This document shows, one piece after another, positions 1-64,000 of a DNA stretch of 64,000 nucleotides. The notes beneath the pieces were generated by a model. The model was not told where the DNA came from. It searched no databases and saw only the letters and a program-made list of their open reading frames with translations. Numbering within the stretch: the stretch's first letter is position 1; every line of letters begins with the position of its first letter. The stretch comes from Pseudomonas viridiflava (GTDB taxonomy: Bacteria > Pseudomonadota > Gammaproteobacteria > Pseudomonadales > Pseudomonadaceae). Where the stretch lies: the NCBI RefSeq assembly GCF_900589395.1, contig NZ_UUIS01000023.1, forward strand, positions 1-64,000. The letters run 5' to 3'. Both the position numbers and the translations under genes were made by a program.

Positions 1-632
1 TTTGGCGTCGGGTCGCATCATGGCGAACGGGCTCCTGAGAGAATCGGGAGCACAGCATCGAGCATCAGATAAGCGCTTGGAATGTGGGGTTCATGGAGCG
101 CTTACGAAACATCCGGCGGCAGCTGCGTCTTTCCGGGCAGGGCATTGGCCAGATGCCGCTTAAGGAATTCTGCAAGCAGTTCACCGGCAGCACCGAGTTC
201 AGACAGGGGCTGCGTGCGCAGCTTTCTGACTGGATGCTGCGTCGACGCAAGGATGCGCTCACGCAGCTCAAGGGCAAGCATCGGCGGTTGTTGTCACAGG
301 TCATGAACCCTGAACAGCGCGAGCAATACGATGCCGCACTCACCCGTGGTGAGCCCGCACTGGCACGCCTCGGCAAGCTACGAATACTGCTGGAGCGCTT
401 CAAGCTGGCTCATACGCTGCAGAGGGTTCAGGAGCTGGATGTCGAGGACAAGGTCATCATCTTCTGCGAGTTCAAGGACAGCGTCTTCACGCTGCGCGAT
501 GAGTGTCAGCGGCTGGGCATTGAGGCAGTCACCCTGGGGCAGTCGGTTGTCTTTGCGGCGTTTGAGGTGTTGGCGGCGGCGCTGGGGCGAAAGCTTGCCT
601 TGCTGCAGCAGTCGATGTCCTGGGCTGCTTGA
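1..632 (+). pseudogene. SNF2-type helicase remnant (C-terminal part, broken)
   Basis: The frame open from 84 encodes a stretch resembling the middle and C-terminal part of SNF2/Rad54-like helicases: DWMLRRRKDAL, then NPEQREQYDAAL, then DKVIIFCEFKDS, the start of the helicase-C lobe. Upstream in the same frame, codons 30-62 read G-S-stop-E-N-R, like the GTPxEN motif that precedes this region, with a stop at 36-38. After GIEAVTL the similarity ends abruptly and about 29 unrelated residues follow. The ATPase motifs I-III would lie left of the window, and the C-terminal motifs V-VI are missing. I read it as a decayed fragment with at least one nonsense change and a 3' rearrangement. Family assignment is by motif recognition only. 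Confidence 0.5.
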
Positions 633-886
633 CCCAGCGGTGCTCTCGTCAGAGGGCACTGCTCTTTAATTCCAGTGGAATCATGTTGGTCATTGTATCC
701 TGTAAAGAGAGTTTCTCATTATCTTCTCCCTCACGGCTCGAGTGGTTTATTAAATTAAACGCTTACTTGTCCAGTGACTCGCCTGTCTCTTCACGGCATG
801 CCTTATGGGTCGTGAAGCGGTTTGCTTCTTTGGTAGATCAGGTGAATTTGGCTGTGACAAGGTGATCTTGACGGGGGTGTGTAATA
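633..886. other. Gap with no convincing gene
   Basis: The stretch is clearly richer in A+T than the rest of the window. The only open frame (629-865) has no recognisable domain and composition unlike a Pseudomonas gene, so I do not call it. It separates the helicase remnant from the immunity-gene region. Confidence 0.4.
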
Positions 887-1018
887 ATGGCGCCTTGCAT
901 GGATAGGCACTCAACAGGTAAAGAAGGGGTGTATAACGTCATTGAAGATAACTCCGTTTGGGGTAACGCAATTTTCAAAGATGCCTTGAGTGTCACTAAA
1001 AGAGGATGTTCGTCGTGA
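887..1018 (+). other. Short orphan ORF (43 codons) coupled to Imm26-like gene
   Basis: ATG at 887 opens 43 codons ending in TGA at 1016-1018, which overlaps the GTG start of the next gene in a GTGA arrangement typical of translational coupling. The predicted peptide contains YNVIEDNSVWGN and has no recognised domain. The same frame is closed by stops at 863-865 and 869-871, so no longer reading exists. It may be the leftover tail of a polymorphic toxin whose immunity gene follows, or chance. Confidence 0.25.
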
Positions 1019-1446
1019 AATACACATCAGGGGATATTTTTTTAATCCCTTCAAACTCTGGAAAATTCGCGGTTTGCCAAATACTGTGCGCTTTTAAAAA
1101 TCGGTTTAAGAAAGCGTTCTCCTTTGGGGTTTTAGGTGTGGCGGATGAAGAGGGCAAGGTTGACCTGGCAGACAAGGAATTCCTGTGTATTAAAAATTCC
1201 AGAGGAGTGGAAGTCGTTATATTCGCATCTGTTGAAAAACTAAAGAATGGAGATTGGAAAATTGTTGGGAATATTCCATTAACCCCTGAAAAGACAAAGC
1301 TGAAGTATTATAGAAACGCAGGCGCAGTGTACTGTGAAGACGAATTTCTAGAAGTGATAGAATTTTCCAGGTACAAAGAATTTAATGTTTTGGCCGTGGC
1401 GGGTTATGATCGTGTTCAGCGTTATATTGAGCAGTTTTTTGATTGA
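1015..1446 (+). CDS. Imm26-like immunity protein
   Basis: A 143-residue protein beginning MKYTSGDIFLIP, the characteristic opening of Imm26-family immunity proteins (GDIF-IP, then a GK-AV-QI strand). There is no signal peptide or membrane segment, so it should act in the cytoplasm, presumably by binding a cognate contact-delivered or Rhs-type toxin. I chose GTG at 1015 over ATG at 1006 because AGAGGA at 1001-1006 stands 8 bases from GTG but overlaps the ATG. No intact toxin gene is present in the window, so it is an orphan here. The AT-rich coding differs from the genome around it. The family call is moderately sure; the partner is unknown. Confidence 0.6.
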   Translation: MKYTSGDIFLIPSNSGKFAVCQILCAFKNRFKKAFSFGVLGVADEEGKVDLADKEFLCIKNSRGVEVVIFASVEKLKNGDWKIVGNIPLTPEKTKLKYYRNAGAVYCEDEFLEVIEFSRYKEFNVLAVAGYDRVQRYIEQFFD

Positions 1447-1777
1447 CGGACCTTTCTTGTTTGATCTTTTATCGGCGGAGCAGCCTTTCCGGTCGTCACT
1501 CATGATGCAGCGCATGGCCATGAAGGAAAAATCATTCCAAGGTAGCCTGTTGTGCGTCTTGCAATATCCAGGTCCGGCTATATCCCTTCCTGTTTGTCTG
1601 CGGTTTAATTGTGTGGTTGATTTAAGGTCGGGACCTTTTTAAAAGTCTTTAAAGACAAGCTTGCAGAGGGGGCTTATGACTTACTCGTCCGCCTGGTTCA
1701 TGAAACCACGTCACAAGGACTGCCAATGCGATGTGTTCTAATGTAATTACGCGTTCTGAAAGGGGTAGAGAAATTAA
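1447..1777. other. Gap with possible coding scraps
   Basis: No complete gene is visible. A 41-codon frame without a good start (1621-1746) reads KDKLAEGAYDLLVRLVHE and looks coding in character, possibly the tail of a deleted gene. I cannot assign it. Confidence 0.3.
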
Positions 1778-1903
1778 ATGCTATGGCGTGCCACACCCAC
1801 TAGCGTAAAGCGACCTCTAACAGAGGGTGTGAGTGCTGGTGAAAATAAAATGGTAGAGTGGTCAATGATTGAAGCCAGAATCTATCCGCCTTCAGGAGGC
1901 TAA
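1778..1903 (+). other. Short orphan ORF (41 codons) before SUKH-like gene
   Basis: ATG 1778 to TAA 1901-1903 encodes 41 residues ending MIEARIYPPSGG. The stop lies two bases before the GTG start of the next gene, and that gene's Shine-Dalgarno AGGAGG falls inside this ORF's last codons. The arrangement parallels the small ORF at 887-1018 before the Imm26-like gene, which suggests toxin-tail/immunity relics. There is no recognised domain and no clear ribosome binding site. Confidence 0.25.
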
Positions 1904-1905
1904 GT

Positions 1906-2373
1906 GTGAATAAAAAAACCCAGTCAAAAATAGCAGCCCTGCGGAGCAGTCTTGACGAAGCTGATATGTTTTTAGGCGCAGCTGCAACGGACGAAGACAG
2001 ACGGATTTTAGAAGTGAAGTGTCTGAGTGAGCTGCAGGCGACATTGCCAAAGCAGTATTTGGATTTTCTTGGCGTTTATGATGGTTTGATGTCGGGAGGG
2101 GTGTGTCTCTACTCAAGTCGGCCGCATACATTTCGCGAGGGTGAGGGTTACAGTCATGCCCTTGTTGAGCACAATCTCATTGCTCGTGATTTGGAGGTTA
2201 TGAGTGGGTTTTTGATTTTTGGTGAAAGTGATACGGATATTTATGTTTTGGACGTAGCATCACAGACCTTTCAGGTCAGGGATAGGCAGGCGATCGACAA
2301 CGTTTTTGAAGAGTTTCAATGCTTTGATGAGCTTCTCGAGTTCATGATCGACTTGATCATTTCGCGAGCGTGA
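1906..2373 (+). CDS. SMI1/KNR4 (SUKH) or YrhA-family protein, probable immunity protein
   Basis: A 155-residue cytoplasmic protein started from GTG with a perfect AGGAGG at 1894-1899. The segment LPKQYLDFLGVYDGLMSGG matches the N-terminal signature of SUKH/YrhA proteins (an LP-x-x-Y-x-x-F-L helix followed by a DG loop), and the FLIFGESDTDIYVLD strand fits the same fold. Many bacterial SUKH members are immunity proteins of polymorphic toxin systems, which fits the neighbouring Imm26-like gene. No toxin gene is intact nearby. Composition is AT-richer than the genome average, in keeping with horizontal origin. Confidence 0.6.
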   Translation: MNKKTQSKIAALRSSLDEADMFLGAAATDEDRRILEVKCLSELQATLPKQYLDFLGVYDGLMSGGVCLYSSRPHTFREGEGYSHALVEHNLIARDLEVMSGFLIFGESDTDIYVLDVASQTFQVRDRQAIDNVFEEFQCFDELLEFMIDLIISRA

Positions 2374-2438
2374 CAATGCGCACGGCGGGATAACTTGGCC
2401 TCAGGTTATTGTTGAGAGGGCTCAATTCTTCGCATTTT

Positions 2439-3198
2439 TTAACGAATGGTCTTCAACCTAGGTTTTGTACGAAAAGTATTGCCGCATGCACCGTAGGCTG
2501 CAGGCCAGCGTGACCATGGCTGCAAGCTCCTGGCCAGCTTGGCGTAGCGAGTGCTTATTCTGCGGTTCTCCATTAGCCAGCCAAACATCCGCTCAGTGAT
2601 GGTCCGCTGCCGATACGTTGGACGATCAACGAGTCGGGGCAACCCAGGCCGGAGTTTGCGTGGTCGCACCGACTTGCCGGGAATTCGCACCTGATCCAGC
2701 AACGGTTGGGCGTGGGTGATATCGCTGGCTTGTCCCGGTGAAAGCATGAAGCGCAAGGGAACGCCATTGGCGTCGCAGACCATGTGAGTCCTGGTTGTCA
2801 GTCCGCCTCGACTGCGACCTAAGGCCTGGTCTAGCGGTTCTTCAGCCTCCTTTTTTCCGGCGCCTGAAGAGGCACGGGTTGCACGCATCGCCGTGGAGTC
2901 GATCATCCAGGTGTCCAGGTCGATCAGTCCTTCCTGGTTCAGGCGAATGTGTAAGCGCTCGAGTATTCGATCAAACGTACCGTCATCGCGCCAGCCACGA
3001 AAACGTTGATACGCCGTCGACCAAGCCCCCAAAGGGTTCTGGCAGGTCACGCCAGGCAGCGCCCGAGCACAGGATCCACAGGATTCCATGCAGTACCAGA
3101 CGATCATCACTGCGTGGGCGACCCATTTTCTGCTCTGGAGAAACCAGATCCTTGATCAATTCCCACGATGCGTCGGAGCGTTCGTAACGCTTTGCCAT
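2439..3198 (-). mobile_element. Degenerate IS5-family insertion sequence, transposase broken
   Basis: Two minus-strand frames together give an IS5-family transposase. The N-terminus, MAKRYERSDASWELIKDLVS, reads from 3198 to about 3040; the body (QRFRGWRDDGTFDRIL, DLDTWMIDSTAMRATRAS, TERMFGWLMENRRI) reads in the other frame. A frame change is needed near AWRDLPEPFG. Between GKSVRPRK and RPGLPRL the usual segment carrying the second catalytic Asp (LLADKGYD-like) is missing, and the last ~30 residues appear frameshifted again. First Asp and final Glu of the DDE triad are present, the middle Asp is not, so it cannot be active. I did not identify terminal inverted repeats or a target duplication. 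Confidence 0.8.
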
Positions 3199-3348
3199 GC
3201 GGGCCTCAAGCCAATCATGGCGGTTCGGGCAAAACCATGGTCACCGCCAACTTGGACGAGCGTTTTAGCTATCCCGTCTGGATGCTATCTAAACCTTGTC
3301 TGCTGTTCGATGGACTGAAAAGGTTCGAGTTTTGACCATTCCAGGTCT

Positions 3349-3435
3349 GATCAAATTAGCGGTTGAAAGCACAGCCAAAGCGTGTGTAAAGCACGCTAGG
3401 GAGAACCCATCGAGCAATAAAAAACCAATGATGAA
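3349..3435 (-). pseudogene. N-terminal scrap of a GlxA-type AraC-family regulator
   Basis: A minus-strand frame reads FIIGFLLLDGFSLACFTHA and continues LAVLSTANLI, which is the first strand and helix of the DJ-1/PfpI-like domain that opens GlxA/CdhR-type regulators (IGFLL-PGFSL-x-x-F). Similarity stops beside the IS5 remnant, and no further domain or helix-turn-helix is found on either side. The rest of the gene appears to have been lost, plausibly with the IS insertion. The 3199-3600 stretch otherwise holds no gene. Confidence 0.45.
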
Positions 3436-3613
3436 TGTCTTTGGATCCGCCTGTTTCCAGGCCTGCCATTGAACATGCCTGTGCGTCTGTGCAGGAAAAC
3501 CTTTCACGGTGAACTGGAATGCTGGAATGCGTACGCAGTATCTGGAACAGAATTGCTCATATGAGCCGATTGCACGCAACCTCTTGGCCGACTATGACAA
3601 GGCGATTACGTGC

Positions 3614-3641
3614 TTGACATGTAAAACGATCGTTGTACCTT
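3614..3641 (+). promoter_or_regulatory. Candidate promoter with operator for the TetR gene
   Basis: TTGACA at 3614-3619 is followed after 16 bases by TACCTT (3636-3641). Between them lies the perfect palindrome AACGATCGTT (3625-3634), well placed for autorepression by the TetR protein encoded next. Transcription from this promoter would begin almost at the ATG (3648), implying a leaderless or nearly leaderless message; no Shine-Dalgarno sequence precedes the ATG. Confidence 0.45.
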
Positions 3642-3647
3642 CGTTGC

Positions 3648-4187
3648 ATGGATAAACGTACTGAAATAATCGCAGCGGCCACTCGACTCTTTGAAGCAGA
3701 AGGGTTCCGGGGCATCGGTATCGATCGGGTGATTGCGCCTTCGGGCGTCTCCACCCGCACGCTCTACAAGCATTTCGGCTCGCGCGACGGTCTGGTGCTG
3801 GCGGTCCTCCAGGCCAGGCACTTCAAGTTCATGCAACGGCTCGACGAGCAGCCAAGTGATATTCACGCGCTTTTCAATACGCTGAGCGACTGGGTCCAGG
3901 ACCACGGCACGCTGGGTTGCATGTTGCTGCGGGCTCGCAGCGAATATGCCCAGGCCAGTGACGGAATCGTCGCCCTGGTCCACCGCCAGAAAACCGAATT
4001 TCGCAATGAAGTCGCCCGGCGGGTGCAGTTCACCCTGGGCCGAAGCGATGAGCGACTTTCCACCCAGATCTGGCTGCTGTTCGAGGGCGCCACCGCAGCG
4101 GCCAGTGTGACCGGTGCATCGGTCATCGACCAGGCCTCGGACGCTGCCAGTTCACTGTTGATGCTCGCCAGGGCAGGCCAGCCATGA
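3648..4187 (+). CDS. TetR/AcrR-family transcriptional regulator
   Basis: A 179-residue regulator with an N-terminal TetR helix-turn-helix (residues ~4-50; GVSTRTLYKHFGSRDGLV is the recognition helix region) and a helical ligand-binding domain. ATG 3648 is preferred over TTG 3633 because the latter lies inside the probable -10 region. It overlaps the following MFS gene by four bases (ATGA), so both are probably one transcript and the regulator likely controls the exporter in answer to its substrate. A palindrome between the promoter elements supports autorepression. The ligand is unknown. Confidence 0.85.
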   Translation: MDKRTEIIAAATRLFEAEGFRGIGIDRVIAPSGVSTRTLYKHFGSRDGLVLAVLQARHFKFMQRLDEQPSDIHALFNTLSDWVQDHGTLGCMLLRARSEYAQASDGIVALVHRQKTEFRNEVARRVQFTLGRSDERLSTQIWLLFEGATAAASVTGASVIDQASDAASSLLMLARAGQP

Positions 4188-5332
4188 GGCACGGCCTGAA
4201 CCTTGTCGCGGCAGCGTTCACATTGACCGCGCTGTCCTATGGGCTGGCGAGGTTTGCCTATGGGTTGCTCCTGCCTCAGATTCGAGCCGAGCTTTCGCTG
4301 AGCTACACCGCTGCGGGATGGATTGGCGGGGGTGCCTTTGCCGCCTATTGCGTCGGGATCATTCTGGCCTTTTATGGCATAGGCACATTGGGTGCGCGTC
4401 TCATTGCCCTGGCAGCCGCGCTGTCGGCCACGGTCGGCATGATGCTTGTGGCATTCGCTTCTTCAGGCTGGACATTGGGTCTGGGCATCGGGCTGGCCGG
4501 GTTGAGTACCGGCTTGACCTCGCCACCTCTGGCGACCGCCGTTGCTGCCCGGTTCAGTGACCGCGACAGCCCCAAGGCCAACGGCGCAATCAACGCCGGT
4601 ACTGCGGCCGGTATCGTATTTTCCGGCCTGGCAGCCTTGTTGGCGGCGGGTGCCTGGCGCGAGCTCTACGGCCTGTTTGCCCTGATGGGCGCCGCGGTCA
4701 CAGCATGGGTCTGGTTTGCCGTTCCGCCGTGCAAGAGCGGCCGGGAAGCCCACAGACCGTTTTTTTCGATTTTCCGTCGTCCCGGTGTACTGGCCCTGTG
4801 CGCTGGCGGTGCCTTGATGGGGCTGTCGAGCACCGCAATCTGGACTTTTGGCGCCGACATCCTGCGCAATGATTTCCACTTTGCCGATGATCGCCTGGCC
4901 TGGGTCTGGGTGGTCGTAGGCGTGTCTGGTGTCAGCGGGGCGCTGACCGGAGTACTGACCGATCGGTTTGGTACAGCTCGTGTGCATGCCTGCGCATTGC
5001 TCGGGATCGCCATGGGCACCCTGGGCCTGGCGGCCACGTCTTTCTCGCCCGTGTATGGCTTTGCTTGCATGGGACTGTTCGGCGCCGCCTACATCGTGTC
5101 TTCCGGGGCCTTTCTGATTCAAGGCATCCATCTGCTTTCAGATAGACCCGACCTGGGCCTGGGCCTGCCATTTCTCAGCCTGGCTGTTGGTCAGGCCATC
5201 GGCACCCCGCTATTTGGCGCGACCATGCAGGCGGCCGGCGCGGTCGGTGCACTCGCCATCTTTGCGGGCGCTGCATGCCTGGCAATCTGCCTTCGCCCAC
5301 GAACCGGGCCTGGCGCGCTGCCTGGAGGGTGA
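4184..5332 (+). CDS. MFS transporter, YbfB/YjiJ-like
   Basis: A 382-residue inner-membrane protein with about twelve hydrophobic segments. It opens with LTALSYGLARFAYGLLLPQI, the conserved first helix of the YbfB/YjiJ MFS group, and has the loop VLTDRFGTARVHA between helices 8 and 9, a variant of MFS motif A. It probably exports a small molecule by proton antiport. Translation is coupled to the upstream TetR gene by an ATGA overlap, the usual layout for a ligand-induced efflux pair. Substrate unknown. Confidence 0.8.
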   Translation: MRHGLNLVAAAFTLTALSYGLARFAYGLLLPQIRAELSLSYTAAGWIGGGAFAAYCVGIILAFYGIGTLGARLIALAAALSATVGMMLVAFASSGWTLGLGIGLAGLSTGLTSPPLATAVAARFSDRDSPKANGAINAGTAAGIVFSGLAALLAAGAWRELYGLFALMGAAVTAWVWFAVPPCKSGREAHRPFFSIFRRPGVLALCAGGALMGLSSTAIWTFGADILRNDFHFADDRLAWVWVVVGVSGVSGALTGVLTDRFGTARVHACALLGIAMGTLGLAATSFSPVYGFACMGLFGAAYIVSSGAFLIQGIHLLSDRPDLGLGLPFLSLAVGQAIGTPLFGATMQAAGAVGALAIFAGAACLAICLRPRTGPGALPGG

Positions 5333-5368
5333 GGTGCGATGATGATGGGCGCCAGTAAAGGCGCATGA

Positions 5369-5396
5369 CTGTCGCGCACCCTTCGATGCGCGACAG
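5369..5396. terminator. Hairpin between convergent genes
   Basis: Perfect 10-bp stem CTGTCGCGCA/TGCGCGACAG with an 8-base loop, lying in the 78-bp gap between the convergent MFS and SMP-30-like genes. It can serve as terminator for both strands. No long T-run follows on either side. Confidence 0.55.
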
Positions 5397-5410
5397 GACA
5401 GCGTCATTTT

Positions 5411-6532
5411 TTACAGCGCAAATGTCGCCCCACGCGTATTCACGAACAGCGAATAGACCGAGTGACTGCTGGCCATGAACAGCCGGTTTCCTTCACGCCC
5501 TCCAAAGCAGAGGTTTGCACAACGTTCCGGCAACGAGATATGCCCGATGGCTTTGCCCTGTGGATTGAACACGCGCACGCCGTCGAGTTTCTCCAAGTCG
5601 GCCCTGGCATCGCCATTGCCACCCCAACCGCACCAGATGTTGCCCGCTTCGTCGCATTTGATGCCGTCGATCGCCGCGTAGTCCAGCCCCTCAATGTGCT
5701 TGCGGCGTTCGCCCAGGGTGCCGTCGTCCTTCACCGTGATCGCCCAGATCAAGCGGTTGGGCTTGGCACGGCCTTCGACAATAAACAGCGTTTTTTCATC
5801 GGCTGAAAAACACAGACCGTTGGGGCCGTTGAGGTCGTCGATGACCCGCGTGACTTTTTGGGTCTCGCCGTCGATGCGGTAAACGGCGTGCGGTTGGGCG
5901 GGGGTGACTTTGTGACCTTCGTAATTGTTGCCGGTCTGGAAGGGCGGGTCAGTGAACCAGATGGATCCGTCTTTTTTGCAGACGACATCGTTGGGCGAAT
6001 TGAAGGGCTTGCCGTCGAAGCTGTCGGCCAGCACGGTGATCGCGCCATTGTATTCAGTGCGCGTGATGCGGCGGCCTTCGCGGTTGGTGGTGGAGCCTTC
6101 GCAGACAATCAGGCGCCCTTGGCGATCCCGGCACATGCCGTTGGAGAAGTTGGCGTGTTCGCGGTACACCGAGAAGGTGTCGGTGATTTCGTCCCAGCGC
6201 ATGATGCGGTTGTTGGGGATGTCGCTGACCAGCAGATAGCGTCCATCGCCAACCCAGACCGGTCCTTCGGCCCAGCGCATGCCGGTGGCCAGTTTTTCAA
6301 CACTGGCGTTAAACACACGTAACTCCAGAAAGCTGTCGTCGAGGACTTGAATCAGCGGATCCGGGTAGCGCTGGCTCAAGGGCTCGGCAGCCGCGCAGAG
6401 GCTGGGCAGGACGGCGCTGCCGACGGTTGCCAGGGTCGCGGACGCGGCGAAGGATTTCTTGAGAAAGCTGCGACGGGTATTGCCCTCGGCCTGGTCAAGG
6501 CTTGCAGGCCCGGCGGACAGGGATGAGTTCAT
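5411..6532 (-). CDS. SMP-30/gluconolactonase/LRE-family protein, Tat-exported
   Basis: A 373-residue protein. ATG 6532 has AAGGAG seven to eight bases upstream and gives an N-terminus with a twin-arginine motif (NTRRSFLKKS) followed by a hydrophobic stretch ending near ALPSLCAAA-like residues, so it should be exported folded to the periplasm. The mature part is a six-bladed SMP-30 propeller: RWAEGPVW, FSNGMCRDRQGRLIVCE, SPNDVVCKKDGSIWFTDP and NGPNGLCFSADEKTL are blade motifs, with Glu and Asn/Asp residues at the usual divalent-metal positions. It probably hydrolyses a sugar lactone or related lactone. The gene is transcribed alone; its promoter carries a palindrome (6571-6600). Confidence 0.85.
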   Translation of the reverse strand: MNSSLSAGPASLDQAEGNTRRSFLKKSFAASATLATVGSAVLPSLCAAAEPLSQRYPDPLIQVLDDSFLELRVFNASVEKLATGMRWAEGPVWVGDGRYLLVSDIPNNRIMRWDEITDTFSVYREHANFSNGMCRDRQGRLIVCEGSTTNREGRRITRTEYNGAITVLADSFDGKPFNSPNDVVCKKDGSIWFTDPPFQTGNNYEGHKVTPAQPHAVYRIDGETQKVTRVIDDLNGPNGLCFSADEKTLFIVEGRAKPNRLIWAITVKDDGTLGERRKHIEGLDYAAIDGIKCDEAGNIWCGWGGNGDARADLEKLDGVRVFNPQGKAIGHISLPERCANLCFGGREGNRLFMASSHSVYSLFVNTRGATFAL

Positions 6533-6570
6533 GTAGCGGTCTCCTTGGTCTTGTTTTTTTGAGAGACGTA

Positions 6571-6600
6571 GTAATACCTTGTGATAAGACATCGTACAAG
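6571..6600 (-). promoter_or_regulatory. Promoter with overlapping operator for the SMP-30-like gene
   Basis: Read on the minus strand, TTGTAC (6599-6594) is followed after 17 bases by TATTAC (6576-6571). The spacer and -35 are covered by the inverted repeat CTTGT-N13-ACAAG (6578-6600), the shape of many GntR-type operators. The regulator is not obvious among the neighbours. Confidence 0.4.
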
Positions 6601-6749
6601 ATGATTGGATTGATCATTGCCTGTGAAGTCAGTCAACCGCGCCTGGCTTTCAGAAAGTCCTTCCCGCACTGTAATTGCACGCTGGCAGTTGCTGGCAGCG
6701 GCTTGTTTCAGCACACTCGGCCTTCAATTTCCAACGGCGATGAAATGAC

Positions 6750-7316
6750 ATGAAGGATCAAACCGGTCCCATTGCGCTGGTCATCCTTGATGTTCAGGAG
6801 GCGATTGATCAGCCGAACTGGGAGGGCAAAAATAATCCTGGATATCTGGCGGTGATTCAACGCCTTCTTGAACACTGGCGCTCCAGGAATTGGCCCGTTG
6901 TTCATGTGAAGCATGAGGAGCGTACGCCGGCATCCAGTTACTACGTCCATGGCCCGTGGAACGGCATAAAGAAAGAGGTGGCCCCGATAAAGGGAGAAAC
7001 GGTGGTTATCAAGCAGGAAAACTGCGCCTTTATCGGCACGCAACTGGATGCAGCGCTCAAGCATATGCAAACAACGCGTCTGGTGCTGACGGGGGTTGTG
7101 ATTCACAACAGCATGGATGCGACGGTTCGTGCGGGTAAAGCGCTCGGCTACAGCATCATTCTTCCTTCAGACGCCACGACAGCCGTGCCCGTGGCAGGGA
7201 AGAATGGCAAGTCTTGGAGCGCCACAACCGTTCATGAATTGACCTTGGCGATACTCGGTAATGAGTATGCCGATGTCATGTCATCGGACGAAGTGATCGC
7301 ACAGCTCGCCCTTTGA
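6750..7316 (+). CDS. Isochorismatase-fold (cysteine hydrolase) family protein with Ser at the nucleophile position
   Basis: A 188-residue protein of the isochorismatase superfamily. Catalytic Asp lies in VILDVQEAID and Lys in VIKQENCAFIGTQLD. The third triad element, usually Cys in a G-V-x-T-x-x-C-V-x-x-T motif, is Ser here (GVVIHNSMDATVRAG), while an extra Cys occurs in NCAFIGT where SAFIGT is common. A Ser subgroup is known among annotated members, so loss of activity cannot be assumed, but cysteine-hydrolase chemistry is doubtful. Start lacks a strong ribosome binding site. It stands alone, divergent from the SMP-30-like gene. Confidence 0.75.
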   Translation: MKDQTGPIALVILDVQEAIDQPNWEGKNNPGYLAVIQRLLEHWRSRNWPVVHVKHEERTPASSYYVHGPWNGIKKEVAPIKGETVVIKQENCAFIGTQLDAALKHMQTTRLVLTGVVIHNSMDATVRAGKALGYSIILPSDATTAVPVAGKNGKSWSATTVHELTLAILGNEYADVMSSDEVIAQLAL

Positions 7317-7542
7317 AGTCATGCAGGCGCATCACGGGTGCAGCCGCCGTCGGGTGGTCGCGCTTGTGTACCGGATTGGCAAACGCATGGGGCATTTTCA
7401 GGCCGGTGTACGGCCCCTGTCCGGTAAGCCGCGCCGACCCAACCAAGCCCTGATAAGCGTTTCATGGGCGCTCCTTGGAACTTGCCGCTTTGGTGCCTGG
7501 ATGCGAGGATCGGTTCTTTTCTCAAGCACAGGGAGTGTTGCC

Positions 7543-8154
7543 ATGCTGACTCAATCGTCAATGTGGTTTTTTGTGGTTCCGTTTGCCATCGCAGCGGCCA
7601 TTCCCGGACCTGCACAAGGCGCGTTACTCGGCCAGGTGGTGTCCAGGGGGACACGATCGACCCTGCCATTCATCGCCGGCATGGTGCTGGGCAATGCCCT
7701 CTGGCTGCTGGTGGCGATCCTTGGCCTAGCGGCACTGGCCTTGCAGTTTGAACAGGCGTTCGTGGCAATCAAGTGGCTGGGCATTGCCTTCATCCTGTTT
7801 ATCGCCTGGAACCTCTGGTCGAGCAATACCGAGCAGCCTCAGGCGCCTGTCCAGCGCTCAGCCGCGCGGGGTCTGTTATCGGGTGCCTTGTTGACGCTGG
7901 GTAATCCGAAGGCCGTGGTTTTTTTCGGTGCTGTCCTGCCTCATGCGTTTGATCTCACGCGGCTGAGTGCTGCCGAAGTGGTGCTGATCATGGCGCTGGG
8001 TATTGGCATCGACCTTTCGATTCAAATGGTCTACTTACTGACGGCCTCGCGCATCAAGCGCGTGGTTCGATCACCGGCCGCCATGAAACACTTGAACCGT
8101 ACATCCGCAGGCGTCATGGCCGGGTGTGCCGGGTGGATGGCGGTTTCGCGATAA
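7543..8154 (+). CDS. LysE/RhtB-family amino-acid exporter
   Basis: A 203-residue inner-membrane protein with about six hydrophobic helices. The first helix carries the family motif PGPAQGALLGQVVSRGTRST, and LTLGNPKAVVFF is the conserved central segment of LysE/RhtB exporters. ATG 7543 is chosen because GGGAG lies seven bases upstream and it places the PGP motif at the expected distance from the N-terminus; the frame is open much further back but without homology. It probably exports an amino acid or homoserine-lactone-like compound. Monocistronic. Confidence 0.8.
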   Translation: MLTQSSMWFFVVPFAIAAAIPGPAQGALLGQVVSRGTRSTLPFIAGMVLGNALWLLVAILGLAALALQFEQAFVAIKWLGIAFILFIAWNLWSSNTEQPQAPVQRSAARGLLSGALLTLGNPKAVVFFGAVLPHAFDLTRLSAAEVVLIMALGIGIDLSIQMVYLLTASRIKRVVRSPAAMKHLNRTSAGVMAGCAGWMAVSR

Positions 8155-8368
8155 CCGCTGGCAAGACCCTGGTTGAACAGGTCTCCCTGCAAAGCTGCCG
8201 GGTGCATTGCTGCAACGGGCAGCGTGCCTTATCCGCCCGTTGTTGTGCTGTTGATGCCGGGTGAGCCCGTAGGGGCGTCAACGACTCGAAGGCGAAGTGG
8301 GTTGACTGGCAATGGCACACTTCCTATTGCGCACTGATGACAGGTTGTGGGTCACGACGAGGAAGTCG

Positions 8369-8388
8369 GATAGTACACCTGTACTATC
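8369..8388. promoter_or_regulatory. Perfect palindromic operator candidate
   Basis: GATAGTACA-CC-TGTACTATC is a perfect inverted repeat with 9-bp arms and a 2-bp centre. It lies about 90 bp before the lipoprotein start at 8477 in the 322-bp gap after the LysE gene. Its symmetry suggests a repressor or activator site; no regulator gene adjoins it. The rest of the gap shows no gene. Confidence 0.4.
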
Positions 8389-8476
8389 GAGAAACTTAAA
8401 CGAATCCGATACTGTTTTTAAGAACCGTTAAAACGTGCGCATCGCCGTTTATCATAACGCTCGAGTGAGACAGGGT

Positions 8477-8953
8477 ATGACTAGCATACGTAATGAAACG
8501 GCTGAGCCGTTGACGGCCTGCTTTGTTCCGGCGGGCGCTGTCAAACACGCGGCGATACACCCTGTGCTTGTCGCCGCCTTGCTGTCTTTATTGGTGGGGT
8601 GTACGTCGATTCCGAGTCAGGAGCTGGGTAGCGTAAAAGAGGCCAAGGGTCAACATGTCAATGAGGTCATTGCCAAACTGGCCCCTCTGATGGGCAAGCC
8701 TAAAAATGTAGAGCCTGATCGCAAGAACCCGGAGAACACCGACTACCAATGGGGACGGTACAAAGGTACGTTTTCTGAAAATAAATACATGGGGGCTACC
8801 CATGATCGAAGCGCAGGGTATCTTCAGATTACCGATCAATACCAGCAGACGACGTGGACGGAATATTGCGTGGTCAATGTCATTGCTGATGCTCAAGACA
8901 TCGTAGTGGATTACGAGGTTGATAATTGTGGTTTTATGGACGCTTTTTTTTGA
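8477..8953 (+). CDS. Putative lipoprotein of unknown function
   Basis: From ATG 8477 (with AGACAGGG close upstream) the protein has 158 residues, a long polar N-terminal stretch, a hydrophobic helix and the lipobox LLVGC with the lipid-bearing Cys at residue 42. GTG 8435 is the alternative start. The mature part (~117 residues) contains PLMGKPKNVEPDR and DYQWGRYKGTF and no recognised domain. It is probably anchored in the inner or outer membrane facing the periplasm. Function unknown. Confidence 0.6.
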   Translation: MTSIRNETAEPLTACFVPAGAVKHAAIHPVLVAALLSLLVGCTSIPSQELGSVKEAKGQHVNEVIAKLAPLMGKPKNVEPDRKNPENTDYQWGRYKGTFSENKYMGATHDRSAGYLQITDQYQQTTWTEYCVVNVIADAQDIVVDYEVDNCGFMDAFF

Positions 8954-8959
8954 GCGGGT

Positions 8960-8981
8960 GAACTCAAGATACATTGAGTTC
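8960..8981 (+). terminator. Stem-loop after the lipoprotein gene
   Basis: Perfect 8-bp stem GAACTCAA/TTGAGTTC with a 6-base loop starting seven bases after the stop codon. The following TGTGTC is only weakly T-rich. Confidence 0.45.
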
Positions 8982-9067
8982 TGTGTCAGCGGGGTCAGTG
9001 ACAGTGAGTTCGAGATGACAGGGCTTGGGCGTGTCAGTAATGCCTTTCATTGAACCGGGTTGAAATC

Positions 9068-9457
9068 ATGATGCGATGGGTGGCGGTACTGGGCGCGGTC
9101 GGGTTCTCCCTGGCGGCGGCGGCGCAAGGTAAATACTCTCCGGCGTTTGATGCTTGTGTAGAGAAGTCTGAAGGTATTACCTATGAAATCAACGAATGCA
9201 ATAACAAGGAACTGGCGCTACAAAATACCCGCCTGAATGCGTCGTACAAGGCGGCGATGGGCGCACTGTCAGACGAGAAAAAAACGCAACTGCGTGATGC
9301 GCAACGGTTGTGGGTCAAGTACCGAGACGCCCATTGCTTCATGTATTACCACTTTTCAGGTGGCACCATGGATCAGATCAATGGCGCAGGCTGCGAGTTG
9401 ACCATGACCCTTGAGAGAACCGAAGCACTCAAATGGTTTGCCGAAACAGGTGAATGA
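9068..9457 (+). CDS. LprI-like (DUF1311) secreted protein
   Basis: About 129 residues with an N-terminal signal peptide (MMRWVAVLGAVGFSLAAAA, cleavage near AQG). The mature part has the DUF1311 pattern of the lysozyme-inhibitor LprI family: CVEKSEGITYEINECNNKEL, then LNASYKAAM, then LRDAQRLWVKYRDAHC, with four conserved cysteines likely forming two disulfides. It should be periplasmic. The precise role is unknown in Pseudomonas; inhibition of lysozyme is shown only for some relatives. ATG 9068 or 9071 is preferred to TTG 9050 because it gives a normal signal peptide. Confidence 0.75.
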   Translation: MMRWVAVLGAVGFSLAAAAQGKYSPAFDACVEKSEGITYEINECNNKELALQNTRLNASYKAAMGALSDEKKTQLRDAQRLWVKYRDAHCFMYYHFSGGTMDQINGAGCELTMTLERTEALKWFAETGE

Positions 9458-9629
9458 TCTGAACCCCCGGGTCTAGCGAACCGGGTAAAAGGGCTCATGG
9501 CTGGGCTGCACATTCATTGGCAATCGTACAGGTGTGCTATGGCGTGCTGTACAGGGTATGAGCGATTATCAATGTCAGCTGAGCGTTTGTCCGGTGCTAA
9601 TGGTCGGCAACGAGGTGGGGGCAATAACG

Positions 9630-10133
9630 GTGCATAAATTCGTTCAGGTTCTGGCGATTCTTTCTCCCCTTGTCATTGTTCCGAGCCAGGCAGTGGCAGC
9701 AATGCCTGACTGGTGGCTGATCTTCGGGAGTGGCGATCAACCCAAGCGGCAAGTCATGTATGCAGATGCTCTTTCTGTTGCGGACAGCCCCTCTGAATCA
9801 GGAACCGAAACCGCCCGTACAGTGGAGGTGGTGCAGGTGTTTGAAGACCAGGGCAAGCCTTCTTTTATCTGGTCCACGATCGCTTTCCAGTGTAAGGCTG
9901 GCCAGTATTGGGTAGACGTAGCCAAGGCAAAGAAGCGTTCAGGTGAGGTCGTCGAAGAACCGAAGAGTCGCCAATGGATGCCGGTAGCCCAAAGCGTTAT
10001 GCAGCGGCCCTATGATTTTGTGTGCAAGGCAAGCACACGGCGATCCAACAACATGATCAAAATCAACAATCCGCAGCTTATCGACACATTGGCGCAGTTT
10101 ACCTACGGTACATTTTGGGCAACCCAACAGTAG
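9630..10133 (+). CDS. Hypothetical exported protein
   Basis: GTG 9630, preceded by GAGGTGGGGG, gives a 167-residue protein with a signal peptide (HKFVQVLAILSPLVIVP, cleavage after AVA). The mature part begins MPDWWLIFGSGD and has YADALSV, VVQVFEDQGKPSFIW and FQCKAGQYWV, a pattern seen in small periplasmic proteins of unknown function that sense or report on surface stress. Two cysteines may pair. I cannot assign a role. Confidence 0.55.
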   Translation: MHKFVQVLAILSPLVIVPSQAVAAMPDWWLIFGSGDQPKRQVMYADALSVADSPSESGTETARTVEVVQVFEDQGKPSFIWSTIAFQCKAGQYWVDVAKAKKRSGEVVEEPKSRQWMPVAQSVMQRPYDFVCKASTRRSNNMIKINNPQLIDTLAQFTYGTFWATQQ

Positions 10134-10141
10134 CGCGCCAC

Positions 10142-10303
10142 TCACGTGAACAGGCCCGTCAAACACTGCCATGCCGGTACGCGGACCGCAAATTCCAGGC
10201 GGCTGACAGCGTCCCGGCGGCAGGCGTCACCCAACACGGTCTGCAGCGCCTCGCGCTGTTCAGCCTGCGCCGGTCCCGGGTTGGTGCACACCAGGATGAA
10301 CAT
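10142..10303 (-). CDS. Possible small protein downstream of LysR gene
   Basis: A 53-codon minus-strand ORF (ATG 10303, stop 10142-10144) begins 15 bases after the LysR stop and could be co-transcribed with it. It starts MFILVCTNPGPAQAEQREAL, with codon use like real genes here. No domain is recognised, and it may be the truncated front of a larger lost protein. Confidence 0.3.
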   Translation of the reverse strand: MFILVCTNPGPAQAEQREALQTVLGDACRRDAVSRLEFAVRVPAWQCLTGLFT

Positions 10304-10318
10304 GCAATAACACCCGTC

Positions 10319-11203
10319 TCAATCAGCACTCAACTGCCACAGGACATCCAGCACATGCTGCGTCGAGCGCTCGACATGGCCGGCGCGATGGGCAATGCCC
10401 AGTTGCCGCCACAGCGCTGGCTGCAAGGGCCGCATGACAATGCGTGCATCGGGCAGGGGTGTAGTGGCTTCGTGCGGCAGCAGGGTGGCGCCGTAACCGG
10501 CGGCCACCAGGCTTTTGATCGCATCGTTGTAATTGAGCTGGATGCGTGGAGCAGGGTGCTGGCCCTCGCTGGCAAACCATTCTGAAGTCAGGCGCGACAG
10601 CCGGGTCGTGCTGTCGTTGAGAATCAGCGCCCGATCGGCCAGCCAGCCGGGTGTAATCAGGTCCGGGCATTGCCAGCGTGCCGGCAGGAAAGCCATGACC
10701 GGGTCGCGTCGCCACGCCTGGATCTTCAAGCCTTTCAAGGGCGCCTGGGGCAATGCCACCAGGCCGATATCCAGGGTGCCATCGGCCAGCTTTTTCAGGG
10801 TTTCCCGGGAAGTGAGCACCGCGACCTGCAGATCGATGGCGGGATGATCTCGCTCCAGGGTTTCCAGGGCCTGCGGCAGCAACTGCGCGATGGCCCCGGT
10901 GGAAGCCCCCAGGCGCACCCGTCCGGCCAGGCCCTGCACTTGGCGTTGTACATCCTCCAAGGCCTGCTCGGCGTCCGCCAGCAAGCGCCGGGCACGTTCG
11001 ATCAACGTATCACCCAGCGCCGTCGGCTGCACCCGGCCGCGGGTGCGGGATAACAGCCGCCCGCCAACCCGCGCCTCGAGGTCGGTAATGTGCAGGCTGA
11101 CCGTGGGCGGTGCCAGGCTCAATTCGCGGGCCGCCTCGGCGAACGAACCCAGGTCGGCGATGGCCACCAGCGTACGCAGGCGGTCCAGGCTGATTTCACG
11201 CAT
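10319..11203 (-). CDS. LysR-family transcriptional regulator
   Basis: A 294-residue regulator: winged helix at residues ~1-60 (LDRLRTLVAIADLGSFAEAA, then PPTVSLHITDLEARVG) and a periplasmic-binding-like effector domain from ~85 (VRLGASTGAIAQLLPQ). ATG 11203 is chosen because GAGGA lies six bases upstream; the ATG at 11209 abuts it. It is divergent from argC with a perfect TTCAG-N5-CTGAA palindrome between them, the typical LysR binding box, so it probably regulates itself and perhaps argC. Effector unknown. Confidence 0.85.
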   Translation of the reverse strand: MREISLDRLRTLVAIADLGSFAEAARELSLAPPTVSLHITDLEARVGGRLLSRTRGRVQPTALGDTLIERARRLLADAEQALEDVQRQVQGLAGRVRLGASTGAIAQLLPQALETLERDHPAIDLQVAVLTSRETLKKLADGTLDIGLVALPQAPLKGLKIQAWRRDPVMAFLPARWQCPDLITPGWLADRALILNDSTTRLSRLTSEWFASEGQHPAPRIQLNYNDAIKSLVAAGYGATLLPHEATTPLPDARIVMRPLQPALWRQLGIAHRAGHVERSTQHVLDVLWQLSAD

Positions 11204-11214
11204 GGCCATTCCTC

Positions 11215-11231
11215 GTTCAGAAAAACTGAAC
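11215..11231. promoter_or_regulatory. LysR-type binding box (T-N11-A)
   Basis: GTTCAG-AAAAA-CTGAAC is a perfect inverted repeat containing T-N11-A. It lies just upstream of the lysR start and 87 bp before argC, as expected for the autoregulatory site of the divergent LysR protein. Confidence 0.55.
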
Positions 11232-11317
11232 AAAACCGTTTTAAAATTCGACTTTGATTATTCCAGCACGGTGCGCAAGATCGCCACTACTGATTTTTAC
11301 TGGCGAGCATCTTACTC

Positions 11318-12262
11318 ATGGCGACCCCCATTGTTTTTATCGACGGCGACCAGGGCACCACCGGCTTGCAGATCCAGCAGCGGCTGCAAGGCCGTACCGA
11401 CCTGCGCGTGCTCACGCTGGCACCTGAGCAGCGCAAGGACCCCAAACACCGGCGTGAGGCCATCAATGCCTGCGACATCGCGCTGCTGTGCCTGCCTGAC
11501 GACGCCGCACGCGATGCGGTGGCGAGCATTGAACATCCGGCGGTACGGGTGATTGATGCCAGCTCGGCCCACCGTACCCATCCAGACTGGACCTACGGCT
11601 TTGCGCAAATGAGCGCGCAGCAGGCGCAGCGCATTGCCAGCGCACAACGGGTCAGCAACCCTGGCTGTTACCCCACCGGGGCCGTGGGGCTGTTGCGTCC
11701 TTTGCTGGAAGCGGGGTTATTGCCCCGGGATTACCCGGCCAGCATCCATGCCGTGTCCGGCTATTCCGGGGGCGGTCGCGCGGCCGTCGAGGTGCATGAA
11801 GGTGCCAAGGCGTCGCAGGCGCTGGCGTTTCAGGTCTATGGATTGGGGCTGGCGCACAAGCATGTCCCGGAGATCCAGCAACACAGCGGCCTGAGCGAGC
11901 GGCCGCTGTTCGTGCCGTCCTACGGCAATTTTCGCCAGGGCATCGTGCTGACCATCCCCCTGCACCTGCGTTTGCTGGCGCCCGGTGTCGATGCACAGCG
12001 GCTGCAGGCATGCCTGGAGCAGCATTACGCCGGCACCGGGCCGGTGCAGGTCATGCCGATGCAGCAGGCCAAGGCCTTGAAAGCCATTGACCCACAGAAC
12101 ATGAACGGCACCGATGATCTGCAATTGATGGTGTTCGACAATGGCAGCCAGGTTTTGCTGGCAGCCGTGTTCGACAACCTGGGCAAAGGCGCGGCGGGGG
12201 CGGCGGTGCAGAACCTGGAACTGATGCTGGCCGGTAATCTGACTCGAAAAACAGCGTCCTGA
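11318..12262 (+). CDS. argC: N-acetyl-gamma-glutamyl-phosphate reductase
   Basis: A 314-residue protein of the short ArgC type. It reduces N-acetylglutamyl-5-phosphate to the semialdehyde with NADPH, the third step of arginine synthesis, in the cytoplasm. The N-terminal nucleotide-binding region reads [13 protein letters not shown]; the catalytic Cys is C117 in [16 protein letters not shown] and HKHVPEI are the conserved C-terminal motifs with the active-site His. It stands alone, divergent from a LysR gene, rather than in an arg operon, so it may be a second copy serving another condition. Confidence 0.9.
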
Positions 12263-12277
12263 CGGGCAGGGCGGCCT

Positions 12278-12832
12278 TCAAGGCTCGTTACGTGCCAGCG
12301 GGTTTTTACTGTCAGGTGTGATGCTCAGCCAGCCGCCTTCAAGCACCTGCAGCCGTTCACACAGTTGTTCGATATCTTGCGGTTTGCCCTCGAAGCCGTG
12401 GATGGCCTCGTTGCCGGCCTGTGCCAGCCGGTCGATGGCCGCGTCTGCCAGGGCCATGCCGGACGGACTGAGCTTGATCAATTGCCCGCGCCGGTCCAGA
12501 GGGTCAGGAATGCGCAGGACCACACCTTTTTCGACCATCTTGTCGGCCCGATAGGTGGCCGCGCCCGACGTTACTTTCAATAGCCGGAAGACGTCGGTGG
12601 GCCGCATGCAATAGGGCTCACCGCTGCGCCTCAGGGCGAACAGCAGCATCAGCTCCTTGTAATCAAGGCCCATGTGTTCGGCGATGTCGGTGACATGCTG
12701 ATCGATCAGCAAGGCCAGGCTGCGGATACGGATCAACAGTGACAGGCCGTCATGCTCAAGATCGGGGCGCTCCCGGCGCCACGCATTGGCCACGGCTTCA
12801 GGGCTGACGGAAGGGGAAAAGAGCTTGTTCAT
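12278..12832 (-). CDS. MarR-family regulator
   Basis: A 184-residue winged-helix protein: DYKELMLLFALRRSGEPYCM leads into the DNA-binding helices, and VTSGAATYRADKMVEKGVVLRIPDPLDRRGQLIKLSP is the recognition helix plus wing with the conserved D-x-R-D/R-x-R pattern (split here at DPLDRRGQ). It faces away from the Rieske oxygenase operon at 13044, and repeated TTAA-type half-sites fill the gap between them, so it is the likely phenolic- or aromatic-acid-sensing repressor of that operon. It converges on argC with a 15-bp gap. Confidence 0.85.
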   Translation of the reverse strand: MNKLFSPSVSPEAVANAWRRERPDLEHDGLSLLIRIRSLALLIDQHVTDIAEHMGLDYKELMLLFALRRSGEPYCMRPTDVFRLLKVTSGAATYRADKMVEKGVVLRIPDPLDRRGQLIKLSPSGMALADAAIDRLAQAGNEAIHGFEGKPQDIEQLCERLQVLEGGWLSITPDSKNPLARNEP

Positions 12833-12915
12833 GGGCGGCTCGAGGGTGCAGAGGCTCGATCATACCTCAAGGATCCGCATTCTGTAGCAACGGAAACCCG
12901 TCTGACGACGATAAC

Positions 12916-13006
12916 GTTAATAAGTTAACTATATGGCTTGACAGCATGACCGGGCAGGCTTAGCGTGAATATACCTTAATTGTTAAGATTCTCTTTGGTT
13001 AAGGTA
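12916..13006. promoter_or_regulatory. Probable MarR operators and promoter of the Rieske operon
   Basis: In the 211-bp divergent gap, TACCTTAA (12972-12979) and TTAAGGTA (12999-13006) form perfect 8-bp arms 19 bp apart. CTTAA-TTG-TTAAG (12975-12987) is nested in it, and further TTAA half-sites sit at 12917-12920 and 12925-12928. TTGACA at 12938-12943 may be a -35 box, with no good -10 at 17 bp. The AT-rich symmetric sites are typical of MarR targets. Confidence 0.45.
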
Positions 13007-13043
13007 AATCCCCTGAAAGCCTGAAAATAAAAAGGACGCGCCC

Positions 13044-14294
13044 ATGCTCACTGCTGAACAGAATCGCCTGCTAACCGATGTCTCGCCAGGTACGCCTCTG
13101 AACCGCTACTGGAAACGACAGTGGATACCGGCGCTGCGCAGCGCCGCCCTGGAGCCGGGGGGAGCACCGGTCAAAGTCGAGCTGCTGGGCGAGCACTATG
13201 TGGCTTTTCGTGGCGACAACGGTGAGGCAGGCTTTCTGCGCGAGGCGTGCCCCCATCGCGGTGTCTCGCTGGCGCTGGGGCGTAACGAGAACAATCGCCT
13301 CACCTGCATTTTTCATGGCTGGAGCTTCAATGCCGAAGGCCGCTGCGTAAAGATGCCCACCGAGAAAGACCAGGGCTTTTGCGACAAGGTAAAAGGCCAG
13401 GGTTTCCGGGTGCGAGAGGGTGGGGCGATCGTGTGGGTCTATCTGGGCGACGGTGAGCCGCCAGCGTTCACCGATTACGCCTTCACCTATCTGGGCCGCG
13501 AGCATTGCCGGCCACGCGCATCCTTCAACGAGGCCAACTGGCTGCAGAATCTTGAGACACTGCTGGACTCGGCCCACATTGGCCTGCTGCATGCCGATAC
13601 CACGGCAGACAAGCGCCTTCCTCAAGCCGGGCTGCAACTGGTGTCAGGCAATGACACGCCGAAATACACCCTTGAAAGTCGACCTTACGGCCTTCGTTCC
13701 TACTCCCTGCGCACCAGCGGCGGTGAGCAGGACTACCTTCGTGTGACCGAGTTCGTGGCGCCAGGCACCGCCTTCATTGGCACCACCGACGCGGAAGCCG
13801 GCTTCGTCATCATCGTCGTACCGGTCAACAACACGCGCAGCCTGCAGTGGTACGTCTACTGGGACACTCGTCAACCGATCGACCAGAACCTGCCGGATTT
13901 CGCCTTGCTGGGCACCGATGAGTCCGACGACAACTTCGCCGCTTCACGTCAGGGCACGCCGAACTATGGGCAGGACCGGGCGGCCATGCGTGCCGGTGAA
14001 AGCTGGAGCGGTATCCCCGGCGTGATTTTCGAGGACTACGCCGTGGCCGAGAGCATTCCGATTGTCGACCGCACTCGTGAGTTTCTGGGCAGTGGCGATC
14101 TGGCCATCGTGCGCCTGCGGCGCGAGCTGATGGAGCGCATACGCCTGAGCGAAGCGGGTGAGGACTGTCTCAAGGCCGAGCAGTCCGACTACCGTGCACT
14201 GCGTGCGCTGGCAGCGATGATTCCGGTACAGACCGATATCCGGCTATTCACCGACAGACAGCAAGATGAGCGGCGCAAGACGTTCCCTGCCTGA
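13044..14294 (+). CDS. Rieske non-heme iron oxygenase, alpha subunit (phthalate-dioxygenase type)
   Basis: A 416-residue oxygenase component. The N-terminal opening (MLTAEQNRLL, then PGTPLNRYW) is that of the phthalate/phenoxybenzoate dioxygenase and LigX group. The Rieske cluster ligands are C69, H71, C88 and H91 (CPHRG; CIFHGW). The catalytic domain has NWLQNLETLLDSAHIGLLH, with D175, H178 and H183 as bridge Asp and iron ligands. Enzymes of this group hydroxylate, O-demethylate or cleave ethers of aromatic carboxylates. It is paired with the reductase at 14352. AAAAGGA lies ten bases upstream of the ATG. The substrate is unknown. Confidence 0.85.
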   Translation: MLTAEQNRLLTDVSPGTPLNRYWKRQWIPALRSAALEPGGAPVKVELLGEHYVAFRGDNGEAGFLREACPHRGVSLALGRNENNRLTCIFHGWSFNAEGRCVKMPTEKDQGFCDKVKGQGFRVREGGAIVWVYLGDGEPPAFTDYAFTYLGREHCRPRASFNEANWLQNLETLLDSAHIGLLHADTTADKRLPQAGLQLVSGNDTPKYTLESRPYGLRSYSLRTSGGEQDYLRVTEFVAPGTAFIGTTDAEAGFVIIVVPVNNTRSLQWYVYWDTRQPIDQNLPDFALLGTDESDDNFAASRQGTPNYGQDRAAMRAGESWSGIPGVIFEDYAVAESIPIVDRTREFLGSGDLAIVRLRRELMERIRLSEAGEDCLKAEQSDYRALRALAAMIPVQTDIRLFTDRQQDERRKTFPA

Positions 14295-14303
14295 TTCGCG
14301 CTG

Positions 14304-14322
14304 GCGCCGGCCAGGCCGGCGC
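14304..14322 (+). other. GC-rich hairpin between oxygenase and reductase genes
   Basis: Perfect 8-bp stem GCGCCGGC/GCCGGCGC with a CAG loop just after the oxygenase stop. Only a few T residues follow, so it may be an mRNA-stabilising or attenuating hairpin that sets the ratio of oxygenase to reductase. Confidence 0.4.
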
Positions 14323-14351
14323 TGTTCTGTGCACTGCCGCTTGAGGTCAAC

Positions 14352-15308
14352 ATGCAAGCTTCTATGCTTTATCCGGTTTATGTGAAGTCGATTACCCATG
14401 AGGCCGAACAGGTACTGGCCTTTGATCTGCGGCCAGTCTCTGGCATTGAACTGCCTCCATTTACGGCCGGTGCGCACATCGATGTGGTCATTGATGGCAT
14501 GCCGACCCGCAGTTATTCCCTGCTCAATCATCCCGACGATAAAAACCGCTACGTGATTGCCGTGGCCAAGGATCCCGCCAGTCGCGGCGGCTCAAGGTAC
14601 TTGCACGAGCGGTTGAGATGCGGCGCCACGTTGCAGGTTGGCGCGCCGAGAAACCTGTTTGCGCTGGACCCGGCTGCCTGCGACACGGTATTGATCGCCG
14701 GCGGTATCGGTATCACGCCACTGTGGAGCATGGCCCAGCAATTGGAGTCGCAGGGCAAGCCGTGGACACTTTATTACTTCGCCCGTGAAGCCAGGCATGC
14801 GGCATTGCTTGAGCGAATCGATGCGCCGTCGCGAAACAATACCCAATTGCTCTACGCCCTGACGCCCGAGCAAACGATGGCAACGCTGCGCGGTATCTTC
14901 GCTGCCGACGCCAGCCAGCGGCACTACTACTGCTGTGGTCCGGCCGGCATGCTCAAGGCCTACAAGGAAGCTGCCGCCGAGGTGGATTTCACACGCGTGC
15001 ACTTTGAAAGTTTTGTGCCTGCCCATGAAATAGCCAGCGAAGGGGGTTATGAGGTGCACCTGGCCCGGTCAGGGAAAACCCTTGCGGTCGATAAAGGCCA
15101 GAGCCTTCTGGAGGCCATGCTTGCCAGCGGCGTCGAGGTCATGAATTCGTGCCGAGAGGGCATTTGCGGCGCCTGTGAAGTCGCTGTTCTGGAAGGCCAG
15201 CCTGACCATCGTGACTCTATCCTCAGCGATGACGAGCGCCAGGCGGGCAAGTCGATGTTCGTCTGTTGCTCCGGTAGCAAGTCCTCGCGCCTGGTACTGG
15301 ATATCTAG
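14352..15308 (+). CDS. PDR/VanB-family oxidoreductase (Rieske oxygenase reductase)
   Basis: A 318-residue three-domain electron-transfer protein: FMN domain (RSYSLLNHP is the flavin motif), NAD domain (VLIAGGIGITPLWSMA), and a C-terminal plant-type 2Fe-2S domain with the ligands in NSCREGICGACEV and the last Cys in MFVCCSG. It passes electrons from NAD(P)H to the Rieske alpha subunit encoded just upstream. This class-IA layout and the length match PobB, VanB and phthalate dioxygenase reductase. Confidence 0.88.
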   Translation: MQASMLYPVYVKSITHEAEQVLAFDLRPVSGIELPPFTAGAHIDVVIDGMPTRSYSLLNHPDDKNRYVIAVAKDPASRGGSRYLHERLRCGATLQVGAPRNLFALDPAACDTVLIAGGIGITPLWSMAQQLESQGKPWTLYYFAREARHAALLERIDAPSRNNTQLLYALTPEQTMATLRGIFAADASQRHYYCCGPAGMLKAYKEAAAEVDFTRVHFESFVPAHEIASEGGYEVHLARSGKTLAVDKGQSLLEAMLASGVEVMNSCREGICGACEVAVLEGQPDHRDSILSDDERQAGKSMFVCCSGSKSSRLVLDI

Positions 15309-15355
15309 CATTTGCATGACCCATCGATGCAGATGACTCGAATGCTGAAGATGAA

Positions 15356-15384
15356 TTGACGATACGATACGTTCAGTATTATAT
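15356..15384 (+). promoter_or_regulatory. Promoter with TetR-regulon site A
   Basis: TTGACG (15356-15361) and TTATAT (15379-15384) are 17 bp apart. Inside the spacer, ACGATACGTTCAG (15364-15376) matches the local palindrome ACGATACGTATCG at 10 of 13 positions, with the left half perfect. It would drive the solute-binding-like gene and the FAH/thioesterase genes behind it. Confidence 0.5.
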
Positions 15385-15411
15385 TTGGGGCCACATCTGC
15401 GAGTCATAAAA

Positions 15412-16257
15412 ATGAATAACAATACGCTTCATGTGATCTGGTTTGTACCGCCGGCTGTAGCCATTGCTGCTTCTTGGGAAGCCTCTGCAGAGGTGCAATT
15501 GCAATCACGCCAGACGTCCTCTTCCGATGAACAATTCGAAGCCCTGTCCAGCGGTGCAATGGACGCGGCCGTGACGTCGATGGACAACGTGCTGCACTGG
15601 AACCTGCGGCCCGGGCCGCAGGATTTTGTCATCGTGGCGCAGGTCGAGAGCACCACGCCTTTGAGCCTGATCGGCCGATCAAAGGTACAAGCACTTCAGG
15701 ACCTTGAGGGCGCCAGCATCCTGGTCGATGCACCCGAAAATGGTTTCGTCATTGCACTCAGGGCCCTGCTGGGTGAGGCCGGCCTGGCCAGGGATGCTTA
15801 TTCCCTGGTGCCTGTCGGGGGCGTAAAGGAGCGCTTCCAGGCGTTGGTCGACGGGCGAGGGGACGCGACGCTATTGGGCCCTCCATTCGATTCACTCGCC
15901 CTTGCCCAAGGGCTCGTGACCATTGCCGGCATTCAAGCCGCTTACCCACTGTTTCCTGGACAGGGCGTGGTCGTCAGGCGCACCACACTGCTCAACAATC
16001 CGGCCCTCAACGCCTGGATCGCCTTGCTCGCGCAGGCCGTACGTGGCATCGGGGGCAAGCTGGACAAGCTTGAGTCGGCATTGGCCAGCCAGTCCATGCC
16101 CGCCAGCGCCATCAAGGCGATGATCGACACCTTTCCGACGACCCTGGTGCCCAGCGTGCAGGGTATCGAACTGTTGATCGCGCACAGAAAACAACTGGGC
16201 CTGTTGGGGGCAGAGGCCTCTTACGCGTCGCTCGTCGATACCTCTCTGCTCAAGTGA
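15412..16257 (+). CDS. Periplasmic-binding-like protein without signal peptide
   Basis: A 281-residue protein resembling SsuA/TauA/THI5-type ABC solute-binding proteins: DEQFEALSSGAMDAAVTSMDN, LEGASILVDAPENGFV, VGGVKERFQALVDGRGDATLLGPPFD. It starts at ATG 15412 directly with the first beta strand (NTLHVIWFVPP), so there is no signal peptide and no lipobox. No ABC permease or ATPase genes adjoin it. It may be a cytoplasmic ligand-binding or enzymatic derivative serving this catabolic set. The start at 15385 would add only nine residues and no signal. Confidence 0.6.
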   Translation: MNNNTLHVIWFVPPAVAIAASWEASAEVQLQSRQTSSSDEQFEALSSGAMDAAVTSMDNVLHWNLRPGPQDFVIVAQVESTTPLSLIGRSKVQALQDLEGASILVDAPENGFVIALRALLGEAGLARDAYSLVPVGGVKERFQALVDGRGDATLLGPPFDSLALAQGLVTIAGIQAAYPLFPGQGVVVRRTTLLNNPALNAWIALLAQAVRGIGGKLDKLESALASQSMPASAIKAMIDTFPTTLVPSVQGIELLIAHRKQLGLLGAEASYASLVDTSLLK

Positions 16258-16276
16258 CTACCTCCGGAGGATATGA

Positions 16277-17257
16277 ATGAAAACATTTGCACTCGGCACC
16301 TTTTCAACGGCCCAGGATCCCTCGCGCAAGTTTGCCGGGGTGGTGGTTGACCACAAGGTGGCCAACCTTGGCGACTTGGCAAAAGAGTATGGATTTGCAG
16401 GGCTGATCGACAAAACCGTGCTGTCGCTGCTCGATGACTGGCAGCGCAGCCTTGAAGATTTGCAACAACTGGTGCACCAGGCGTCTGCGCATGACTGGAC
16501 CGATGAGCGCGAGTTGCGCTTCCATTCGCCTGTGGATCTGCCGCGTCAGGTCTTTTGCACCGGCGCCAACTACCGCAAGCATGTCGTGGACCTGACCGTT
16601 GACTCCAAGGTGGGTCCTGAAGGACTCAACGACGATGAGCTGCGGGCATGGGCCGAGGACATGATGGACAAGCGCGTGGCCCATGGCGAGCCGTACGTCT
16701 TTACCAAACCGGTCTCGGCCATTTCCGGTGCCTACGACGATCTGGTGCTGCCGCCCACCACCCGCAAGCCTGACTGGGAGCTCGAGCTGGCCGTGGTGAT
16801 CGGTCAGGAGGCTTATAACGTCAGCGAAGCCGACGCCATGAATTACGTGGCCGGTTATACCATCGTCAACGATATTTCAGCCCGTGACCTCATCCCCAGG
16901 ACAGACTACAAGATGCTGGGGACCGACTGGCTGCGCTCCAAGGGCCAGCCAGGGTTCCTGCCGATCGGTCCTTATCTGGTGCCCAGGTGCTTCATCGAAA
17001 ACCCTTATGAGCTGTCGATGAAACTGACGGTTTCGGGGGCTGTGATGCAGGACGAGACGACCGCCGACATGCTGTTCACTATCGAAAAGCAGATCGCCTA
17101 TATCACCCGTTATGCACGCCTGTTGCCCGGCGACATTATCTGCACCGGTTCGCCTGCCGGAAATGGCACTCACTACAACCGTTTCCTTGAAGCCGGCGAT
17201 GTCATGGAGGGCGCCATCACGGGCCTGGGGCATCAACGACAGAAGTGCGTCGTGTGA
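16277..17257 (+). CDS. Fumarylacetoacetate hydrolase (FAH)-family protein
   Basis: A 326-residue enzyme. The FAH core begins about residue 92 (VFCTGANYRKHVVD) and carries the metal-binding Glu pair in DWELELAVVIG and the Asp in NDISARDL; GDIICTGSPAGNG is the C-terminal loop. It probably hydrolyses a C-C bond of a ring-cleavage product or hydrates or decarboxylates a 2-oxo acid. CGGAGGA lies before the ATG; the overlapping ATG at 16273 is in another frame. A second FAH-family gene lies at 26436 under the same regulator. Confidence 0.85.
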   Translation: MKTFALGTFSTAQDPSRKFAGVVVDHKVANLGDLAKEYGFAGLIDKTVLSLLDDWQRSLEDLQQLVHQASAHDWTDERELRFHSPVDLPRQVFCTGANYRKHVVDLTVDSKVGPEGLNDDELRAWAEDMMDKRVAHGEPYVFTKPVSAISGAYDDLVLPPTTRKPDWELELAVVIGQEAYNVSEADAMNYVAGYTIVNDISARDLIPRTDYKMLGTDWLRSKGQPGFLPIGPYLVPRCFIENPYELSMKLTVSGAVMQDETTADMLFTIEKQIAYITRYARLLPGDIICTGSPAGNGTHYNRFLEAGDVMEGAITGLGHQRQKCVV

Positions 17258-17730
17258 ACGCGCCGGGGCCTGCCATGCACGCACTGATCGATAACCCTGA
17301 CCGCGCCTTGCTGGAGCGCCTGCTCGGCGAAGAAGCGTCCGATGTGGCGCTGGAAATGACCGAGCATCTCAGGCAACTGGATGTGCGCCTGGTGAAAGGA
17401 TCGCCAGGGCATCTGGAACTCAGCTTCAGGGCGTCGGGGGCAGACCTGCAAGGCAATAACGTCGTGGCGGGCGGCACGCTGATGACCATGCTCGATTACG
17501 CCATGGCCTTTGCCGTGCTCAGCCAATTGCCGGCCGGTCGTACCTGTGCCACGACCAGTATCACCGTCAATATGCAGTCCGCTGCCGGGCCTGCGCGGCT
17601 CAAGGTCATCGGGCAGGTGGACCGGGTGGGGCGGCAAGTGGCTTTTGCCCGTGCCGAGTTGCTTGACCCCGAAAGCAACAAGCGCGTGGCCAATGCGTGC
17701 GCGACATTCGCCGTGCTGGAATGCCGGTAG
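17254..17730 (+). CDS. PaaI-type hotdog thioesterase
   Basis: A 158-residue hotdog-fold protein: NNVVAGGTLMTMLDYAMAFAV is the conserved helix with the catalytic Asp, followed by TTSITVNMQSAAGPARLKVIGQV. It probably hydrolyses an aromatic or acyl-CoA thioester made in the pathway. GTG 17254 overlaps the stop of the preceding FAH gene (GTGA), implying coupling; GTG 17245 and ATG 17275 are alternatives. Confidence 0.75.
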   Translation: MNAPGPAMHALIDNPDRALLERLLGEEASDVALEMTEHLRQLDVRLVKGSPGHLELSFRASGADLQGNNVVAGGTLMTMLDYAMAFAVLSQLPAGRTCATTSITVNMQSAAGPARLKVIGQVDRVGRQVAFARAELLDPESNKRVANACATFAVLECR

Positions 17731-17751
17731 AAAGCCAAAAAATTTTAACTA

Positions 17752-17774
17752 TATACTGAACGATACGTATCGTT
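17752..17774 (+). promoter_or_regulatory. TetR-regulon site B (perfect 16-bp palindrome)
   Basis: AACGATACGTATCGTT (17759-17774) is a perfect palindrome and the clearest of the six sites. A -10-like TATACT (17752-17757) immediately precedes it, with no good -35, so a bound repressor would cover the transcription start. It stands before the cupin/BKACE operon. Confidence 0.6.
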
Positions 17775-17790
17775 TATGTGGAGTGCTGGT

Positions 17791-18330
17791 ATGAATATAA
17801 CCGCTTCTGTGCCCTACCGTCCGGTCCGCCGGATTGTGACCGGTCATAACGCACAAGGTGAGTCCATCATCGAAAGCGATGGCGTTGCATTGAATGTCGT
17901 GGCCGAGCCAGGCAAGCCGATTGCCCAGGTGCTATGGGCGACCGGACAAGGACGGGCGCCGGGCGGTGAGCCTGCACCGGCCGGGCACAAGTTTGCCTTT
18001 CACTCTGAAGGCGGGTCATTGCTGCGCATCGTGGATTTTCCGGCCGATGAAACCTACGACCAGGAAAAGCTGCTCGAATTTCTGGATCAGGAAGGCGTGC
18101 GAGACACCGCTCAGCCCAGGCACTTCTGGTTTCACAAGACGGAGTCGCTCGATTATGCCGTGGTGCTCGAAGGCGAAATCCATGCCTTGCTGGATCAGGG
18201 CGAAACCCTGATGCAGGCCGGGGACGTGCTTATCCAGCGCGCCACGAACCACAGCTGGTCCAATAAATCGGGAAAAAACTGTCGCATGCTGTTTGTGCTG
18301 ATGGCCCTGCAGGAAGGAGAGGCCTTATGA
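17791..18330 (+). CDS. Cupin-domain protein
   Basis: A 179-residue protein with a C-terminal cupin barrel: FWFHKTESLDYAVVLEGEIHALLDQGET, then DVLIQRATNHSWSNKSG, giving the two cupin motifs with His/Glu metal ligands replaced or partly kept (H-x-T-x-S and N-H-S-W). The N-terminal half, with RRIVTGHNAQGESIIESDG, is typical of a group of cupins found in aromatic degradation gene sets. It may act as an isomerase, hydratase or dioxygenase on a pathway intermediate. GGAG lies nine bases before ATG 17791. Stop overlaps the BKACE start (ATGA). Confidence 0.75.
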   Translation: MNITASVPYRPVRRIVTGHNAQGESIIESDGVALNVVAEPGKPIAQVLWATGQGRAPGGEPAPAGHKFAFHSEGGSLLRIVDFPADETYDQEKLLEFLDQEGVRDTAQPRHFWFHKTESLDYAVVLEGEIHALLDQGETLMQAGDVLIQRATNHSWSNKSGKNCRMLFVLMALQEGEAL

Positions 18331-19253
18331 GAAAGGCAATTATCACCGCGGCCATTACCGGCGGCGCCCACACACCCTCGATGTCGCCTTACTTGCCCGT
18401 CACGCCTGATGAGATCGCCCAACAGGCCATCGATGCCGTGCACGCCGGGGCGGCCATTGTCCATCTGCATGCGCGCAACCCTGAAGACGGGCGCCCGACC
18501 GGCAGCCCTGAAATGTTCAGGCAGTTCGTCAGCCGTATCAAGCAGCAGACCGATGCCATCGTGAATATCTCCACCGGCGGCGGTGGCCCCGGCATGCCGA
18601 TCAATGAGCGCGCGGCCGCCGGCATCGAGCTGCAGCCGGAGATGTGCTCATTGAACATGGGGTCTATCAACCTCAACCTTTCCGAAATGGCCAGGAAGCA
18701 AAGGGACTGGAAGTACGACTGGGAGGTGCAGCACCTTGAGGCCACCAAGGACCTGGTGTTCAAGAATACCTATGCCGACATCGAATGGATCCTTGAAACC
18801 ATCGGCAGCACAGGCACCCGCTTCGAATTTGAATGCTATGACGTCAGCCATCTGTACACGCTGAAGTATTTTCTGGATCAGGGCCTGGTGAAGCCGCCGC
18901 TGTTCATCCAGACCATTTTCGGCCTGCGCGGGGCCATTGGTTCGCATGCCGAAGACGTCCTGCATCAGAAACGCACGGCCGACAGGCTGTTTGGCGATCA
19001 GTATCACTGGTCGGTGCTGGGCGCCGGCAAGGATCAGATTCCCCTGGCCACCCTCAGTGCGCTACTGGGCGGCAATGTACGGGTAGGGCTTGAAGACAGC
19101 CTTTACATCGGTCGTGGCGAGCTGGCTGTATCCAATGCTGCCCAGGTGCGCAAGATTCGCGAGATTCTCGAAGGGCTGGGCATTGAAATTGCGACCCCGA
19201 CCGAGGCGCGTGAAATGCTTGCGCTCAAAGGGCGAGACAATACTGCTTTTTGA
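18327..19253 (+). CDS. Beta-keto acid cleavage enzyme (BKACE, DUF849)
   Basis: A 308-residue zinc enzyme of the Kce/BKACE family: KAIITAAITGGAHTPSMSP at the N-terminus, zinc ligands in IVHLHARNPEDG, the GGGGPG loop, and VGLEDSLYIGRG near the C-terminus. Family members condense a beta-keto acid with acetyl-CoA and yield acetoacetate (or acetoacetyl-CoA) plus a new CoA thioester. This suggests that a side chain of the substrate reaches a beta-keto acid. Coupled to the cupin gene by ATGA overlap. Confidence 0.88.
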   Translation: MRKAIITAAITGGAHTPSMSPYLPVTPDEIAQQAIDAVHAGAAIVHLHARNPEDGRPTGSPEMFRQFVSRIKQQTDAIVNISTGGGGPGMPINERAAAGIELQPEMCSLNMGSINLNLSEMARKQRDWKYDWEVQHLEATKDLVFKNTYADIEWILETIGSTGTRFEFECYDVSHLYTLKYFLDQGLVKPPLFIQTIFGLRGAIGSHAEDVLHQKRTADRLFGDQYHWSVLGAGKDQIPLATLSALLGGNVRVGLEDSLYIGRGELAVSNAAQVRKIREILEGLGIEIATPTEAREMLALKGRDNTAF

Positions 19254-19278
19254 CGTGCGTGCTGCCGACCGGTTTATT

Positions 19279-19297
19279 GCCGGCCCTGCGGGCCGGC
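19279..19297. terminator. Terminator between BKACE and tetR genes
   Basis: Perfect 8-bp GC-rich stem GCCGGCCC/GGGCCGGC with a TGC loop in the 48-bp gap between convergent genes, followed by GCTTT on the plus strand. Probably bidirectional. Confidence 0.6.
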
Positions 19298-19301
19298 GCT
19301 T

Positions 19302-19919
19302 TCAAGCCTGTGAGTCAGGAACACCGAGCAAATGATAGACATAGGCGATATGCGACGTGGCAAATTGCTCGTCCAGCGGTGCATGGCCGAGCATGAGCCT
19401 CATGTAGACCGCGCCATAGATCACGTCCATGAGGATTTCTATGTTGGTATCGGCTGCGATCTCGCCTGTCGCTTTCCAGTCTTCGAGAATTTCGCGAACC
19501 ACGGCACGGCGACCGTAATGAAAGCGCTCACGGAAAGCGCGCAGGATCGAAGGGTCCGACTGGCCCTCGGCAATGATCTGGGCCACCAGGCGTCCGGGCC
19601 AGCCCGCGTATTGCTCGACCAGCGAGCGGAAGTGATAGGCCAGCGCATCCTTGGGCGCCAGCTCACGGGGCACCGTGGTCTTGACCAGGTGGTTCTCCAT
19701 GAATGCGTCGATGACAATCAGCGCCTTGGAGTCCCACCATCGATAAATGGTCGCCTTGCTGACGCCGGCTTCGCGTGCGATTGCCTCGATCGAGATGGCT
19801 TGGATCGACTTTTCCTGAAGAAGCAATATGGTCGCGTCGAGTATCTGGCGACGCGTCGCTTCGCTGCGAGGACGGCCGACGGCTGATTTTTCGTTCGATG
19901 CCATCTTGTTAACCTGCAT
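19302..19919 (-). CDS. TetR/AcrR-family regulator of the aromatic island
   Basis: A 205-residue regulator: the HTH spans residues ~20-65 (RRQILDATILLLQEKSIQAI, EAIAREAGVSKATIYRWWDSKA) with a C-terminal helical effector domain. ATG 19919 is preferred since AAGGA lies seven bases upstream. It sits in the middle of the island, and sites similar to ACGATACGTATCG occur near its own start (19984-19996) and before five surrounding transcription units. I infer that it is the local repressor, released by a pathway intermediate. Confidence 0.85.
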   Translation of the reverse strand: MQVNKMASNEKSAVGRPRSEATRRQILDATILLLQEKSIQAISIEAIAREAGVSKATIYRWWDSKALIVIDAFMENHLVKTTVPRELAPKDALAYHFRSLVEQYAGWPGRLVAQIIAEGQSDPSILRAFRERFHYGRRAVVREILEDWKATGEIAADTNIEILMDVIYGAVYMRLMLGHAPLDEQFATSHIAYVYHLLGVPDSQA

Positions 19920-19983
19920 GACGGATCCTTTCACGTTGACTGTTCTGCACCTGTTCGTTACGGCAGCCTGGGGCAGGGTGCAT

Positions 19984-19996
19984 ACGAAACGTGTCG
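19984..19996. promoter_or_regulatory. TetR-regulon site F (autoregulation)
   Basis: ACGAAACGTGTCG matches ACGATACGTATCG at 11 of 13 positions, 65 bp upstream of the tetR start. The 338-bp gap up to 20258 also holds the hairpin TGTTGCT-GAATG-AGCAACA (20091-20109) and site C; no gene is visible in it. Confidence 0.45.
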
Positions 19997-20129
19997 GTCA
20001 GTATATTTTCAATGCCAGAAACTTGCTATGACAGTGCCATGGGCGCTGCCGATCGTTCCTGAACTTTAGGCTCTTTGGAAGAACAGAGGCTGTTGCTGAA
20101 TGAGCAACAAAAGCAGTGTAGCAAACCCC

Positions 20130-20158
20130 TTTACAAAACGATACGGTCCGTTTAGATT
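20130..20158 (+). promoter_or_regulatory. Promoter with TetR-regulon site C
   Basis: TTTACA (20130-20135) and TAGATT (20153-20158) are 17 bp apart, and the spacer is filled by the imperfect palindrome AAACGATACGGTCCGTTT (20136-20153; 10 of 13 core matches). It would drive the dioxygenase, ferredoxin and channel genes. Confidence 0.55.
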
Positions 20159-20257
20159 TGGTTTCAGTCTTTCAGTGCTGATCCGCAGTGATTCAGCGCG
20201 TACCACCGGGCCGAAACCGGCACCCGGCAAGATGAACACAATAACAAAGGTGATCGA

Positions 20258-21190
20258 ATGAATATCGTAGGTCCGGACAGGCTGGTCTTTGGTGTAGACG
20301 ATGTGGCGCTTTGTGAGCGATTCCTGGTGGATTATGGCTTGCAGGCTGTTGGCAATGGGCGCTTCGAAGCGCTCGATGGCACGGGCGTGGAAATCAGGCA
20401 TCGCAACGACCCTGACTTACCAGCGTGGGAACTGCCCACCAGCAATATGCTGCGCAAGACCGTCTATGGCGTCAGTGATGCTTCAGTGCTTGAACAGATC
20501 AAGCGTGAATTCGAAGGCGAGCGTGAGGTCAAGGTGCTGGCTGACGGCTCGCTGGAGCTGGTGGACGACCTGGGCTTTGCCCTGGGCTTTCAGGTGACGG
20601 TGCGCAGACCGATCAATCTTCCTGCCGAGGCTATCAATGCGCCGGGCGACATTCGTCGTCCTGCCAACACCACCGGCGTGCCTTCGGATGTTGCCACGCC
20701 CCTGGTGGCGCGCCCGCGCACACTGTCGCACGTGGTGTATTTCGTGCCCGATTCCGAAAAGGCCGAAGCGTTCTATACCCGCCGCCTGGGCTTCAAGCTG
20801 ACCGACAAGTTCGTCGGGATGGGGCCGTTCCTGCGCCCTGCCGGGACATTCGATCATCACACGCTGTTCTTTATCCAGACCCCGCCCCACCTGCAAGGGT
20901 GCGAACATTTCACCTTCCACATGGGGGGGCCTACCGAGGTGCTCAGCGCCGGCTATGCGTTCGTCAACAAAGGCTATGAATCCTTCTGGGGCCCCGGACG
21001 CCATCGCTTTGGCTCGAACTGGTTCTGGTACTTCAATACGCCGCTGGGCTGCCATATCGAGTACGACGCCGACATGGACCAACACGATGATGAATGGACA
21101 CCTCGTGTGGCACCTGGCGTCATCGATAACTCGCAGATCTTCCTGTTCCATTGGCGCGAACAATGGGCGCCCGGTGGCAAGCCCGGCTGA
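20258..21190 (+). CDS. Type I extradiol dioxygenase (VOC family)
   Basis: A 310-residue, two-domain vicinal-oxygen-chelate protein. The N-terminal domain (residues 1-115) is catalytically empty; the C-terminal domain (155-290) has probable Fe(II) ligands H158 (TLSHVVYF), H217 (GCEHFTF) and E268 (CHIEYDADMD), with spacing close to that of BphC. H201 and H221 may be active-site acid/base residues. It should cleave a catechol-type ring next to the hydroxyls. It heads a probable operon with the Rieske ferredoxin and outer-membrane channel, and its promoter carries TetR site C. The natural substrate is unknown. Confidence 0.82.
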   Translation: MNIVGPDRLVFGVDDVALCERFLVDYGLQAVGNGRFEALDGTGVEIRHRNDPDLPAWELPTSNMLRKTVYGVSDASVLEQIKREFEGEREVKVLADGSLELVDDLGFALGFQVTVRRPINLPAEAINAPGDIRRPANTTGVPSDVATPLVARPRTLSHVVYFVPDSEKAEAFYTRRLGFKLTDKFVGMGPFLRPAGTFDHHTLFFIQTPPHLQGCEHFTFHMGGPTEVLSAGYAFVNKGYESFWGPGRHRFGSNWFWYFNTPLGCHIEYDADMDQHDDEWTPRVAPGVIDNSQIFLFHWREQWAPGGKPG

Positions 21191-21198
21191 TCGATGCC

Positions 21199-21564
21199 AT
21201 GCAGGCGTTATCGACCCGCTACAGCGTTTGCCTTATCAGCGATCTTCCAGAAGGGCAGTCAAAAGGATTCCGATTGTCTGCCTTTGGGCCGGACGACTTT
21301 TTCCTGGTCAATCAGGCCGGTGTGATCCATGGCTATCGCAACTCGTGCCCGCACTGGCCCGGCGCGACCTTGCCACTGAAAAGAGGTGACTACCTGGATG
21401 AGTCGGCTCGCTACATCGTGTGCCACGGACATAACGCCCTGTTCGAAATTGAAACGGGGCGGTGTATCAGCGGGCCTTGCCTGGGCGAGCGGCTGACGCC
21501 CTTGACCATTGAAGTCGATCAGTCAGGCACTGTTTTTATTCTCACACATACTGCATCGCTCTGA
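21199..21564 (+). CDS. Rieske 2Fe-2S ferredoxin-like protein
   Basis: A 121-residue single-domain Rieske protein with ligands C50, H52, C75 and H78 (SCPHWPGA; VCHGHNALFE) and the usual TGRCISGPC loop. ATG 21199, eight bases after the dioxygenase stop, is taken as the start. It may supply electrons to an oxygenase of the pathway, or keep the extradiol dioxygenase iron reduced as XylT-type ferredoxins do; the second idea fits the gene order but is inference. Confidence 0.82.
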   Translation: MQALSTRYSVCLISDLPEGQSKGFRLSAFGPDDFFLVNQAGVIHGYRNSCPHWPGATLPLKRGDYLDESARYIVCHGHNALFEIETGRCISGPCLGERLTPLTIEVDQSGTVFILTHTASL

Positions 21565-21649
21565 ATGTTCTGTTCTGCGGCCAGCACACAACCGTGTGCC
21601 GGCGCCGCTTCACCCTGCATGAAAACAAAAACAATAAAGGATGTGCCTC

Positions 21650-22552
21650 ATGAACAATACCGGTGTCTTCAAACTTGCTGTTTGTCTCATCAGTGCGGTG
21701 GTGGCTGCTCGTGCGCAGGCCCTCGAAGGGGGAACGTCCAGTTACCCGTCGGGTGTCGTGACCGTCATGAGCGGGGCCATTGGCGCGCCCGGTGAAACCC
21801 ACCTGTACAGTTACAACAAACTGATCGATATCAACTCGGTTCGCGACGGCCAGGGCGACAAGGTCTTTCCCAAGGCCAGCGGCAAGATCCATGCGCATGC
21901 GTTGCGGTTGGTGCATACCCTCGACGGGCCGCAGTTTCTGGGCGCCAATGTCTCACTGCAGGCGGCTCTGCCCTATGTAGACGGGCATATCGACATTCCG
22001 GCGCTCGGCCCGTATGGGCGCGGCTCTTCGGACGGCATGGGCGACCCGATGTTTGGTTTTCTGCTCAGTTGGGCGTCACCGCGGTACTTGCAGAACATTG
22101 ACATTGAACTTATCCAGCCATGGGGCAAGTACGATGAACATGAACTGGTTAATCCCGGCAACAATACGCGAGCGCTTTATATGGGGTACGCCTTTACCTG
22201 GTTTGCCGCCGAAAAGCTGGAAGTGAGTTCCAAGATCAGTGCCAACTACAGTTTTGAGAACAAGGCCACTGACTATCAGTCCGGTATCCAGGTCGTTGCT
22301 GACTACGGCCTTAACTACCGGATCGGTCAGAACTGGCTGGCGGGTATTGGCGGCTTCGTGGCGACTCAGTTAAATGATGATCAATCCCACGGGCAGGACA
22401 TCGGTAATCGTACCCGCTCGACCAAGATAGGCCCGCAAGTCGGGTATGGCAGTCGGGACTGGGGGTTTGTCGCGGCGTACCAGAAAGATGTGTATGCCCG
22501 TAATACCTCGGGTGGCGATACCCTGATGCTCAATGGATTCGTCAAGTTCTAG
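21650..22552 (+). CDS. Outer-membrane channel of the phenol-degradation MetA-pathway family
   Basis: A 300-residue protein with a signal peptide (FKLAVCLISAVVAARAQA, cleavage before LEGG) and a mature part rich in alternating strands ending in NGFVKF, an aromatic C-terminus typical of outer-membrane barrels. The GTSSYPSGV opening and WGKYDEHELVNPGNNTRAL segment match the MetA-pathway-of-phenol-degradation family. It probably admits the hydrophobic substrate. AAAGGA lies eight bases before ATG 21650. Last gene of the operon; a terminator follows. Confidence 0.75.
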   Translation: MNNTGVFKLAVCLISAVVAARAQALEGGTSSYPSGVVTVMSGAIGAPGETHLYSYNKLIDINSVRDGQGDKVFPKASGKIHAHALRLVHTLDGPQFLGANVSLQAALPYVDGHIDIPALGPYGRGSSDGMGDPMFGFLLSWASPRYLQNIDIELIQPWGKYDEHELVNPGNNTRALYMGYAFTWFAAEKLEVSSKISANYSFENKATDYQSGIQVVADYGLNYRIGQNWLAGIGGFVATQLNDDQSHGQDIGNRTRSTKIGPQVGYGSRDWGFVAAYQKDVYARNTSGGDTLMLNGFVKF

Positions 22553-22567
22553 GTTTGAACGGTCCGA

Positions 22568-22597
22568 AACGCCTGGCCTTATGGTCAGGCGTTTTTT
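22568..22597 (+). terminator. Rho-independent terminator
   Basis: AACGCCTG/CAGGCGTT stem, extended inward by GCC/GGT around a TTAT loop, followed by six T residues. It ends the dioxygenase-ferredoxin-channel operon. Confidence 0.85.
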
Positions 22598-22683
22598 GTC
22601 ATGCCTGAACAATAGCGTTCCGGCGGCTCGTCATGTCCGTGTAGCAATAGGGAAGGGGCGGCAGAGAAGAAGGTGCAGCAAAT

Positions 22684-22710
22684 GGCCCGGCAGCAGAGCA
22701 CTGCCGGGCC
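22684..22710 (-). terminator. Hairpin downstream of the ALDH gene
   Basis: Perfect 10-bp stem GGCCCGGCAG/CTGCCGGGCC with a 7-base loop, seven bases beyond the minus-strand aldehyde dehydrogenase stop. It lacks a T-run on the minus strand, so termination is probable rather than sure. Confidence 0.5.
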
Positions 22711-22716
22711 TTGAGG

Positions 22717-24186
22717 TCAGAGCCCTCCAAGGGCCACGTATTTGATTTCCAGATAGTCCTCTATACCGTACAGGGAGCCTTCACGGCCCAGGCCGGACGC
22801 CTTGACGCCGCCAAACGGTGCGACCTCCGTAGAGATGATGCCCTCGTTGACGCCGATCATGCCCACTTCCAGGCCCTCGATGACGCGGAAGATGGTCCCG
22901 ACATCGCGCGCATAGACATAGGCCGCCAGGCCAAAGGGCGTGTCGTTGGCCATGGCCAGCGCCTCCTGCTCTGATGTGAAGCGAAACAGCGGCGCTACCG
23001 GCCCGAAGGTTTCGTCACTGAACACCAGGGCTTCGCGTGGCACATCAATCAGCACGGTCGGCTCGAAGAAACTGCCCCCCAAGGCATGCCGCTGGCCGCC
23101 GGCAATGACCCGGGCGCCCTTGCTCACGGCATCGGCAATGTGTTCTTCCACCTTCAATACGGCCGCTTCATTGATCAGCGGTCCCTGCACCACGCCTTCG
23201 TGCATGCCATCGCCAACCTGGAGGGCTGCGGTGGCTTCGGCCAGCTTGCTGGCAAATGCGTCGTAAATGCCGGCCTGGACCAGGATCCGGTTGGCCGCGA
23301 CACAGGCCTGGCCGGTATTGCGGTATTTGGCGGCCAGCGCGCCCTTGACGGCGGCATCGACATCGGCGTCATCGAAGACGATAAAGGGCGCGTTACCGCC
23401 CAGTTCCATGCTGGTCTTCTTGATGGTCGGCGCGCACTGGGCGAGCAACTGAGCGCCCACTTCGGTCGAACCGGTGAACGACAGCTTGCGTACGGCCGGA
23501 TGGGCTGTAAGCTCGCCGCCGATCGCCTGCGCCGAGCCGGTGACCACATTACAGACGCCTGCCGGCAGGCCGGCACGCTCGGCCAGCACGGCAAGTGCCA
23601 AGGCTGACAACGGGGTCTGGCTGGCCGGCTTGATCACCCCTGCGCAGCCCACGGCCCAGCCGGGACCCGCCTTGCGCGTGATCATTGCCGCCGGGAAGTT
23701 CCACGGCGTGATGGCGGCAAAGACGCCGATCGGGGCCTTCTGCACCAGAATCTGCCGGCCGTGCGCATTCTGCGGAATGATGTCGCCGTAGACCCGCTTG
23801 GCCTCTTCGGCAAACCACTCGATGAAGCCTGCGGCATAGAGGATTTCACCCCGCGACTCGACCAGGGGCTTGCCTTGCTCGGCCGTCATGATCGTGGCCA
23901 GATCGTCCAGGTTTTCCAGCATCAGGTCGTAGAGCGTGCGCAGCACCCTGGCCCGCTCCTTGGGCAGTGCCTTGCGCCATCCCTGCATGGCGCGCTCGGC
24001 CGCTTCGATGGCCCGGCGGGTTTCGTCCGCGCCACCCTTGGGCACGCTTGCCACCCACTCGCCGGTGGCCGGGTTTCTTACTTCGAGGGTCTGGCCGCTG
24101 TCGGCCTGTACCCATTGTCCGTCGATCAGCATGGCCTGGCGCAGCAGGTCCGGGTCCTTGAGGGGCAGCGTGACTGTCGTGGTCAT
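22717..24186 (-). CDS. NAD(P)-dependent aldehyde dehydrogenase (succinate-semialdehyde dehydrogenase-like)
   Basis: A 489-residue cytoplasmic enzyme. Key motifs are TPWNFPAAMITRKAGPG, MELGGNAPFIVFDDAD with the general-base Glu, and NTGQACVAANR with the catalytic Cys. The closest recognised type is GabD/SSADH. Here it probably oxidises the aldehyde released by the DapA-family aldolase encoded just upstream, a partnership like NahE-NahF. The start at 24186 has AGGA eight bases away; GTG 24201 would overlap the stop of the preceding gene. Last gene of a three-gene minus-strand operon. Confidence 0.85.
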   Translation of the reverse strand: MTTTVTLPLKDPDLLRQAMLIDGQWVQADSGQTLEVRNPATGEWVASVPKGGADETRRAIEAAERAMQGWRKALPKERARVLRTLYDLMLENLDDLATIMTAEQGKPLVESRGEILYAAGFIEWFAEEAKRVYGDIIPQNAHGRQILVQKAPIGVFAAITPWNFPAAMITRKAGPGWAVGCAGVIKPASQTPLSALALAVLAERAGLPAGVCNVVTGSAQAIGGELTAHPAVRKLSFTGSTEVGAQLLAQCAPTIKKTSMELGGNAPFIVFDDADVDAAVKGALAAKYRNTGQACVAANRILVQAGIYDAFASKLAEATAALQVGDGMHEGVVQGPLINEAAVLKVEEHIADAVSKGARVIAGGQRHALGGSFFEPTVLIDVPREALVFSDETFGPVAPLFRFTSEQEALAMANDTPFGLAAYVYARDVGTIFRVIEGLEVGMIGVNEGIISTEVAPFGGVKASGLGREGSLYGIEDYLEIKYVALGGL

Positions 24187-24197
24187 GGTCATGGTCC

Positions 24198-25208
24198 TCA
24201 CACCGGATGGCGGCCGACGAAAAAGGCTTCGTCGAGATCGCGGGTAGGATTCAGGCCGGCCACTTCCAGGCCTTTGCGCAGCACCGCCATGTCACGCTGG
24301 TACACGCGTTGGGTGGGGTGCGGCATGGGCCCGCCGTTGTAGCCCTGCAACCATCCCTGGTATTTCCACATCATGCGGTTGAGCAAGCCGTTGGCGGCCA
24401 TCGGCAGGCTGGCGAAGGCCTTGCGCGCAGGGTCCATCTTGTACCAGAGCTGCGTGGCTTCGTCGTACTGGCCGGCGCGGATCAGGGTATGGATCTGTGG
24501 CAGCAGCGGACCGTAATAGGCCGAATAGTTGGTGCCGCAAAAGGGAATATCCATCACCTGCGCCAACGGCACGTATTCATATTCCAGCGGTGACGAGATC
24601 ACCACCTCTTGATGAAACTCACGATGCACCTCGATGGCCGACATGATGTAGGGCAGGCCGCCCTCGGCCTTGATGGCCACCACGTTGGGAATCTCATCGA
24701 CCATGCGGCGCAGCACAGCCAGCGGAATGTCGGCCGGGTGCAGGCGGCTGAAGCCCCAGGCCGGCAACGGGAAAATGATCACGCCCAGCCGGGTGGCGTC
24801 GCAAATGGCCTTGGTGTAGGCGAAGACCTCTTCGTAATCCTTCGGGTAGAAATACGGCGGGTAGCCCAGCAGCACCAGGTCGGCGCCGGCCTCTTCGGCG
24901 CGCTTCACCGCTTCGATGTTGTCTTCCAGGGTGTTGAACACCGCGTGGTGGACAATCACCAGGCGGCCTGCGGCCTGGTCGGCCATGATCCGGCAGAACT
25001 CACCGTACTGTTCTTGCGTGATCGCCACTTCCGAGCAGGACAGTGAACCGACGAATCCGTGCTGGATGGCCAGCTCGACATCGTGGCGCACCGCCTTTTC
25101 ATTGATGCGCCTGAAGTCCGAGGTCATGGTCGGGATGGTGACGTTGGCAACGCCCTTGAGGTGTTCGCGAGCCCATTCGCGGGCGTCTTTCTTGTTGTAA
25201 TCGGCCAT
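24198..25208 (-). CDS. DapA-family hydratase-aldolase/lyase with altered active site
   Basis: A 336-residue class I aldolase-fold protein. The Schiff-base Lys is K180 (NVVAIKAEGG). Length and context resemble NahE/PhdJ hydratase-aldolases, which release pyruvate and an aromatic aldehyde. The catalytic Tyr of the usual Y-x-x-P motif appears as Phe (IIFPLPAWGF, F146), with about six extra residues before the Lys, so the reaction may differ from classical members. GCCACT-like signals are absent but AAGGAG lies before the ATG. Part of the operon under site D. Confidence 0.78.
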   Translation of the reverse strand: MADYNKKDAREWAREHLKGVANVTIPTMTSDFRRINEKAVRHDVELAIQHGFVGSLSCSEVAITQEQYGEFCRIMADQAAGRLVIVHHAVFNTLEDNIEAVKRAEEAGADLVLLGYPPYFYPKDYEEVFAYTKAICDATRLGVIIFPLPAWGFSRLHPADIPLAVLRRMVDEIPNVVAIKAEGGLPYIMSAIEVHREFHQEVVISSPLEYEYVPLAQVMDIPFCGTNYSAYYGPLLPQIHTLIRAGQYDEATQLWYKMDPARKAFASLPMAANGLLNRMMWKYQGWLQGYNGGPMPHPTQRVYQRDMAVLRKGLEVAGLNPTRDLDEAFFVGRHPV

Positions 25209-25243
25209 TTACAAGGCTCCTTGGGAGTGAGTGGGTGTACAGA

Positions 25244-26248
25244 TCAGCGTTTTGTCTCGAATTCGATCGGCAAGGCGGTGGCGAGGCCGGCCTCAAGGGC
25301 TTTGGTCAGGATCAGCTCGGCCACCACGATGTCCTGCAGGCCGCCACCGACCGACTTGTACATCGGTGTGCGGGCCCGGGCGAGGGCCTCATCGCAGGCA
25401 CCGCTCATCAGGTCCGCCAGACTGTAGGTCTTGCTGTGCACATCGATACCGGCGGCCTGGGCCGCCAGCATGTCACCGGTTTCTTCCAGCACTTCTTCGC
25501 GCATGTCGCAAATGATCAGGTCGCTACGCTCGACCACCGACACATCGATTTCCCGTTGTTCCGGAATGGTGGAGCCGATCGATACCACGGTGGCGCCAGG
25601 CTTGAGCCAGTCACCGAACAGAATGGGTTGTTCATCGCGTGAACGGGCTGCAGTCAGTACCAGGTCTGCGCCTTCGACGGCCTCCCGGGCGGTGGCTGCG
25701 CCTTTGGCCGGTATCCCCAGGTCCAGGGTGACGGCCTCGGCAAAGGCGGCCCGTTTTTCCGGGGTCGGGCTGAAGACGGTCACCTCGATGAGCTCGCGCA
25801 CGCTGGCGAATGCTCGGGTGTGCATGGTCGCTTCCAGTCCGCTTCCCAGGACTGCCAGGCGCAACGGGCGCCTGGGCGCCAGGCGATCCAGTGCCGCCGC
25901 CGACGTGGCTGCGGTCCGCAGGCCGGTGACCAGATTGCCGTCGACAAAGGCGGCAATGCGGTTGGTGGTGCGATCGAATAACACAATGACGTACTCGATG
26001 CCGGGCGGTGCATCGCCCATGTTCGAGCCCATCAGCTTGGCGCCGTAATAGCGGCTGCCCGGCGCAATGGCCGGCAGGTTGCGCAGCCAGGTCTTCTCCA
26101 GCACCGCCACGGTGCGCGGTGGCGTGGCCTTGGCAGGGATGTCATGGGCGTAAGCGCGCTGCAGGGCGGCAATGGCATCTTCCCAGCGAAATACAGCGCG
26201 TGCCGTCTGGCTGGAAACGAAAACCGGCGAGTGGGGGTTGGCAGTCAT
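25244..26248 (-). CDS. Ornithine cyclodeaminase/mu-crystallin-family protein
   Basis: A 334-residue Rossmann protein: the nucleotide motif is LAVLGSGLEATMHTRAF, and RYYGAKLMGSNMG holds the usual substrate-binding Lys. Members are ornithine cyclodeaminases, ketimine reductases or amino-acid dehydrogenases; function cannot be told by sequence. In this setting a reductase or deaminase for an imine or amino intermediate is possible, or it may be a recruited NAD(P)H-dependent reductase. It is the first gene of the minus-strand operon behind TetR site D. Confidence 0.78.
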   Translation of the reverse strand: MTANPHSPVFVSSQTARAVFRWEDAIAALQRAYAHDIPAKATPPRTVAVLEKTWLRNLPAIAPGSRYYGAKLMGSNMGDAPPGIEYVIVLFDRTTNRIAAFVDGNLVTGLRTAATSAAALDRLAPRRPLRLAVLGSGLEATMHTRAFASVRELIEVTVFSPTPEKRAAFAEAVTLDLGIPAKGAATAREAVEGADLVLTAARSRDEQPILFGDWLKPGATVVSIGSTIPEQREIDVSVVERSDLIICDMREEVLEETGDMLAAQAAGIDVHSKTYSLADLMSGACDEALARARTPMYKSVGGGLQDIVVAELILTKALEAGLATALPIEFETKR

Positions 26249-26284
26249 GACATAGGGCTCCGTATCGCAAAGAAGATTTCTTAT

Positions 26285-26302
26285 AAACGATACGGAGCGT
26301 AT
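26285..26302 (-). promoter_or_regulatory. TetR-regulon site D
   Basis: AAACGATACGGAGCGTAT has 11 of 13 core matches (26287-26299). It lies 37 bp upstream of the ornithine-cyclodeaminase-family gene. On the minus strand TTTATA directly follows the site as a possible -10, so a bound repressor would block the promoter. Confidence 0.5.
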
Positions 26303-26372
26303 CCAAAATCAACTCTCTCTACAAGCCAGTTGAAAGAGTGAAAAAAATGCTGAGATTGAAAAGCAGGGGTGC

Positions 26373-26401
26373 TTGAAATATCGAAACGATACGTATAGTT
26401 T
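26373..26401 (+). promoter_or_regulatory. Promoter with TetR-regulon site E
   Basis: TTGAAA (26373-26378) and TATAGT (26394-26399) flank and overlap AAACGATACGTATAGTTT (26384-26401), a palindrome with one mismatched pair and 12 of 13 core matches. It drives the second FAH gene, divergent from site D. Confidence 0.55.
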
Positions 26402-26435
26402 GTTTTGTGTTCATACAGCGCCTCAGGAGAAAACA

Positions 26436-27434
26436 ATGAAATTGGGTCGGTTTGTGGTTGAAGGGTTGGACGGTCCGGTGCAGCGCATCTGCATGGTCTT
26501 GCCCGAACAAGGTCGGGTCATTGACCTGCGTGCGGCCGAGGCACTGCGGCTTCAGTCGCAAGGCGCTACCCGCGAAGCGGCGTTGCGCTATGCCTCAACG
26601 GTCTTTCCCGAAAGCATGTCGGCAGCCATCGCCCTGGGTCAGCAGTTTCTCGATACGGCGCACCAGGCCGCGCACGCGTTTGGCGACGATGCTTCGCGCA
26701 GCATTGACACACTGCAATGGGGAGCCGCCTGTGATCCCTCGGTGGTCCGTGATGGCTTGACGTTCACCAAGCACATCCGCCAATTTCACGAGCGGATGAA
26801 CATTACGCCCACCCCGGCCTTGCTGGATATTCCCGGCTACTTCAAGGGCTCGCCCTGGACCGTGATCGGCCACGACGCCGAAGTGCCGTGGCCTGCCAAG
26901 GGACAGCGGGTCGATTACGAGCTGGAAATCGGCTGGGTCATCGGCCAGCGCGCGCACAACATTCTTCCCCAAGACGCCCGCTCGCATATTTTCGGGTTGA
27001 CCATTTTCAACGACTTCAGCGCGCGTGACCTGCAAGCCAACGAGTTCGCCATCGGCATGGGACCGACCAAGAGCAAGGACTTTGCCTATGGCATCGGTCC
27101 CTGGATCACCACCATCGACGAGTTCACCAACCTCAACGACATCAAGATGGCCGTGCGCGTCAATGGCGAAACCTGGGGTGAAGGTGATTCCTCCGAAATG
27201 CTCTGGACGCCTGAAGAGCTGATTGCCTATGTCTCGATCGGCGATCATGTCCAGCCAGGCGATGTCATCGGTTCCGGCACCATGGGCAATGGCTCTGCGC
27301 TGGAGCTGGGCCGCAGCCTGAATCCGGGCGATGTCGTCGAACTGGAGGTGTCCGGCGTGGGCGTCCTGCGTAACCGTATCGGCCAGCGTCCGGCCGACGC
27401 CTGGTGGCCGGCTCGTCGCGAAGCCTTCATGTAG
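26436..27434 (+). CDS. Second fumarylacetoacetate hydrolase-family protein
   Basis: A 332-residue enzyme starting at ATG 26436 with CAGGAG eight bases upstream. It has an N-terminal FAH-N-like domain (MKLGRFVVEGLDGPV) and a core with the metal ligands in YELEIGWVIG and NDFSARDL; GSGTMGNGSALELG is the C-terminal loop. It differs clearly from the FAH gene at 16277, so the two probably act on different intermediates, for instance C-C hydrolysis of the ring-cleavage product and a later hydratase or decarboxylase step. Confidence 0.85.
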   Translation: MKLGRFVVEGLDGPVQRICMVLPEQGRVIDLRAAEALRLQSQGATREAALRYASTVFPESMSAAIALGQQFLDTAHQAAHAFGDDASRSIDTLQWGAACDPSVVRDGLTFTKHIRQFHERMNITPTPALLDIPGYFKGSPWTVIGHDAEVPWPAKGQRVDYELEIGWVIGQRAHNILPQDARSHIFGLTIFNDFSARDLQANEFAIGMGPTKSKDFAYGIGPWITTIDEFTNLNDIKMAVRVNGETWGEGDSSEMLWTPEELIAYVSIGDHVQPGDVIGSGTMGNGSALELGRSLNPGDVVELEVSGVGVLRNRIGQRPADAWWPARREAFM

Positions 27435-27582
27435 GCCATGAGCAGCAGGGCCTGGTAATACCGTAGCATCAGCGCGGTTGCTTACATTGCCAGGCCTTGA
27501 ACGGTCGCCGGGTCGGTGATCGCACGCAACACGTGTGTTTTTGCAGCTACCACCCGCCACAGAAGCGGAGAGGAGACAAGAA

Positions 27583-28695
27583 ATGAACGAAATCAAACGC
27601 GTCCTGATCGTCGGCAGCGGCATCGGTGGCGCCACCGCCGCCTACGCTCTGCGCAGGGTCGGCGTCGATGTCCATTGCATCGACATCAAGACCGAGACCC
27701 CTATGGTCGGGTCTGGCATCTGCATGCTGCACAATGCCATGCGGGCCATGGCCAGCCTTGACCTGGCCCAGGCCTGTCTCGACAGCGGCTATCACTTCGA
27801 TGCGTTCCGCCAGTTCGACTCGGCAGGGCAACTGCTGCGCACCAACCCGGCGCCGCCCAGTTGCGGCATCCGCCGGCCTGAGCTGGCACGCATCCTGGAG
27901 ACGGCCGCCGAGGGCGCCGGGGCGATCTTCGACAGAGGGCTCACGGTGCAAAGCCTGGTCAACCGGGCAGAGGGCGTCGATGTCCGCTTCTCTGATGGCC
28001 GTGAGGCCACCTACGATCTGGTCGTGGCGGCAGATGGGGTCTATTCCAGGCTGCGCCAGCAACTGTTCGGCACCGACTGCTCGCCACGCTTTGCCGGCCA
28101 GAGCGTGTGGCGCTTCAACGCCCCACGGCCTGCCGAAGTCGACGCGTTCTGCCTGTTTCGCACCGCCTCGGGCAGAACCGTGGGTTCGTTCCCGACTTCC
28201 CAGGAAAGCTGCTACATCTTTTACCTGGAAAACAGCCAGGAGCCGCTGCGTGTTCCGGAGGCGGAGGCACACCTGCTGATTCGCGAGCGATTGTCCGAGT
28301 TCACGGCACCGGCGATCCGTGCGTCGCTGGAATGCGTGACCCAGCCCAGGCAGGTCATTTTCCGGCCCCTGGACATCACCCTGGTGCCTGCCCCCTGGCA
28401 CCGTGAACGGGTCGTGCTACTGGGCGATGCCGCCCATGCCCCGACGCCGCACATGACTTCTGGCGGCGGCATGGCCATCGAGGATGCCGTGGTCCTGGCC
28501 GACTGCATCGGCGCCACGCAATCGGGTCAGGCGGCGCTCGAGCTGTATTCCAATCGCCGCTATGAGCGGTGCAAGACCATCTGTGACGCTTCCTTGCAGC
28601 TGTGCCGCAATGAACAGCAAGACCCCCTGGGCAATCGGGAAAAGTCGGCGGCCTTGTTGTTGTCCACTTATCAGTTTCTGGGGCAGCCGATTTAA
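27583..28695 (+). CDS. FAD-dependent aromatic monooxygenase (salicylate hydroxylase-like)
   Basis: A 370-residue class A flavoprotein monooxygenase: the FAD GxGxxG lies in VLIVGSGIGGATAAYAL, the DG motif in LVVAADGVYSRLR, and the second FAD motif in VVLLGDAAHAPTPHM. It should hydroxylate a phenolic ring with NAD(P)H and oxygen, making the catechol that the extradiol dioxygenase then cleaves. GGAGAGGAG precedes ATG 27583. The 148-bp gap to the FAH gene has no TetR site, so it is likely co-transcribed with it. Confidence 0.85.
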   Translation: MNEIKRVLIVGSGIGGATAAYALRRVGVDVHCIDIKTETPMVGSGICMLHNAMRAMASLDLAQACLDSGYHFDAFRQFDSAGQLLRTNPAPPSCGIRRPELARILETAAEGAGAIFDRGLTVQSLVNRAEGVDVRFSDGREATYDLVVAADGVYSRLRQQLFGTDCSPRFAGQSVWRFNAPRPAEVDAFCLFRTASGRTVGSFPTSQESCYIFYLENSQEPLRVPEAEAHLLIRERLSEFTAPAIRASLECVTQPRQVIFRPLDITLVPAPWHRERVVLLGDAAHAPTPHMTSGGGMAIEDAVVLADCIGATQSGQAALELYSNRRYERCKTICDASLQLCRNEQQDPLGNREKSAALLLSTYQFLGQPI

Positions 28696-28751
28696 AGACG
28701 CGTTATCGACATCTCAGGGTTTTCCAATAACAACAAGAGCGATCAGCAGCT

Positions 28752-28967
28752 ATGAACCTTACCTTGAAAGAGTCTGTAACCGCCGGCCTGATCGGCGGCG
28801 TCGTCTCGGCCATCGTGGCCTTCGTCGTGGCCTACTACCTCGTGCCCTTTCCGGGCGATGCGCTTGAAAACTCGATTGGCAATGGCATCAGCGGGCTGTT
28901 CAGTGGCTTGTTCAGCGGTTTTGTCGGTGTCTTTGTCGTGCTCAGGAAACTGCACGCGGCCCACTGA
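28752..28967 (+). CDS. Small membrane protein, two helices
   Basis: A 71-residue protein with two hydrophobic segments (residues ~10-32, TAGLIGGVVSAIVAFVVAYY; and ~45-64, ISGLFSGLFSGFVGVFVVL) and charged ends. It is hydrophobic enough for the inner membrane and has no recognised domain. It lies between the monooxygenase and the chemoreceptor genes; function unknown. Confidence 0.5.
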   Translation: MNLTLKESVTAGLIGGVVSAIVAFVVAYYLVPFPGDALENSIGNGISGLFSGLFSGFVGVFVVLRKLHAAH

Positions 28968-29001
28968 CAGATAACCCGCCTGCCGATGATCTTCACGCGA
29001 G

Positions 29002-29030
29002 CCATCGTTCGTGCCCGACATGAACGATGG
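29002..29030 (+). terminator. Stem-loop before the chemoreceptor gene
   Basis: Perfect 9-bp stem CCATCGTTC/GAACGATGG with an 11-base loop, without a T-run. It may end the transcript of the small membrane protein. Confidence 0.4.
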
Positions 29031-29066
29031 GCCGCCTGAAAAAGGCAGGACCCTTCGCGTTACCGG

Positions 29067-30698
29067 ATGACCCTTATGCTGCGAAATCTGAAGTTGGCAC
29101 CGCGCTCTGTTCTGAGCTTCGGGGCCATAGCCCTGGTCGTCGTACTGCTGGGCGGCTTTTCAGTGGTCAAGATTCAGGAAATGTCTGATCAGTCGATGGT
29201 GATCAGTGAAAAATGGCTGCCCAACATCATGCGCTTGAGCGACCTGGTCAAGGCCCAGTTGCGTAACCATGCCGTGATGGCACAGATGGCCGCCGTGGTC
29301 GATCCTGTGGCCAGGCAGGAAGGGCTGGACAACCTGCAACGCATGATTGCCGATGCGCGGGTTTTGCGTGACGCCCTGGCGCCAGGCCTGAGCGACGCCG
29401 CCGAGCGAGCCGCATTCGAGCAGTTGATAGCGGCTGACCAGGTGTATGGTGCCGAACAGCAACAGGTCATCGCCCAGCTTGCAGCCGGCAACCTGAGCGA
29501 CGCCGTGCTTGGCCTCAAAGGCAATGCCATGGCCTACGGCATCAAGCTTGGCATGGCGACAGACCATTTGATGAAGCTCAATATCCAAGGGTATGAGCGC
29601 GCGTCCGAAGACCTGCTCATGGCCCGCGACAGCGCCCGCAAAGGCGTGCTGTTTGCGGTGTTGGCCGCCGGGATCATGACGATCGGCCTGGCGGTCCTGT
29701 ACACCCGCAGCATCGCGCAACCATTGAGTCATGCCGTAGAAGTCCTCGATCGGGTGAGCAAGGGCGACCTGACCGGGGAAATCAGTGTGTCAGACCACGA
29801 TGAACCGGCCTTGGTGCTGCGCTCGCTCAAGCTCATGCAGACGGCGCTCAGGGCCGTGATGGACGAGATCGCCGGTGCTTCGCTGCGCATTGCGACCTCG
29901 GTGCAGGCGCTGGACACGGTGTCCGAGTCCTCCACCCGCAGCATGCACCGCCAGGACGAGGAGGTGACCGGCGCTGTCTCGGTCGTGCAGGTGGCCAGCC
30001 AGGCCATTGACGAAGTCGCCCGCAACGCCGCCTGGACTGCCGAAGCCTCGCACCGTTCGGATCTCAATGTGCGGGCCGGCTGTGAGCAGGTCGAGAAAAT
30101 GGTCGACGCCATCGTGGCGTTGTCCAGCGAAGTGGAACTGACCAACCAGCAGATTCATGAGCTGGCCACCAGCATTGCCTCGGTTACCCGGATCATCGAA
30201 GTCATTCGCACGGTCGCCGAGCAGACCAACCTGCTGGCGCTCAATGCGGCCATCGAAGCTGCACGCGCCGGCGAGGCCGGGCGTGGTTTTGCAGTCGTGG
30301 CCGATGAGGTAAGGGCACTGGCGCACAGGACCAAGGATTCTACGCAGGAAATCGAAGTGCTGATCGGACGTATCCAGGCGGTGACAGGCCGTGCCGTCCA
30401 GTCCATGCAGCGCAGTTCGCAGAGCGCCACGGTCACCTTGAGTCTTGCCGGGCATGCCGACCAGGCGCTCAAGGACATCCGTGAATCGATAGAAACCATC
30501 AGTGCGCGCAGCCAGGTGATTTCCGGTGCTGCAAGCGAACAGGCCGGCATGATGAGCCATGTCAATCAGAGCCTGCAGGTCATTCAAGGACGCTTTCAGC
30601 ATGCATCCGAAGGTGTCAGCCAGACACGCCAGGCCAGCCGGGACCTGGCCTCGCAGGCACAGGTACTCAGTGCTCTTGTGTCGCGCTTTCAGACCTGA
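29067..30698 (+). CDS. Methyl-accepting chemotaxis protein
   Basis: A 543-residue chemoreceptor: TM1 (~residues 13-33), a four-helix-bundle periplasmic sensor (~34-188), TM2 (~190-212), HAMP (~213-268; [22 protein letters not shown]) and a cytoplasmic signalling domain whose hairpin tip reads [20 protein letters not shown]. It has no C-terminal CheR-tethering pentapeptide (ends SRFQT). Its place at the end of the catabolic island suggests that it senses the same aromatic compound or a breakdown product; that is inference from position. Confidence 0.9.
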
Positions 30699-30741
30699 GC
30701 GGGACTTGCTACCGGTCATTTTCCGGTTGCTCTGGTTTTTG

Positions 30742-31227
30742 TCATCCCATCCCCAACAACTCGCCCACCGGCAGCCGATGGGTGGTTTTCAGCTCGCGCA
30801 GGGAAAGATTGGAGCGGATGCTGGTAACCCCCGGCAGCTTGCGCAGGACCTTTTCGACAAACCGGCTGTAGCCATCCAGGTCCTTGGCGACCACTTGCAA
30901 CAAGTAGTCGGCCTCGCCGGTGGTGTTGTGGCAACTGAGCACCTGCGGGGCGGACGCGATGATGCGCTCGAAATGCGCGGTCGCCTCTTCGCCGTGTTCA
31001 TGGCAGGAAATCTGCACGAACGCCATGACCCCAAGCCCCAGTTGCTTGCGGTTCAACACCGCCTGGTAGCCCTCGATGATGCCGCTGTCTTCGAGCCGCT
31101 TCTGCCGACGCCAGCAGGACGCCTCGCTGAGTGACAATTGCTCGGCGAGCTTCACGTTCGACAGCCTGCCATCACGCTGCAAGCATTCCGATAGTGCGAT
31201 GTCCAGCTTGTCCATGACCGCGCTCAT
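30742..31227 (-). CDS. Lrp/AsnC-family regulator
   Basis: A 161-residue regulator: an N-terminal HTH (LSECLQRDGRLSNVKLAEQL, SLSEASCWRRQKRLEDSG) and a C-terminal RAM/AsnC effector domain (FVQISCHEHGEEATAHFE, TGEADYLLQVVAKDLDGY). It is divergent from the alcohol dehydrogenase gene at 31374 and probably controls it in response to an amino acid or related ligand. It converges on the chemoreceptor gene. Confidence 0.88.
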   Translation of the reverse strand: MSAVMDKLDIALSECLQRDGRLSNVKLAEQLSLSEASCWRRQKRLEDSGIIEGYQAVLNRKQLGLGVMAFVQISCHEHGEEATAHFERIIASAPQVLSCHNTTGEADYLLQVVAKDLDGYSRFVEKVLRKLPGVTSIRSNLSLRELKTTHRLPVGELLGMG

Positions 31228-31373
31228 GAAAGAATCCTTCAGTTCGGGGTAATTTTATGAGGCTTTATTTCACAATGCCGGAGACGCCCCTTGCAAATTG
31301 AAAAGTAATTTCAGGCCGTTGATCCATACTTTTCACCACACGGTCCGTGCGTTTTCCAGACAGAGGTAACTCC

Positions 31374-32414
31374 ATGAAAGCAGTTGTGTACGAAGCCTTT
31401 TCCCGGCCCCCCAGGCTGATGAGTGTTGAGGATCCTGCGCCCGAGCCGCATGGCGTGGTGGTCGAGGTGCTGGGCACGGGTGTGTGTCGCAGCGACTGGC
31501 ATGGCTGGAAGGGGCATGATCCGGACATCCAGTTGCCGCACGTGCCAGGCCATGAACTGGCAGGCGTGGTCGCGGCTGTTGGCAGGGACGTGCGCAAGTG
31601 GAAGGTGGGGGATCGCATCACGGTGCCGTTCGTGGGTGGCTGCGGGGCATGCCCGGAGTGCAACAGCGGCCAGCAGCAGGTGTGTCATGCGCAGTTCCAG
31701 CCGGGCTTCACCCACTGGGGCTCGTTTGCGCAGTACGTAGGCATTCATCAGGCTGACCTGAACCTGGTAGCGTTGCCGGAACACATGGATTACGCGACGG
31801 CAGCCAGCCTGGGCTGCCGGTTTGTCACCTCGTTTCGCGCCGTGGTCGACCAGGGCCGGGTCAGTGCCGGGCAGTGGGTGGCGGTGCATGGCTGTGGCGG
31901 CGTTGGCCTGTCAGCGGTGATGATCGCCCAGGCGGTCGGTGCGAACGTCATCGCCATCGACATTGCCGAGGACAAACTGCAGCTGGCGCGTTCACTGGGG
32001 GCCGTGGCGACGGTCAATGCCAGCCAGGTCGCCAATGTGGTCGAGGCGGTGCAGGACATCACCCAGGGCGGGGCACATGTGTCTCTGGATGCGCTGGGGC
32101 ACCCGACCACCTGCTTCAACTCCATCAGCAACCTGAGGCGTCGTGGCCGGCATGTGCAGGTGGGACTGATGCTCGCCGATCACAGCACCCCGATCGTGCC
32201 GATGAGCAAGGTCATCGCCCACGAGCTTGAGATCGTCGGCAGTCACGGGATGCAGGCGCATCGCTATGGCGCGATGCTGGACATGATCACCTCAGGCAAG
32301 CTGGCGCCTGAAAAACTGGTGGGCAAAACCATCAGCCTGGAACAATCGATCGATGCACTGATGAACATGGACCGGTTTGAAACGGCCGGAGTGACAGTGA
32401 TAACCGCTTTCTGA
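31374..32414 (+). CDS. Zinc-dependent alcohol dehydrogenase
   Basis: A 346-residue MDR-family enzyme. Catalytic zinc ligands lie in [12 protein letters not shown] and PGHELAG; the structural zinc is bound by the four Cys of [15 protein letters not shown]; the NAD motif is [15 protein letters not shown]. It should oxidise an alcohol or act in reverse in the cytoplasm. ATG 31374 has AGAGGTAA upstream. The divergent Lrp-type gene is the likely regulator. Substrate unknown. Confidence 0.88.
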
Positions 32415-32428
32415 TCGGCGCGCCCCTG

Positions 32429-32618
32429 TGTAGGAGCGCGCTCTGCCCGCGACCGAGTGCGCAGCGCTCGCAAAATCTCGGAAACGCTGAAAATCTACAG
32501 CGAATGACCGAAAAATCTCGGAAACGCTGAAAATTTATAGCGAATGACCGAAAAATCTTGGAAACGCTGAAAATTTACGACTGCTGCGCACTCGGTCGCG
32601 GGCAAGCGCGCTCCTACA
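32429..32618. repeat. REPIN-like element 1 with long terminal inverted repeats
   Basis: The left arm (32429-32465) starts TGTAGGAGCGCGCT and continues to GTGCGCAGC; the right arm (32583-32618) is its reverse complement apart from one missing base. The core holds a 40-bp tandem repeat. The same family recurs at 48970-49082 and 51372-51567. Confidence 0.8.
32472..32580 (+). repeat. 40-bp tandem repeat, about 2.7 copies
   Basis: Units start with AAAATCTCGGAAACGCTGAA at 32472 and 32512, and a third partial unit starts at 32552 with one change. Copies differ at only a few bases. They form the core of REPIN-like element 1 and have no spacer structure of a CRISPR. Confidence 0.85.
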
Positions 32619-32644
32619 AGCCAGTCAGCCGCGAATCAAGCCAG

Positions 32645-33325
32645 TCAGCCGCGAACCAGTTCGATCAGTGTCCTGGCCACGCCTTCGGAGCTGGCGGGGT
32701 TCTGGCCGGTGATCAGGCGGTCGTCTTCCACCACGAACGAGCCCCAGTCCGGGCCTTTTTCGTACAGTGCACCGGCCTTTTCGAATTCGGTCTCGATCAG
32801 AAACGGCACCACGTCGGTCAGGCCCACGGCCTCTTCTTCGCTGTTGGTAAAGCCGGTGACCCGGCGACCTTCGATCAGCAGCGCACCGTTGGCGGCCTTG
32901 ACGTGGCGCAGCACGCCCGGCGCATGGCAGACAAACCCGATCGGCCGGCCGGTGCGCAAAAAGGCCTCGATCAGGTTGATCGAGGTCTGCGACTCGGCCA
33001 GGTCCCACAGCGGACCATGGCCGCCTGGGTAAAACACGGTGTCGAAGTCTTCGACCTTGACGGTGTCCAGCTTGACCGTATGGGCCAGGGCTTGCTGGGC
33101 GGCATCATCGGCCTTGTAGCGCTCGGTGGCTTCGGTCTGTGCGTCAGGCTCGTCACTCTTGGGGTCCAGCGGCGGCTGGCCACCGGCAGGCGAAGCCAGG
33201 ACCACCTCAGCGCCGGCATCCTTGAAGGCGTAGTAGGGCGCTGCAAACTCTTCCAGCCAGAAACCGGTTTTCTTCCCGGTATTGCCCAGTTGGTCGTGGG
33301 ATGTCAGGACCATCAATACGTTCAT
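32645..33325 (-). CDS. DJ-1/PfpI-family protein (Hsp31-like)
   Basis: A 226-residue type 1 glutamine-amidotransferase-like protein. The nucleophile elbow is GFVCHAPG with C133 followed by His, and E26 plus D108 are placed as in Hsp31/YajL relatives with a catalytic Cys-His-Asp/Glu. Family members act as glyoxalase III, deglycase or holdase chaperones in stress. ATG 33325 has GAGG upstream and begins with the first strand, MNVLMVLTSHD. Monocistronic, divergent from the catalase pair. Confidence 0.82.
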   Translation of the reverse strand: MNVLMVLTSHDQLGNTGKKTGFWLEEFAAPYYAFKDAGAEVVLASPAGGQPPLDPKSDEPDAQTEATERYKADDAAQQALAHTVKLDTVKVEDFDTVFYPGGHGPLWDLAESQTSINLIEAFLRTGRPIGFVCHAPGVLRHVKAANGALLIEGRRVTGFTNSEEEAVGLTDVVPFLIETEFEKAGALYEKGPDWGSFVVEDDRLITGQNPASSEGVARTLIELVRG

Positions 33326-33566
33326 GTCTCTTGCCTCGTTCCAGGGGGTTCGGCCTTTGGTGAGTGGCGCCTCGGGCACATCAATGTCGTTATGACTGTT
33401 TGAGTCGCATGATGGCTCAAGTTCCCAAACAAATGTTTGCTTCTGATACAGCGGCGGTTCAGTTGCGCTGAAGTATTGAACTCCTCTGGCTCGCCGATGA
33501 TCTCTACCCGACGCGCCACAGCCTGCCGCGGGCATCTCGGCCTTCATCATCAGGAAGCGTTATCTC

Positions 33567-34637
33567 ATGCCCGACACCCGTAATACCTTTATTCGCAAGT
33601 GGTGGCCGGTGCCTGTGATCGGCGCCATTGCCGGCTCGCTGCTGCTGGCGTTTGCCTGGAGCGCCGGCTGGGTCGGCGACCGGGTCACCGCCAAGGCCTT
33701 CGTCAATGCCTCGCCGACCTTCCCGCCAGGCTTTCGCCGCGCACACGGCAAGGGCCTGTGCTATGCGGCCACCTTCCGCCCGACCGAGGCGGGCCGGGCA
33801 CTGTCCAGGGCTCGCGCCTTTTCCCAGGCCGAGGTGCCAGTGACAGGGCGCTTTTCGGTCGGCTCGGGCAACCCGTTTGCCACCGATGATTCGAGCAAGG
33901 TCATCAGCATGGCCTTGCTGATGACCACTGACGACCAGCAGCAGTGGCGCATGGCGATGAACAACCAGCCGTTCTTTGCCACCCACAACGCCGAGGGTTT
34001 CCTGGCCCTGCAAAAGGCCACCGCGCCGGATCCTGCCACCGGCAAGCCGGATCCTGAGCGTCTGGCGCAGTTTCTGGCCCAGTACCCCGAGGCGAAGAAA
34101 TTCCTTGAACGGGCCAGGCAGGCACCGGCACCAGGCAGCTATGCCGGGGTGAGCTTCAACGGCATCAATGCCTTTTACATGACCGGCGCACAAGGCAACC
34201 GCGTGCCCGTGCGCTGGTCCTTGCGCGCCCATGACCGTTTTACGGAGCGTGACCCCAAGGCTGGCCCCGATTACCTGTTCCAGGACCTGAAAACCAAGCT
34301 GGCCAACAAGCCGTTGTATTGGGATTTTGTCCTGCAACTGGCACAGCCGGGTGATCCGGTCGACGATCCGTCCCAGCCCTGGCCCGATGATCGCCAGCAG
34401 GTGGTGGCCGGTACGGTGGAGGTGACCTCGGTCACCGACCAGGCCACCGGCGCCTGCCGCGACGTCAATTTCGACCCCACGATCCTGCCTGACGGCGTCG
34501 AGGTGTCGAACGACCCGATTCTCAATGCCCGCTCGGCCGCTTATTCGCGCTCGTTCAACCAGCGTGAGCGAGAAGTCGGCTACGGCAAGGCCACCGATGC
34601 CGTTGGCCAGCCGGCCCAACCAAGGAGCACCCCATGA
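33567..34637 (+). CDS. SrpA-like catalase-family peroxidase
   Basis: A 356-residue small heme catalase-family protein with an N-terminal membrane anchor or uncleaved signal (PVIGAIAGSLLLAFAWSAGW), so it works at the periplasmic face. The distal His is H60 (RRAHGKG), Asn lies in GNPFATDD-like context, and the proximal heme-binding Tyr is Y326 (ARSAAYSRSF). Such proteins use organic peroxides or H2O2. It overlaps the cytochrome b561 gene by four bases (ATGA), a pairing seen widely and suggesting electron delivery to it. Confidence 0.85.
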   Translation: MPDTRNTFIRKWWPVPVIGAIAGSLLLAFAWSAGWVGDRVTAKAFVNASPTFPPGFRRAHGKGLCYAATFRPTEAGRALSRARAFSQAEVPVTGRFSVGSGNPFATDDSSKVISMALLMTTDDQQQWRMAMNNQPFFATHNAEGFLALQKATAPDPATGKPDPERLAQFLAQYPEAKKFLERARQAPAPGSYAGVSFNGINAFYMTGAQGNRVPVRWSLRAHDRFTERDPKAGPDYLFQDLKTKLANKPLYWDFVLQLAQPGDPVDDPSQPWPDDRQQVVAGTVEVTSVTDQATGACRDVNFDPTILPDGVEVSNDPILNARSAAYSRSFNQREREVGYGKATDAVGQPAQPRSTP

Positions 34638-35182
34638 AGCCGTCCAACCCTGCATCGCCACGGCACTTCAACACCCTGGCGCGGCTGCTGCACTGGCTGA
34701 TGGCATTCATGATCCTGGCCATGCTGTTCATCGGCGTAGGCATGGTCAGTTCGGTGCATCACCGCCTGTTTCTCATCGACCTGCACCGTCCGCTCGGTTT
34801 GGCGATCCTGGTGCTGGTCGTGGTGCGCCTGCTCAATCGCCTGACCCATACGCCACCGCCGTTGCCGGCCAGCGTACCGGGCTGGCAGGCCTTCGTGGCC
34901 AAGGCCTCGCACTGGGTGCTGTATGGCCTGATGCTGGTGCTGCCCATCCTGGGCTGGGCCGTGCTGTCGGCCGGCGGTTACCCGGTCACGGTCGTGGCCG
35001 GCTGGAACCTGCCGGCCATCGTCCCGGCCAGCCCGCAGGCTTACGCCTGGTTGCGCGATGCCCACGGCCTGCTGGCCTGGACCCTGTTCGCCACGGTGCT
35101 GGCGCACTTGTCGGCCGCGCTGCTGCATGCCTGGGTGTTTCGCGACGGCGTGTTTTCGCAGATGACCTGGCGTCGGCGTTGA
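34634..35182 (+). CDS. Cytochrome b561 family protein
   Basis: A 182-residue membrane protein with four hydrophobic helices. Heme-ligand histidines lie in LLHWLMAFMIL, IDLHRPLGLAIL, SHWVLYGLM and LRDAHGLLAW. It probably passes electrons from quinol to the periplasmic catalase-family peroxidase encoded upstream, with which it overlaps. A single REP-like half (GTAGGAGCG, 35201-35209) follows the gene. Confidence 0.85.
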   Translation: MKPSNPASPRHFNTLARLLHWLMAFMILAMLFIGVGMVSSVHHRLFLIDLHRPLGLAILVLVVVRLLNRLTHTPPPLPASVPGWQAFVAKASHWVLYGLMLVLPILGWAVLSAGGYPVTVVAGWNLPAIVPASPQAYAWLRDAHGLLAWTLFATVLAHLSAALLHAWVFRDGVFSQMTWRRR

Positions 35183-35341
35183 TCGCCATTCACCGTTTTG
35201 TAGGAGCGCCACAGGGCCGCGATTTCTTTACAGGGCTACTGGCACTGCGCCGTTTCGCTTGGGTCATAACCGTAACCCCTGCCGGCGGTGCGCGGCGGCG
35301 TTGCGCAGGGAGCTTTCATTTCCTTCGTGCGGAAGCTTGCC

Positions 35342-36634
35342 ATGTCAGCCACCCCATCCTCTGGCGCCGCTTCACGCGGCGGTCCTTCGCGCGGTACCCG
35401 GCGCGGCCTGGACATGCTCAATTTCACCCTGGCCGATGTGCGTGACGGCCTGGGGCCATACCTGGCCATCTACCTGATTGCGGTGCGCGGCCCCGGTGAA
35501 GGCTGGAACGAGGCCACGGTCGGCTTCGTCATGACCCTGGCCGGTTTTGCCGGCCTGCTGGCGCAAACCCCAATGGGCGCGCTGATCGACCGAACCCCCA
35601 ACAAGCGCGCCATGATCGGCATCGCCGCACTGATGGTTACCCTGTGCTGCGTGGTGCTGCCACTGGTGTCGAACGTCTACATGGTTGCCGCCACCCAGTC
35701 GCTGGCGCAAATCGCAGCGGCGGTCTTTGCCCCGGCACTGGCGGCCATCACCCTGGGCATCGTCGGCCCGGCGGCCTTTACCCGGCACATTGGCCGCAAC
35801 GAAGGGTTCAACCATGCCGGCAATGCGTTTTCAGCGGCGCTGGCGGCGATGCTGGGCTATGCCTTCGGGCCGATGGTGGTGTTCTGGCTCATGGGCATCA
35901 TGGCAGTGGCATCCATTGCCGCCCTGTGGCGCGTGCCGGCTCATGAAATCGACGACAACCTGGCCCGGGGCCTGGAGAGCAACGCCGCGCCGCATGCGCA
36001 TGCGCCGGTCTCGGCCTGGCAGGCGCTGCTGTCGAACCGGCACCTGATGCTGCTGGCGCTGCTGGCGGCGATCTTTCACCTGGCCAACGCGGCCATGCTG
36101 ACCTCCATCGGCCAGCAACTGACCTACATCGTCGGCAAGGACAGCGCCACTTCACTGGTGGCGCTGTGCATCGTGGCGGCCCAGTGCGTGATGGTGCCGG
36201 TGGCAATCCTGACGGGCCGCAGCGCCGACCGCTTCGGGCGCAAGCCGATCTTCCTGGTGGCCTTTGCGGTGCTGGCGTTGCGCGGTGTGCTCTACACCTT
36301 TTCCGATAACCCGTACTACCTGGTGGCCGTGCAGTGCCTGGACGGCGTTGGCGCCGGTATCTACGGCGCGCTGATTCCGGTAATCGTGGCCGACCTGACC
36401 CGAGGCACCGGACGGTTCAATGTCAGCCAGGGCGCCATTGCCACCGCGCAAGGCGTGGGTGCGGCCATCAGCGCCACGATTGCCGGGCTGATCATCGTCA
36501 ACTTCAGCTACGCCCACGCCTTCATGGTGCTGGCCGGCATCGCCGGACTGGGCTTTGTGCTGTACCTGCTGCTGATGCCCGAAACCGCCAACACGTCGGC
36601 GTCACAGAAGGTGCCCACCCAATCGCCTGCCTGA
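35342..36634 (+). CDS. MFS transporter
   Basis: A 430-residue inner-membrane protein with about twelve helices. Motif A-like loops are GALIDRTPNKRAMIG (after helix 2) and TGRSADRFGRKPIF (helices 8-9). ATG 35342 with GGAAG upstream is preferred to the longer frame from 35288. It is similar to MFS proteins of unknown substrate found in Pseudomonas. A drug or organic-acid export role is possible. Confidence 0.78.
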   Translation: MSATPSSGAASRGGPSRGTRRGLDMLNFTLADVRDGLGPYLAIYLIAVRGPGEGWNEATVGFVMTLAGFAGLLAQTPMGALIDRTPNKRAMIGIAALMVTLCCVVLPLVSNVYMVAATQSLAQIAAAVFAPALAAITLGIVGPAAFTRHIGRNEGFNHAGNAFSAALAAMLGYAFGPMVVFWLMGIMAVASIAALWRVPAHEIDDNLARGLESNAAPHAHAPVSAWQALLSNRHLMLLALLAAIFHLANAAMLTSIGQQLTYIVGKDSATSLVALCIVAAQCVMVPVAILTGRSADRFGRKPIFLVAFAVLALRGVLYTFSDNPYYLVAVQCLDGVGAGIYGALIPVIVADLTRGTGRFNVSQGAIATAQGVGAAISATIAGLIIVNFSYAHAFMVLAGIAGLGFVLYLLLMPETANTSASQKVPTQSPA

Positions 36635-36725
36635 CCGATAGCCAAAGGCCTGGGCTGTTTGCATTTTGCCGCTATGCTCAGGCAGTGCCACACCTCCCAG
36701 ACCTTTGCAAAGGATGACGTTGTCC

Positions 36726-38453
36726 ATGATCTACAGGAAGTTGACCGCACTTGTCGTTGTCTCGTTTGCGCTGGGCGAAGCCCCCTTCGTCCATGGCGCT
36801 TCCACCGCACCGGTCGCCGCCGAGAACGGCATGGTGGTGACCGCCCAGCACCTGGCCAGCCATGTCGGGGTGGACGTGCTCAAGGCCGGCGGCAATGCCG
36901 TGGATGCGGCGGTGGCGGTGGGCTATGCGCTGGCCGTGGTCTATCCGGCGGCCGGTAACCTGGGCGGCGGCGGTTTCATGACTGTGCAGATGGCCGATGG
37001 CAAGAAAACCTTTCTCGACTTCCGCGAAAAGGCGCCCCTGGCGGCCACAGCCAACATGTACCTGGACAAGGACGGCAACGTGATCCCCGGCCTGAGCGCG
37101 CGCGGCCATCTGGCGGTGGGCGTGCCGGGCACCGTCTCGGGCATGGAATACGCCCGCGAAAAGTACGGCAGCAAGCCGCGCAGCGAACTGATCGCGCCGG
37201 CCGTCAAGCTGGCTGAAGAAGGCTTTGTGCTGGAGCAGGGCGACGTCGACCTGCTGTGGACCGCCACCGAAGACTTCAAGAAAGACATGAAGGACTCCGG
37301 TTCCATCTTCCTGCATGACGGCAAGCCGATGCAGGTCGGCCAGAAACTGGTGCAGAAAGACCTGGCCAGGACCCTGCGCGAAATTTCCAGCAAGGGCCAG
37401 GACGGCTTCTACAAGGGCTGGGTGGCCGAGGCCATCGTCAATTCCAGCAAGGCGGGCAAGGGCATCATTGCCCAGGCCGACCTTGACCGCTACAAGACCC
37501 GTGAGCTGGCTCCGGTCGAGTGCGACTACCGCGGCTACCACGTGGTGTCAGCGCCGCCGCCCAGTTCAGGCGGGGTGGTGATCTGCGAAATCCTTAACAT
37601 CCTCGAAGGCTACCCGATGCCGGAACTGGGTTTCCGCTCGGCCCAGGGCATGCATTACCAGATCGAGGCCATGCGCCATGCCTATGTCGACCGCAACAGT
37701 TACCTGGGTGACCCGGACTTCGTGAAAAACCCGGTCGAGCGCCTGCTCGACAAGGGCTATGCGGACACGCTGCGCAAGGCCATCGACCCGCAGAAAGCCG
37801 CCGTGTCCAAGGACCTGGCACCGGGCATCGTGCCGCATGAAGGCAACAACACCACGCATTATTCGATCGTCGACAAGTGGGGCAATGCGGTGTCGGTGAC
37901 CTACACCCTCAACGACTGGTTCGGTGCCGGGGTCATGGCCAGCACCACCGGCGTACTGCTCAACGACGAGATGGACGACTTTACTGTCAAGGTCGGCGTG
38001 CCCAACATGTACGGCCTGGTGCAGGGCGAGGCCAACGCCATCGCGCCCGGCAAGACGCCGCTGTCATCCATGAGCCCGACCATCGTCACCAAGGATGGCA
38101 AGCCGGTCATGGTGGTCGGCACCCCTGGCGGCAGCCGGATCATCACTGCCACCTTGCTGACCATGCTCAATGTCATCGACTACGGCATGAACATCCAGGA
38201 AGCCGTGGACGCGCCCAAGTTCCACCAGCAATGGCTGCCGGAAGAAACCAACCTGGAAACCTTCGCCATCAGCCCCGACACCCGCAAGATCCTCGAAGGC
38301 TGGGGGCATAAGTTCAGCGGGCCGCAAGACCCCAACCACATGGCCGCCATCCTGGTCGGCGCGCCGACGCTGAACGGTGAACCGGTGGGCAACAACAAGT
38401 ACTACGGCGCCAACGATCCACGGCGCAACACCGGGTTGTCGCTGGGCTATTGA
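36726..38453 (+). CDS. ggt: Gamma-glutamyltranspeptidase
   Basis: A 575-residue precursor with a signal peptide (IYRKLTALVVVSFALGEAPF). Autocleavage should occur before T376 (GNN/TTHYSIVDKWGN), giving large and small subunits. The oxyanion and substrate motifs PLSSMSPTIV and GGSRIIT are present. In the periplasm it transfers or hydrolyses the gamma-glutamyl group of glutathione and similar compounds. ATG 36726 stands 11 bases from AAAGGA; ATG 36714 and TTG 36720 are alternatives. Confidence 0.92.
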   Translation: MIYRKLTALVVVSFALGEAPFVHGASTAPVAAENGMVVTAQHLASHVGVDVLKAGGNAVDAAVAVGYALAVVYPAAGNLGGGGFMTVQMADGKKTFLDFREKAPLAATANMYLDKDGNVIPGLSARGHLAVGVPGTVSGMEYAREKYGSKPRSELIAPAVKLAEEGFVLEQGDVDLLWTATEDFKKDMKDSGSIFLHDGKPMQVGQKLVQKDLARTLREISSKGQDGFYKGWVAEAIVNSSKAGKGIIAQADLDRYKTRELAPVECDYRGYHVVSAPPPSSGGVVICEILNILEGYPMPELGFRSAQGMHYQIEAMRHAYVDRNSYLGDPDFVKNPVERLLDKGYADTLRKAIDPQKAAVSKDLAPGIVPHEGNNTTHYSIVDKWGNAVSVTYTLNDWFGAGVMASTTGVLLNDEMDDFTVKVGVPNMYGLVQGEANAIAPGKTPLSSMSPTIVTKDGKPVMVVGTPGGSRIITATLLTMLNVIDYGMNIQEAVDAPKFHQQWLPEETNLETFAISPDTRKILEGWGHKFSGPQDPNHMAAILVGAPTLNGEPVGNNKYYGANDPRRNTGLSLGY

Positions 38454-38567
38454 GCCGTTGCGTGCCTGGAGAATGAGCGGGTCGCCGCTGAAAGGTGGCC
38501 CGCACTCTGTGGGCGGGGCCGGTCGGCGCCCCGATCAGCCCGCCGCAGGCCCGCATGGTCACTGCAA

Positions 38568-39191
38568 TCAGGCGCCCACCTCGAAGATCACCCCTTCGAC
38601 CCCCACGATCTCCCCGCTGTTCGAATACAGCCCCACGCCTGTTTCGCAGACGTCCTTGATACGCCCGTCGGCGCAGCAGATCCGGTACCGCAACTGAAAC
38701 GGCTCATGCTTGAGCAACGCACATTGCACGCAGTACCAGACGTAGTCGGCGTACTCCTCCAGGATCAACGAGCCAAAGCTGTGTTCGCGCATCAGTTGCT
38801 CGGCCGAGTAGCCGGTCAGGTGCAGGCAGCCTTCGCTGACGTACTGCATGCGCCAGGCACGTACGTTGTCGCCCTTGTAGATCAGGGCAGGCAAATCATT
38901 GACCAGCCCGCTGACACTGACGCTGGCAGGCCGCTCAGTGAGCGTTATCGGTTCATGGCCTTGCTGCTGCGCTTCATGACGATGCATCCACGACGCCAGC
39001 TCCAGGCGTGAATGCAGATCGAATTTGCGCAGCAGGTTGCGCACATAAATCTTCACGGTCGCCTCGCTGATGCCCAATTCCCGGGCGATCTGCTTGTTGT
39101 TGTGCCCGGCGGTGATCAGGCCCAGGGTCTGTTTTTCGCGCTCGGTCAGCGACTGGGTTGCCGGCAGCGGCAAGGGCGCGGGGCGGGTCAT
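38568..39191 (-). CDS. LuxR-type regulator with C-terminal PAS domain
   Basis: A 207-residue protein in inverted domain order: the LuxR HTH comes first (residues ~14-75; LTEREKQTLGLITAGHNNKQ, IARELGISEATVKIYVRNLL) and a PAS domain follows (~95-207; MQYVSEGCLHLTGYSAEQLM, RYRICCADGRIKDV). ATG 39191 has GGAGGA 11 bases upstream; GTG 39197 is possible. It is divergent from the methylated-amine operon and is the likely regulator. The PAS may sense a small ligand or redox state. Confidence 0.82.
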   Translation of the reverse strand: MTRPAPLPLPATQSLTEREKQTLGLITAGHNNKQIARELGISEATVKIYVRNLLRKFDLHSRLELASWMHRHEAQQQGHEPITLTERPASVSVSGLVNDLPALIYKGDNVRAWRMQYVSEGCLHLTGYSAEQLMREHSFGSLILEEYADYVWYCVQCALLKHEPFQLRYRICCADGRIKDVCETGVGLYSNSGEIVGVEGVIFEVGA

Positions 39192-39374
39192 GTGCACGTG
39201 TGTCCTCCCGTCTTGTAAGTCTTCAGTTCCAGCAAGTTCCATGCCCTGTACCGTCGACTACGCCTTTGGGAGTAGCCCGTCTGGAGGATTGAGAGAACAT
39301 GCCTGATGGGAAATTATCTTGCTCATGGAGAAACAGCTCCGGGCAATCCTGCCTTCGTCATTGCGAGGCTCGAC

Positions 39375-39899
39375 ATGAACGACATCGCAGCGCAGCGCCA
39401 TACCAGTCTGCCGTATTACGACGTGCCGTCCGGCGAGCAGCGGCCTCTCCAGCGTGTGCTGGTGACGCAAGGGCAGGGCACCGCGTTAGCCGCCACCCTG
39501 CAAGCCGATTGCACTGCCGGCCTGACGCACTTGGGCCTGCCTGAGCACCGTGACCTGGTCACCTTGCAGCAGGCCCTGGCCGCACACCTGCACCACAGCC
39601 ATATTGGTACGCACCTGCATGTACAGGGCGACGAGGCGTTTCTCTGGGCCTTGCGCACCGTGGCGGCCGACGCCGGACTGCTGAGTGAGGAAATCACCCT
39701 GCACCTGGAAACGGCGGCTGCCCGCTCGGTGTTTTGCGTGCACTGCGCGCATGTGCAATGCGCCACCGACGCCGACCGGCACACCTGCTGCCAATGTGCG
39801 GTGGTGCTTGAAGTCCGGGCGCATTTTTCCCGGCGCCTGGGCGCGTACATCGGCGTCTGCGCCGATGCCGATCAGCCTTACGGGGAAGCACGTCCATGA
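39375..39899 (+). CDS. dmmA: Dimethylamine monooxygenase subunit DmmA-like protein
   Basis: A 174-residue protein matching the DmmA family: TSLPYYDVPSGEQRPLQRVL at the start and a Cys-rich C-terminal part (FCVHCAHVQCA, CCQCAVVLEVRAHFSRRLGAYIGVC). The cysteines may bind zinc or an iron-sulfur centre. It is thought to be a subunit of the dimethylamine monooxygenase with the reductase and the heme protein encoded next. Overlaps the next gene by four bases. GAGG precedes ATG 39375. Confidence 0.8.
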   Translation: MNDIAAQRHTSLPYYDVPSGEQRPLQRVLVTQGQGTALAATLQADCTAGLTHLGLPEHRDLVTLQQALAAHLHHSHIGTHLHVQGDEAFLWALRTVAADAGLLSEEITLHLETAAARSVFCVHCAHVQCATDADRHTCCQCAVVLEVRAHFSRRLGAYIGVCADADQPYGEARP

Positions 39900-40825
39900 G
39901 CCAGACCCTTACCGTACGGGTGGCCGAAACCCATCTGCTGACGCCGGTGGTGCGCGAGTTGCTGCTGGAGCCGGTCAGCGGCGCCTTGCCGGCCTTTTCA
40001 GCCGGCAGCCATGTGCAGGTGCACCTGCCCAATGGCCGGCGCAACGCCTACTCGCTGCTCAGTGATCCGGCCCAGCCGAGTCATTACCGCATTGCGGTGC
40101 GGCGTCAGCCACAGTCGCGCGGCGGTTCGCACTACATCCACGATCAGGTGCAGGTCGGTGACCGGCTGCAGATTTCACCCCCGGCCAACCTGTTCGCCCC
40201 GCACAGCCAGGCGCGCCTGCACCTGCTGATTGCCGTCGGCATCGGCATCACGCCGTTCATGGCCTATTGCGCCGAACTGCTGCGCCAGGGCCAGGCGTTC
40301 GAGTTGCACTATGCCTGCCGCCAAGGCTTCAGTGATGCCTACCTCGACACCCTGCGCGATCAACTGGGCGCACGCCTGCATGTCTACGCCAGCCCCATCC
40401 GGCGCCTGGACCTGGCCACCGTGCTGGGCAATCGCCCCTTGGGCACGCATGTCTATGCCTGCGGCCCGCAAACCCTGCTCGACACCCTGCGCGAACACAG
40501 CCAGGCGCTGGGCTGGCCAGCCGGTCGGGTGCACTGGGAAGCCTTCACGGCGCCGGCGCCGGGGTTGCCCTTTGCCGTGCACCTGGCGCGCAGCGGCCGG
40601 CAGGTGCAGGTCGGCGCCGAAGACAGCCTGCTCGAAGCGCTGGAGGCCGCCGGCGTCGAGGTGCCCAACCTGTGCCGCGGCGGGGTCTGCGGCCAGTGCC
40701 AGACCGCCTATCTACAAGGCGCGGTCGAGCACCGCGACCTGTTTCTGAGCGACAGCGAACGCGCCACCCACTTGATGCCCTGTGTGTCACGCAGTTGCGG
40801 CGACGCACTGGTGCTCGATATCTGA
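39896..40825 (+). CDS. dmmB: PDR/VanB-family reductase, dimethylamine monooxygenase subunit
   Basis: A 309-residue electron-transfer protein: flavin-binding NAYSLLSDPAQ, NAD-binding LIAVGIGITPFMAYCAE, and a C-terminal plant-type 2Fe-2S domain (NLCRGGVCGQCQ, last Cys in LMPCVSRS). It would deliver electrons from NAD(P)H to the heme N-demethylase subunit. Coupled to dmmA by an ATGA overlap. Confidence 0.82.
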   Translation: MSQTLTVRVAETHLLTPVVRELLLEPVSGALPAFSAGSHVQVHLPNGRRNAYSLLSDPAQPSHYRIAVRRQPQSRGGSHYIHDQVQVGDRLQISPPANLFAPHSQARLHLLIAVGIGITPFMAYCAELLRQGQAFELHYACRQGFSDAYLDTLRDQLGARLHVYASPIRRLDLATVLGNRPLGTHVYACGPQTLLDTLREHSQALGWPAGRVHWEAFTAPAPGLPFAVHLARSGRQVQVGAEDSLLEALEAAGVEVPNLCRGGVCGQCQTAYLQGAVEHRDLFLSDSERATHLMPCVSRSCGDALVLDI

Positions 40826-40841
40826 TTGCGGAGATGTGCCC

Positions 40842-41855
40842 ATGACCCTTGCCTTCAAGACGCCGCAAACCTACTGCGACGATTTCAGCTTTCGCAACAG
40901 CCCGCAGGCCATCGCGCGCTTTCCGTTTCCGTTTCCTGAAGACCAGTACATGTACTCGGTGAACATTGAGCCTGCGCTGTCGCGTGACCCAGGCTCGATC
41001 TACGAGCACCGCTTCGACATCGACGAGCATTACCTGTCCGAGACCGCCGAGCGTGCCCGCGTGTTGGCCCGTGACCCCGGCCGCTGCCTGGTCATGCCGC
41101 ACATGACCCCGGCCGCCTGGGACATGGTCCAGGTGCTGATGGAGCACCTGTCCACCGACTACCCGCAGCACTTTCGCCTGCAGCGCGACGGTACGGCCTG
41201 GCACTGGCAGAACCTGGCCATGGGCATCGACCAGCACTTTACCTTTGGCAATGCGCAGACCCTGCCGTGCGAGCCGCTGGAGTACATCACCCGCCAGGTA
41301 CAAGGCGATTTCGCCGTGCTCGACCAACGTGATGGCGACCTGTTCATGGACGCCGGTATGGTCACCTGTCCAGCCGACTGGTCACTGCGTTTCGATGCCG
41401 GCATGAGCTTCAAGCAGTGGCATGCGCCGGTGCCGATGGCGCACCAGATGGGCATTTTCGACCGGGCCCTGAAATACCTGCTGAACGTGCAGGTCGGCCA
41501 GCCGGTGCGCCGGCTGAACTGGACCCTGACCCTTAACCCGCGCCTGGATTCCTCGCCGGAAACCTTTCATGAATGGGGCAGCGACCGGGGCAAGGTCACC
41601 GCCGAGAACGTCGGGCGCCTGGTGCACCTGCGTGTCGAGTTGCAACTGATGATGCGCCTGCCGCGCTCCAATGCCTTGATGTTCGGTATCCGCACCTACC
41701 TGATCAGCCTGGACGAACTGGCCACCCGACCGGCCTGGGCGCAGCGCCTGCACCGGGTGATCCGCGACCTGCCCGATGCCATCGCCGACTACAAGGGCAT
41801 GACCCGCTACCGACAGACCCTGATCGACTGGCTGCGCCGTTTCGACCCTGTTTGA
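40842..41855 (+). CDS. Heme-dependent oxidative N-demethylase-like protein (DUF3445)
   Basis: A 337-residue DUF3445 protein: FPFPFPEDQYMYSVNIEP at the start, LVMPHMTPAAWDMVQVL-like and QHFRLQRDGTAWHWQN motifs, and RQTLIDWLRRF at the end. DUF3445 proteins are described as heme-dependent oxidative N-demethylases and as the catalytic subunit of dimethylamine monooxygenase, removing a methyl group as formaldehyde. Together with dmmA and dmmB it would turn dimethylamine into methylamine. CGGAG lies nine bases before ATG 40842. Confidence 0.82.
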   Translation: MTLAFKTPQTYCDDFSFRNSPQAIARFPFPFPEDQYMYSVNIEPALSRDPGSIYEHRFDIDEHYLSETAERARVLARDPGRCLVMPHMTPAAWDMVQVLMEHLSTDYPQHFRLQRDGTAWHWQNLAMGIDQHFTFGNAQTLPCEPLEYITRQVQGDFAVLDQRDGDLFMDAGMVTCPADWSLRFDAGMSFKQWHAPVPMAHQMGIFDRALKYLLNVQVGQPVRRLNWTLTLNPRLDSSPETFHEWGSDRGKVTAENVGRLVHLRVELQLMMRLPRSNALMFGIRTYLISLDELATRPAWAQRLHRVIRDLPDAIADYKGMTRYRQTLIDWLRRFDPV

Positions 41856-41883
41856 ACGCCGACTCCCCAAGAGGATTTTTCCC

Positions 41884-43014
41884 ATGACCCATTCATGGCG
41901 CACCCCTGCGCTTCGCGAACGCCACCTGGCCCTGGGCTCGAACCTGGAAGACTGGAACGGCATGCCCACCGCCTGGACCTACGCCAGCGACCTGGCCGAT
42001 CACCATGAGGCCATTCGCACCCGCGCCGGGCTGATGGATGTCTCGGGCCTCAAGAAAGTCCATTACGTCGGTCCGCATGCCGAAAGCCTGTTGCAGCAGG
42101 CCACCACCCGCGACATTGCCAAGCTGTACCCCGGCAAATCGGTGTACGCCTGCATGCTCGACGACGATGGGCATTTTGCCGACGACTGCATTGTTTACCG
42201 CACCGGCCCCAATGCCTTCATGGTGGTCCATGGCGCCGGCAGCGGCCATGAACTGCTGGTGCGCTCGGCGCAAGGCCGGCAGGTGGCGGTGCTGTTCGAC
42301 GACGACCTGCACGACCTGTCGCTGCAAGGGCCGCGGGCGGTGGATTTTCTCGCCGAGCATGTGCCGGGCATTCGCGACCTGCCTTATTTCCACCACCTGC
42401 AGACCCGGCTGTTCGACCGCCCGGTGATGATCTCGCGCACCGGCTACACCGGCGAGCGCGGCTACGAGATCTTCTGCAAGGCCGCCGACGCGCCCTTGAT
42501 CTGGGACGGCATCCTGGAAAAAGGCCGGGACCTGGGGATCATCCCGTGCGCCTTCACCGCGCTGGACTGGCTGCGGGTCGAAAGTGCCTTGCTGTTCTTC
42601 CCCTACGACAACTCACAGATGTACCCCTTCGCCGACCAGAAGGCCGGCGACAGCCTCTGGGAGCTGGGCCTGGATTTCACCGTGTCACCCGGCAAGCAAG
42701 GGTTTCGCGGCAGCGAGGAGCATTACCGGCATCAGGGCCGCGAGCGCTTCAAGATCTTTGGCGTGCTGCTCGACGGTGAAGTGGCGCCCCAGGCCGGCGA
42801 CAGTCTGTGGTTCGAAGGCCGCCAGGTCGGGCTGATCACCTGCGCCATGTTCTCGCGCCTGACCGGCCAGTCCATGGCCATTGCCCGGGTCGAGCCGTTG
42901 ATAGCCGAGCAGGGCGTGGCGCTCGAGGTGCGCGGCAGCCTGCACACCCGCGCCATCAGCCACCGCCTGCCTTTCGATGACCCTGAGAAGAAAAAGCGCA
43001 CGGCCAAGGGCTGA
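41884..43014 (+). CDS. GcvT-like aminomethyltransferase-family protein
   Basis: A 376-residue tetrahydrofolate-binding protein of the GcvT family: RAGLMDVSGLKKVHYVGP, MISRTGYTGERGYEIF and RVESALLFFPYD are characteristic. It lacks the fused oxidase domain of dimethylglycine or sarcosine dehydrogenases. In this operon it probably captures the formaldehyde released by dimethylamine demethylation as methylene-THF. AGAGG stands before the ATG. Confidence 0.82.
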   Translation: MTHSWRTPALRERHLALGSNLEDWNGMPTAWTYASDLADHHEAIRTRAGLMDVSGLKKVHYVGPHAESLLQQATTRDIAKLYPGKSVYACMLDDDGHFADDCIVYRTGPNAFMVVHGAGSGHELLVRSAQGRQVAVLFDDDLHDLSLQGPRAVDFLAEHVPGIRDLPYFHHLQTRLFDRPVMISRTGYTGERGYEIFCKAADAPLIWDGILEKGRDLGIIPCAFTALDWLRVESALLFFPYDNSQMYPFADQKAGDSLWELGLDFTVSPGKQGFRGSEEHYRHQGRERFKIFGVLLDGEVAPQAGDSLWFEGRQVGLITCAMFSRLTGQSMAIARVEPLIAEQGVALEVRGSLHTRAISHRLPFDDPEKKKRTAKG

Positions 43015-43053
43015 GCGGCTTCAAGACCTGAGTGCCACAAGAGAGCCCATGCC

Positions 43054-43914
43054 ATGACCACCCCGCATTACATCCTCAACGTCAGTTGCCCGGCCACCTC
43101 GGGCATTGTCAGCGCCGTGACCACCTACCTGGCCGGGCGTGATTGTTACCTGAGCGAGCTGGCGCAGTTCGACGACGAGCACACCGGGCGCTTTTTCATG
43201 CGCGCGGTGTTTCGCTTCAATGCCGGCGCCGTCGACGATATCCAGGCGCTGCGCCAGGGCTTCGACGACATCGCAGTGCCGTTTGATATGCGCTGGGCGC
43301 TGCACGCCGGTGACCAGCCGCTGCGGGTGTTGTTGATGGTCAGCAAGTTCGACCATTGCCTGGCCGACCTGCTGTATCGCCATCACAAGGGCGAGCTGAA
43401 CATGCACATCACCGCCATCGTCTCCAATCACCTGGACCTGCGTCCGATGGCCGAGCGCGAAGGCATCCGCTTCGTCTACCTGCCGGTGACCCGGGACACC
43501 AAGGCGCAACAGGAAGCCGAGCTGATGAGCATCGTCGAGCAGACCGGCACGGACCTGGTGGTGCTGGCGCGCTACATGCAGATTCTCTCCGACGACCTAT
43601 GCCAGAAGCTGACCGGGCGGGCGATCAATATCCACCACTCGTTCCTGCCCGGCTTCAAGGGCGCACGGCCTTACCACCAGGCCTATGAACGCGGTGTGAA
43701 GCTGATCGGCGCCACCGCCCACTACGTTACCGGCGACCTGGACGAAGGCCCGATCATCGAGCAGCAGGTGCAGCGGGTCGAGCATGACCACAGCCCCGAC
43801 GACCTGGTCGCCATCGGTCGCGACACCGAAACCGTGGCGCTGTCGCGGGCGCTCAAGTACCACCTGGAGCACCGCGTGTTCATCAACCACGACAAGACAG
43901 TGATCTTTCGATGA
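43054..43914 (+). CDS. purU: Formyltetrahydrofolate deformylase
   Basis: A 286-residue protein with an N-terminal ACT domain ([20 protein letters not shown]) and a formyltransferase-like catalytic domain ([36 protein letters not shown]) holding the Asn-His-Asp triad. It hydrolyses 10-formyl-THF to formate and THF, recycling the folate loaded by the demethylases. Methylated-amine gene sets commonly include one; a housekeeping purU probably exists elsewhere. Confidence 0.9.
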
Positions 43915-43943
43915 GCCCCCTTTCTGACTGCGGAGAATCGAAC

Positions 43944-45311
43944 ATGAACACACGTGTGGCCATCATTGGTGCCGGCCCTTGCGGCCTGGCGCAGCTACGG
44001 GCTTTTCAATCGGCGGGCGCAGCCGGTGCCCCGATTCCCGAGCTGGTGTGCTTCGAGAAGCAGGCCGACTGGGGCGGCATGTGGAACTACACCTGGCGCA
44101 CGGGCCTGGACGAGCACGGCGAGCCGGTGCACGGCAGCATGTACCGCTACCTGTGGTCCAACGGCCCCAAGGAGTGCCTGGAGTTCGCCGACTACAGCTT
44201 CGACGAGCACTTTGGCCGGCCGATAGGTTCGTATCCGCCGCGCGAGGTGCTCTGGGACTACATCAAGGGGCGGGTCGAGAAGGCCGGGGTGCGCGACCAC
44301 ATCCGCTTCAACACCGTGGTGCGCGACGTGACCTTCGATGAAGCGCAGGCGCAGTTCACCGTCACTGTCCATGATCACGGCAAGGACCTGACCTACAGCG
44401 AAGTCTTCGATTATGTGGTGGTGGCCAGCGGGCATTTTTCCACGCCGCAGGTGCCGCATTTTCCGGGCTTCGAGACCTTTGCCGGGCGGGTGCTGCACGC
44501 CCACGATTTTCGCGATGCCCTGGAGTTCAAGGACAAGGACGTGCTGATCGTCGGCAGCAGCTACTCGGCCGAAGACATCGGTTCGCAGTGCTACAAGTAC
44601 GGCGCACGCTCGATCACCAGTTGCTACCGCAGCGCCCCGATGGGCTACAAATGGCCGGCCAACTGGGAAGAAAAGCCGCTGCTCACCCACGTGCAGGGCA
44701 ATCGGGCGTTCTTCATCGACGGCACCAGCAAGCCGGTCGACGCGGTGATCCTGTGCACCGGCTACAAGCACCATTTTCCATTCCTGCCCGAAGCCCTGCG
44801 GCTCAAGACCGGCAATCGCTTGTGGCCGCTGAACCTGTACAAAGGCGTGTTCTGGGAAGCCAACCCGCGGCTGATTTACCTGGGCATGCAGGACCAGTGG
44901 TACAGCTTCAATATGTTCGATGCCCAGGCCTGGTACGCCCGCGACGTGATTCTGGGGCGCATTGAGCTGCCTGACGCCGGGCGCCGGTGCGCCGAGAACC
45001 TCGCCTGGCGCCAGGAAGAAGAAACCCTGGAAACCGCGCAACAGATGTTCGAGTTCCAGGGCGAGTACATCCGCCAGCTGATCGAAGCCACCGACTACCC
45101 CAGCTTCGACATTGCCCAGGTGAACCAGACCTTCCTGCAATGGAAGAAGGACAAGTACGAAGACATCATGGGCTATCGCAACCACTGCTACCGCTCGCTG
45201 ATCACCGGCACCCTGGCCACCGTGCACCACACCCCATGGCTCGATGCCCTGGACGACTCGCTGGCCGCCTACCTGGGCGACGACGGCTTCGACCGCCTCA
45301 GGTCCGCGTAG
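43944..45311 (+). CDS. tmm: Trimethylamine monooxygenase-like flavin monooxygenase
   Basis: A 455-residue class B flavin monooxygenase. FAD motif [20 protein letters not shown] signature [18 protein letters not shown] motif [13 protein letters not shown]. The segment [20 protein letters not shown] and the [17 protein letters not shown] block are hallmarks of bacterial Tmm, which oxidises trimethylamine to its N-oxide. CGGAG precedes ATG 43944. With the Tdm-like fusion next door the call is strong, though purified relatives also oxidise other small amines and sulfides. Confidence 0.88.
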
Positions 45312-45328
45312 CACCGTATCGACACCCC

Positions 45329-45356
45329 GTGTGGGAGGGGGGTTGCCCGCGATGGC
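45329..45356 (+). repeat. Single Pseudomonas-type REP sequence
   Basis: GTGTGGGAGGGGGGTTGCCC followed by GCGATGGC matches the common Pseudomonas REP palindrome, lying just after tmm. No second copy is paired with it. Confidence 0.6.
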
Positions 45357-45495
45357 TGCAGCCCGGATGCAACAGATGTGTCGTTTTTACTGGCCCTGTC
45401 GCCAGCAGAGCCCCCCACCTTGACTGAGGATCTCTGGCAGGTCGCGTCGGTGGGGCCAGCCAATGGACCGTTATGTATCTGCCACGAGGTTACCC

Positions 45496-47841
45496 ATGAT
45501 TGCACCTGTCACCAGCCGGCCGCTTGAGCCGGCCCTGTTTGCCCGCACGCGGGGTGTCGAGCGGCACCGGGTCGCGCCGGGCGGGCTGACGGTGGTCGCC
45601 TTGCAGGCCGGCGACCGTTTGCAGGTCATCGACCTGGAGGGCGACCAGCCCGCGCAGTTGCTGGCTTTTCTCGACGACGGTCGCGATGCGCTGTCAGCCC
45701 TGGGCCTGCAACGCACGCGCGGCGCGGACTTTATCGGCCAGCAACTGCGCCCGTCCAGCCGCGAAGCACGACACGTCGTCGACGGCCTGGCCCGGCGTGG
45801 CGTGGACAGTCGGCATCTACCCGATGCGGCGAGCCTGTGGCCGGTGGGCATGCCGGCCGGTTTCCGTCACGCGATGACCGCCTGTAGCGACGTGTTGGTC
45901 ATCGTCGCCGCCCCGGGCGGGCGCACGGCGGTGGACGGGCAGGGCAGGGCCAGCGAGTTGCGCCTGGTGATCGAACGGGCCCATCCCGCCGCGCTCTGGG
46001 TGCCCCCCTTGCCGGCACCGCTGGGCGAGGTGATCGACGAGTTCACCCTCACTCCTGGCACCGCACGCGACTACAGCGTGCGCGCCGGGCAGTTCATTCA
46101 GGTGCTCGATGTTGCCGGGCGCCAGTGCTCGGACTTCATTGCCTTTGACCGGCGCGGGCTGGATGCCGGGCGCGAGATCGACCTGGACCCGACGGTCACG
46201 CGCACCCTCAACGGCAGCGCCTATCCGGGGCCCGGCCTGTTCAGCCGGTTTTACGACCGCCACATGCAGCCGATGCTGGAAGTGGTGCGCGACACGGTGG
46301 GCCGCCACGACACCTTCGCCCTGGCCTGCACCGCACGCTACTACGAGTCCCAGGGCTACTTCGGCCATGCCAACTGCAGCGACAACCTCAGCCGCGCCAT
46401 GGCCGCCCATGGTGTGCAGGGGCGGCCGGGGTGGCCGGCGATCAACTTTTTCTACAACACAGGCATCGATGCCCACCAGCACCTGACCCTCGACGAGCCC
46501 TGGTCACGCCCCGGCGACTATGTGCTGATGAAAGCGCTGACCGACCTGGTGTGCGCCAACAGCAGTTGCCCGGACGACATCGACCCGGCCAATGGCTGGC
46601 AGCCCACCGATATTCACATTCGCGTGTATTCAGAAAAGGAGCGCTTCAGTATCGCCATGAGCACACGACAGACCGCCGATGCCGACCCGGTGCTGACCCG
46701 CGAAAGCGGCTTTCATCCGGCCACCTCACGCCTGACCCGGCAGTTCGTCGATTACCGCGGGTTCTGGACCCCGACCCGCTTCGATGGCTACGGCACCCTG
46801 GAGGAGTACCATGGCTGCCGCGAGCGGGTGGCGGTCATGGACTTGTCGGCCCTGCGCAAGTTCGAGGTGCTGGGCCCCGACGCCGAAGCCTTGCTCGACC
46901 ATTGCCTGACCCGCGACGTGCGCAAGCTCGCCATCGGCCAGGTGGTGTATTCGGCCATGTGCTATGAGCACGGCGGCATGCTCGACGACGGTACCTTGCT
47001 GCGCCTGGGCCAGGATGCCTTTCGCTGGATCGGCGGCGAAGACCATGCCGGCATCTGGCTACGCGAGCAGGCCGAAAGGCTCGGCATGAAGGTGTGGATC
47101 AAGAGCGCCAGCGATCAGATCCACAACATCGCCGTGCAAGGCCCGTTGAGTCGCGAACTGCTCGGGCAGATGGTCTGGAGCCCCGGCACCCAGCCGGCCC
47201 TGGCCGATCTTGGCTGGTTCCGCTTTCTGACCGGGCGCCTGGACGATCACAACGGCCCGGCACTGATGGTCTCGCGCACCGGCTACACCGGTGAACTGGG
47301 CTTTGAGGTGTGGTGCCACCCCGATGACGCCGTGCAGGTCTGGGAGCGGCTCTGGCAGCTCGGCCAGCCGCTGGGGCTGGTACCGCTGGGCCTTGAAGCC
47401 CTGGACATGCTGCGCATCGAGGCCGGGCTGGTGTTTGCCGGCTACGAGTTCGACGATCAGACCGACCCGTTCGAGGCCGGCATTGGCTTTTGCGTACCGC
47501 TCAAGAGCAAGGCGGCCGATTTCATCGGACGTGAGGCCTTGCTGCGCCGCAGTGCCCAGCCCCGCCAGCAACTGGTGGGGCTGGTGCTGGAAGGCAACGA
47601 AGTGGCGGCGCACGGCGACTGCGTACGCATGGGGCGGGCCCAGGTCGGGGTCATCACCAGTGCCACTCGCTCGGCGGTGCTGGGCCGCAACATCGCCCTG
47701 TGCCGGCTGGACATCGCGTATTGCGCACCGGGCACGGCGCTGGAAATCGGCAAGCTCGACGGCCAGCAAAAGCGTATTCGTGCGCATGTGGCCGCCAGCA
47801 CCGTGGCTTATGACCCACAGAAGAGCCGGGTTCGCAGCTGA
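45496..47841 (+). CDS. tdm: Trimethylamine N-oxide demethylase-like fusion (DUF1989-GcvT)
   Basis: A 781-residue protein. Residues ~180-395 form a DUF1989 domain with candidate zinc ligands C211 (RQCSDF), H291/C294 (FGHANCSD) and C353/C358 (VCANSSCPD); residues ~415-781 are a GcvT-like folate domain (VMDLSALRKFEVLGPD, MVSRTGYTGELGFEVW, LRIEAGLVFAGYEF). This fusion is the architecture of Tdm, which splits TMAO into dimethylamine and formaldehyde and passes the latter to THF. The first ~165 residues look like a second, decayed DUF1989 copy. ATG 45496 has GAGG six bases upstream; 45463 is the alternative. Confidence 0.87.
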   Translation: MIAPVTSRPLEPALFARTRGVERHRVAPGGLTVVALQAGDRLQVIDLEGDQPAQLLAFLDDGRDALSALGLQRTRGADFIGQQLRPSSREARHVVDGLARRGVDSRHLPDAASLWPVGMPAGFRHAMTACSDVLVIVAAPGGRTAVDGQGRASELRLVIERAHPAALWVPPLPAPLGEVIDEFTLTPGTARDYSVRAGQFIQVLDVAGRQCSDFIAFDRRGLDAGREIDLDPTVTRTLNGSAYPGPGLFSRFYDRHMQPMLEVVRDTVGRHDTFALACTARYYESQGYFGHANCSDNLSRAMAAHGVQGRPGWPAINFFYNTGIDAHQHLTLDEPWSRPGDYVLMKALTDLVCANSSCPDDIDPANGWQPTDIHIRVYSEKERFSIAMSTRQTADADPVLTRESGFHPATSRLTRQFVDYRGFWTPTRFDGYGTLEEYHGCRERVAVMDLSALRKFEVLGPDAEALLDHCLTRDVRKLAIGQVVYSAMCYEHGGMLDDGTLLRLGQDAFRWIGGEDHAGIWLREQAERLGMKVWIKSASDQIHNIAVQGPLSRELLGQMVWSPGTQPALADLGWFRFLTGRLDDHNGPALMVSRTGYTGELGFEVWCHPDDAVQVWERLWQLGQPLGLVPLGLEALDMLRIEAGLVFAGYEFDDQTDPFEAGIGFCVPLKSKAADFIGREALLRRSAQPRQQLVGLVLEGNEVAAHGDCVRMGRAQVGVITSATRSAVLGRNIALCRLDIAYCAPGTALEIGKLDGQQKRIRAHVAASTVAYDPQKSRVRS

Positions 47842-47928
47842 CACCTCAGTGTCATCCACAGGCGCCTGTGCAGGACGGCATATGTCTTGCACGGCGCCTT
47901 TGTCGTTTCATGGATAGGAGATTGGCCG

Positions 47929-48915
47929 ATGTGGTTTTCCAACGCTTCTCGTGGCCTGGCCAATGAACTTGGCCTGTGGCTGGATCGCCTGCTGGACGAG
48001 CAGGGCAACCCCGTACCGGCCACTGCGCCGCTGCGCGAGCACCCGCACTTGCAGGGCCGCCTGCAGCGCCTGCACCAGCGCTGGGCCGAACTGCAGCACA
48101 TTCGCCAGGAGGCCCAGGCGCGCCCGGCACCGCCCTGCACCGAGGCCCAGTACGCTGAGCTGCAACGCCAGGTGGCGCAAGGCCTGGCTCACATTGCTGA
48201 TCTTCAGGCCCGGCAGCACAGCGACGCCGCCCGGCTGGCGCAGTTGAGCGCCGAGCAGGCCGGCTGGGAGCAGGAGCGCCAGGTCTGGGAAGTCACCCGC
48301 AGCAGCCTGACTGAAGGCTGCTGGTCGATGAACGTGGTGGATGGCAACCCTGATCACCCGCACAATCTGATTCGCTGGTCGGAGCAGTTCCGCCAGTTGA
48401 TCGGCCATGACGCCCACTCGTTTCCCGATGGCTGGGACAGCTACTTTGCCGTGGTCAACAGCGATGACGTCAAGCAGGTCATGCAGGCTTTCGACCAGGC
48501 GATGAAGGCGCCGGGCGGCGATGACGGTTATGTCGTCGAATACCGCATGCGCCACAAGACCCGGGGTGAGTTGTGGTTTCGCGAGCGCGGCCGCAGCCTG
48601 CGTGACAGCCAGGGCCGGCTGCTGTATGTGGCCGGTGCAGTAAGGGAAATCAGTGATGAAAAGACCGCCGCCAGCCTGCACGCACGCGAGCAGGCCAGTA
48701 TCCAGGCCACCTACGAGAACATTGCGCGCATTGCGGCGGTGATTCGCGGCATCGCCGAGCAGACCAATCTGCTGGCACTCAACGCCGCCATTGAAGCTGC
48801 CCGGGCCGGTGAGCAGGGCAGGGGGTTTGCCGTGGTCGCCGATGAAGTGCGCAACCTGGCCCAGCGCACCCAGGAGTCGGTGCAGCAGATCCAGTCCATG
48901 CTGCAACAGCGCTAA
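47929..48915 (+). CDS. Soluble PAS chemoreceptor-like protein, short signalling domain
   Basis: A 328-residue protein with no membrane segment. After an Ala/Gln/His-rich coiled coil (residues ~35-120) comes a PAS domain (~140-250; [39 protein letters not shown]), then a short MCP hairpin (~265-328) with the tip [20 protein letters not shown]. The signalling domain ends at QSMLQQR, so most of the adaptation region is absent. It resembles Aer2/McpB-like soluble PAS receptors in outline. It may tie methylated-amine use to taxis. AGGAGAT precedes ATG 47929. Confidence 0.82.
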
Positions 48916-48969
48916 GCGATACCTGCCGCCAAGGCGGCACGCTGTCACGCAACAAACAGGGGACCGGTG

Positions 48970-49082
48970 TGTAGGAGCGCGCTCTGCCCGCGACCGGCTG
49001 CGTCAGCAGTCGTAAATTTTCAGCGTTTTCGAGATTTCTGCGAGCGCTGCGCACTCGGTCGCGGGCAGAGCGCGCTCCTACA
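48970..49082. repeat. REPIN-like element 2
   Basis: Begins TGTAGGAGCGCGCTCTGCCC and ends with its inverse; the outer 27 bp of the two arms match perfectly. The core, read on the minus strand, corresponds to one unit of the 40-bp repeat in element 1 (AAATCTCGAAAACGCTGAAA). Confidence 0.8.
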
Positions 49083-49092
49083 GTGGATGTTC

Positions 49093-49123
49093 ATGCCCAT
49101 CAGGTGTTGTGCCTGATGGGCAT
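49093..49123 (-). terminator. Strong hairpin after the amt gene
   Basis: Perfect 12-bp stem ATGCCCATCAGG/CCTGATGGGCAT with a 7-base loop, twelve bases beyond the minus-strand amt stop. No T-run follows on that strand, so it may act by RNA structure or be Rho-assisted. Confidence 0.5.
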
Positions 49124-49134
49124 AGTGACCCCCC

Positions 49135-50454
49135 TCAATTCGAATACTTGTAGCCCACCTCGCCATGCGCGGACAGGTCCAGCCCGTCGACCTCGGCGTC
49201 TTCATCGACGCGCAGCCCACCGCACAGCACCGCTGTGATCTTGAACGCCACCAGGCTGCTGAGCGCCGAGAACAGGATGCTGAACAGCAGCGCGCCGCCA
49301 TTGACCAGCAACTGGCTGGCCAGGTCGCGGCCTTCGGCAAAACCCTGGCCGCCCAGAGCGGTCATCGCGAACACCGGGGTCAGCAGCCCGCCCAGGATGC
49401 CGGCCACGCCATGCACGCCAAACACATCGAAGGCGTCGTCCAGGCCCAGCATCGGCTTGAGTTTTTCCACCGACCAGACGCACAGAGGGCCTGCAATAAA
49501 GCCCAGCACGATGGCGCCCATGGGCCCGACAAAACCGCACGCGGGGGTGATCGCTACCAGCCCGGCAATGGAGCCGGACACTGCACCGAACAGGCTCGGC
49601 CGGCCACGGTGTTTCCACTCCACCAGCATCCAGCCCAGCGCACCGGCGCAACTGGCCAGCATGGTGTTGACCATCACCAGCATGGCAAAGCCATTGACCG
49701 CCAGCACACAGCCGCCGCAGAACCCCAGCCAGCCGACCCACAGCAACGAGCCGCCGGTCATGGTCATGGTCATGTTGTGCGGCGCCAGCGCCGAGGTGCC
49801 GAAACCGCGACGCCGGCCGATCAGCCAGGCGCCAACCAGCGAGGCGATACCGACGTTCAGGTGCACCACGTTGCCCCCGGCAAAATCCTGCACGCCCAGG
49901 TTGAACACCCAGCCGCCGCCCCAGGCCATGTGCGCCATGGGGATGTAGTTAAGGGTGATCCACAGCGCCATGAACACCATCACGGCGGCAAACTTCATGC
50001 GCTCGGCAAACGCCCCGACAATGATGGCCGGCGTAATGGCGGCAAACAGCAGCATGAACAGAAAGTACAAATACTCAGGAATAGTGCCCACCACGGTATG
50101 AATGGTCACACCTTGCAAGAACACTTTATCCAGGTTGCCGATCACGGCATTCATCGAGCCGCCATCGCCAAACACCAGGCTGTAGCCATACACGGCAAAG
50201 ATGATCGACATCAAGGCGGCGGTGCAGAACACCTGCATCATCACCGAGAGCACGTTCTTGGTCCTGGCCATGCCGCCATAGAACAACGCAAGACCGGGCA
50301 AGGTCATCAGCAACACAATCAGCGAGCACAGCGCCACAAAGGCGGTGTCGCCGCCATTGATGACCGGTGCGACTTCATCGGCATACCCTGAAGAGCAAGC
50401 CATAACAAGGGGGAGGCCGCATAGGGTGCGGCCTGGGCGTGCGAGGCGGATCAT
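49135..50454 (-). CDS. amtB: Ammonium transporter
   Basis: A 439-residue inner-membrane protein with a cleavable signal (LCGLPLVMACSSGYA) and eleven hydrophobic helices. Amt motifs include DTAFVALCSLIVLLMTLPGL, FYGGMARTKNV, and the conserved pore His pair in FGVHGVAG and later segments. It brings in ammonium under nitrogen limitation. GGAGAT lies eight bases before the ATG and a sigma-54-type promoter stands upstream. No glnK gene adjoins it. Position beside the methylated-amine operon fits a role in nitrogen supply. Confidence 0.9.
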   Translation of the reverse strand: MIRLARPGRTLCGLPLVMACSSGYADEVAPVINGGDTAFVALCSLIVLLMTLPGLALFYGGMARTKNVLSVMMQVFCTAALMSIIFAVYGYSLVFGDGGSMNAVIGNLDKVFLQGVTIHTVVGTIPEYLYFLFMLLFAAITPAIIVGAFAERMKFAAVMVFMALWITLNYIPMAHMAWGGGWVFNLGVQDFAGGNVVHLNVGIASLVGAWLIGRRRGFGTSALAPHNMTMTMTGGSLLWVGWLGFCGGCVLAVNGFAMLVMVNTMLASCAGALGWMLVEWKHRGRPSLFGAVSGSIAGLVAITPACGFVGPMGAIVLGFIAGPLCVWSVEKLKPMLGLDDAFDVFGVHGVAGILGGLLTPVFAMTALGGQGFAEGRDLASQLLVNGGALLFSILFSALSSLVAFKITAVLCGGLRVDEDAEVDGLDLSAHGEVGYKYSN

Positions 50455-50586
50455 GGCTGATAATCTCCAACGGTCTGAATAGGGGCCGGAATGCCCAGGC
50501 AGGCCAAGGCATGACGACGCGCTGAACTACGCCGGAAGGATGAAAATGCTCATTCCTTTCGGGTAATTTACTTTCCTGTTGGGAAT

Positions 50587-50602
50587 AGCAAATAGCTTGC
50601 CA
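50587..50602 (-). promoter_or_regulatory. Sigma-54 promoter of amtB
   Basis: On the minus strand TGGCAAG-CTAT-TTGCT matches the -24/-12 consensus TGGCACG-N4-TTGCW with one change. It lies 133 bp upstream of the amtB ATG, as expected for NtrC-dependent nitrogen control. The 496-bp divergent gap also holds GTGCA-AAACG-TGCAC (50723-50737) and no gene. Confidence 0.65.
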
Positions 50603-50722
50603 GTGTCTTTGCTTGGCAGCCCTTGGGTCCTTGGTGATCCGCGCAACTGCATGCACACGCCGAAGGCATCTGATGATTTATTCAGCATAAAGAACAAGGA
50701 TTGAAACCGGGCCCTTTGAAGT

Positions 50723-50737
50723 GTGCAAAACGTGCAC
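50723..50737. promoter_or_regulatory. Inverted repeat, candidate enhancer site
   Basis: GTGCA-AAACG-TGCAC has perfect 5-bp arms and lies about 120 bp upstream of the sigma-54 promoter of amtB. Position suits an enhancer-binding protein such as NtrC, but the half-site orientation differs from the usual TGCACC-N-GGTGCA, so the assignment is weak. Confidence 0.3.
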
Positions 50738-50950
50738 TGTTAACGCTCACGCTGCTGAAAACAGCGCCGTTCTGGTTATAGCCATAAAGGGTTATTGGCA
50801 GTGATGCCTCGATAGGCTAGCGATGGCGCAACGCGTGTGAAAAGTGCCCAAGGCCTTGCCGTACGTACTGGGGTGCGCAACGAAGATCAGCAACGCTACA
50901 CTGTCCGGCCTCAGGCCAGTGCCTGTTCATTCACCGGACACGAGATTTCC

Positions 50951-51331
50951 ATGGCTAATCCAGATATCACCTTCATTCCCGATCCTGACGCCGATTCCAT
51001 TTCCTCCGACGTCGCAGGCTTTGGCGGCCTGCTGGTGTCGACCCAGATCCCGACCCGTGCCGACGGCAGCCTGGAACTGGGCGGTATCGTCGAGCAGAGC
51101 GAATGCACTTTGCAGGCACTCAAAGTGGCACTGGAAAAGGCCGGCAGTTCGCTGGACCGGGTCCTGCACCTGACCATCTACCTCACCGACATGGCCGACC
51201 GCGCCGCCTTCAACGACGTGTACAAGCGCTTTTTTCGCCAGCCGTGGCCGGTGCGTGCCGCCGTAGGCGTGGCATCGCTGGCGTTCGAAGGCATGCGCGT
51301 GGAAGTGACGGCCATGGCGGCCAAGGGCTGA
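50951..51331 (+). CDS. RidA/YjgF-family protein
   Basis: A 126-residue trimeric-type RidA relative: GGLLVSTQIPTRADGSLELG, DRVLHLTIYLTDMADRAAFN, and the conserved Arg in WPVRAAVGVASLAFEGMRVEV that binds the 2-imino acid carboxylate. It probably hydrolyses reactive enamines/imines, freeing ammonia. ATG 50951 is the first in-frame start giving the normal N-terminus. Divergent from amtB. Confidence 0.85.
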   Translation: MANPDITFIPDPDADSISSDVAGFGGLLVSTQIPTRADGSLELGGIVEQSECTLQALKVALEKAGSSLDRVLHLTIYLTDMADRAAFNDVYKRFFRQPWPVRAAVGVASLAFEGMRVEVTAMAAKG

Positions 51332-51371
51332 TCCTGCTTGACGCCAGGCACCCCTTGGCGCCGCACCAGCC

Positions 51372-51567
51372 GTAGGAGCGCGCTCTGCCCGCGACCGAGT
51401 GCGTAGCGCTCGCAAAATTTGTGCAACGCCACAAATGCTGGACTGTGGACGCGTTCAAAATCTATGAAACGCCACAAGTTTACGACTGCTACCCCATCCG
51501 GGATCTATGAAACGCCACAATTTTACGACTGCTAACGCACTCGGTCGCGGGCAAGCGCGCTCCTACA
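51372..51567. repeat. REPIN-like element 3
   Basis: The left arm starts GTAGGAGCGCGCTCTGCCC at 51372; the right arm ends GGGCAAGCGCGCTCCTACA at 51567. The core differs from element 1 but again holds repeated motifs: GAAACGCCACAA-like units at about 51424, 51466 and 51508. Confidence 0.8.
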
Positions 51568-51589
51568 GGGGGTGAATCAGAGGTGCGCC

Positions 51590-53989
51590 TTACGGCAACT
51601 CCAGCAACTGACTCAGGGCCTGGAACAGGTCCTGGGCATTCACCGGTTTCTGCAGTACCAGGCTGCCCGGCAGGTCCAGGCCGTGCAGTTCGGCATAGCC
51701 GGTCAGGAACACCACCGGCAGGTTCGCAAAGCGTTCGCGTGCCGCATGGGCCATTTGCGCGCCGTTGAAGCCTGGCATCGCGAAGTCGGTGAGCAGCAGG
51801 TCGACCTGGTCGTCGAGCATTTCCAGCGCCTGTTCACCGCTGCTGGCCTCGCGCACTTTGAAACCCTGCACCCGCAACATGTCGCCGATCAGGTCGCGCA
51901 CCGGGTCATCGTCGTCGACCAGCAGGATAGAGCGGTCCTGGCCGTTGCCGGCCGGCGTCAGATGGGCACGGCCCGACGCCTGCGGTTGGGGCTGCTGCTG
52001 GACAGCGGCCTCGCTCGTGCGCTGCACGGCCGGCAGGTAGACGCTGACTTCGGTGCCGCGCCCCGGGGCGGTGTCAATGCTCACGCCACCGCCCGATTGT
52101 TTGGCAAAGCCAAACACCTGGGCCAGGCCCAGGCCCGATCCTTTGCCGATGTCCTTGGTCGTGAAGAACGGCTCGAAGACCTTGGCCAGCACGTCCTGGC
52201 TCATCCCCGAGCCGGTGTCGCGGATCGACAGCACCACATAATCGCCGCAATCGGGGTCTTCAGGGCGCTGTGGCCGTTCGCTGACCTGGGTGTTGCGCGT
52301 GCACAGGGTCAACTGGCCGCCATTGGGCATGGCGTCGCGGGCGTTGATCGCCAGGTTGAGAATGATCATCTCGGTCTGGGTCGGGTCGGTCAGCGCCTGC
52401 CAGAGGTCCTCGGACAGGTCCAGACGCACCAGGATATTGCCGCCCAGGGTGCGGCGCAGCAGCTCTTCAAGTCCGCGCAGCGTGTCGTTGAGGTGCAGCG
52501 CCACCGGCTCCAGGCGCTGGCGCCGCGAGAACGCCAGCAATTGCGAAGTGAGCTTGGCGCCGCGCTCGCCGGCTTCGCGAATGTGCTTGAGACGCCGGGT
52601 GGCTTTTTCCAGGTCCTGCTTGCTCAGGTCGCGCTCCAGAAAACTGGAGCCGGTAATGATCACGGTCAGCAGGTTGTTGAAGTCATGGGCAACGCCTGCG
52701 GTCAACTGGCCGACCGCTTCCAGGCGTTGCATCTGTTGCAGCGCCGCCTCGATGCGCTCGCGCTCGGCAATCTGGTCGCGCAGGCGGGTGTTGGCTTCGG
52801 CCAGTCCCTGTGTGGCTTCACGCTCGCTGGTAATGTCGCGGGCCACCACATAAAGCAGCGTGTCTTCGGGTACCACCACCCAGGACAGCCAGCGCTGGCT
52901 GCCACTGGCATGACGAATGCGTCCGGTAAAGCGCACGCTGCTGTGGTTCTGGGCCAGGATCGCAAGCTCGTTCAGGAAGGCGTCACGGTCCTCGTCGGGC
53001 AGCAGTGTCATCAGTGAGGTCTGGGCCAGGGCCTGGCGCGTAAAGCCCAAGGCATTTTCCCAGGCCGGATTGAGCGCCACCGGGGTCAGGTCCTTGTTGA
53101 ACACGCCCAGCAGATCCTGGGATAACTCCCACGCACGGTCGCGCTCGCGGGTGCGGCGCTCGACCCGCTCACCGAGCATTTCGTTGAGCTGCTTGAGTGC
53201 CTGGGTGGCCTGGCGCTGCTGATGAATGTCCTGCAACACCCCGGAAAAACGCACGCAGTGGCCATCCACCACCCGGGCCTGGCCGCTGCTGAGCAGCCAG
53301 CGCGGTTCTTTGCCTGCGATCATGCAGCGAAATTCCATTCGGTAGCGGCCATCGCTGTCGGGCGCCATGGCGCGTTCCACGGCCTGGCGCACGGCCGGTT
53401 CGTCATCGGCATGGATGCCGGCATAGAACAGGTCGATGTGCATCTCGGTGTTCGACGGCAAGCCGAACAGGGCCTTGCAACGCTCATCCCAGATCAACTG
53501 GTCTTCGGTGGGCCGATAATCCCAGGTGCCCATGCCGGCGGCATCGATGGCGATCCGGGCGCGGGCTTCGACATCGGCCAGGGCTTCTTCGGCACGGCGC
53601 CGGCGCTGGCGTTCCTGGACTTCGGTCAGGGCGCGCTTGACGGCCTTGGGCAGCAGTGACAGGTTCTTTTTCAGAATGTAGTCGGTGGCGCCCAGGCGGA
53701 TCATTTCCACGGCGTGTTCTTCGCCGTAAACGCCGGAGAGAAAAATGAATGGTGTATCAGGGGCCAGGCGCTGGGCAATGGCCAGCACCTCGCTGCCCGA
53801 CGAGCCGGGCAGCACGCAGTCGCACAGGATCAGGTCGAAACGGTGCTCTTGCAGAGCCTGTTGCGCGCCGACATGGTCGTAGACCTGGCGGGCCTGGATC
53901 AGCAGATCACCACGTTCCAGGCGCATCAGGGTCAGCTCGGCATCCATCGAGCTGTCTTCGACTATCAGAAGTTTTATCGGCTTGGACAA
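51590..53989 (-). CDS. Hybrid histidine kinase: REC-PAS-PAS-HK-REC
   Basis: A 799-residue cytoplasmic kinase. REC1 (residues ~5-125) has phospho-acceptor D57 (LILCDCVLPG). Two PAS regions follow (~140-260 and ~285-395), then HisKA with H435 (TAGVAHDFNNLLTV), an HATPase domain (NLAINARDAMPNGG, DTGSGM, GSGLGLAQVFGF) and REC2 with D735 (LLTDFAMPGF). It has no membrane segment. It lies 13 bp behind the response regulator and phytochrome genes on the same strand, so it probably works in the same light or redox phosphorelay. Confidence 0.88.
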   Translation of the reverse strand: MSKPIKLLIVEDSSMDAELTLMRLERGDLLIQARQVYDHVGAQQALQEHRFDLILCDCVLPGSSGSEVLAIAQRLAPDTPFIFLSGVYGEEHAVEMIRLGATDYILKKNLSLLPKAVKRALTEVQERQRRRRAEEALADVEARARIAIDAAGMGTWDYRPTEDQLIWDERCKALFGLPSNTEMHIDLFYAGIHADDEPAVRQAVERAMAPDSDGRYRMEFRCMIAGKEPRWLLSSGQARVVDGHCVRFSGVLQDIHQQRQATQALKQLNEMLGERVERRTRERDRAWELSQDLLGVFNKDLTPVALNPAWENALGFTRQALAQTSLMTLLPDEDRDAFLNELAILAQNHSSVRFTGRIRHASGSQRWLSWVVVPEDTLLYVVARDITSEREATQGLAEANTRLRDQIAERERIEAALQQMQRLEAVGQLTAGVAHDFNNLLTVIITGSSFLERDLSKQDLEKATRRLKHIREAGERGAKLTSQLLAFSRRQRLEPVALHLNDTLRGLEELLRRTLGGNILVRLDLSEDLWQALTDPTQTEMIILNLAINARDAMPNGGQLTLCTRNTQVSERPQRPEDPDCGDYVVLSIRDTGSGMSQDVLAKVFEPFFTTKDIGKGSGLGLAQVFGFAKQSGGGVSIDTAPGRGTEVSVYLPAVQRTSEAAVQQQPQPQASGRAHLTPAGNGQDRSILLVDDDDPVRDLIGDMLRVQGFKVREASSGEQALEMLDDQVDLLLTDFAMPGFNGAQMAHAARERFANLPVVFLTGYAELHGLDLPGSLVLQKPVNAQDLFQALSQLLELP

Positions 53990-54002
53990 CTTCCAGGCTC
54001 CG

Positions 54003-54470
54003 TCAGTTATTGCGTCGACGATTCAGACGCAACGACCCCGGTGGAGGTTCATTAAGCACGGCCCAGAAAATACCCAGGTCGGAAATCGCCGCGACGAATT
54101 CCTTGAATTCGACCGGCTTGACCACGTACGCATTGACGCCCAGCTCGTAGGCCCGCAACAGGTCGGGCTCTTCGCGCGAGGAGGTCAGCATCACCGTGGG
54201 GATACTGCGCAGCTCAGGGGTGTCGCGCACCACCTTGAGCACTTCCAGGCCATCGACCTTGGGCAGCTTGAGGTCCAGCAGCAGGACCGCCGGGTTACCG
54301 TCGTCACGGGCGGCGAAGGCATGGCGGCGCAACAGGTAGTCCAGAGCGTCGGCACCGTCACGCAGCACAATGACTTCGTTGGCCAACTGGCTGCGCTCCA
54401 GCGCGACAAGCGTCAACTCCAGGTCCCTGGGGTTGTCTTCGACCAACAGAATGGGTTTGAGCATCTTCAA
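54003..54470 (-). CDS. Single-domain response regulator (Rcp1-like)
   Basis: A 155-residue receiver with no output domain. Phospho-acceptor D66 (VLLLDLKLPKVDGLEVL), acidic pocket E11/D12 (LLVEDNPRDLEL), and switch Thr/Ser plus Lys in MLTSSRE and YVVKPVEF. Such receivers are the usual partner of bacteriophytochromes. Sits between the phytochrome and hybrid-kinase genes with 9- and 13-bp gaps, so it is one operon. Confidence 0.9.
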   Translation of the reverse strand: MKMLKPILLVEDNPRDLELTLVALERSQLANEVIVLRDGADALDYLLRRHAFAARDDGNPAVLLLDLKLPKVDGLEVLKVVRDTPELRSIPTVMLTSSREEPDLLRAYELGVNAYVVKPVEFKEFVAAISDLGIFWAVLNEPPPGSLRLNRRRNN

Positions 54471-54479
54471 CGAGTTCCA

Positions 54480-56729
54480 TCAATCATGTGAAATGTGGCG
54501 GGGAAGGGCAAAGTAGAACGTCGCGCCCTGGTCGATCTGGCCTTCGGCCCAGACCCGGCCGTCGTGCCGCTCAATGATACGCCTGACACTGGCCAGGCCA
54601 ATACCGGTGCCTTCGAAATCTTCCATCCGGTGCAGGCGCTGGAAGACCCCGAACAACTTGTTGGCATAGGCCATGTCGAACCCGACACCGTTGTCGCGAA
54701 TGTACACCACGGTTTCATCGCGGGTCTTGTCGGCACCGATCTCGATGCGCGCCGGAGTGCGGTCACGGGTGTACTTGATGGCATTGGCAATCAGATTCTG
54801 CAGGGCCAGGTTGATGAAGGCCGGGTCGGCGATCACCTTGGGCAGGGCGGCCACTTCCCAGACAATGTCCCGGCCCTCGTAGTCGGGCTTGAGGTCGACT
54901 CGTATGGATTCGACCAGCGCATTGAGGTCGACATCGGACATGTGCAGCGCCGAACGACCCATTTGCGAGAAATTGAGCAGGTTGTCGACCAGCGTGCCGG
55001 CAAAACGTGCCGCATCTTCTATATGTTTCAAAAAGCGCAACCCACGCTCGGACAGCGCCGAGCCTTCGATCTCGCTCAGCAGCTCGGTGTACCCGGCAAT
55101 ATGCCGCAGCGGTGCGCGCAGGTCGTGGGAGACGCTATAGGAGAACGCCTCAAGTTCCTTGTTCGAACGCAACAGCTCGCCGGTCAGTTGCGCCAGCTCT
55201 TCGGCCTTGCGCAGCACGATGCCCAGCACCGCGCCGCGCAATTCGGTCGCGCCTTCGATGATCCAGGGGTGCCAAGGCGCCGAGTAGCCGCGCACTTCCT
55301 GTTGCCAGGTGTCGAAGCTGTGCCGCGGGCTGAGGCTGCCCTGTGCGTTGATGTCTTTCTCGGGGCGGCCGGCCCAGTTCACCGTACGCGCCTGTTCCGG
55401 GCGGAACCACACCAGGTAGTGCGAGTGGATCTGGGAAATGGCCACCGCCAGCACACCGGCGGCATGGCGCGCCAGCTCCGGCAGTTCTTCGATGTCGCGC
55501 TGCACATTGTCGGTGTGGAAGATCGTCTCGTCGCTGCGATGGGCCAGCCAGTGCACCAGCGCATTGACCAGAGAAGCAGGCGGGGTGCTGCCGATCAGGT
55601 CGCAGCGGTCGGCGGAAATGATCGCGGCCCCCTGGGCGTCGGCAAACGCCAGCAACACTTGGGGCAATTGCAGCAGGCCATCGCTGACACTGTCGTGGTC
55701 AGCCATCGAGGACAACATCTGCACGATGCGCTGACGCTGGTCGAGCAACTGCCGGGTGCTGCCATGCGATTCATACGATTCGATCTGCAGCGACAATACG
55801 CTGCCGAGCAATTCACACGCGGTACGGGTCTGGAAGTCGACCGGACGTGGCTGCTCATGGTGGCAGGAAATCAGCCCCCAGAGCTTGCCGCCGACCACGA
55901 TCGACAACGACATCGAGGCCATCGTGCCCATGTTGCGCATGTATTGCAGGTGCACCGGCGAGACGCTGCGCAGGGACGTGAACGTCATGTCCAGCGGTTT
56001 GCCGGTGCGCGGGTTGAGGGTCGGCACCAGCGGCGAGGGCTGGTAGTTGGCATCCTGGATCAGGCGGATCCGGTTGATCCGGTACAGTTCGCGCGCCTGC
56101 GCAGGGATGTCGGACGCCGGAAAGCTCAGGCCCAGGTAGTTGGGATAACCGGGATCGGCTTGCTCGGCCAGCACCAGGCCGTTGCCGTCGGCGTCGAAAC
56201 GGTAGGCCTTGACCCGGCCGAAACCGGTGATGCGCTTGATCTGTTGCACCGAGCTTTGCAGGAGTGCTTCAAGACTGGAAAGCTGCTGCAGGCCGCTGAC
56301 GAAAGCACGCACCAATGGATAGAAATCGCCACGGACAGGCCCGTGATCAGCGCGGACCGGCTCGAGCTCGACGATCAGGACCTGATCGTGACGATGCACC
56401 AGTACGGTCAGGCGCTGCGCATCCGGCGATCCATGGCGCAGACGCACGTCGCCGATATGAAAAGGGTAGATCTCCTGGTCGGGCAGGCGGTCCAGGTGCT
56501 GGCTCAGGTCGAAGTCTTCGCTCACCAGTTCGGCAAAATGACGTCCCGTCAGTTGGGCGGCAGGCATTCCCAGCCAGTATTCGGCATTTTCGCTGGCTTG
56601 CAGGATCTGCAGGCGGGCTTCATCGACCACCAGCACAAAGCCATGCGGCTGGATGCTGCCGGGAATCTGGATCGGTTCCTGGCTGCAACGCTCGATGGCT
56701 TGATTCAATGCGGTGTCGGCAGTAGACAA
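54480..56729 (-). CDS. bphP: Bacteriophytochrome histidine kinase
   Basis: A 749-residue photoreceptor: PAS (residues ~20-120), GAF (~140-310), PHY (~320-500) and kinase (~510-749). The biliverdin-binding Cys is C15 (ERCSQEPIQIPGSI); PASDIP (204-209) and H260 (SPVHLQYM) are the chromophore-pocket signatures. The kinase has H535 (SYSVSHDLRAPL), NLIANAIKYT, DNGVGFD and GIGLASVRRII. It should sense red/far-red light. No bphO heme oxygenase gene is adjacent, so biliverdin must come from elsewhere. First gene of the three-gene operon. Confidence 0.92.
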   Translation of the reverse strand: MSTADTALNQAIERCSQEPIQIPGSIQPHGFVLVVDEARLQILQASENAEYWLGMPAAQLTGRHFAELVSEDFDLSQHLDRLPDQEIYPFHIGDVRLRHGSPDAQRLTVLVHRHDQVLIVELEPVRADHGPVRGDFYPLVRAFVSGLQQLSSLEALLQSSVQQIKRITGFGRVKAYRFDADGNGLVLAEQADPGYPNYLGLSFPASDIPAQARELYRINRIRLIQDANYQPSPLVPTLNPRTGKPLDMTFTSLRSVSPVHLQYMRNMGTMASMSLSIVVGGKLWGLISCHHEQPRPVDFQTRTACELLGSVLSLQIESYESHGSTRQLLDQRQRIVQMLSSMADHDSVSDGLLQLPQVLLAFADAQGAAIISADRCDLIGSTPPASLVNALVHWLAHRSDETIFHTDNVQRDIEELPELARHAAGVLAVAISQIHSHYLVWFRPEQARTVNWAGRPEKDINAQGSLSPRHSFDTWQQEVRGYSAPWHPWIIEGATELRGAVLGIVLRKAEELAQLTGELLRSNKELEAFSYSVSHDLRAPLRHIAGYTELLSEIEGSALSERGLRFLKHIEDAARFAGTLVDNLLNFSQMGRSALHMSDVDLNALVESIRVDLKPDYEGRDIVWEVAALPKVIADPAFINLALQNLIANAIKYTRDRTPARIEIGADKTRDETVVYIRDNGVGFDMAYANKLFGVFQRLHRMEDFEGTGIGLASVRRIIERHDGRVWAEGQIDQGATFYFALPRHISHD

Positions 56730-57035
56730 GAGAGATTCTCCTGGAGTGTCCGTTCTATCGAGGCCGGAGGCTCTGGCGCAGGATCTATCCCATGCACGGT
56801 ACCAGAAAGCGCTTCATAAGGCTGTCTCACGCACGCAAAAGCATTCATTTGCAGGTAAAAATCCTGCTTTTTCAGCAGCGTTTACGGCCGGCAATGCTGT
56901 AGACCGCTGGCAGCGCAAAAAACGGGCTTTTCCACGACAACCTCATCCCTGGCGCGCGACCGATGCGTGGACAGGTCTGGGGTGGCTGCGATACGCCGCT
57001 TCAAGGCGTGTGCAGCCAGCGCAGGGTTCACCGCA
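56730..57035. other. Gap of 306 bp without a recognised gene
   Basis: Holds the upstream region of bphP and the downstream end of the ClpP-like gene. I see no conserved ORF and no clear promoter. The open frames have no domain signature. Confidence 0.4.
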
Positions 57036-57587
57036 TCAGTTATGAACGCAATGACTCACATGCTCGTCGGTGAGCAGCGGCGCGTCGATGGCATGGATCA
57101 CCCCGCACGCCAGGGCCTGTTGCGGGTCGAGGATGCGCGGGGCAGCCGTCAGGTACTTTTCGGTTTCAAGGGTTTCCTGCGCGCCCTGGGTGCGCTCGGC
57201 CAGGATGCGGCAGTACAGGTGCATGTCGTAGTCCAGGCTCATGGTGTACTCGGACATCCGTGAGTGGTCCACCGCGCCACTGAGGTGCCAGTGAAAGGGG
57301 TGGAACAGAAACTTGCTGTGCGGGGAGGCGGTGCGATGCTCGCCGGCCATGAAGATGACATTGCCCATCGATTCGATCGTGCCCAGGTTATGGGTGTGCA
57401 CCGGCATGGGCAGGGTCAGGAGAAAGTTGTACAGGCTGAAGCCATAACTGCATTCGCCGCCCATGGTTGCCAGGTTGATCACCAGGCGGGTGGCTTGCTG
57501 TTGAGCAGCCAACGAGGCTTTTTCAATCAGTTTGCCGCAGGTGGTCGAGTTGATCGGGGCCGTGAAGTTGATGATATGAACCGCCAT
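57036..57587 (-). CDS. ClpP-like protease-fold protein with doubtful triad
   Basis: A 183-residue ClpP/crotonase-fold protein. S73 in GTIESMGNVIFMAG corresponds to the ClpP nucleophile and H96 in KFLFHPFHWHLSG to the ClpP His. The Asp that ClpP carries in ERDRFLSA appears as Pro (AAPRILDPQQALACG), so the triad is probably incomplete. It is shorter than ClpP (~200) and has no signal. No ATPase partner adjoins it. AAGAGG stands eight bases before ATG 57587. Role unknown; it might be a membrane-protein protease relative or a non-peptidase. Confidence 0.65.
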   Translation of the reverse strand: MAVHIINFTAPINSTTCGKLIEKASLAAQQQATRLVINLATMGGECSYGFSLYNFLLTLPMPVHTHNLGTIESMGNVIFMAGEHRTASPHSKFLFHPFHWHLSGAVDHSRMSEYTMSLDYDMHLYCRILAERTQGAQETLETEKYLTAAPRILDPQQALACGVIHAIDAPLLTDEHVSHCVHN

Positions 57588-57749
57588 GTCCAGCACCTCT
57601 TGTTGATGAGCGCTGACATCACGGTTTCAGGGGCCTGACAGGAGCGCTCCACATCGAATTTCATTATCAACTGTCTACAGGATAGCAATGCTTTGCAGGA
57701 GGGGTGGGGTGCGACGTGCCCGGCATTGACGTCCGGGCACGCCTGGGCT

Positions 57750-58589
57750 TCAGTCCAGGTCGGTGGCCTGATGACGCTCGGCCACCTGGCTGGCTTCATC
57801 GCCCCAGGTGCGGTTCACCCGCTGACCGCGCTGCACGGCCGGGCGCTTGGCAATGGCCTCGGCCCAGCGTTGCACGTGGGTGTAGTCCTGCACCGACAGA
57901 AACTCGGCGGCCGAGTACAGGTGGCCACGCACCAGTTGGCCGTACCACGGCCAGACGGCAATGTCGGCGATGGTGTAGGTATCGCCGCCCAGGTACGGGC
58001 TTTCGGCCAGGCGCCGATCAAGCACATCCAGCTGGCGCTTGGCTTCCATGGCGAAGCGGTTGATCGGGTACTCCAGTTTTTCCGGCGCATAGGCATAGAA
58101 ATGCCCGAAGCCGCCGCCCAGATAAGGCGCCGCGCCCATTTGCCAGAACAACCAGTTCAGGGTTTCGGCACGGCCAGCGGGGTCCTTGGGCAGGAATTCG
58201 CCGAATTTCTCTGCCAGGTACAGCAGGATCGAGCCCGACTCGAACAAGCGAATCGGTGGCTCGACGCTGCGGTCCAGCAATGCCGGAATCTTTGAGTTGG
58301 GATTGATTTCGACAAAACCGCTGGAGAACTGCTCGCCTTCACCGATGCGGATCAGCCAGGCATCGTATTCAGCGCCGCTGTGCCCCAAGGCCAACAGCTC
58401 TTCAAGCAGGATGGTCACTTTCACGCCATTGGGCGTGGCCAGCGAGTGCAATTGCAGCGGGTGCTTGCCAACCGGCAGGGCCTTGTCGTGCGTGGGGCCG
58501 GCCACAGGTCGGTTGATGCTGGCAAAGTTGCCGCCGGACGGGGCTTCGTGGGTCCATACCTTGGGCGGAACGTAAACGGGTTGGGTCAT
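57750..58589 (-). CDS. yghU: Glutathione S-transferase, YghU-type
   Basis: A 279-residue GST: N-terminal thioredoxin-like domain with the YghU signature SLATPNGVKVTILLEEL and ESGSILLYLAEKFG, and a helical C-terminal domain (WQMGAAPYLGGGFGHFYAYAP). The Thr-x-Asn pair at ATPNGVK binds glutathione, as in disulfide-bond oxidoreductase GSTs rather than classical transferases. Monocistronic. Confidence 0.88.
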   Translation of the reverse strand: MTQPVYVPPKVWTHEAPSGGNFASINRPVAGPTHDKALPVGKHPLQLHSLATPNGVKVTILLEELLALGHSGAEYDAWLIRIGEGEQFSSGFVEINPNSKIPALLDRSVEPPIRLFESGSILLYLAEKFGEFLPKDPAGRAETLNWLFWQMGAAPYLGGGFGHFYAYAPEKLEYPINRFAMEAKRQLDVLDRRLAESPYLGGDTYTIADIAVWPWYGQLVRGHLYSAAEFLSVQDYTHVQRWAEAIAKRPAVQRGQRVNRTWGDEASQVAERHQATDLD

Positions 58590-58791
58590 GCCGGAAAATC
58601 TCCTGGAGGTCGCCGCCGATGGCAGAGCACAGCGCGACGGTATTCGAAGGGTCAGAATCAGGCCGTATGTCGGTCTGGACAGACGCCATCATGGCGCAGG
58701 TCGTGACGGATGGGCAGCCCCCGATGATGCGCTTGACCGTTCTGGTGCGTCGAGCCATGGCAATGCCCCCGGCCGTGATCGCAAAGCCGCC

Positions 58792-58832
58792 TTGCTGGAT
58801 GGCACAGAAGAAATCATAATGAAAATCAATAC
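58792..58832 (+). promoter_or_regulatory. Promoter with Fur box for the metal importer operon
   Basis: TTGCTG (58792-58797) and CATAAT (58815-58820) are 17 bp apart. ATAATGAAAATCAATAC (58816-58832) matches the core Fur consensus ATAATGATAATCATTAT at 14 of 17 positions, overlapping the -10. Iron (or Mn) repression by Fur is likely. The 347-bp gap otherwise holds no convincing gene. Confidence 0.6.
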
Positions 58833-58936
58833 CATCCAGGTTGCCCGCTTTTGCAGGTCATTGATTTGTCTTGGCATCGCAGTGCGAGCGGGGTGATTCA
58901 TCACACCGGAAGTTTTTCCGCCAAGAGGTGCTGCAC

Positions 58937-59863
58937 ATGCTGAACCGCCACAAGCGCTGGACACGCCTGACCCTCGGCGCCGTGCTGGCCGCCTGGACAC
59001 TGTTGTCAACCGTGCCGGCCCTGGCCCAGGAAAAACTCAAGGTGGTCACCACCTTCACCGTCATTGCCGACATGGCGCGCAACGTGGCAGGCGAAGCCGC
59101 CACGGTAGAGTCGATCACCAGGCCCGGCGCCGAAATCCACAACTACTCACCCACACCCGGCGATCTGCGCCGCGCCCAGGGCGCGCAACTGATCCTGTGG
59201 AACGGCCTTAACCTTGAACTGTGGTTCGAAAAGTTCTTCCAGAACCTCAGGAATGTTCCCGGCGTGGTGGTCTCCCAAGGCATCGAGCCGATGAGCATCG
59301 GCGAGGGGCCGTATACCGGCAAGCCCAACCCGCATGCCTGGATGTCCTCGGCCAATGCGCTGATCTACGTCGATAACATTCGCGACGCCTTCATCCAGCA
59401 CGACCCGGCCAACGCCGACACTTACCGCCGCAATGCCGAGGCCTACAAGGCCCGCATCCAGGCGGCGATCACGCCACTGCGCGACCAGTTGCAACAGATC
59501 GCGCCTGACCGGCGCTGGCTGGTCACCAGCGAAGGGGCTTTCTCTTACCTGGCCCGCGACCTGGACCTCAAGGAGCTGTACCTGTGGCCGATCAACGCCG
59601 ATCAACAAGGCACGCCGCAACAGGTGCGCAAGGTCATCGATCAGGTCAGGGCACAGCACATTGCCACGGTATTCAGCGAAAGCACCGTGTCGGATAAACC
59701 GGCCCGCCAGGTTGCCCGCGAAACCGGCGCGCATTACGGTGGCGTCCTGTATGTCGATTCGCTCAGCGAGCCCGAGGGCCCGGTGCCGACTTACATCGAC
59801 CTGCTGCGCGTGACCACTGAAACCCTGACCAAAGGCCTGCAGGCCGGGCAGCCTCATGACTGA
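58937..59863 (+). CDS. sitA: Metal ABC transporter substrate-binding protein, SitA-like
   Basis: A 308-residue periplasmic protein with a signal peptide ([20 protein letters not shown]). The cluster A-I metal-binding set is H68 (EIHNYSP), H133 (NPHAWMS), E199 (TSEGAFSYL) and D274 (YVDSLSE), the His-His-Glu-Asp pattern of Mn/Fe-binding relatives; the long His-rich loop of zinc-specific ZnuA is absent. AGAGG precedes ATG 58937. First gene of a four-gene operon behind a Fur box. Confidence 0.88.
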
Positions 59864-60740
59864 TTCGACAAGCGCCACTCACCACCAACGCGGGCCCGGC
59901 ATTGAGGTGACCGATGTCACGGTGACCTACCGCAACGGCCACACAGCCCTGCGCGAGGCCAGCTTCAGCATTCCGGCCGGCACCATTACCGCCTTGGTGG
60001 GCGTCAATGGCGCCGGCAAATCCACCCTGTTCAAGGCGTTGATGGGCTTCGTGGGCCTTGCCCGGGGCGACATCCGCGTGCTGGGTCTTTCGGTGCGCGA
60101 GGTGCTCAAGCGCAACCTGGTGGCCTATGTGCCGCAGGCCGAAGAAGTTGACTGGAGCTTTCCGGTGCTGGTCGAAGACGTGGTGATGATGGGCCGTTAT
60201 GGCCACATGGGCATGCTGCGCATCGCCCGCAAACAGGACCGCGAGGCCGTGGCGGCCGCGCTGGCGCGGGTGGGCATGACCGAACTGGCCAGGCGCCAGA
60301 TCGGCGAACTGTCCGGTGGACAGAAAAAGCGCGTGTTTCTGGCCCGGGCACTGGCCCAGGACGGTCGGGTCATTCTGCTCGACGAACCGTTCACCGGGGT
60401 CGACGTCAATACCGAGGACCAGATCATCGCGCTGCTGCGTGAGTTGCGTGACGAGGGGCGGGTGATGCTGGTATCGACCCACAACCTGGGCTCGGTGCCG
60501 GAGTTCTGCGACCGCACCGTGCTGGTGAAAAACACCGTGCTGGCCTACGGCCTGACCGAAGAGGTGTTCACCCAGGGCAACCTGGAGCAGGCCTTCGGCG
60601 GGGTGTTGCGGCACTTCATGATCAACCATGCCCTGGGTGATGCCGGGCAGCGGGTCGGCATCTTCACCGACGACGAACGCCCCTTGGTGATCCGCGACGG
60701 TGTAGCCAGCCGCCGTGGCGACGGAGCCTCGTCATCGTGA
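59856..60740 (+). CDS. sitB: Metal ABC transporter ATPase, SitB-like
   Basis: A 294-residue ABC ATPase: Walker [16 protein letters not shown] signature [16 protein letters not shown], Walker [14 protein letters not shown], and His-switch VSTHNLGS. It powers Mn/Fe import with the two permeases downstream. It overlaps the substrate-binding gene by eight bases. Confidence 0.9.
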
Positions 60741-61597
60741 TGGCCGGCCTGCTCGATCCCTTCGCTTACGAATACATGCGCAACGCCATGTGGGTTTCAG
60801 CCCTGGTCGGCGGGGTGTGTGCCTTTCTGTCGTGCTACCTGATGCTGCGCGGCTGGTCGCTGATCGGCGATGCACTGTCGCACTCGATCGTGCCCGGGGT
60901 GGCCGGTGCCTACATGCTCGGCCTGCCGTTCTCGATCGGTGCGTTTTTCTCCGGCGGGCTGGCGGCGGCGTGCATGCTGTTTCTCAACCAGCGCAGCAAG
61001 CTCAAGGAGGATGTGATTATCGGCCTGATCTTCACCTCGTTCTTTGGCCTTGGGCTGTTCATGGTCTCGCTGTCGCCTACCTCGGTGAACATCCAGACCA
61101 TCGTGCAAGGCAATATCCTCGCCATCAGCCCCACCGACACGCTGCAACTGGTGATCATCGGCGTGGTGTCGCTGGTGATCCTGATTGCCAAATGGAAAGA
61201 CCTGATGGTGACCTTCTTCGATGAAAGCCATGCGCGCTCCATCGGCCTGAACCCGACCCTGCTCAAGGGCGTTTTCTTTACCTTGCTGTCGGCCTGCACG
61301 GTCGCGGCCTTGCAGACCGTCGGCGCGTTTCTGGTGATCTGCATGGTGATCACGCCAGGGGCCACCGCCTACCTGCTCACCGACCGTTTCGAGCGGCTGC
61401 TGGTCATTGCGGTGAGCATCGGCGCATTGACCAGTTTTTGCGGCGCCTACCTGAGCTACTTTCTCGACGGCGCCACCGGCGGCATCATCGTCGTGCTGCA
61501 GACACTGATCTTCCTCGGCGCGTTCTTCCTGGCCCCCAAGCATGGCCTGCTGGCGTCGCGCCGACGTGGCCGGGCGGCCCTGGACGTGACGCCATGA
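60740..61597 (+). CDS. sitC: Metal ABC transporter permease, SitC-like
   Basis: A 285-residue inner-membrane protein of the ABC-3 family with eight or so helices: YLMLRGWSLIGDALSHSIVPG is the family signature, and GAFLVICMVITPGATAYLL the coupling region. ATG 60740 shares one base with the ATPase stop. It forms the channel with the next gene's product. Confidence 0.88.
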   Translation: MAGLLDPFAYEYMRNAMWVSALVGGVCAFLSCYLMLRGWSLIGDALSHSIVPGVAGAYMLGLPFSIGAFFSGGLAAACMLFLNQRSKLKEDVIIGLIFTSFFGLGLFMVSLSPTSVNIQTIVQGNILAISPTDTLQLVIIGVVSLVILIAKWKDLMVTFFDESHARSIGLNPTLLKGVFFTLLSACTVAALQTVGAFLVICMVITPGATAYLLTDRFERLLVIAVSIGALTSFCGAYLSYFLDGATGGIIVVLQTLIFLGAFFLAPKHGLLASRRRGRAALDVTP

Positions 61598-62433
61598 GTT
61601 TGCCTGACCTGCTGCTCAGTCCGTTCCAGTTCGACTTCATGATCAATGCGCTGATCGTGGCAATGCTGGTCTCGCTGCCGATGGCGCTGTTGTCATGCTT
61701 TCTGGTGCTGCGCGGCTGGGCGCTGATGGGCGATGCGGTGTCGCATGCAGTGTTTCCCGGCGTGGTCATTGCCTACATCATCAACATTCCCTACGCCATC
61801 GGAGCCTTTGTCGCCGGCATGGGCTGCGCCATCGCCTCGGGTTTTCTCAAGGACAACAGCCGTATCAAACAGGACACGGTGATGGGCGTGGTGTACTCGG
61901 GCATGTTCGGCCTGGGCCTGGTGCTGTATGTGAAGATCGAGTCCAGCGTGCATCTGGACCACATCCTGTTCGGGGACATTCTGGGCGTCGGCCCGCAAGA
62001 CATCCTGGGCTCTGCCGCGATTGCGGCACTGACGCTGTTGGTCATCGGCCTGAAATGGAAGGACCTGCTGCTGCACGCCTTCGACCCCGCCCATGCCCAG
62101 GCGGTCGGGCTGCGGGTGCGGCTGCTGCACTACGGGCTGCTCAGCCTGATCTCGCTGACCATCGTCGGTGCGCTCAAGGCCGCCGGCATCATTCTGGCGA
62201 TTTCCCTGCTGATCGCCCCCGGCGCCATTGCCTTGCTGCTGACCCGCACCTTCAAGGCCATGTTGCTGATGGCCATGGTGATTGCCGTGGCAGCGGCGTT
62301 TCTGGGGGTGTACCTGGCGTTTTTCATCGACAGCGCCCCGGCGCCGACCATCGTGCTGCTGTACACGATTGTGTTCATCGGCGCGTTCATCCGTACCACC
62401 GTGCAGCAGGCACGCAGCGCCAGGGCGATCTGA
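61594..62433 (+). CDS. sitD: Metal ABC transporter permease, SitD-like
   Basis: A 279-residue ABC-3 permease, paralogous to its neighbour: FLVLRGWALMGDAVSHAVFPG and AGIILAISLLIAPGAIALLL are the matching motifs. ATG 61594 overlaps the sitC stop (ATGA); the frame is open further back only as a shadow. Two distinct permeases are usual in SitABCD systems and not in ZnuABC, which supports the Mn/Fe assignment. Confidence 0.88.
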   Translation: MSLPDLLLSPFQFDFMINALIVAMLVSLPMALLSCFLVLRGWALMGDAVSHAVFPGVVIAYIINIPYAIGAFVAGMGCAIASGFLKDNSRIKQDTVMGVVYSGMFGLGLVLYVKIESSVHLDHILFGDILGVGPQDILGSAAIAALTLLVIGLKWKDLLLHAFDPAHAQAVGLRVRLLHYGLLSLISLTIVGALKAAGIILAISLLIAPGAIALLLTRTFKAMLLMAMVIAVAAAFLGVYLAFFIDSAPAPTIVLLYTIVFIGAFIRTTVQQARSARAI

Positions 62434-62443
62434 AAGGGCCTGA

Positions 62444-63343
62444 TCAAGTGATCAGGGTCACCGCCAGCGGCACCGACACCAGCGCCATCAGGGTACTGGC
62501 CATCACCGCCATTGCGGCTTTTTCCGGGTGCACGCCCAGGTTATTGGCAATCAGTACAGTGTTGCTGGCCATGGGCGTGGACAGCATCAGCGCGATCACT
62601 GCCAGGGTGGTAGTCGGCAGGTCAAGCAGCAGGTAGCACACCAGACCACCGAACAGCGGGTACGCCAGGTGCTTCCAGCCCAGGGCAAAGGCCATGAATT
62701 TCCAGTCGATTTCCAGCTTGCGAAAGCTCGACAGCGTGATGCCGATGGCCATCATGCCCAGCACGCTGTAGGCGCCCTTGAACGTGTCCAGGCCGCTGAT
62801 CAGGATCGGGCTGATCGTGATCCCGAAGGTTTTCAGGCCCATGGCCAGTGCCGCGGCATACAGGATCGGCAGGCGGGCGATGCGCAGCAGGCATTGACGG
62901 GCGGTCATCACCCCACGGGCGACGATGAAGTAGCCCACGGTGAATTCATACAGCGCGCAGCCAATGATGATGAAAATGCCGATGGCGATCTGCGGTGGGG
63001 CAAACAGCGCGAACAGAATCGGCAGGGCGAAATAGCCGGTGTTGCCGGTGCCGCCGGCAAAGCCCAGCAGGTTGGCGCGGGCGTCCTTCCAGAACAGCCG
63101 GGCACTGAGCAGCGCCAGCACCCCGGCGCTGGAGGCCACCAGGTAGGTGCCCAGCGAATAGGTCAGGTATGACCAGTCGGCCGGCGACAGGTAGATGGCC
63201 TGGAAAATCGCCACCGGCGAAATGACATAGATCAGCAGCGTGGCCAGGTCCTGGGCCTTGATCTGCAATTGGCGACCGGCCACATAGCCCAGGCCGGCAA
63301 TGCCGATCTGAAACAGGACGCGGGTGAGAATCTCGAACTCCAT
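62444..63343 (-). CDS. AEC-family (auxin efflux carrier-type) transporter
   Basis: A 299-residue inner-membrane protein with ten or so hydrophobic helices: VLFQIGIAGLGYVAGRQL, GGTGNTGYFALPILFALF and STPMASNTVLIANNLG are AEC signatures. Bacterial relatives export malate, malonate or other organic acids; the substrate here is unknown. ATG 63343 has GGAAG five bases upstream; 63355 is an alternative. Confidence 0.82.
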   Translation of the reverse strand: MEFEILTRVLFQIGIAGLGYVAGRQLQIKAQDLATLLIYVISPVAIFQAIYLSPADWSYLTYSLGTYLVASSAGVLALLSARLFWKDARANLLGFAGGTGNTGYFALPILFALFAPPQIAIGIFIIIGCALYEFTVGYFIVARGVMTARQCLLRIARLPILYAAALAMGLKTFGITISPILISGLDTFKGAYSVLGMMAIGITLSSFRKLEIDWKFMAFALGWKHLAYPLFGGLVCYLLLDLPTTTLAVIALMLSTPMASNTVLIANNLGVHPEKAAMAVMASTLMALVSVPLAVTLIT

Positions 63344-63439
63344 GGGGGCTTCCATTCGGGTCATCGGGGGCAGTCTGGGGGCTGTGTGCACAGCGCCGCA
63401 CACTGTGCCGCCTCGATCCAGAGCTGTCCACGCCCGGAT

Positions 63440-64000
63440 TCAGCGCCTGCGCAACAACAGCACGAAAAACACCCCGCCCAACGCGGCCGTGGCAATGCCG
63501 ATGGGCAGGTCCTGCGGCGCGATCAGGGTACGTGCCGCCACATCGACCCAGACCAGAAACAGCGCGCCGAGCAGGGCGCTGACCGGGATCAGCCGCCGGT
63601 GCTCGGCGCCGACCAGATAACGCGCCATGTGCGGCAGCATCAGCCCGACAAAACCGATGGCCCCGGACAACGACACCAGCACCCCGGTCAGCAGCGAGGT
63701 GCTGATAAACACCTGCCAGCGCACCCGACGCGTGTCGAAACCCAGGCTGACGGCGGTGTGTTCGCCGCTCATCAGGGCATTGAGCGGGCGGGCCAGGGCG
63801 AGCAGGGCGATCAGGCCTGCCAGTACACACAGCGCCGGCAGGCCGAGCATGTCCCAGCGCGCCAGGCCCAGGCCGCCGAGCATCCAGAACATCACCGAGC
63901 CGGCCGCATGCGGATCGCCGATGTAAAGCAGCAGGTTGACCACGGCCATCAGCACGAACGACACCGCCACGCCGGCCAGCAGCAGCCGGTCGCTTTCCAG
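63440..64000 (-). CDS. FecCD-family siderophore/iron ABC permease, 3' part
   Basis: The minus-strand frame is open to the right edge of the window and begins there with LESDRLLLAGVAVSFVLMAV, so the N-terminal third lies outside. About 187 residues are present, with FecCD motifs GAIGFVGLMLPHMARYLVG and ARTLIAPQDLPIGIATAALG. It imports an iron-siderophore or heme/cobalamin-type substrate with an ATPase and binding protein presumably encoded further right. Confidence 0.85.
   Translation of the reverse strand: MESDRLLLAGVAVSFVLMAVVNLLLYIGDPHAAGSVMFWMLGGLGLARWDMLGLPALCVLAGLIALLALARPLNALMSGEHTAVSLGFDTRRVRWQVFISTSLLTGVLVSLSGAIGFVGLMLPHMARYLVGAEHRRLIPVSALLGALFLVWVDVAARTLIAPQDLPIGIATAALGGVFFVLLLRRR

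Follow-up and report, generated by a model that had tools for sequence, protein, structure and literature searches.

The route from trimethylamine (TMA) to ammonium by way of TMAO, dimethylamine (DMA) and methylamine (MMA) is best known in marine and methylotrophic bacteria. In Ruegeria pomeroyi DSS-3, the available part of the source assigns it to tmm, tdm, dmmDABC, gmaS-mgsABC and mgdABCD (PMC5520151), and this bacterium also has a TMAO transporter, tmoXWV, and an AraC-type master regulator, TmaR (PMC13390433). In Aminobacter sp. NyZ550, the genes form cluster I (written tmd-tmm-dmmDABC) and cluster II (mgsABC-gmaS-mgdABCD), both tied to metformin breakdown in the available part of a review (PMC11446756).

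Here, we analysed a stretch of 64,000 nucleotides from Pseudomonas viridiflava (the window); within the genus, the host stands close to P. ovata. We read its locus, with a probability of roughly 0.8, as a methylated-amine catabolic operon whose MMA branch lies elsewhere in the genome, and which would be run by an HTH-PAS protein fused from an ancestral trio of histidine kinase, receiver-HTH response regulator and PAS-PAS protein. Compared with what the available text describes for R. pomeroyi, each step has the same enzyme, including the GcvT-domain DmmD alongside DmmABC (PMC5520151), but the order is dmmA-B-C-D-purU-tmm-tdm instead of dmmDABC, and the candidate regulator is of the HTH-PAS rather than the AraC type. 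A Pfam scan of 30 window ORFs showed no ABC transporter. As in Aminobacter, as far as the review's available part goes, the route is divided over two clusters, although gene order and bacterium differ. The enzymes are a new occurrence of an already-known pathway type, and what stands out most at the locus is the regulator. Its HTH is of the type found in NarL/FixJ two-component systems, and related trios keep the kinase and the receiver-HTH protein, whereas the window has neither receiver nor kinase and carries a PAS domain C-terminal to the HTH.

Gene content of the locus

All the genes named in the preliminary description are present, and family matches confirm them (Table 1), as they do the nearby amt. 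The single transcription direction reported there applies to the seven genes from dmmA through tdm (plus strand, 39306-47841), but the same interval also holds the divergent regulator on the minus strand, which that text did not mention. The gene set is beyond chance, because the same genes co-occur in many Pseudomonas loci; in related loci tmm and tdm adjoin each other and often also the DMA enzymes.

Table 1. Features of the methylated-amine locus and its promoter region (window coordinates)
Feature	Position	Strand	Evidence or remark
HTH-PAS regulator	38568..39242	-	PF00196 71 bits, PF08447 46 bits; divergent from dmm genes
dmmA, DmmA-family subunit of dimethylamine monooxygenase	39306..39899	+	NF041259 94 bits (cut-off 60)
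dmmB, FAD/2Fe-2S reductase subunit	39896..40825	+	Fer2 and DmmA-like_N domains
dmmC, DUF3445 / HODM alpha, haem-dependent oxidative N-demethylase	40842..41855	+	PF11927 251 bits (cut-off 25)
dmmD, GcvT-like folate-binding protein	41884..43014	+	PF01571 204 bits; DmmD naming from the available part of PMC5520151
purU, formyltetrahydrofolate deformylase	43054..43914	+	TIGR00655 325 bits (cut-off 286)
tmm, flavin-containing trimethylamine monooxygenase	43911..45311	+	NF058570 831 bits (cut-off 675)
tdm, TMAO demethylase, DUF1989 + GcvT fusion	45463..47841	+	NF053776 1146 bits (cut-off 1100)
PAS_3 + partial MCP signalling domain protein	47887..48915	+	frequent neighbour
amt, ammonium transporter family	49135..50454	-	TIGR00836 403 bits (cut-off 343); downstream of module
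Conserved divergent promoter region	39232..39353	+	nhmmer 101 bits, the window being one of the 15 training rows
GCAAGTTCCATGCC box	39232-39245		promoter region
Inverted repeat TACGCCT-TT-GGGAGTA	39259-39274		promoter region
-35-like TTGAGA	39289-39294		promoter region
-10-like AATTAT	39312-39317		promoter region

The DmmA, reductase, DUF3445 alpha and GcvT genes together make up the dimethylamine monooxygenase (HODM) gene set, whose product is predicted to be a haem-binding DMA demethylase. The DUF3445 gene was assigned as dmmC because of the remaining dmm assignments; its product is alike end to end to the HODM alpha subunit (PDB 5LTE, 5LTH, 5LTI), in an alignment without gaps or missing parts (683 bits over residues 1-336 of 337 against 5LTE, which we take to be from P. 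mendocina). For dmmB, the top solved chain is phthalate dioxygenase reductase 2PIA (210 bits). By comparison, translation of dmmC probably starts at 40842, not at the longer-ORF start 40782, and that of dmmA probably at 39375 rather than 39306, because the conserved promoter runs across the 39306 start (comparison with locus L003).

Tmm scores above the cut-off of the curated equivalog model for this enzyme, is close to solved structures (6HNS, 878 bits; 2VQ7, 795 bits) and is predicted to oxidise TMA to TMAO. It carries FxGxxxHxxx(Y/F) at residue 190, which we take to be the FMO fingerprint, and GAGPCG at 20 and GSSYSA at 215, presumably the two nucleotide-binding motifs. Tdm matches the TMAO demethylase structure 9Q59 with 861 bits over residues 26-792. 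We rejected the idea that the GcvT-like gene encodes a further demethylase, as it is dmmD, the folate-domain gene in the R. pomeroyi naming of the source's available part (PMC5520151).

In the proposed sequence of reactions, Tmm would convert TMA to TMAO, and Tdm would convert TMAO to DMA, passing a one-carbon unit to tetrahydrofolate. DMA would then be oxidatively demethylated to MMA by DmmABC, with DmmD aiding the transfer of formaldehyde onto folate and PurU releasing formate. This path to MMA with capture on folate, already proposed in the preliminary description, has good support from strong family matches and structurally solved relatives.

The methylamine branch and its distribution in Pseudomonas

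The route had been expected to stop at methylamine unless the gmaS, mgs and mgd genes lay elsewhere. A search of the genome found gmaS, mgsABC and mgdABCD, together with folD and a second purU, as one group on another contig, giving the N-methylglutamate pathway gene set. Methylamine as a dead end was therefore rejected, and the earlier interpretation is only partly supported, while the observation on which it was based is confirmed. MMA would be processed via GmaS-MgsABC-MgdABCD to ammonium and methylene-folate. GmaS was called above its model cut-off, and the mgs genes from the domain types GATase, GXGXG and Glu_synthase. The mgd genes were called from matches to sox-type subfamily models with scores under the respective cut-offs; gene order and adjacency back both the mgs and the mgd calls. 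This cluster comes with an XRE-cupin regulator gene of its own, which counts against an explanation centred on the HTH-PAS protein.

Among 249 sampled genomes of the genus, tdm was detected in 31. All 31 also carry gmaS, against 28 of the 218 genomes without tdm, and dmmC-type PF11927 matches (at least 240 bits) occur in 30 of the 31, against 1 of the 218. The association of such modules with marine and methylotrophic bacteria is fair as history, but tdm occurs in Pseudomonas at the above frequency, and the window's HODM alpha protein is closely related to the solved chain 5LTE. The pathway is complete to ammonium in about one-eighth of the sampled genomes.

The divergent HTH-PAS protein, a probable regulator

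The regulator combines a LuxR/NarL-type HTH (residues 30-85), of the LuxR kind found in NarL/FixJ response regulators (PF00196), with a C-terminal PAS_3 domain (residues 134-219), and its translation probably starts at a GTG near 39197 or an ATG near 39191. Among NCBIfam models the HTH scores highest against NarL, but its 66 bits lie far under the cut-off of 250. The Pfam scan gave no Response_reg match, and the LDLHMPG stretch of the regulator in trio locus L012 occurs in none of the 17 fusions. Foldseek retrieved many PAS domains, the FAD-binding PAS of NifL on top, which does not by itself settle the cofactor. A PAS-domain metal site was considered and set aside; the AlphaFold model has a mean pLDDT of 67. 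The PAS domain of the Pseudomonas fusion contains a CxxC pair, found at that place in none of 49 trio PAS proteins. Among the literature matches listed, none dealt with control of these genes by a two-component system or a PAS regulator; for methylated-amine use in Pseudomonas, the present data supply named regulator candidates.

Many related loci have, where the window has the fusion, a HisKA_3 histidine kinase, a receiver-HTH response regulator and a PAS-PAS protein. The 31 tdm-bearing genomes divide into 26 with the trio and 5 with the fusion, none having both, and in every one the trio or fusion lies within about 7 kb of tdm. A trio or full-length fusion was found in only 1 of the 218 genomes lacking tdm (G244), in which a fusion stands beside dmm genes. 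A weak partial fusion-profile match in the tdm-lacking genome G184 (E 9e-26) and kinase-profile matches of about 1e-61 to 1e-54 in open frames of more than 600 residues were left out. Relocation of the kinase within the window genome, rather than its loss, was rejected, as no trio-type kinase matched at E 1e-35 or better among the best 8 of 84 first-look candidates.

Considering the 17 fusion loci (the window and the divergent L026 included), 16 form one clade (100/99) within the dmm-linked trio clade of the HTH+PAS tree, with the trios L035, L009/L012 and L034 as successive sisters; the other main clade holds trios and L026. This nesting led us to reject an ancestral fusion split into a trio by fission, and the direction from trio to fusion is well supported, the tree being midpoint-rooted and hence support, not proof. 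In a dmmB+C+D tree built by a quick method the fusion needs two changes, L024 being unresolved, and in the tmm+tdm tree fusions and trios are interleaved; a single origin of the fusion is therefore not evident from the enzyme trees alone.

The shared promoter region

The promoter region was called because of its conservation, not its sigma-70 match, which by itself is at chance level (1 found vs 1.7 expected). The profile built from 15 fusion loci matches the regulator-dmmA gap in all 25 trio loci with adjacent dmmA (21 after deduplication). In the 24 trio loci lacking this adjacency it yields nothing at E 0.01; it therefore marks the dmm promoter rather than all targets of the regulator family. 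The inverted repeat has a 7-2-7 layout, presumably similar to NarL sites, and at least one stronger dyad is present in the region. In locus L022, a weak profile match precedes tmm (E 1e-4); the contig is cut, only the response regulator was found, and the match was not counted.

Given one arrangement per tdm-bearing genome, a nested fusion clade and a promoter common to both arrangements, it appears that a one-component regulator arose by collapse of a phosphorelay. The response-regulator HTH would have been joined to the last PAS domain, and the receiver, the first PAS domain and the kinase would have been lost. The HTH-PAS protein most likely controls expression by binding the conserved 39232-39317 region, and probably switches the operon on. 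Relatives thus offer a natural before/after pair, the same promoter faced by a phosphorelay or by one fused protein, and exchanging the two at one promoter would allow a reverse test of the usual story leading from simple regulators to two-component systems.

Alternative explanations

In NarL/FixJ-type regulators the receiver usually restrains the HTH. Its absence from the fusion, together with the low confidence of the model between the domains (pLDDT <50 at residues 91-118), would suit enzymes acting as named under a constitutive or vestigial activator, freed by receiver loss and merely dimerised by its PAS domain. We consider this rather doubtful, as many PAS residues are invariant across nine aligned fusions and, with dN/dS values of 0.10-0.23 in comparisons with four relatives, purifying selection acts on the gene as a whole. 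That the fused protein is an incidental neighbour, the promoter answering instead to, e.g., a TmaR of the AraC type or a nitrogen regulator, is unlikely: TmaR has the master role in R. pomeroyi (PMC13390433) and there is more than one conserved box in the promoter region, but the trio or fusion follows tdm closely across the sampled genomes (31 of 31 against 1 of 218) and lies within about 7 kb of it in each tdm-bearing genome. No AraC domain was found in the scanned subset of window and L091 ORFs.

Tmm-family enzymes are promiscuous flavoproteins that also oxidise other small nucleophiles, and G244 retains the regulator and dmm genes without tdm, as might be expected if Tmm and Tdm acted mainly on other substrates and the cluster served DMA or another N-methyl compound. 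This is very improbable in view of the scores of both proteins above curated equivalog cut-offs, the adjacency of tmm and tdm, often with DMA enzymes, in related loci, and the presence of gmaS in every tdm-bearing genome. We thus retain the reading of a methylated-amine operon under a fused regulator, in which the substrates used by this strain and the regulator's DNA binding, activating role and signal are inferred.

More tentatively, a relay of a soluble CxxC-bearing kinase, a response regulator and a PAS-PAS protein may have collapsed once in Pseudomonas to HTH-PAS, with the old operator kept, and again independently in Pokkaliibacter (HTH-HTH-PAS). Sensing in Pseudomonas would then have moved from the kinase to the CxxC-bearing PAS domain, which may sense redox state, a metal or an Fe-S cluster linked to these enzymes, which consume oxygen and release formaldehyde. 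The PAS_3/partial-MCP protein downstream of tdm has counterparts above 300 bits in 24 of 35 loci.

Probable regulator and promoter of the dmm genes

Divergent from dmmA lies a single gene joining an HTH and a PAS domain (the fusion). In relatives, its place and strand are often occupied by a trio encoding a HisKA_3 histidine kinase, a receiver-HTH response regulator and a PAS-PAS protein. Among 66 loci with either arrangement, window included, 17 carried the fusion, 49 the trio and none both; eight trio loci were duplicates, leaving 17 fusion and 41 trio loci. Purifying selection acts on the fusion gene, whose dN/dS values against four relatives are 0.10–0.23. We consider this a new regulatory arrangement, its evolutionary pattern well supported and its mechanism putative.

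Features of the window and of the Pokkaliibacter locus L026
Feature	Position	Strand	Remarks
Divergent regulator (fusion)	38568-39242	-	LuxR/NarL-type HTH, then PAS_3 domain
Conserved promoter region	39232-39353		GCAAGTTCCATGCC box; inverted repeat; TTGAGA-17-AATTAT; profile match in window (training row)
Inverted repeat TACGCCT-TT-GGGAGTA	39259-39274
dmmA	39306-39899	+	Passes curated cut-off (DmmA domain); real start probably 39375
dmmB	39896-40825	+
dmmC, DUF3445/HODM alpha	40842-41855	+	Solved HODM chain 5LTE, 683 bits, residues 1-336
dmmD, GcvT-like	41884-43014	+
purU	43054-43914	+	Passes curated cut-off
tmm	43911-45311	+	Passes curated cut-off; 878 bits to 6HNS
tdm	45463-47841	+	Passes curated cut-off; 861 bits to TMAO demethylase 9Q59
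Pokkaliibacter regulator	L026:1340-2239		Two HTH domains, then PAS domain; upstream of tmm-tdm

Regulators of both kinds face one common promoter, and this is the strongest evidence for the fusion having replaced the trio in function. The fusion-dmmA gap is strongly conserved. A profile trained on 15 fusion promoters gave one match in the regulator-dmmA gap of every dmmA-adjacent trio locus (25 loci; E 9e-21 to 1e-6) and matched the fusion locus L102 (E 8e-13), all outside the training rows. At E 0.01 the profile matched neither L026 nor any of the 24 trio loci that lack an adjacent dmmA; one weak match (E 1e-4) lies upstream of tmm in locus L022. The inverted repeat has the 7-2-7 layout of NarL sites. 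Its dyad symmetry in a 37-row alignment is 0.63, where 681 placements average 0.26 (sd 0.11), and a dyad over the -10 region of the same alignment scores higher still, at 0.68. The promoter-like hexamer pair by itself is not above chance, and allowing two mismatches in the repeat pattern yields another match in the window, at chance level. From these patterns we infer that the fusion regulator binds the conserved dmm promoter.

Sixteen of the 17 fusions have a CxxC pair (YCVQC) in their PAS domain, L026 being the exception. None of the 49 trio PAS proteins has it at that position; three trio ORFs have one elsewhere. Of the 49 trio kinases, 48 contain a CxxC (all except that of L054). The pattern would fit a thiol, metal or Fe-S sensing role shifted into the PAS domain, which we offer only as a suggestion. 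The five trio kinases examined look soluble, the highest 19-residue hydropathy being 1.5. The AlphaFold model of the fusion protein (mean pLDDT 67) is too weak for judging a site.

Distribution within the genus

In 249 sampled genomes of the genus, tdm was detected at E 1e-200 or better in 31. A trio-type kinase (E 1e-110 or better) was found in 26 genomes, every one with tdm, and a full-length fusion in six, namely five with tdm plus G244; combined, one or the other was present in 31/31 genomes with tdm and 1/218 without. These counts leave out a partial fusion match in G184 (E 9e-26) and the kinase matches of lesser strength (E about 1e-61 to 1e-54) that many genomes have in longer frames. 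Judged from match coordinates on the same contig, the kinase lies 1.7–6.3 kb and the fusion 5.3–7.1 kb from tdm. Eight of the stretches taken from these genomes have a regulator sequence identical to that of loci from named Pseudomonas records.

PF11927 matched in 49 genomes; at 240 bits or more it was found in 30 of the 31 genomes with tdm and in 1/218 without, the sole tdm-positive exception being G133, an assembly 88% complete. In G244, which lacks tdm at E 1e-200, the fusion adjoins dmm genes (L102, G244:C1:3681000-3700900). This locus is possibly a DMA-only version of the system, and the pairing of fusion and dmm points to dmm as the probable primary target of the regulator.

Direction of change

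A midpoint-rooted tree with 57 rows was built from the HTH together with the last PAS domain. In it, 16 fusions form a single clade (bootstrap/SH-aLRT 100/99) inside the dmm-linked trio clade, and the trios L035 (95/78), L009/L012 (97/90) and L034 (99/93) branch as successive sisters of these fusions; the second main clade (100/100) comprises trios plus L026. Read from this tree, it is well supported that the trio would be ancestral and the fusion derived. The direction would be the opposite if the root fell within the fusion clade, but trios on either side of the deepest split would then have to derive from the fusion clade. The enzyme trees are less clear on direction than the regulator tree: that of dmmB+C+D requires two changes for the fusion, and that of tmm+tdm interleaves fusions and trios.

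Besides this derivation of the fusion from a trio, the long-branched (1.05) L026 regulator looks like an independent second collapse, of a tmm-linked trio, and its kinase could lie elsewhere in the Pokkaliibacter genome. Gains and losses of signalling complexity are described for Campylobacterota, and the part of that account available to us contains no collapse of the trio-to-fusion kind (PMC9239204). The regulators of the R. pomeroyi pathway are the AraC-type TmaR and TmoR, with TmaR homologues in some Gammaproteobacteria, according to PMC13390433. No paper on the HTH-PAS protein or the trio was found among those listed, judged by titles and abstract openings in a search whose coverage excluded most subscription journals.

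Enzyme genes and the methylamine branch

Family matches, curated cut-offs and solved-structure matches bear out the preliminary description of the enzymes: all seven genes it named are present, open and collinear on the + strand. In R. pomeroyi, PMC5520151 identifies the folate-domain gene as dmmD (Spo1579), required for growth on TMA and TMAO, and reports dmmABC as sufficient for DMA demethylation in E. coli. Therefore, the GcvT-like gene of the window is part of the enzyme system, and the DUF3445 gene is dmmC because the remaining R. pomeroyi-based assignments leave that name. We assign these enzymes with high confidence to a pathway of known type, of which they are a further example. The host is a close relative of Pseudomonas ovata F51, since window 38570-50612 (about 12 kb) is 96.6% identical to it.

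The same description had the pathway ending at methylamine unless further genes lay elsewhere, and they do. The host genome (6.19 Mb, 96 contigs, estimated 99.99% complete) encodes a GmaS-type protein at C62:165161-166465 (664 bits, cut-off 469.6). In this methylamine cluster (L091), mgsC, mgsB and mgsA lie near gmaS on its strand. The opposite strand carries four sox-type genes, ordered as mgdABCD would be, together with folD, purU and an XRE-cupin regulator gene; the mgs and mgd calls are based on domain or subfamily matches plus gene order. The two PurU proteins share 77% identity. The XRE-cupin gene (L091:11751-12368) lies between gmaS and purU. Across the 249 genomes, gmaS exceeded its cut-off in 59, comprising 31/31 with tdm and 28/218 without. 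A two-cluster layout is described for Aminobacter NyZ550 in PMC11446756, and DmmABCD, NMG genes and PurU are listed for Aminobacter sp. MET in PMC9800807.

Neighbouring features

Directly 3' of tdm (47887-48915) is a gene for a PAS_3 protein with a C-terminal partial MCP signalling domain (profile positions 21-95 of 172); 24 of 35 loci have a match to it above 300 bits. Its domains possibly tie methylated-amine metabolism to chemotaxis. Amt is encoded at 49135-50454; related loci often have a different Amt-family protein near tdm (e.g. L013:13721-15073), about 26–30% identical to that of the window and in some loci beside a closer one. A methylammonium role is possible for Amt-family proteins near tdm. 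P. ovata F51 and the window differ in the distance from the amt region to the stretch where they next match: about 6.3 kb in F51 (L003:12415-18746) and about 0.3 kb in the window (50612-50894). Genes for a PAS hybrid kinase, a single receiver and a bacteriophytochrome-type kinase follow in series at 51590-56729 (-). The G+C content of 1-4000 and 8001-10000 is 0.49–0.54, against 0.57–0.66 elsewhere in the window.
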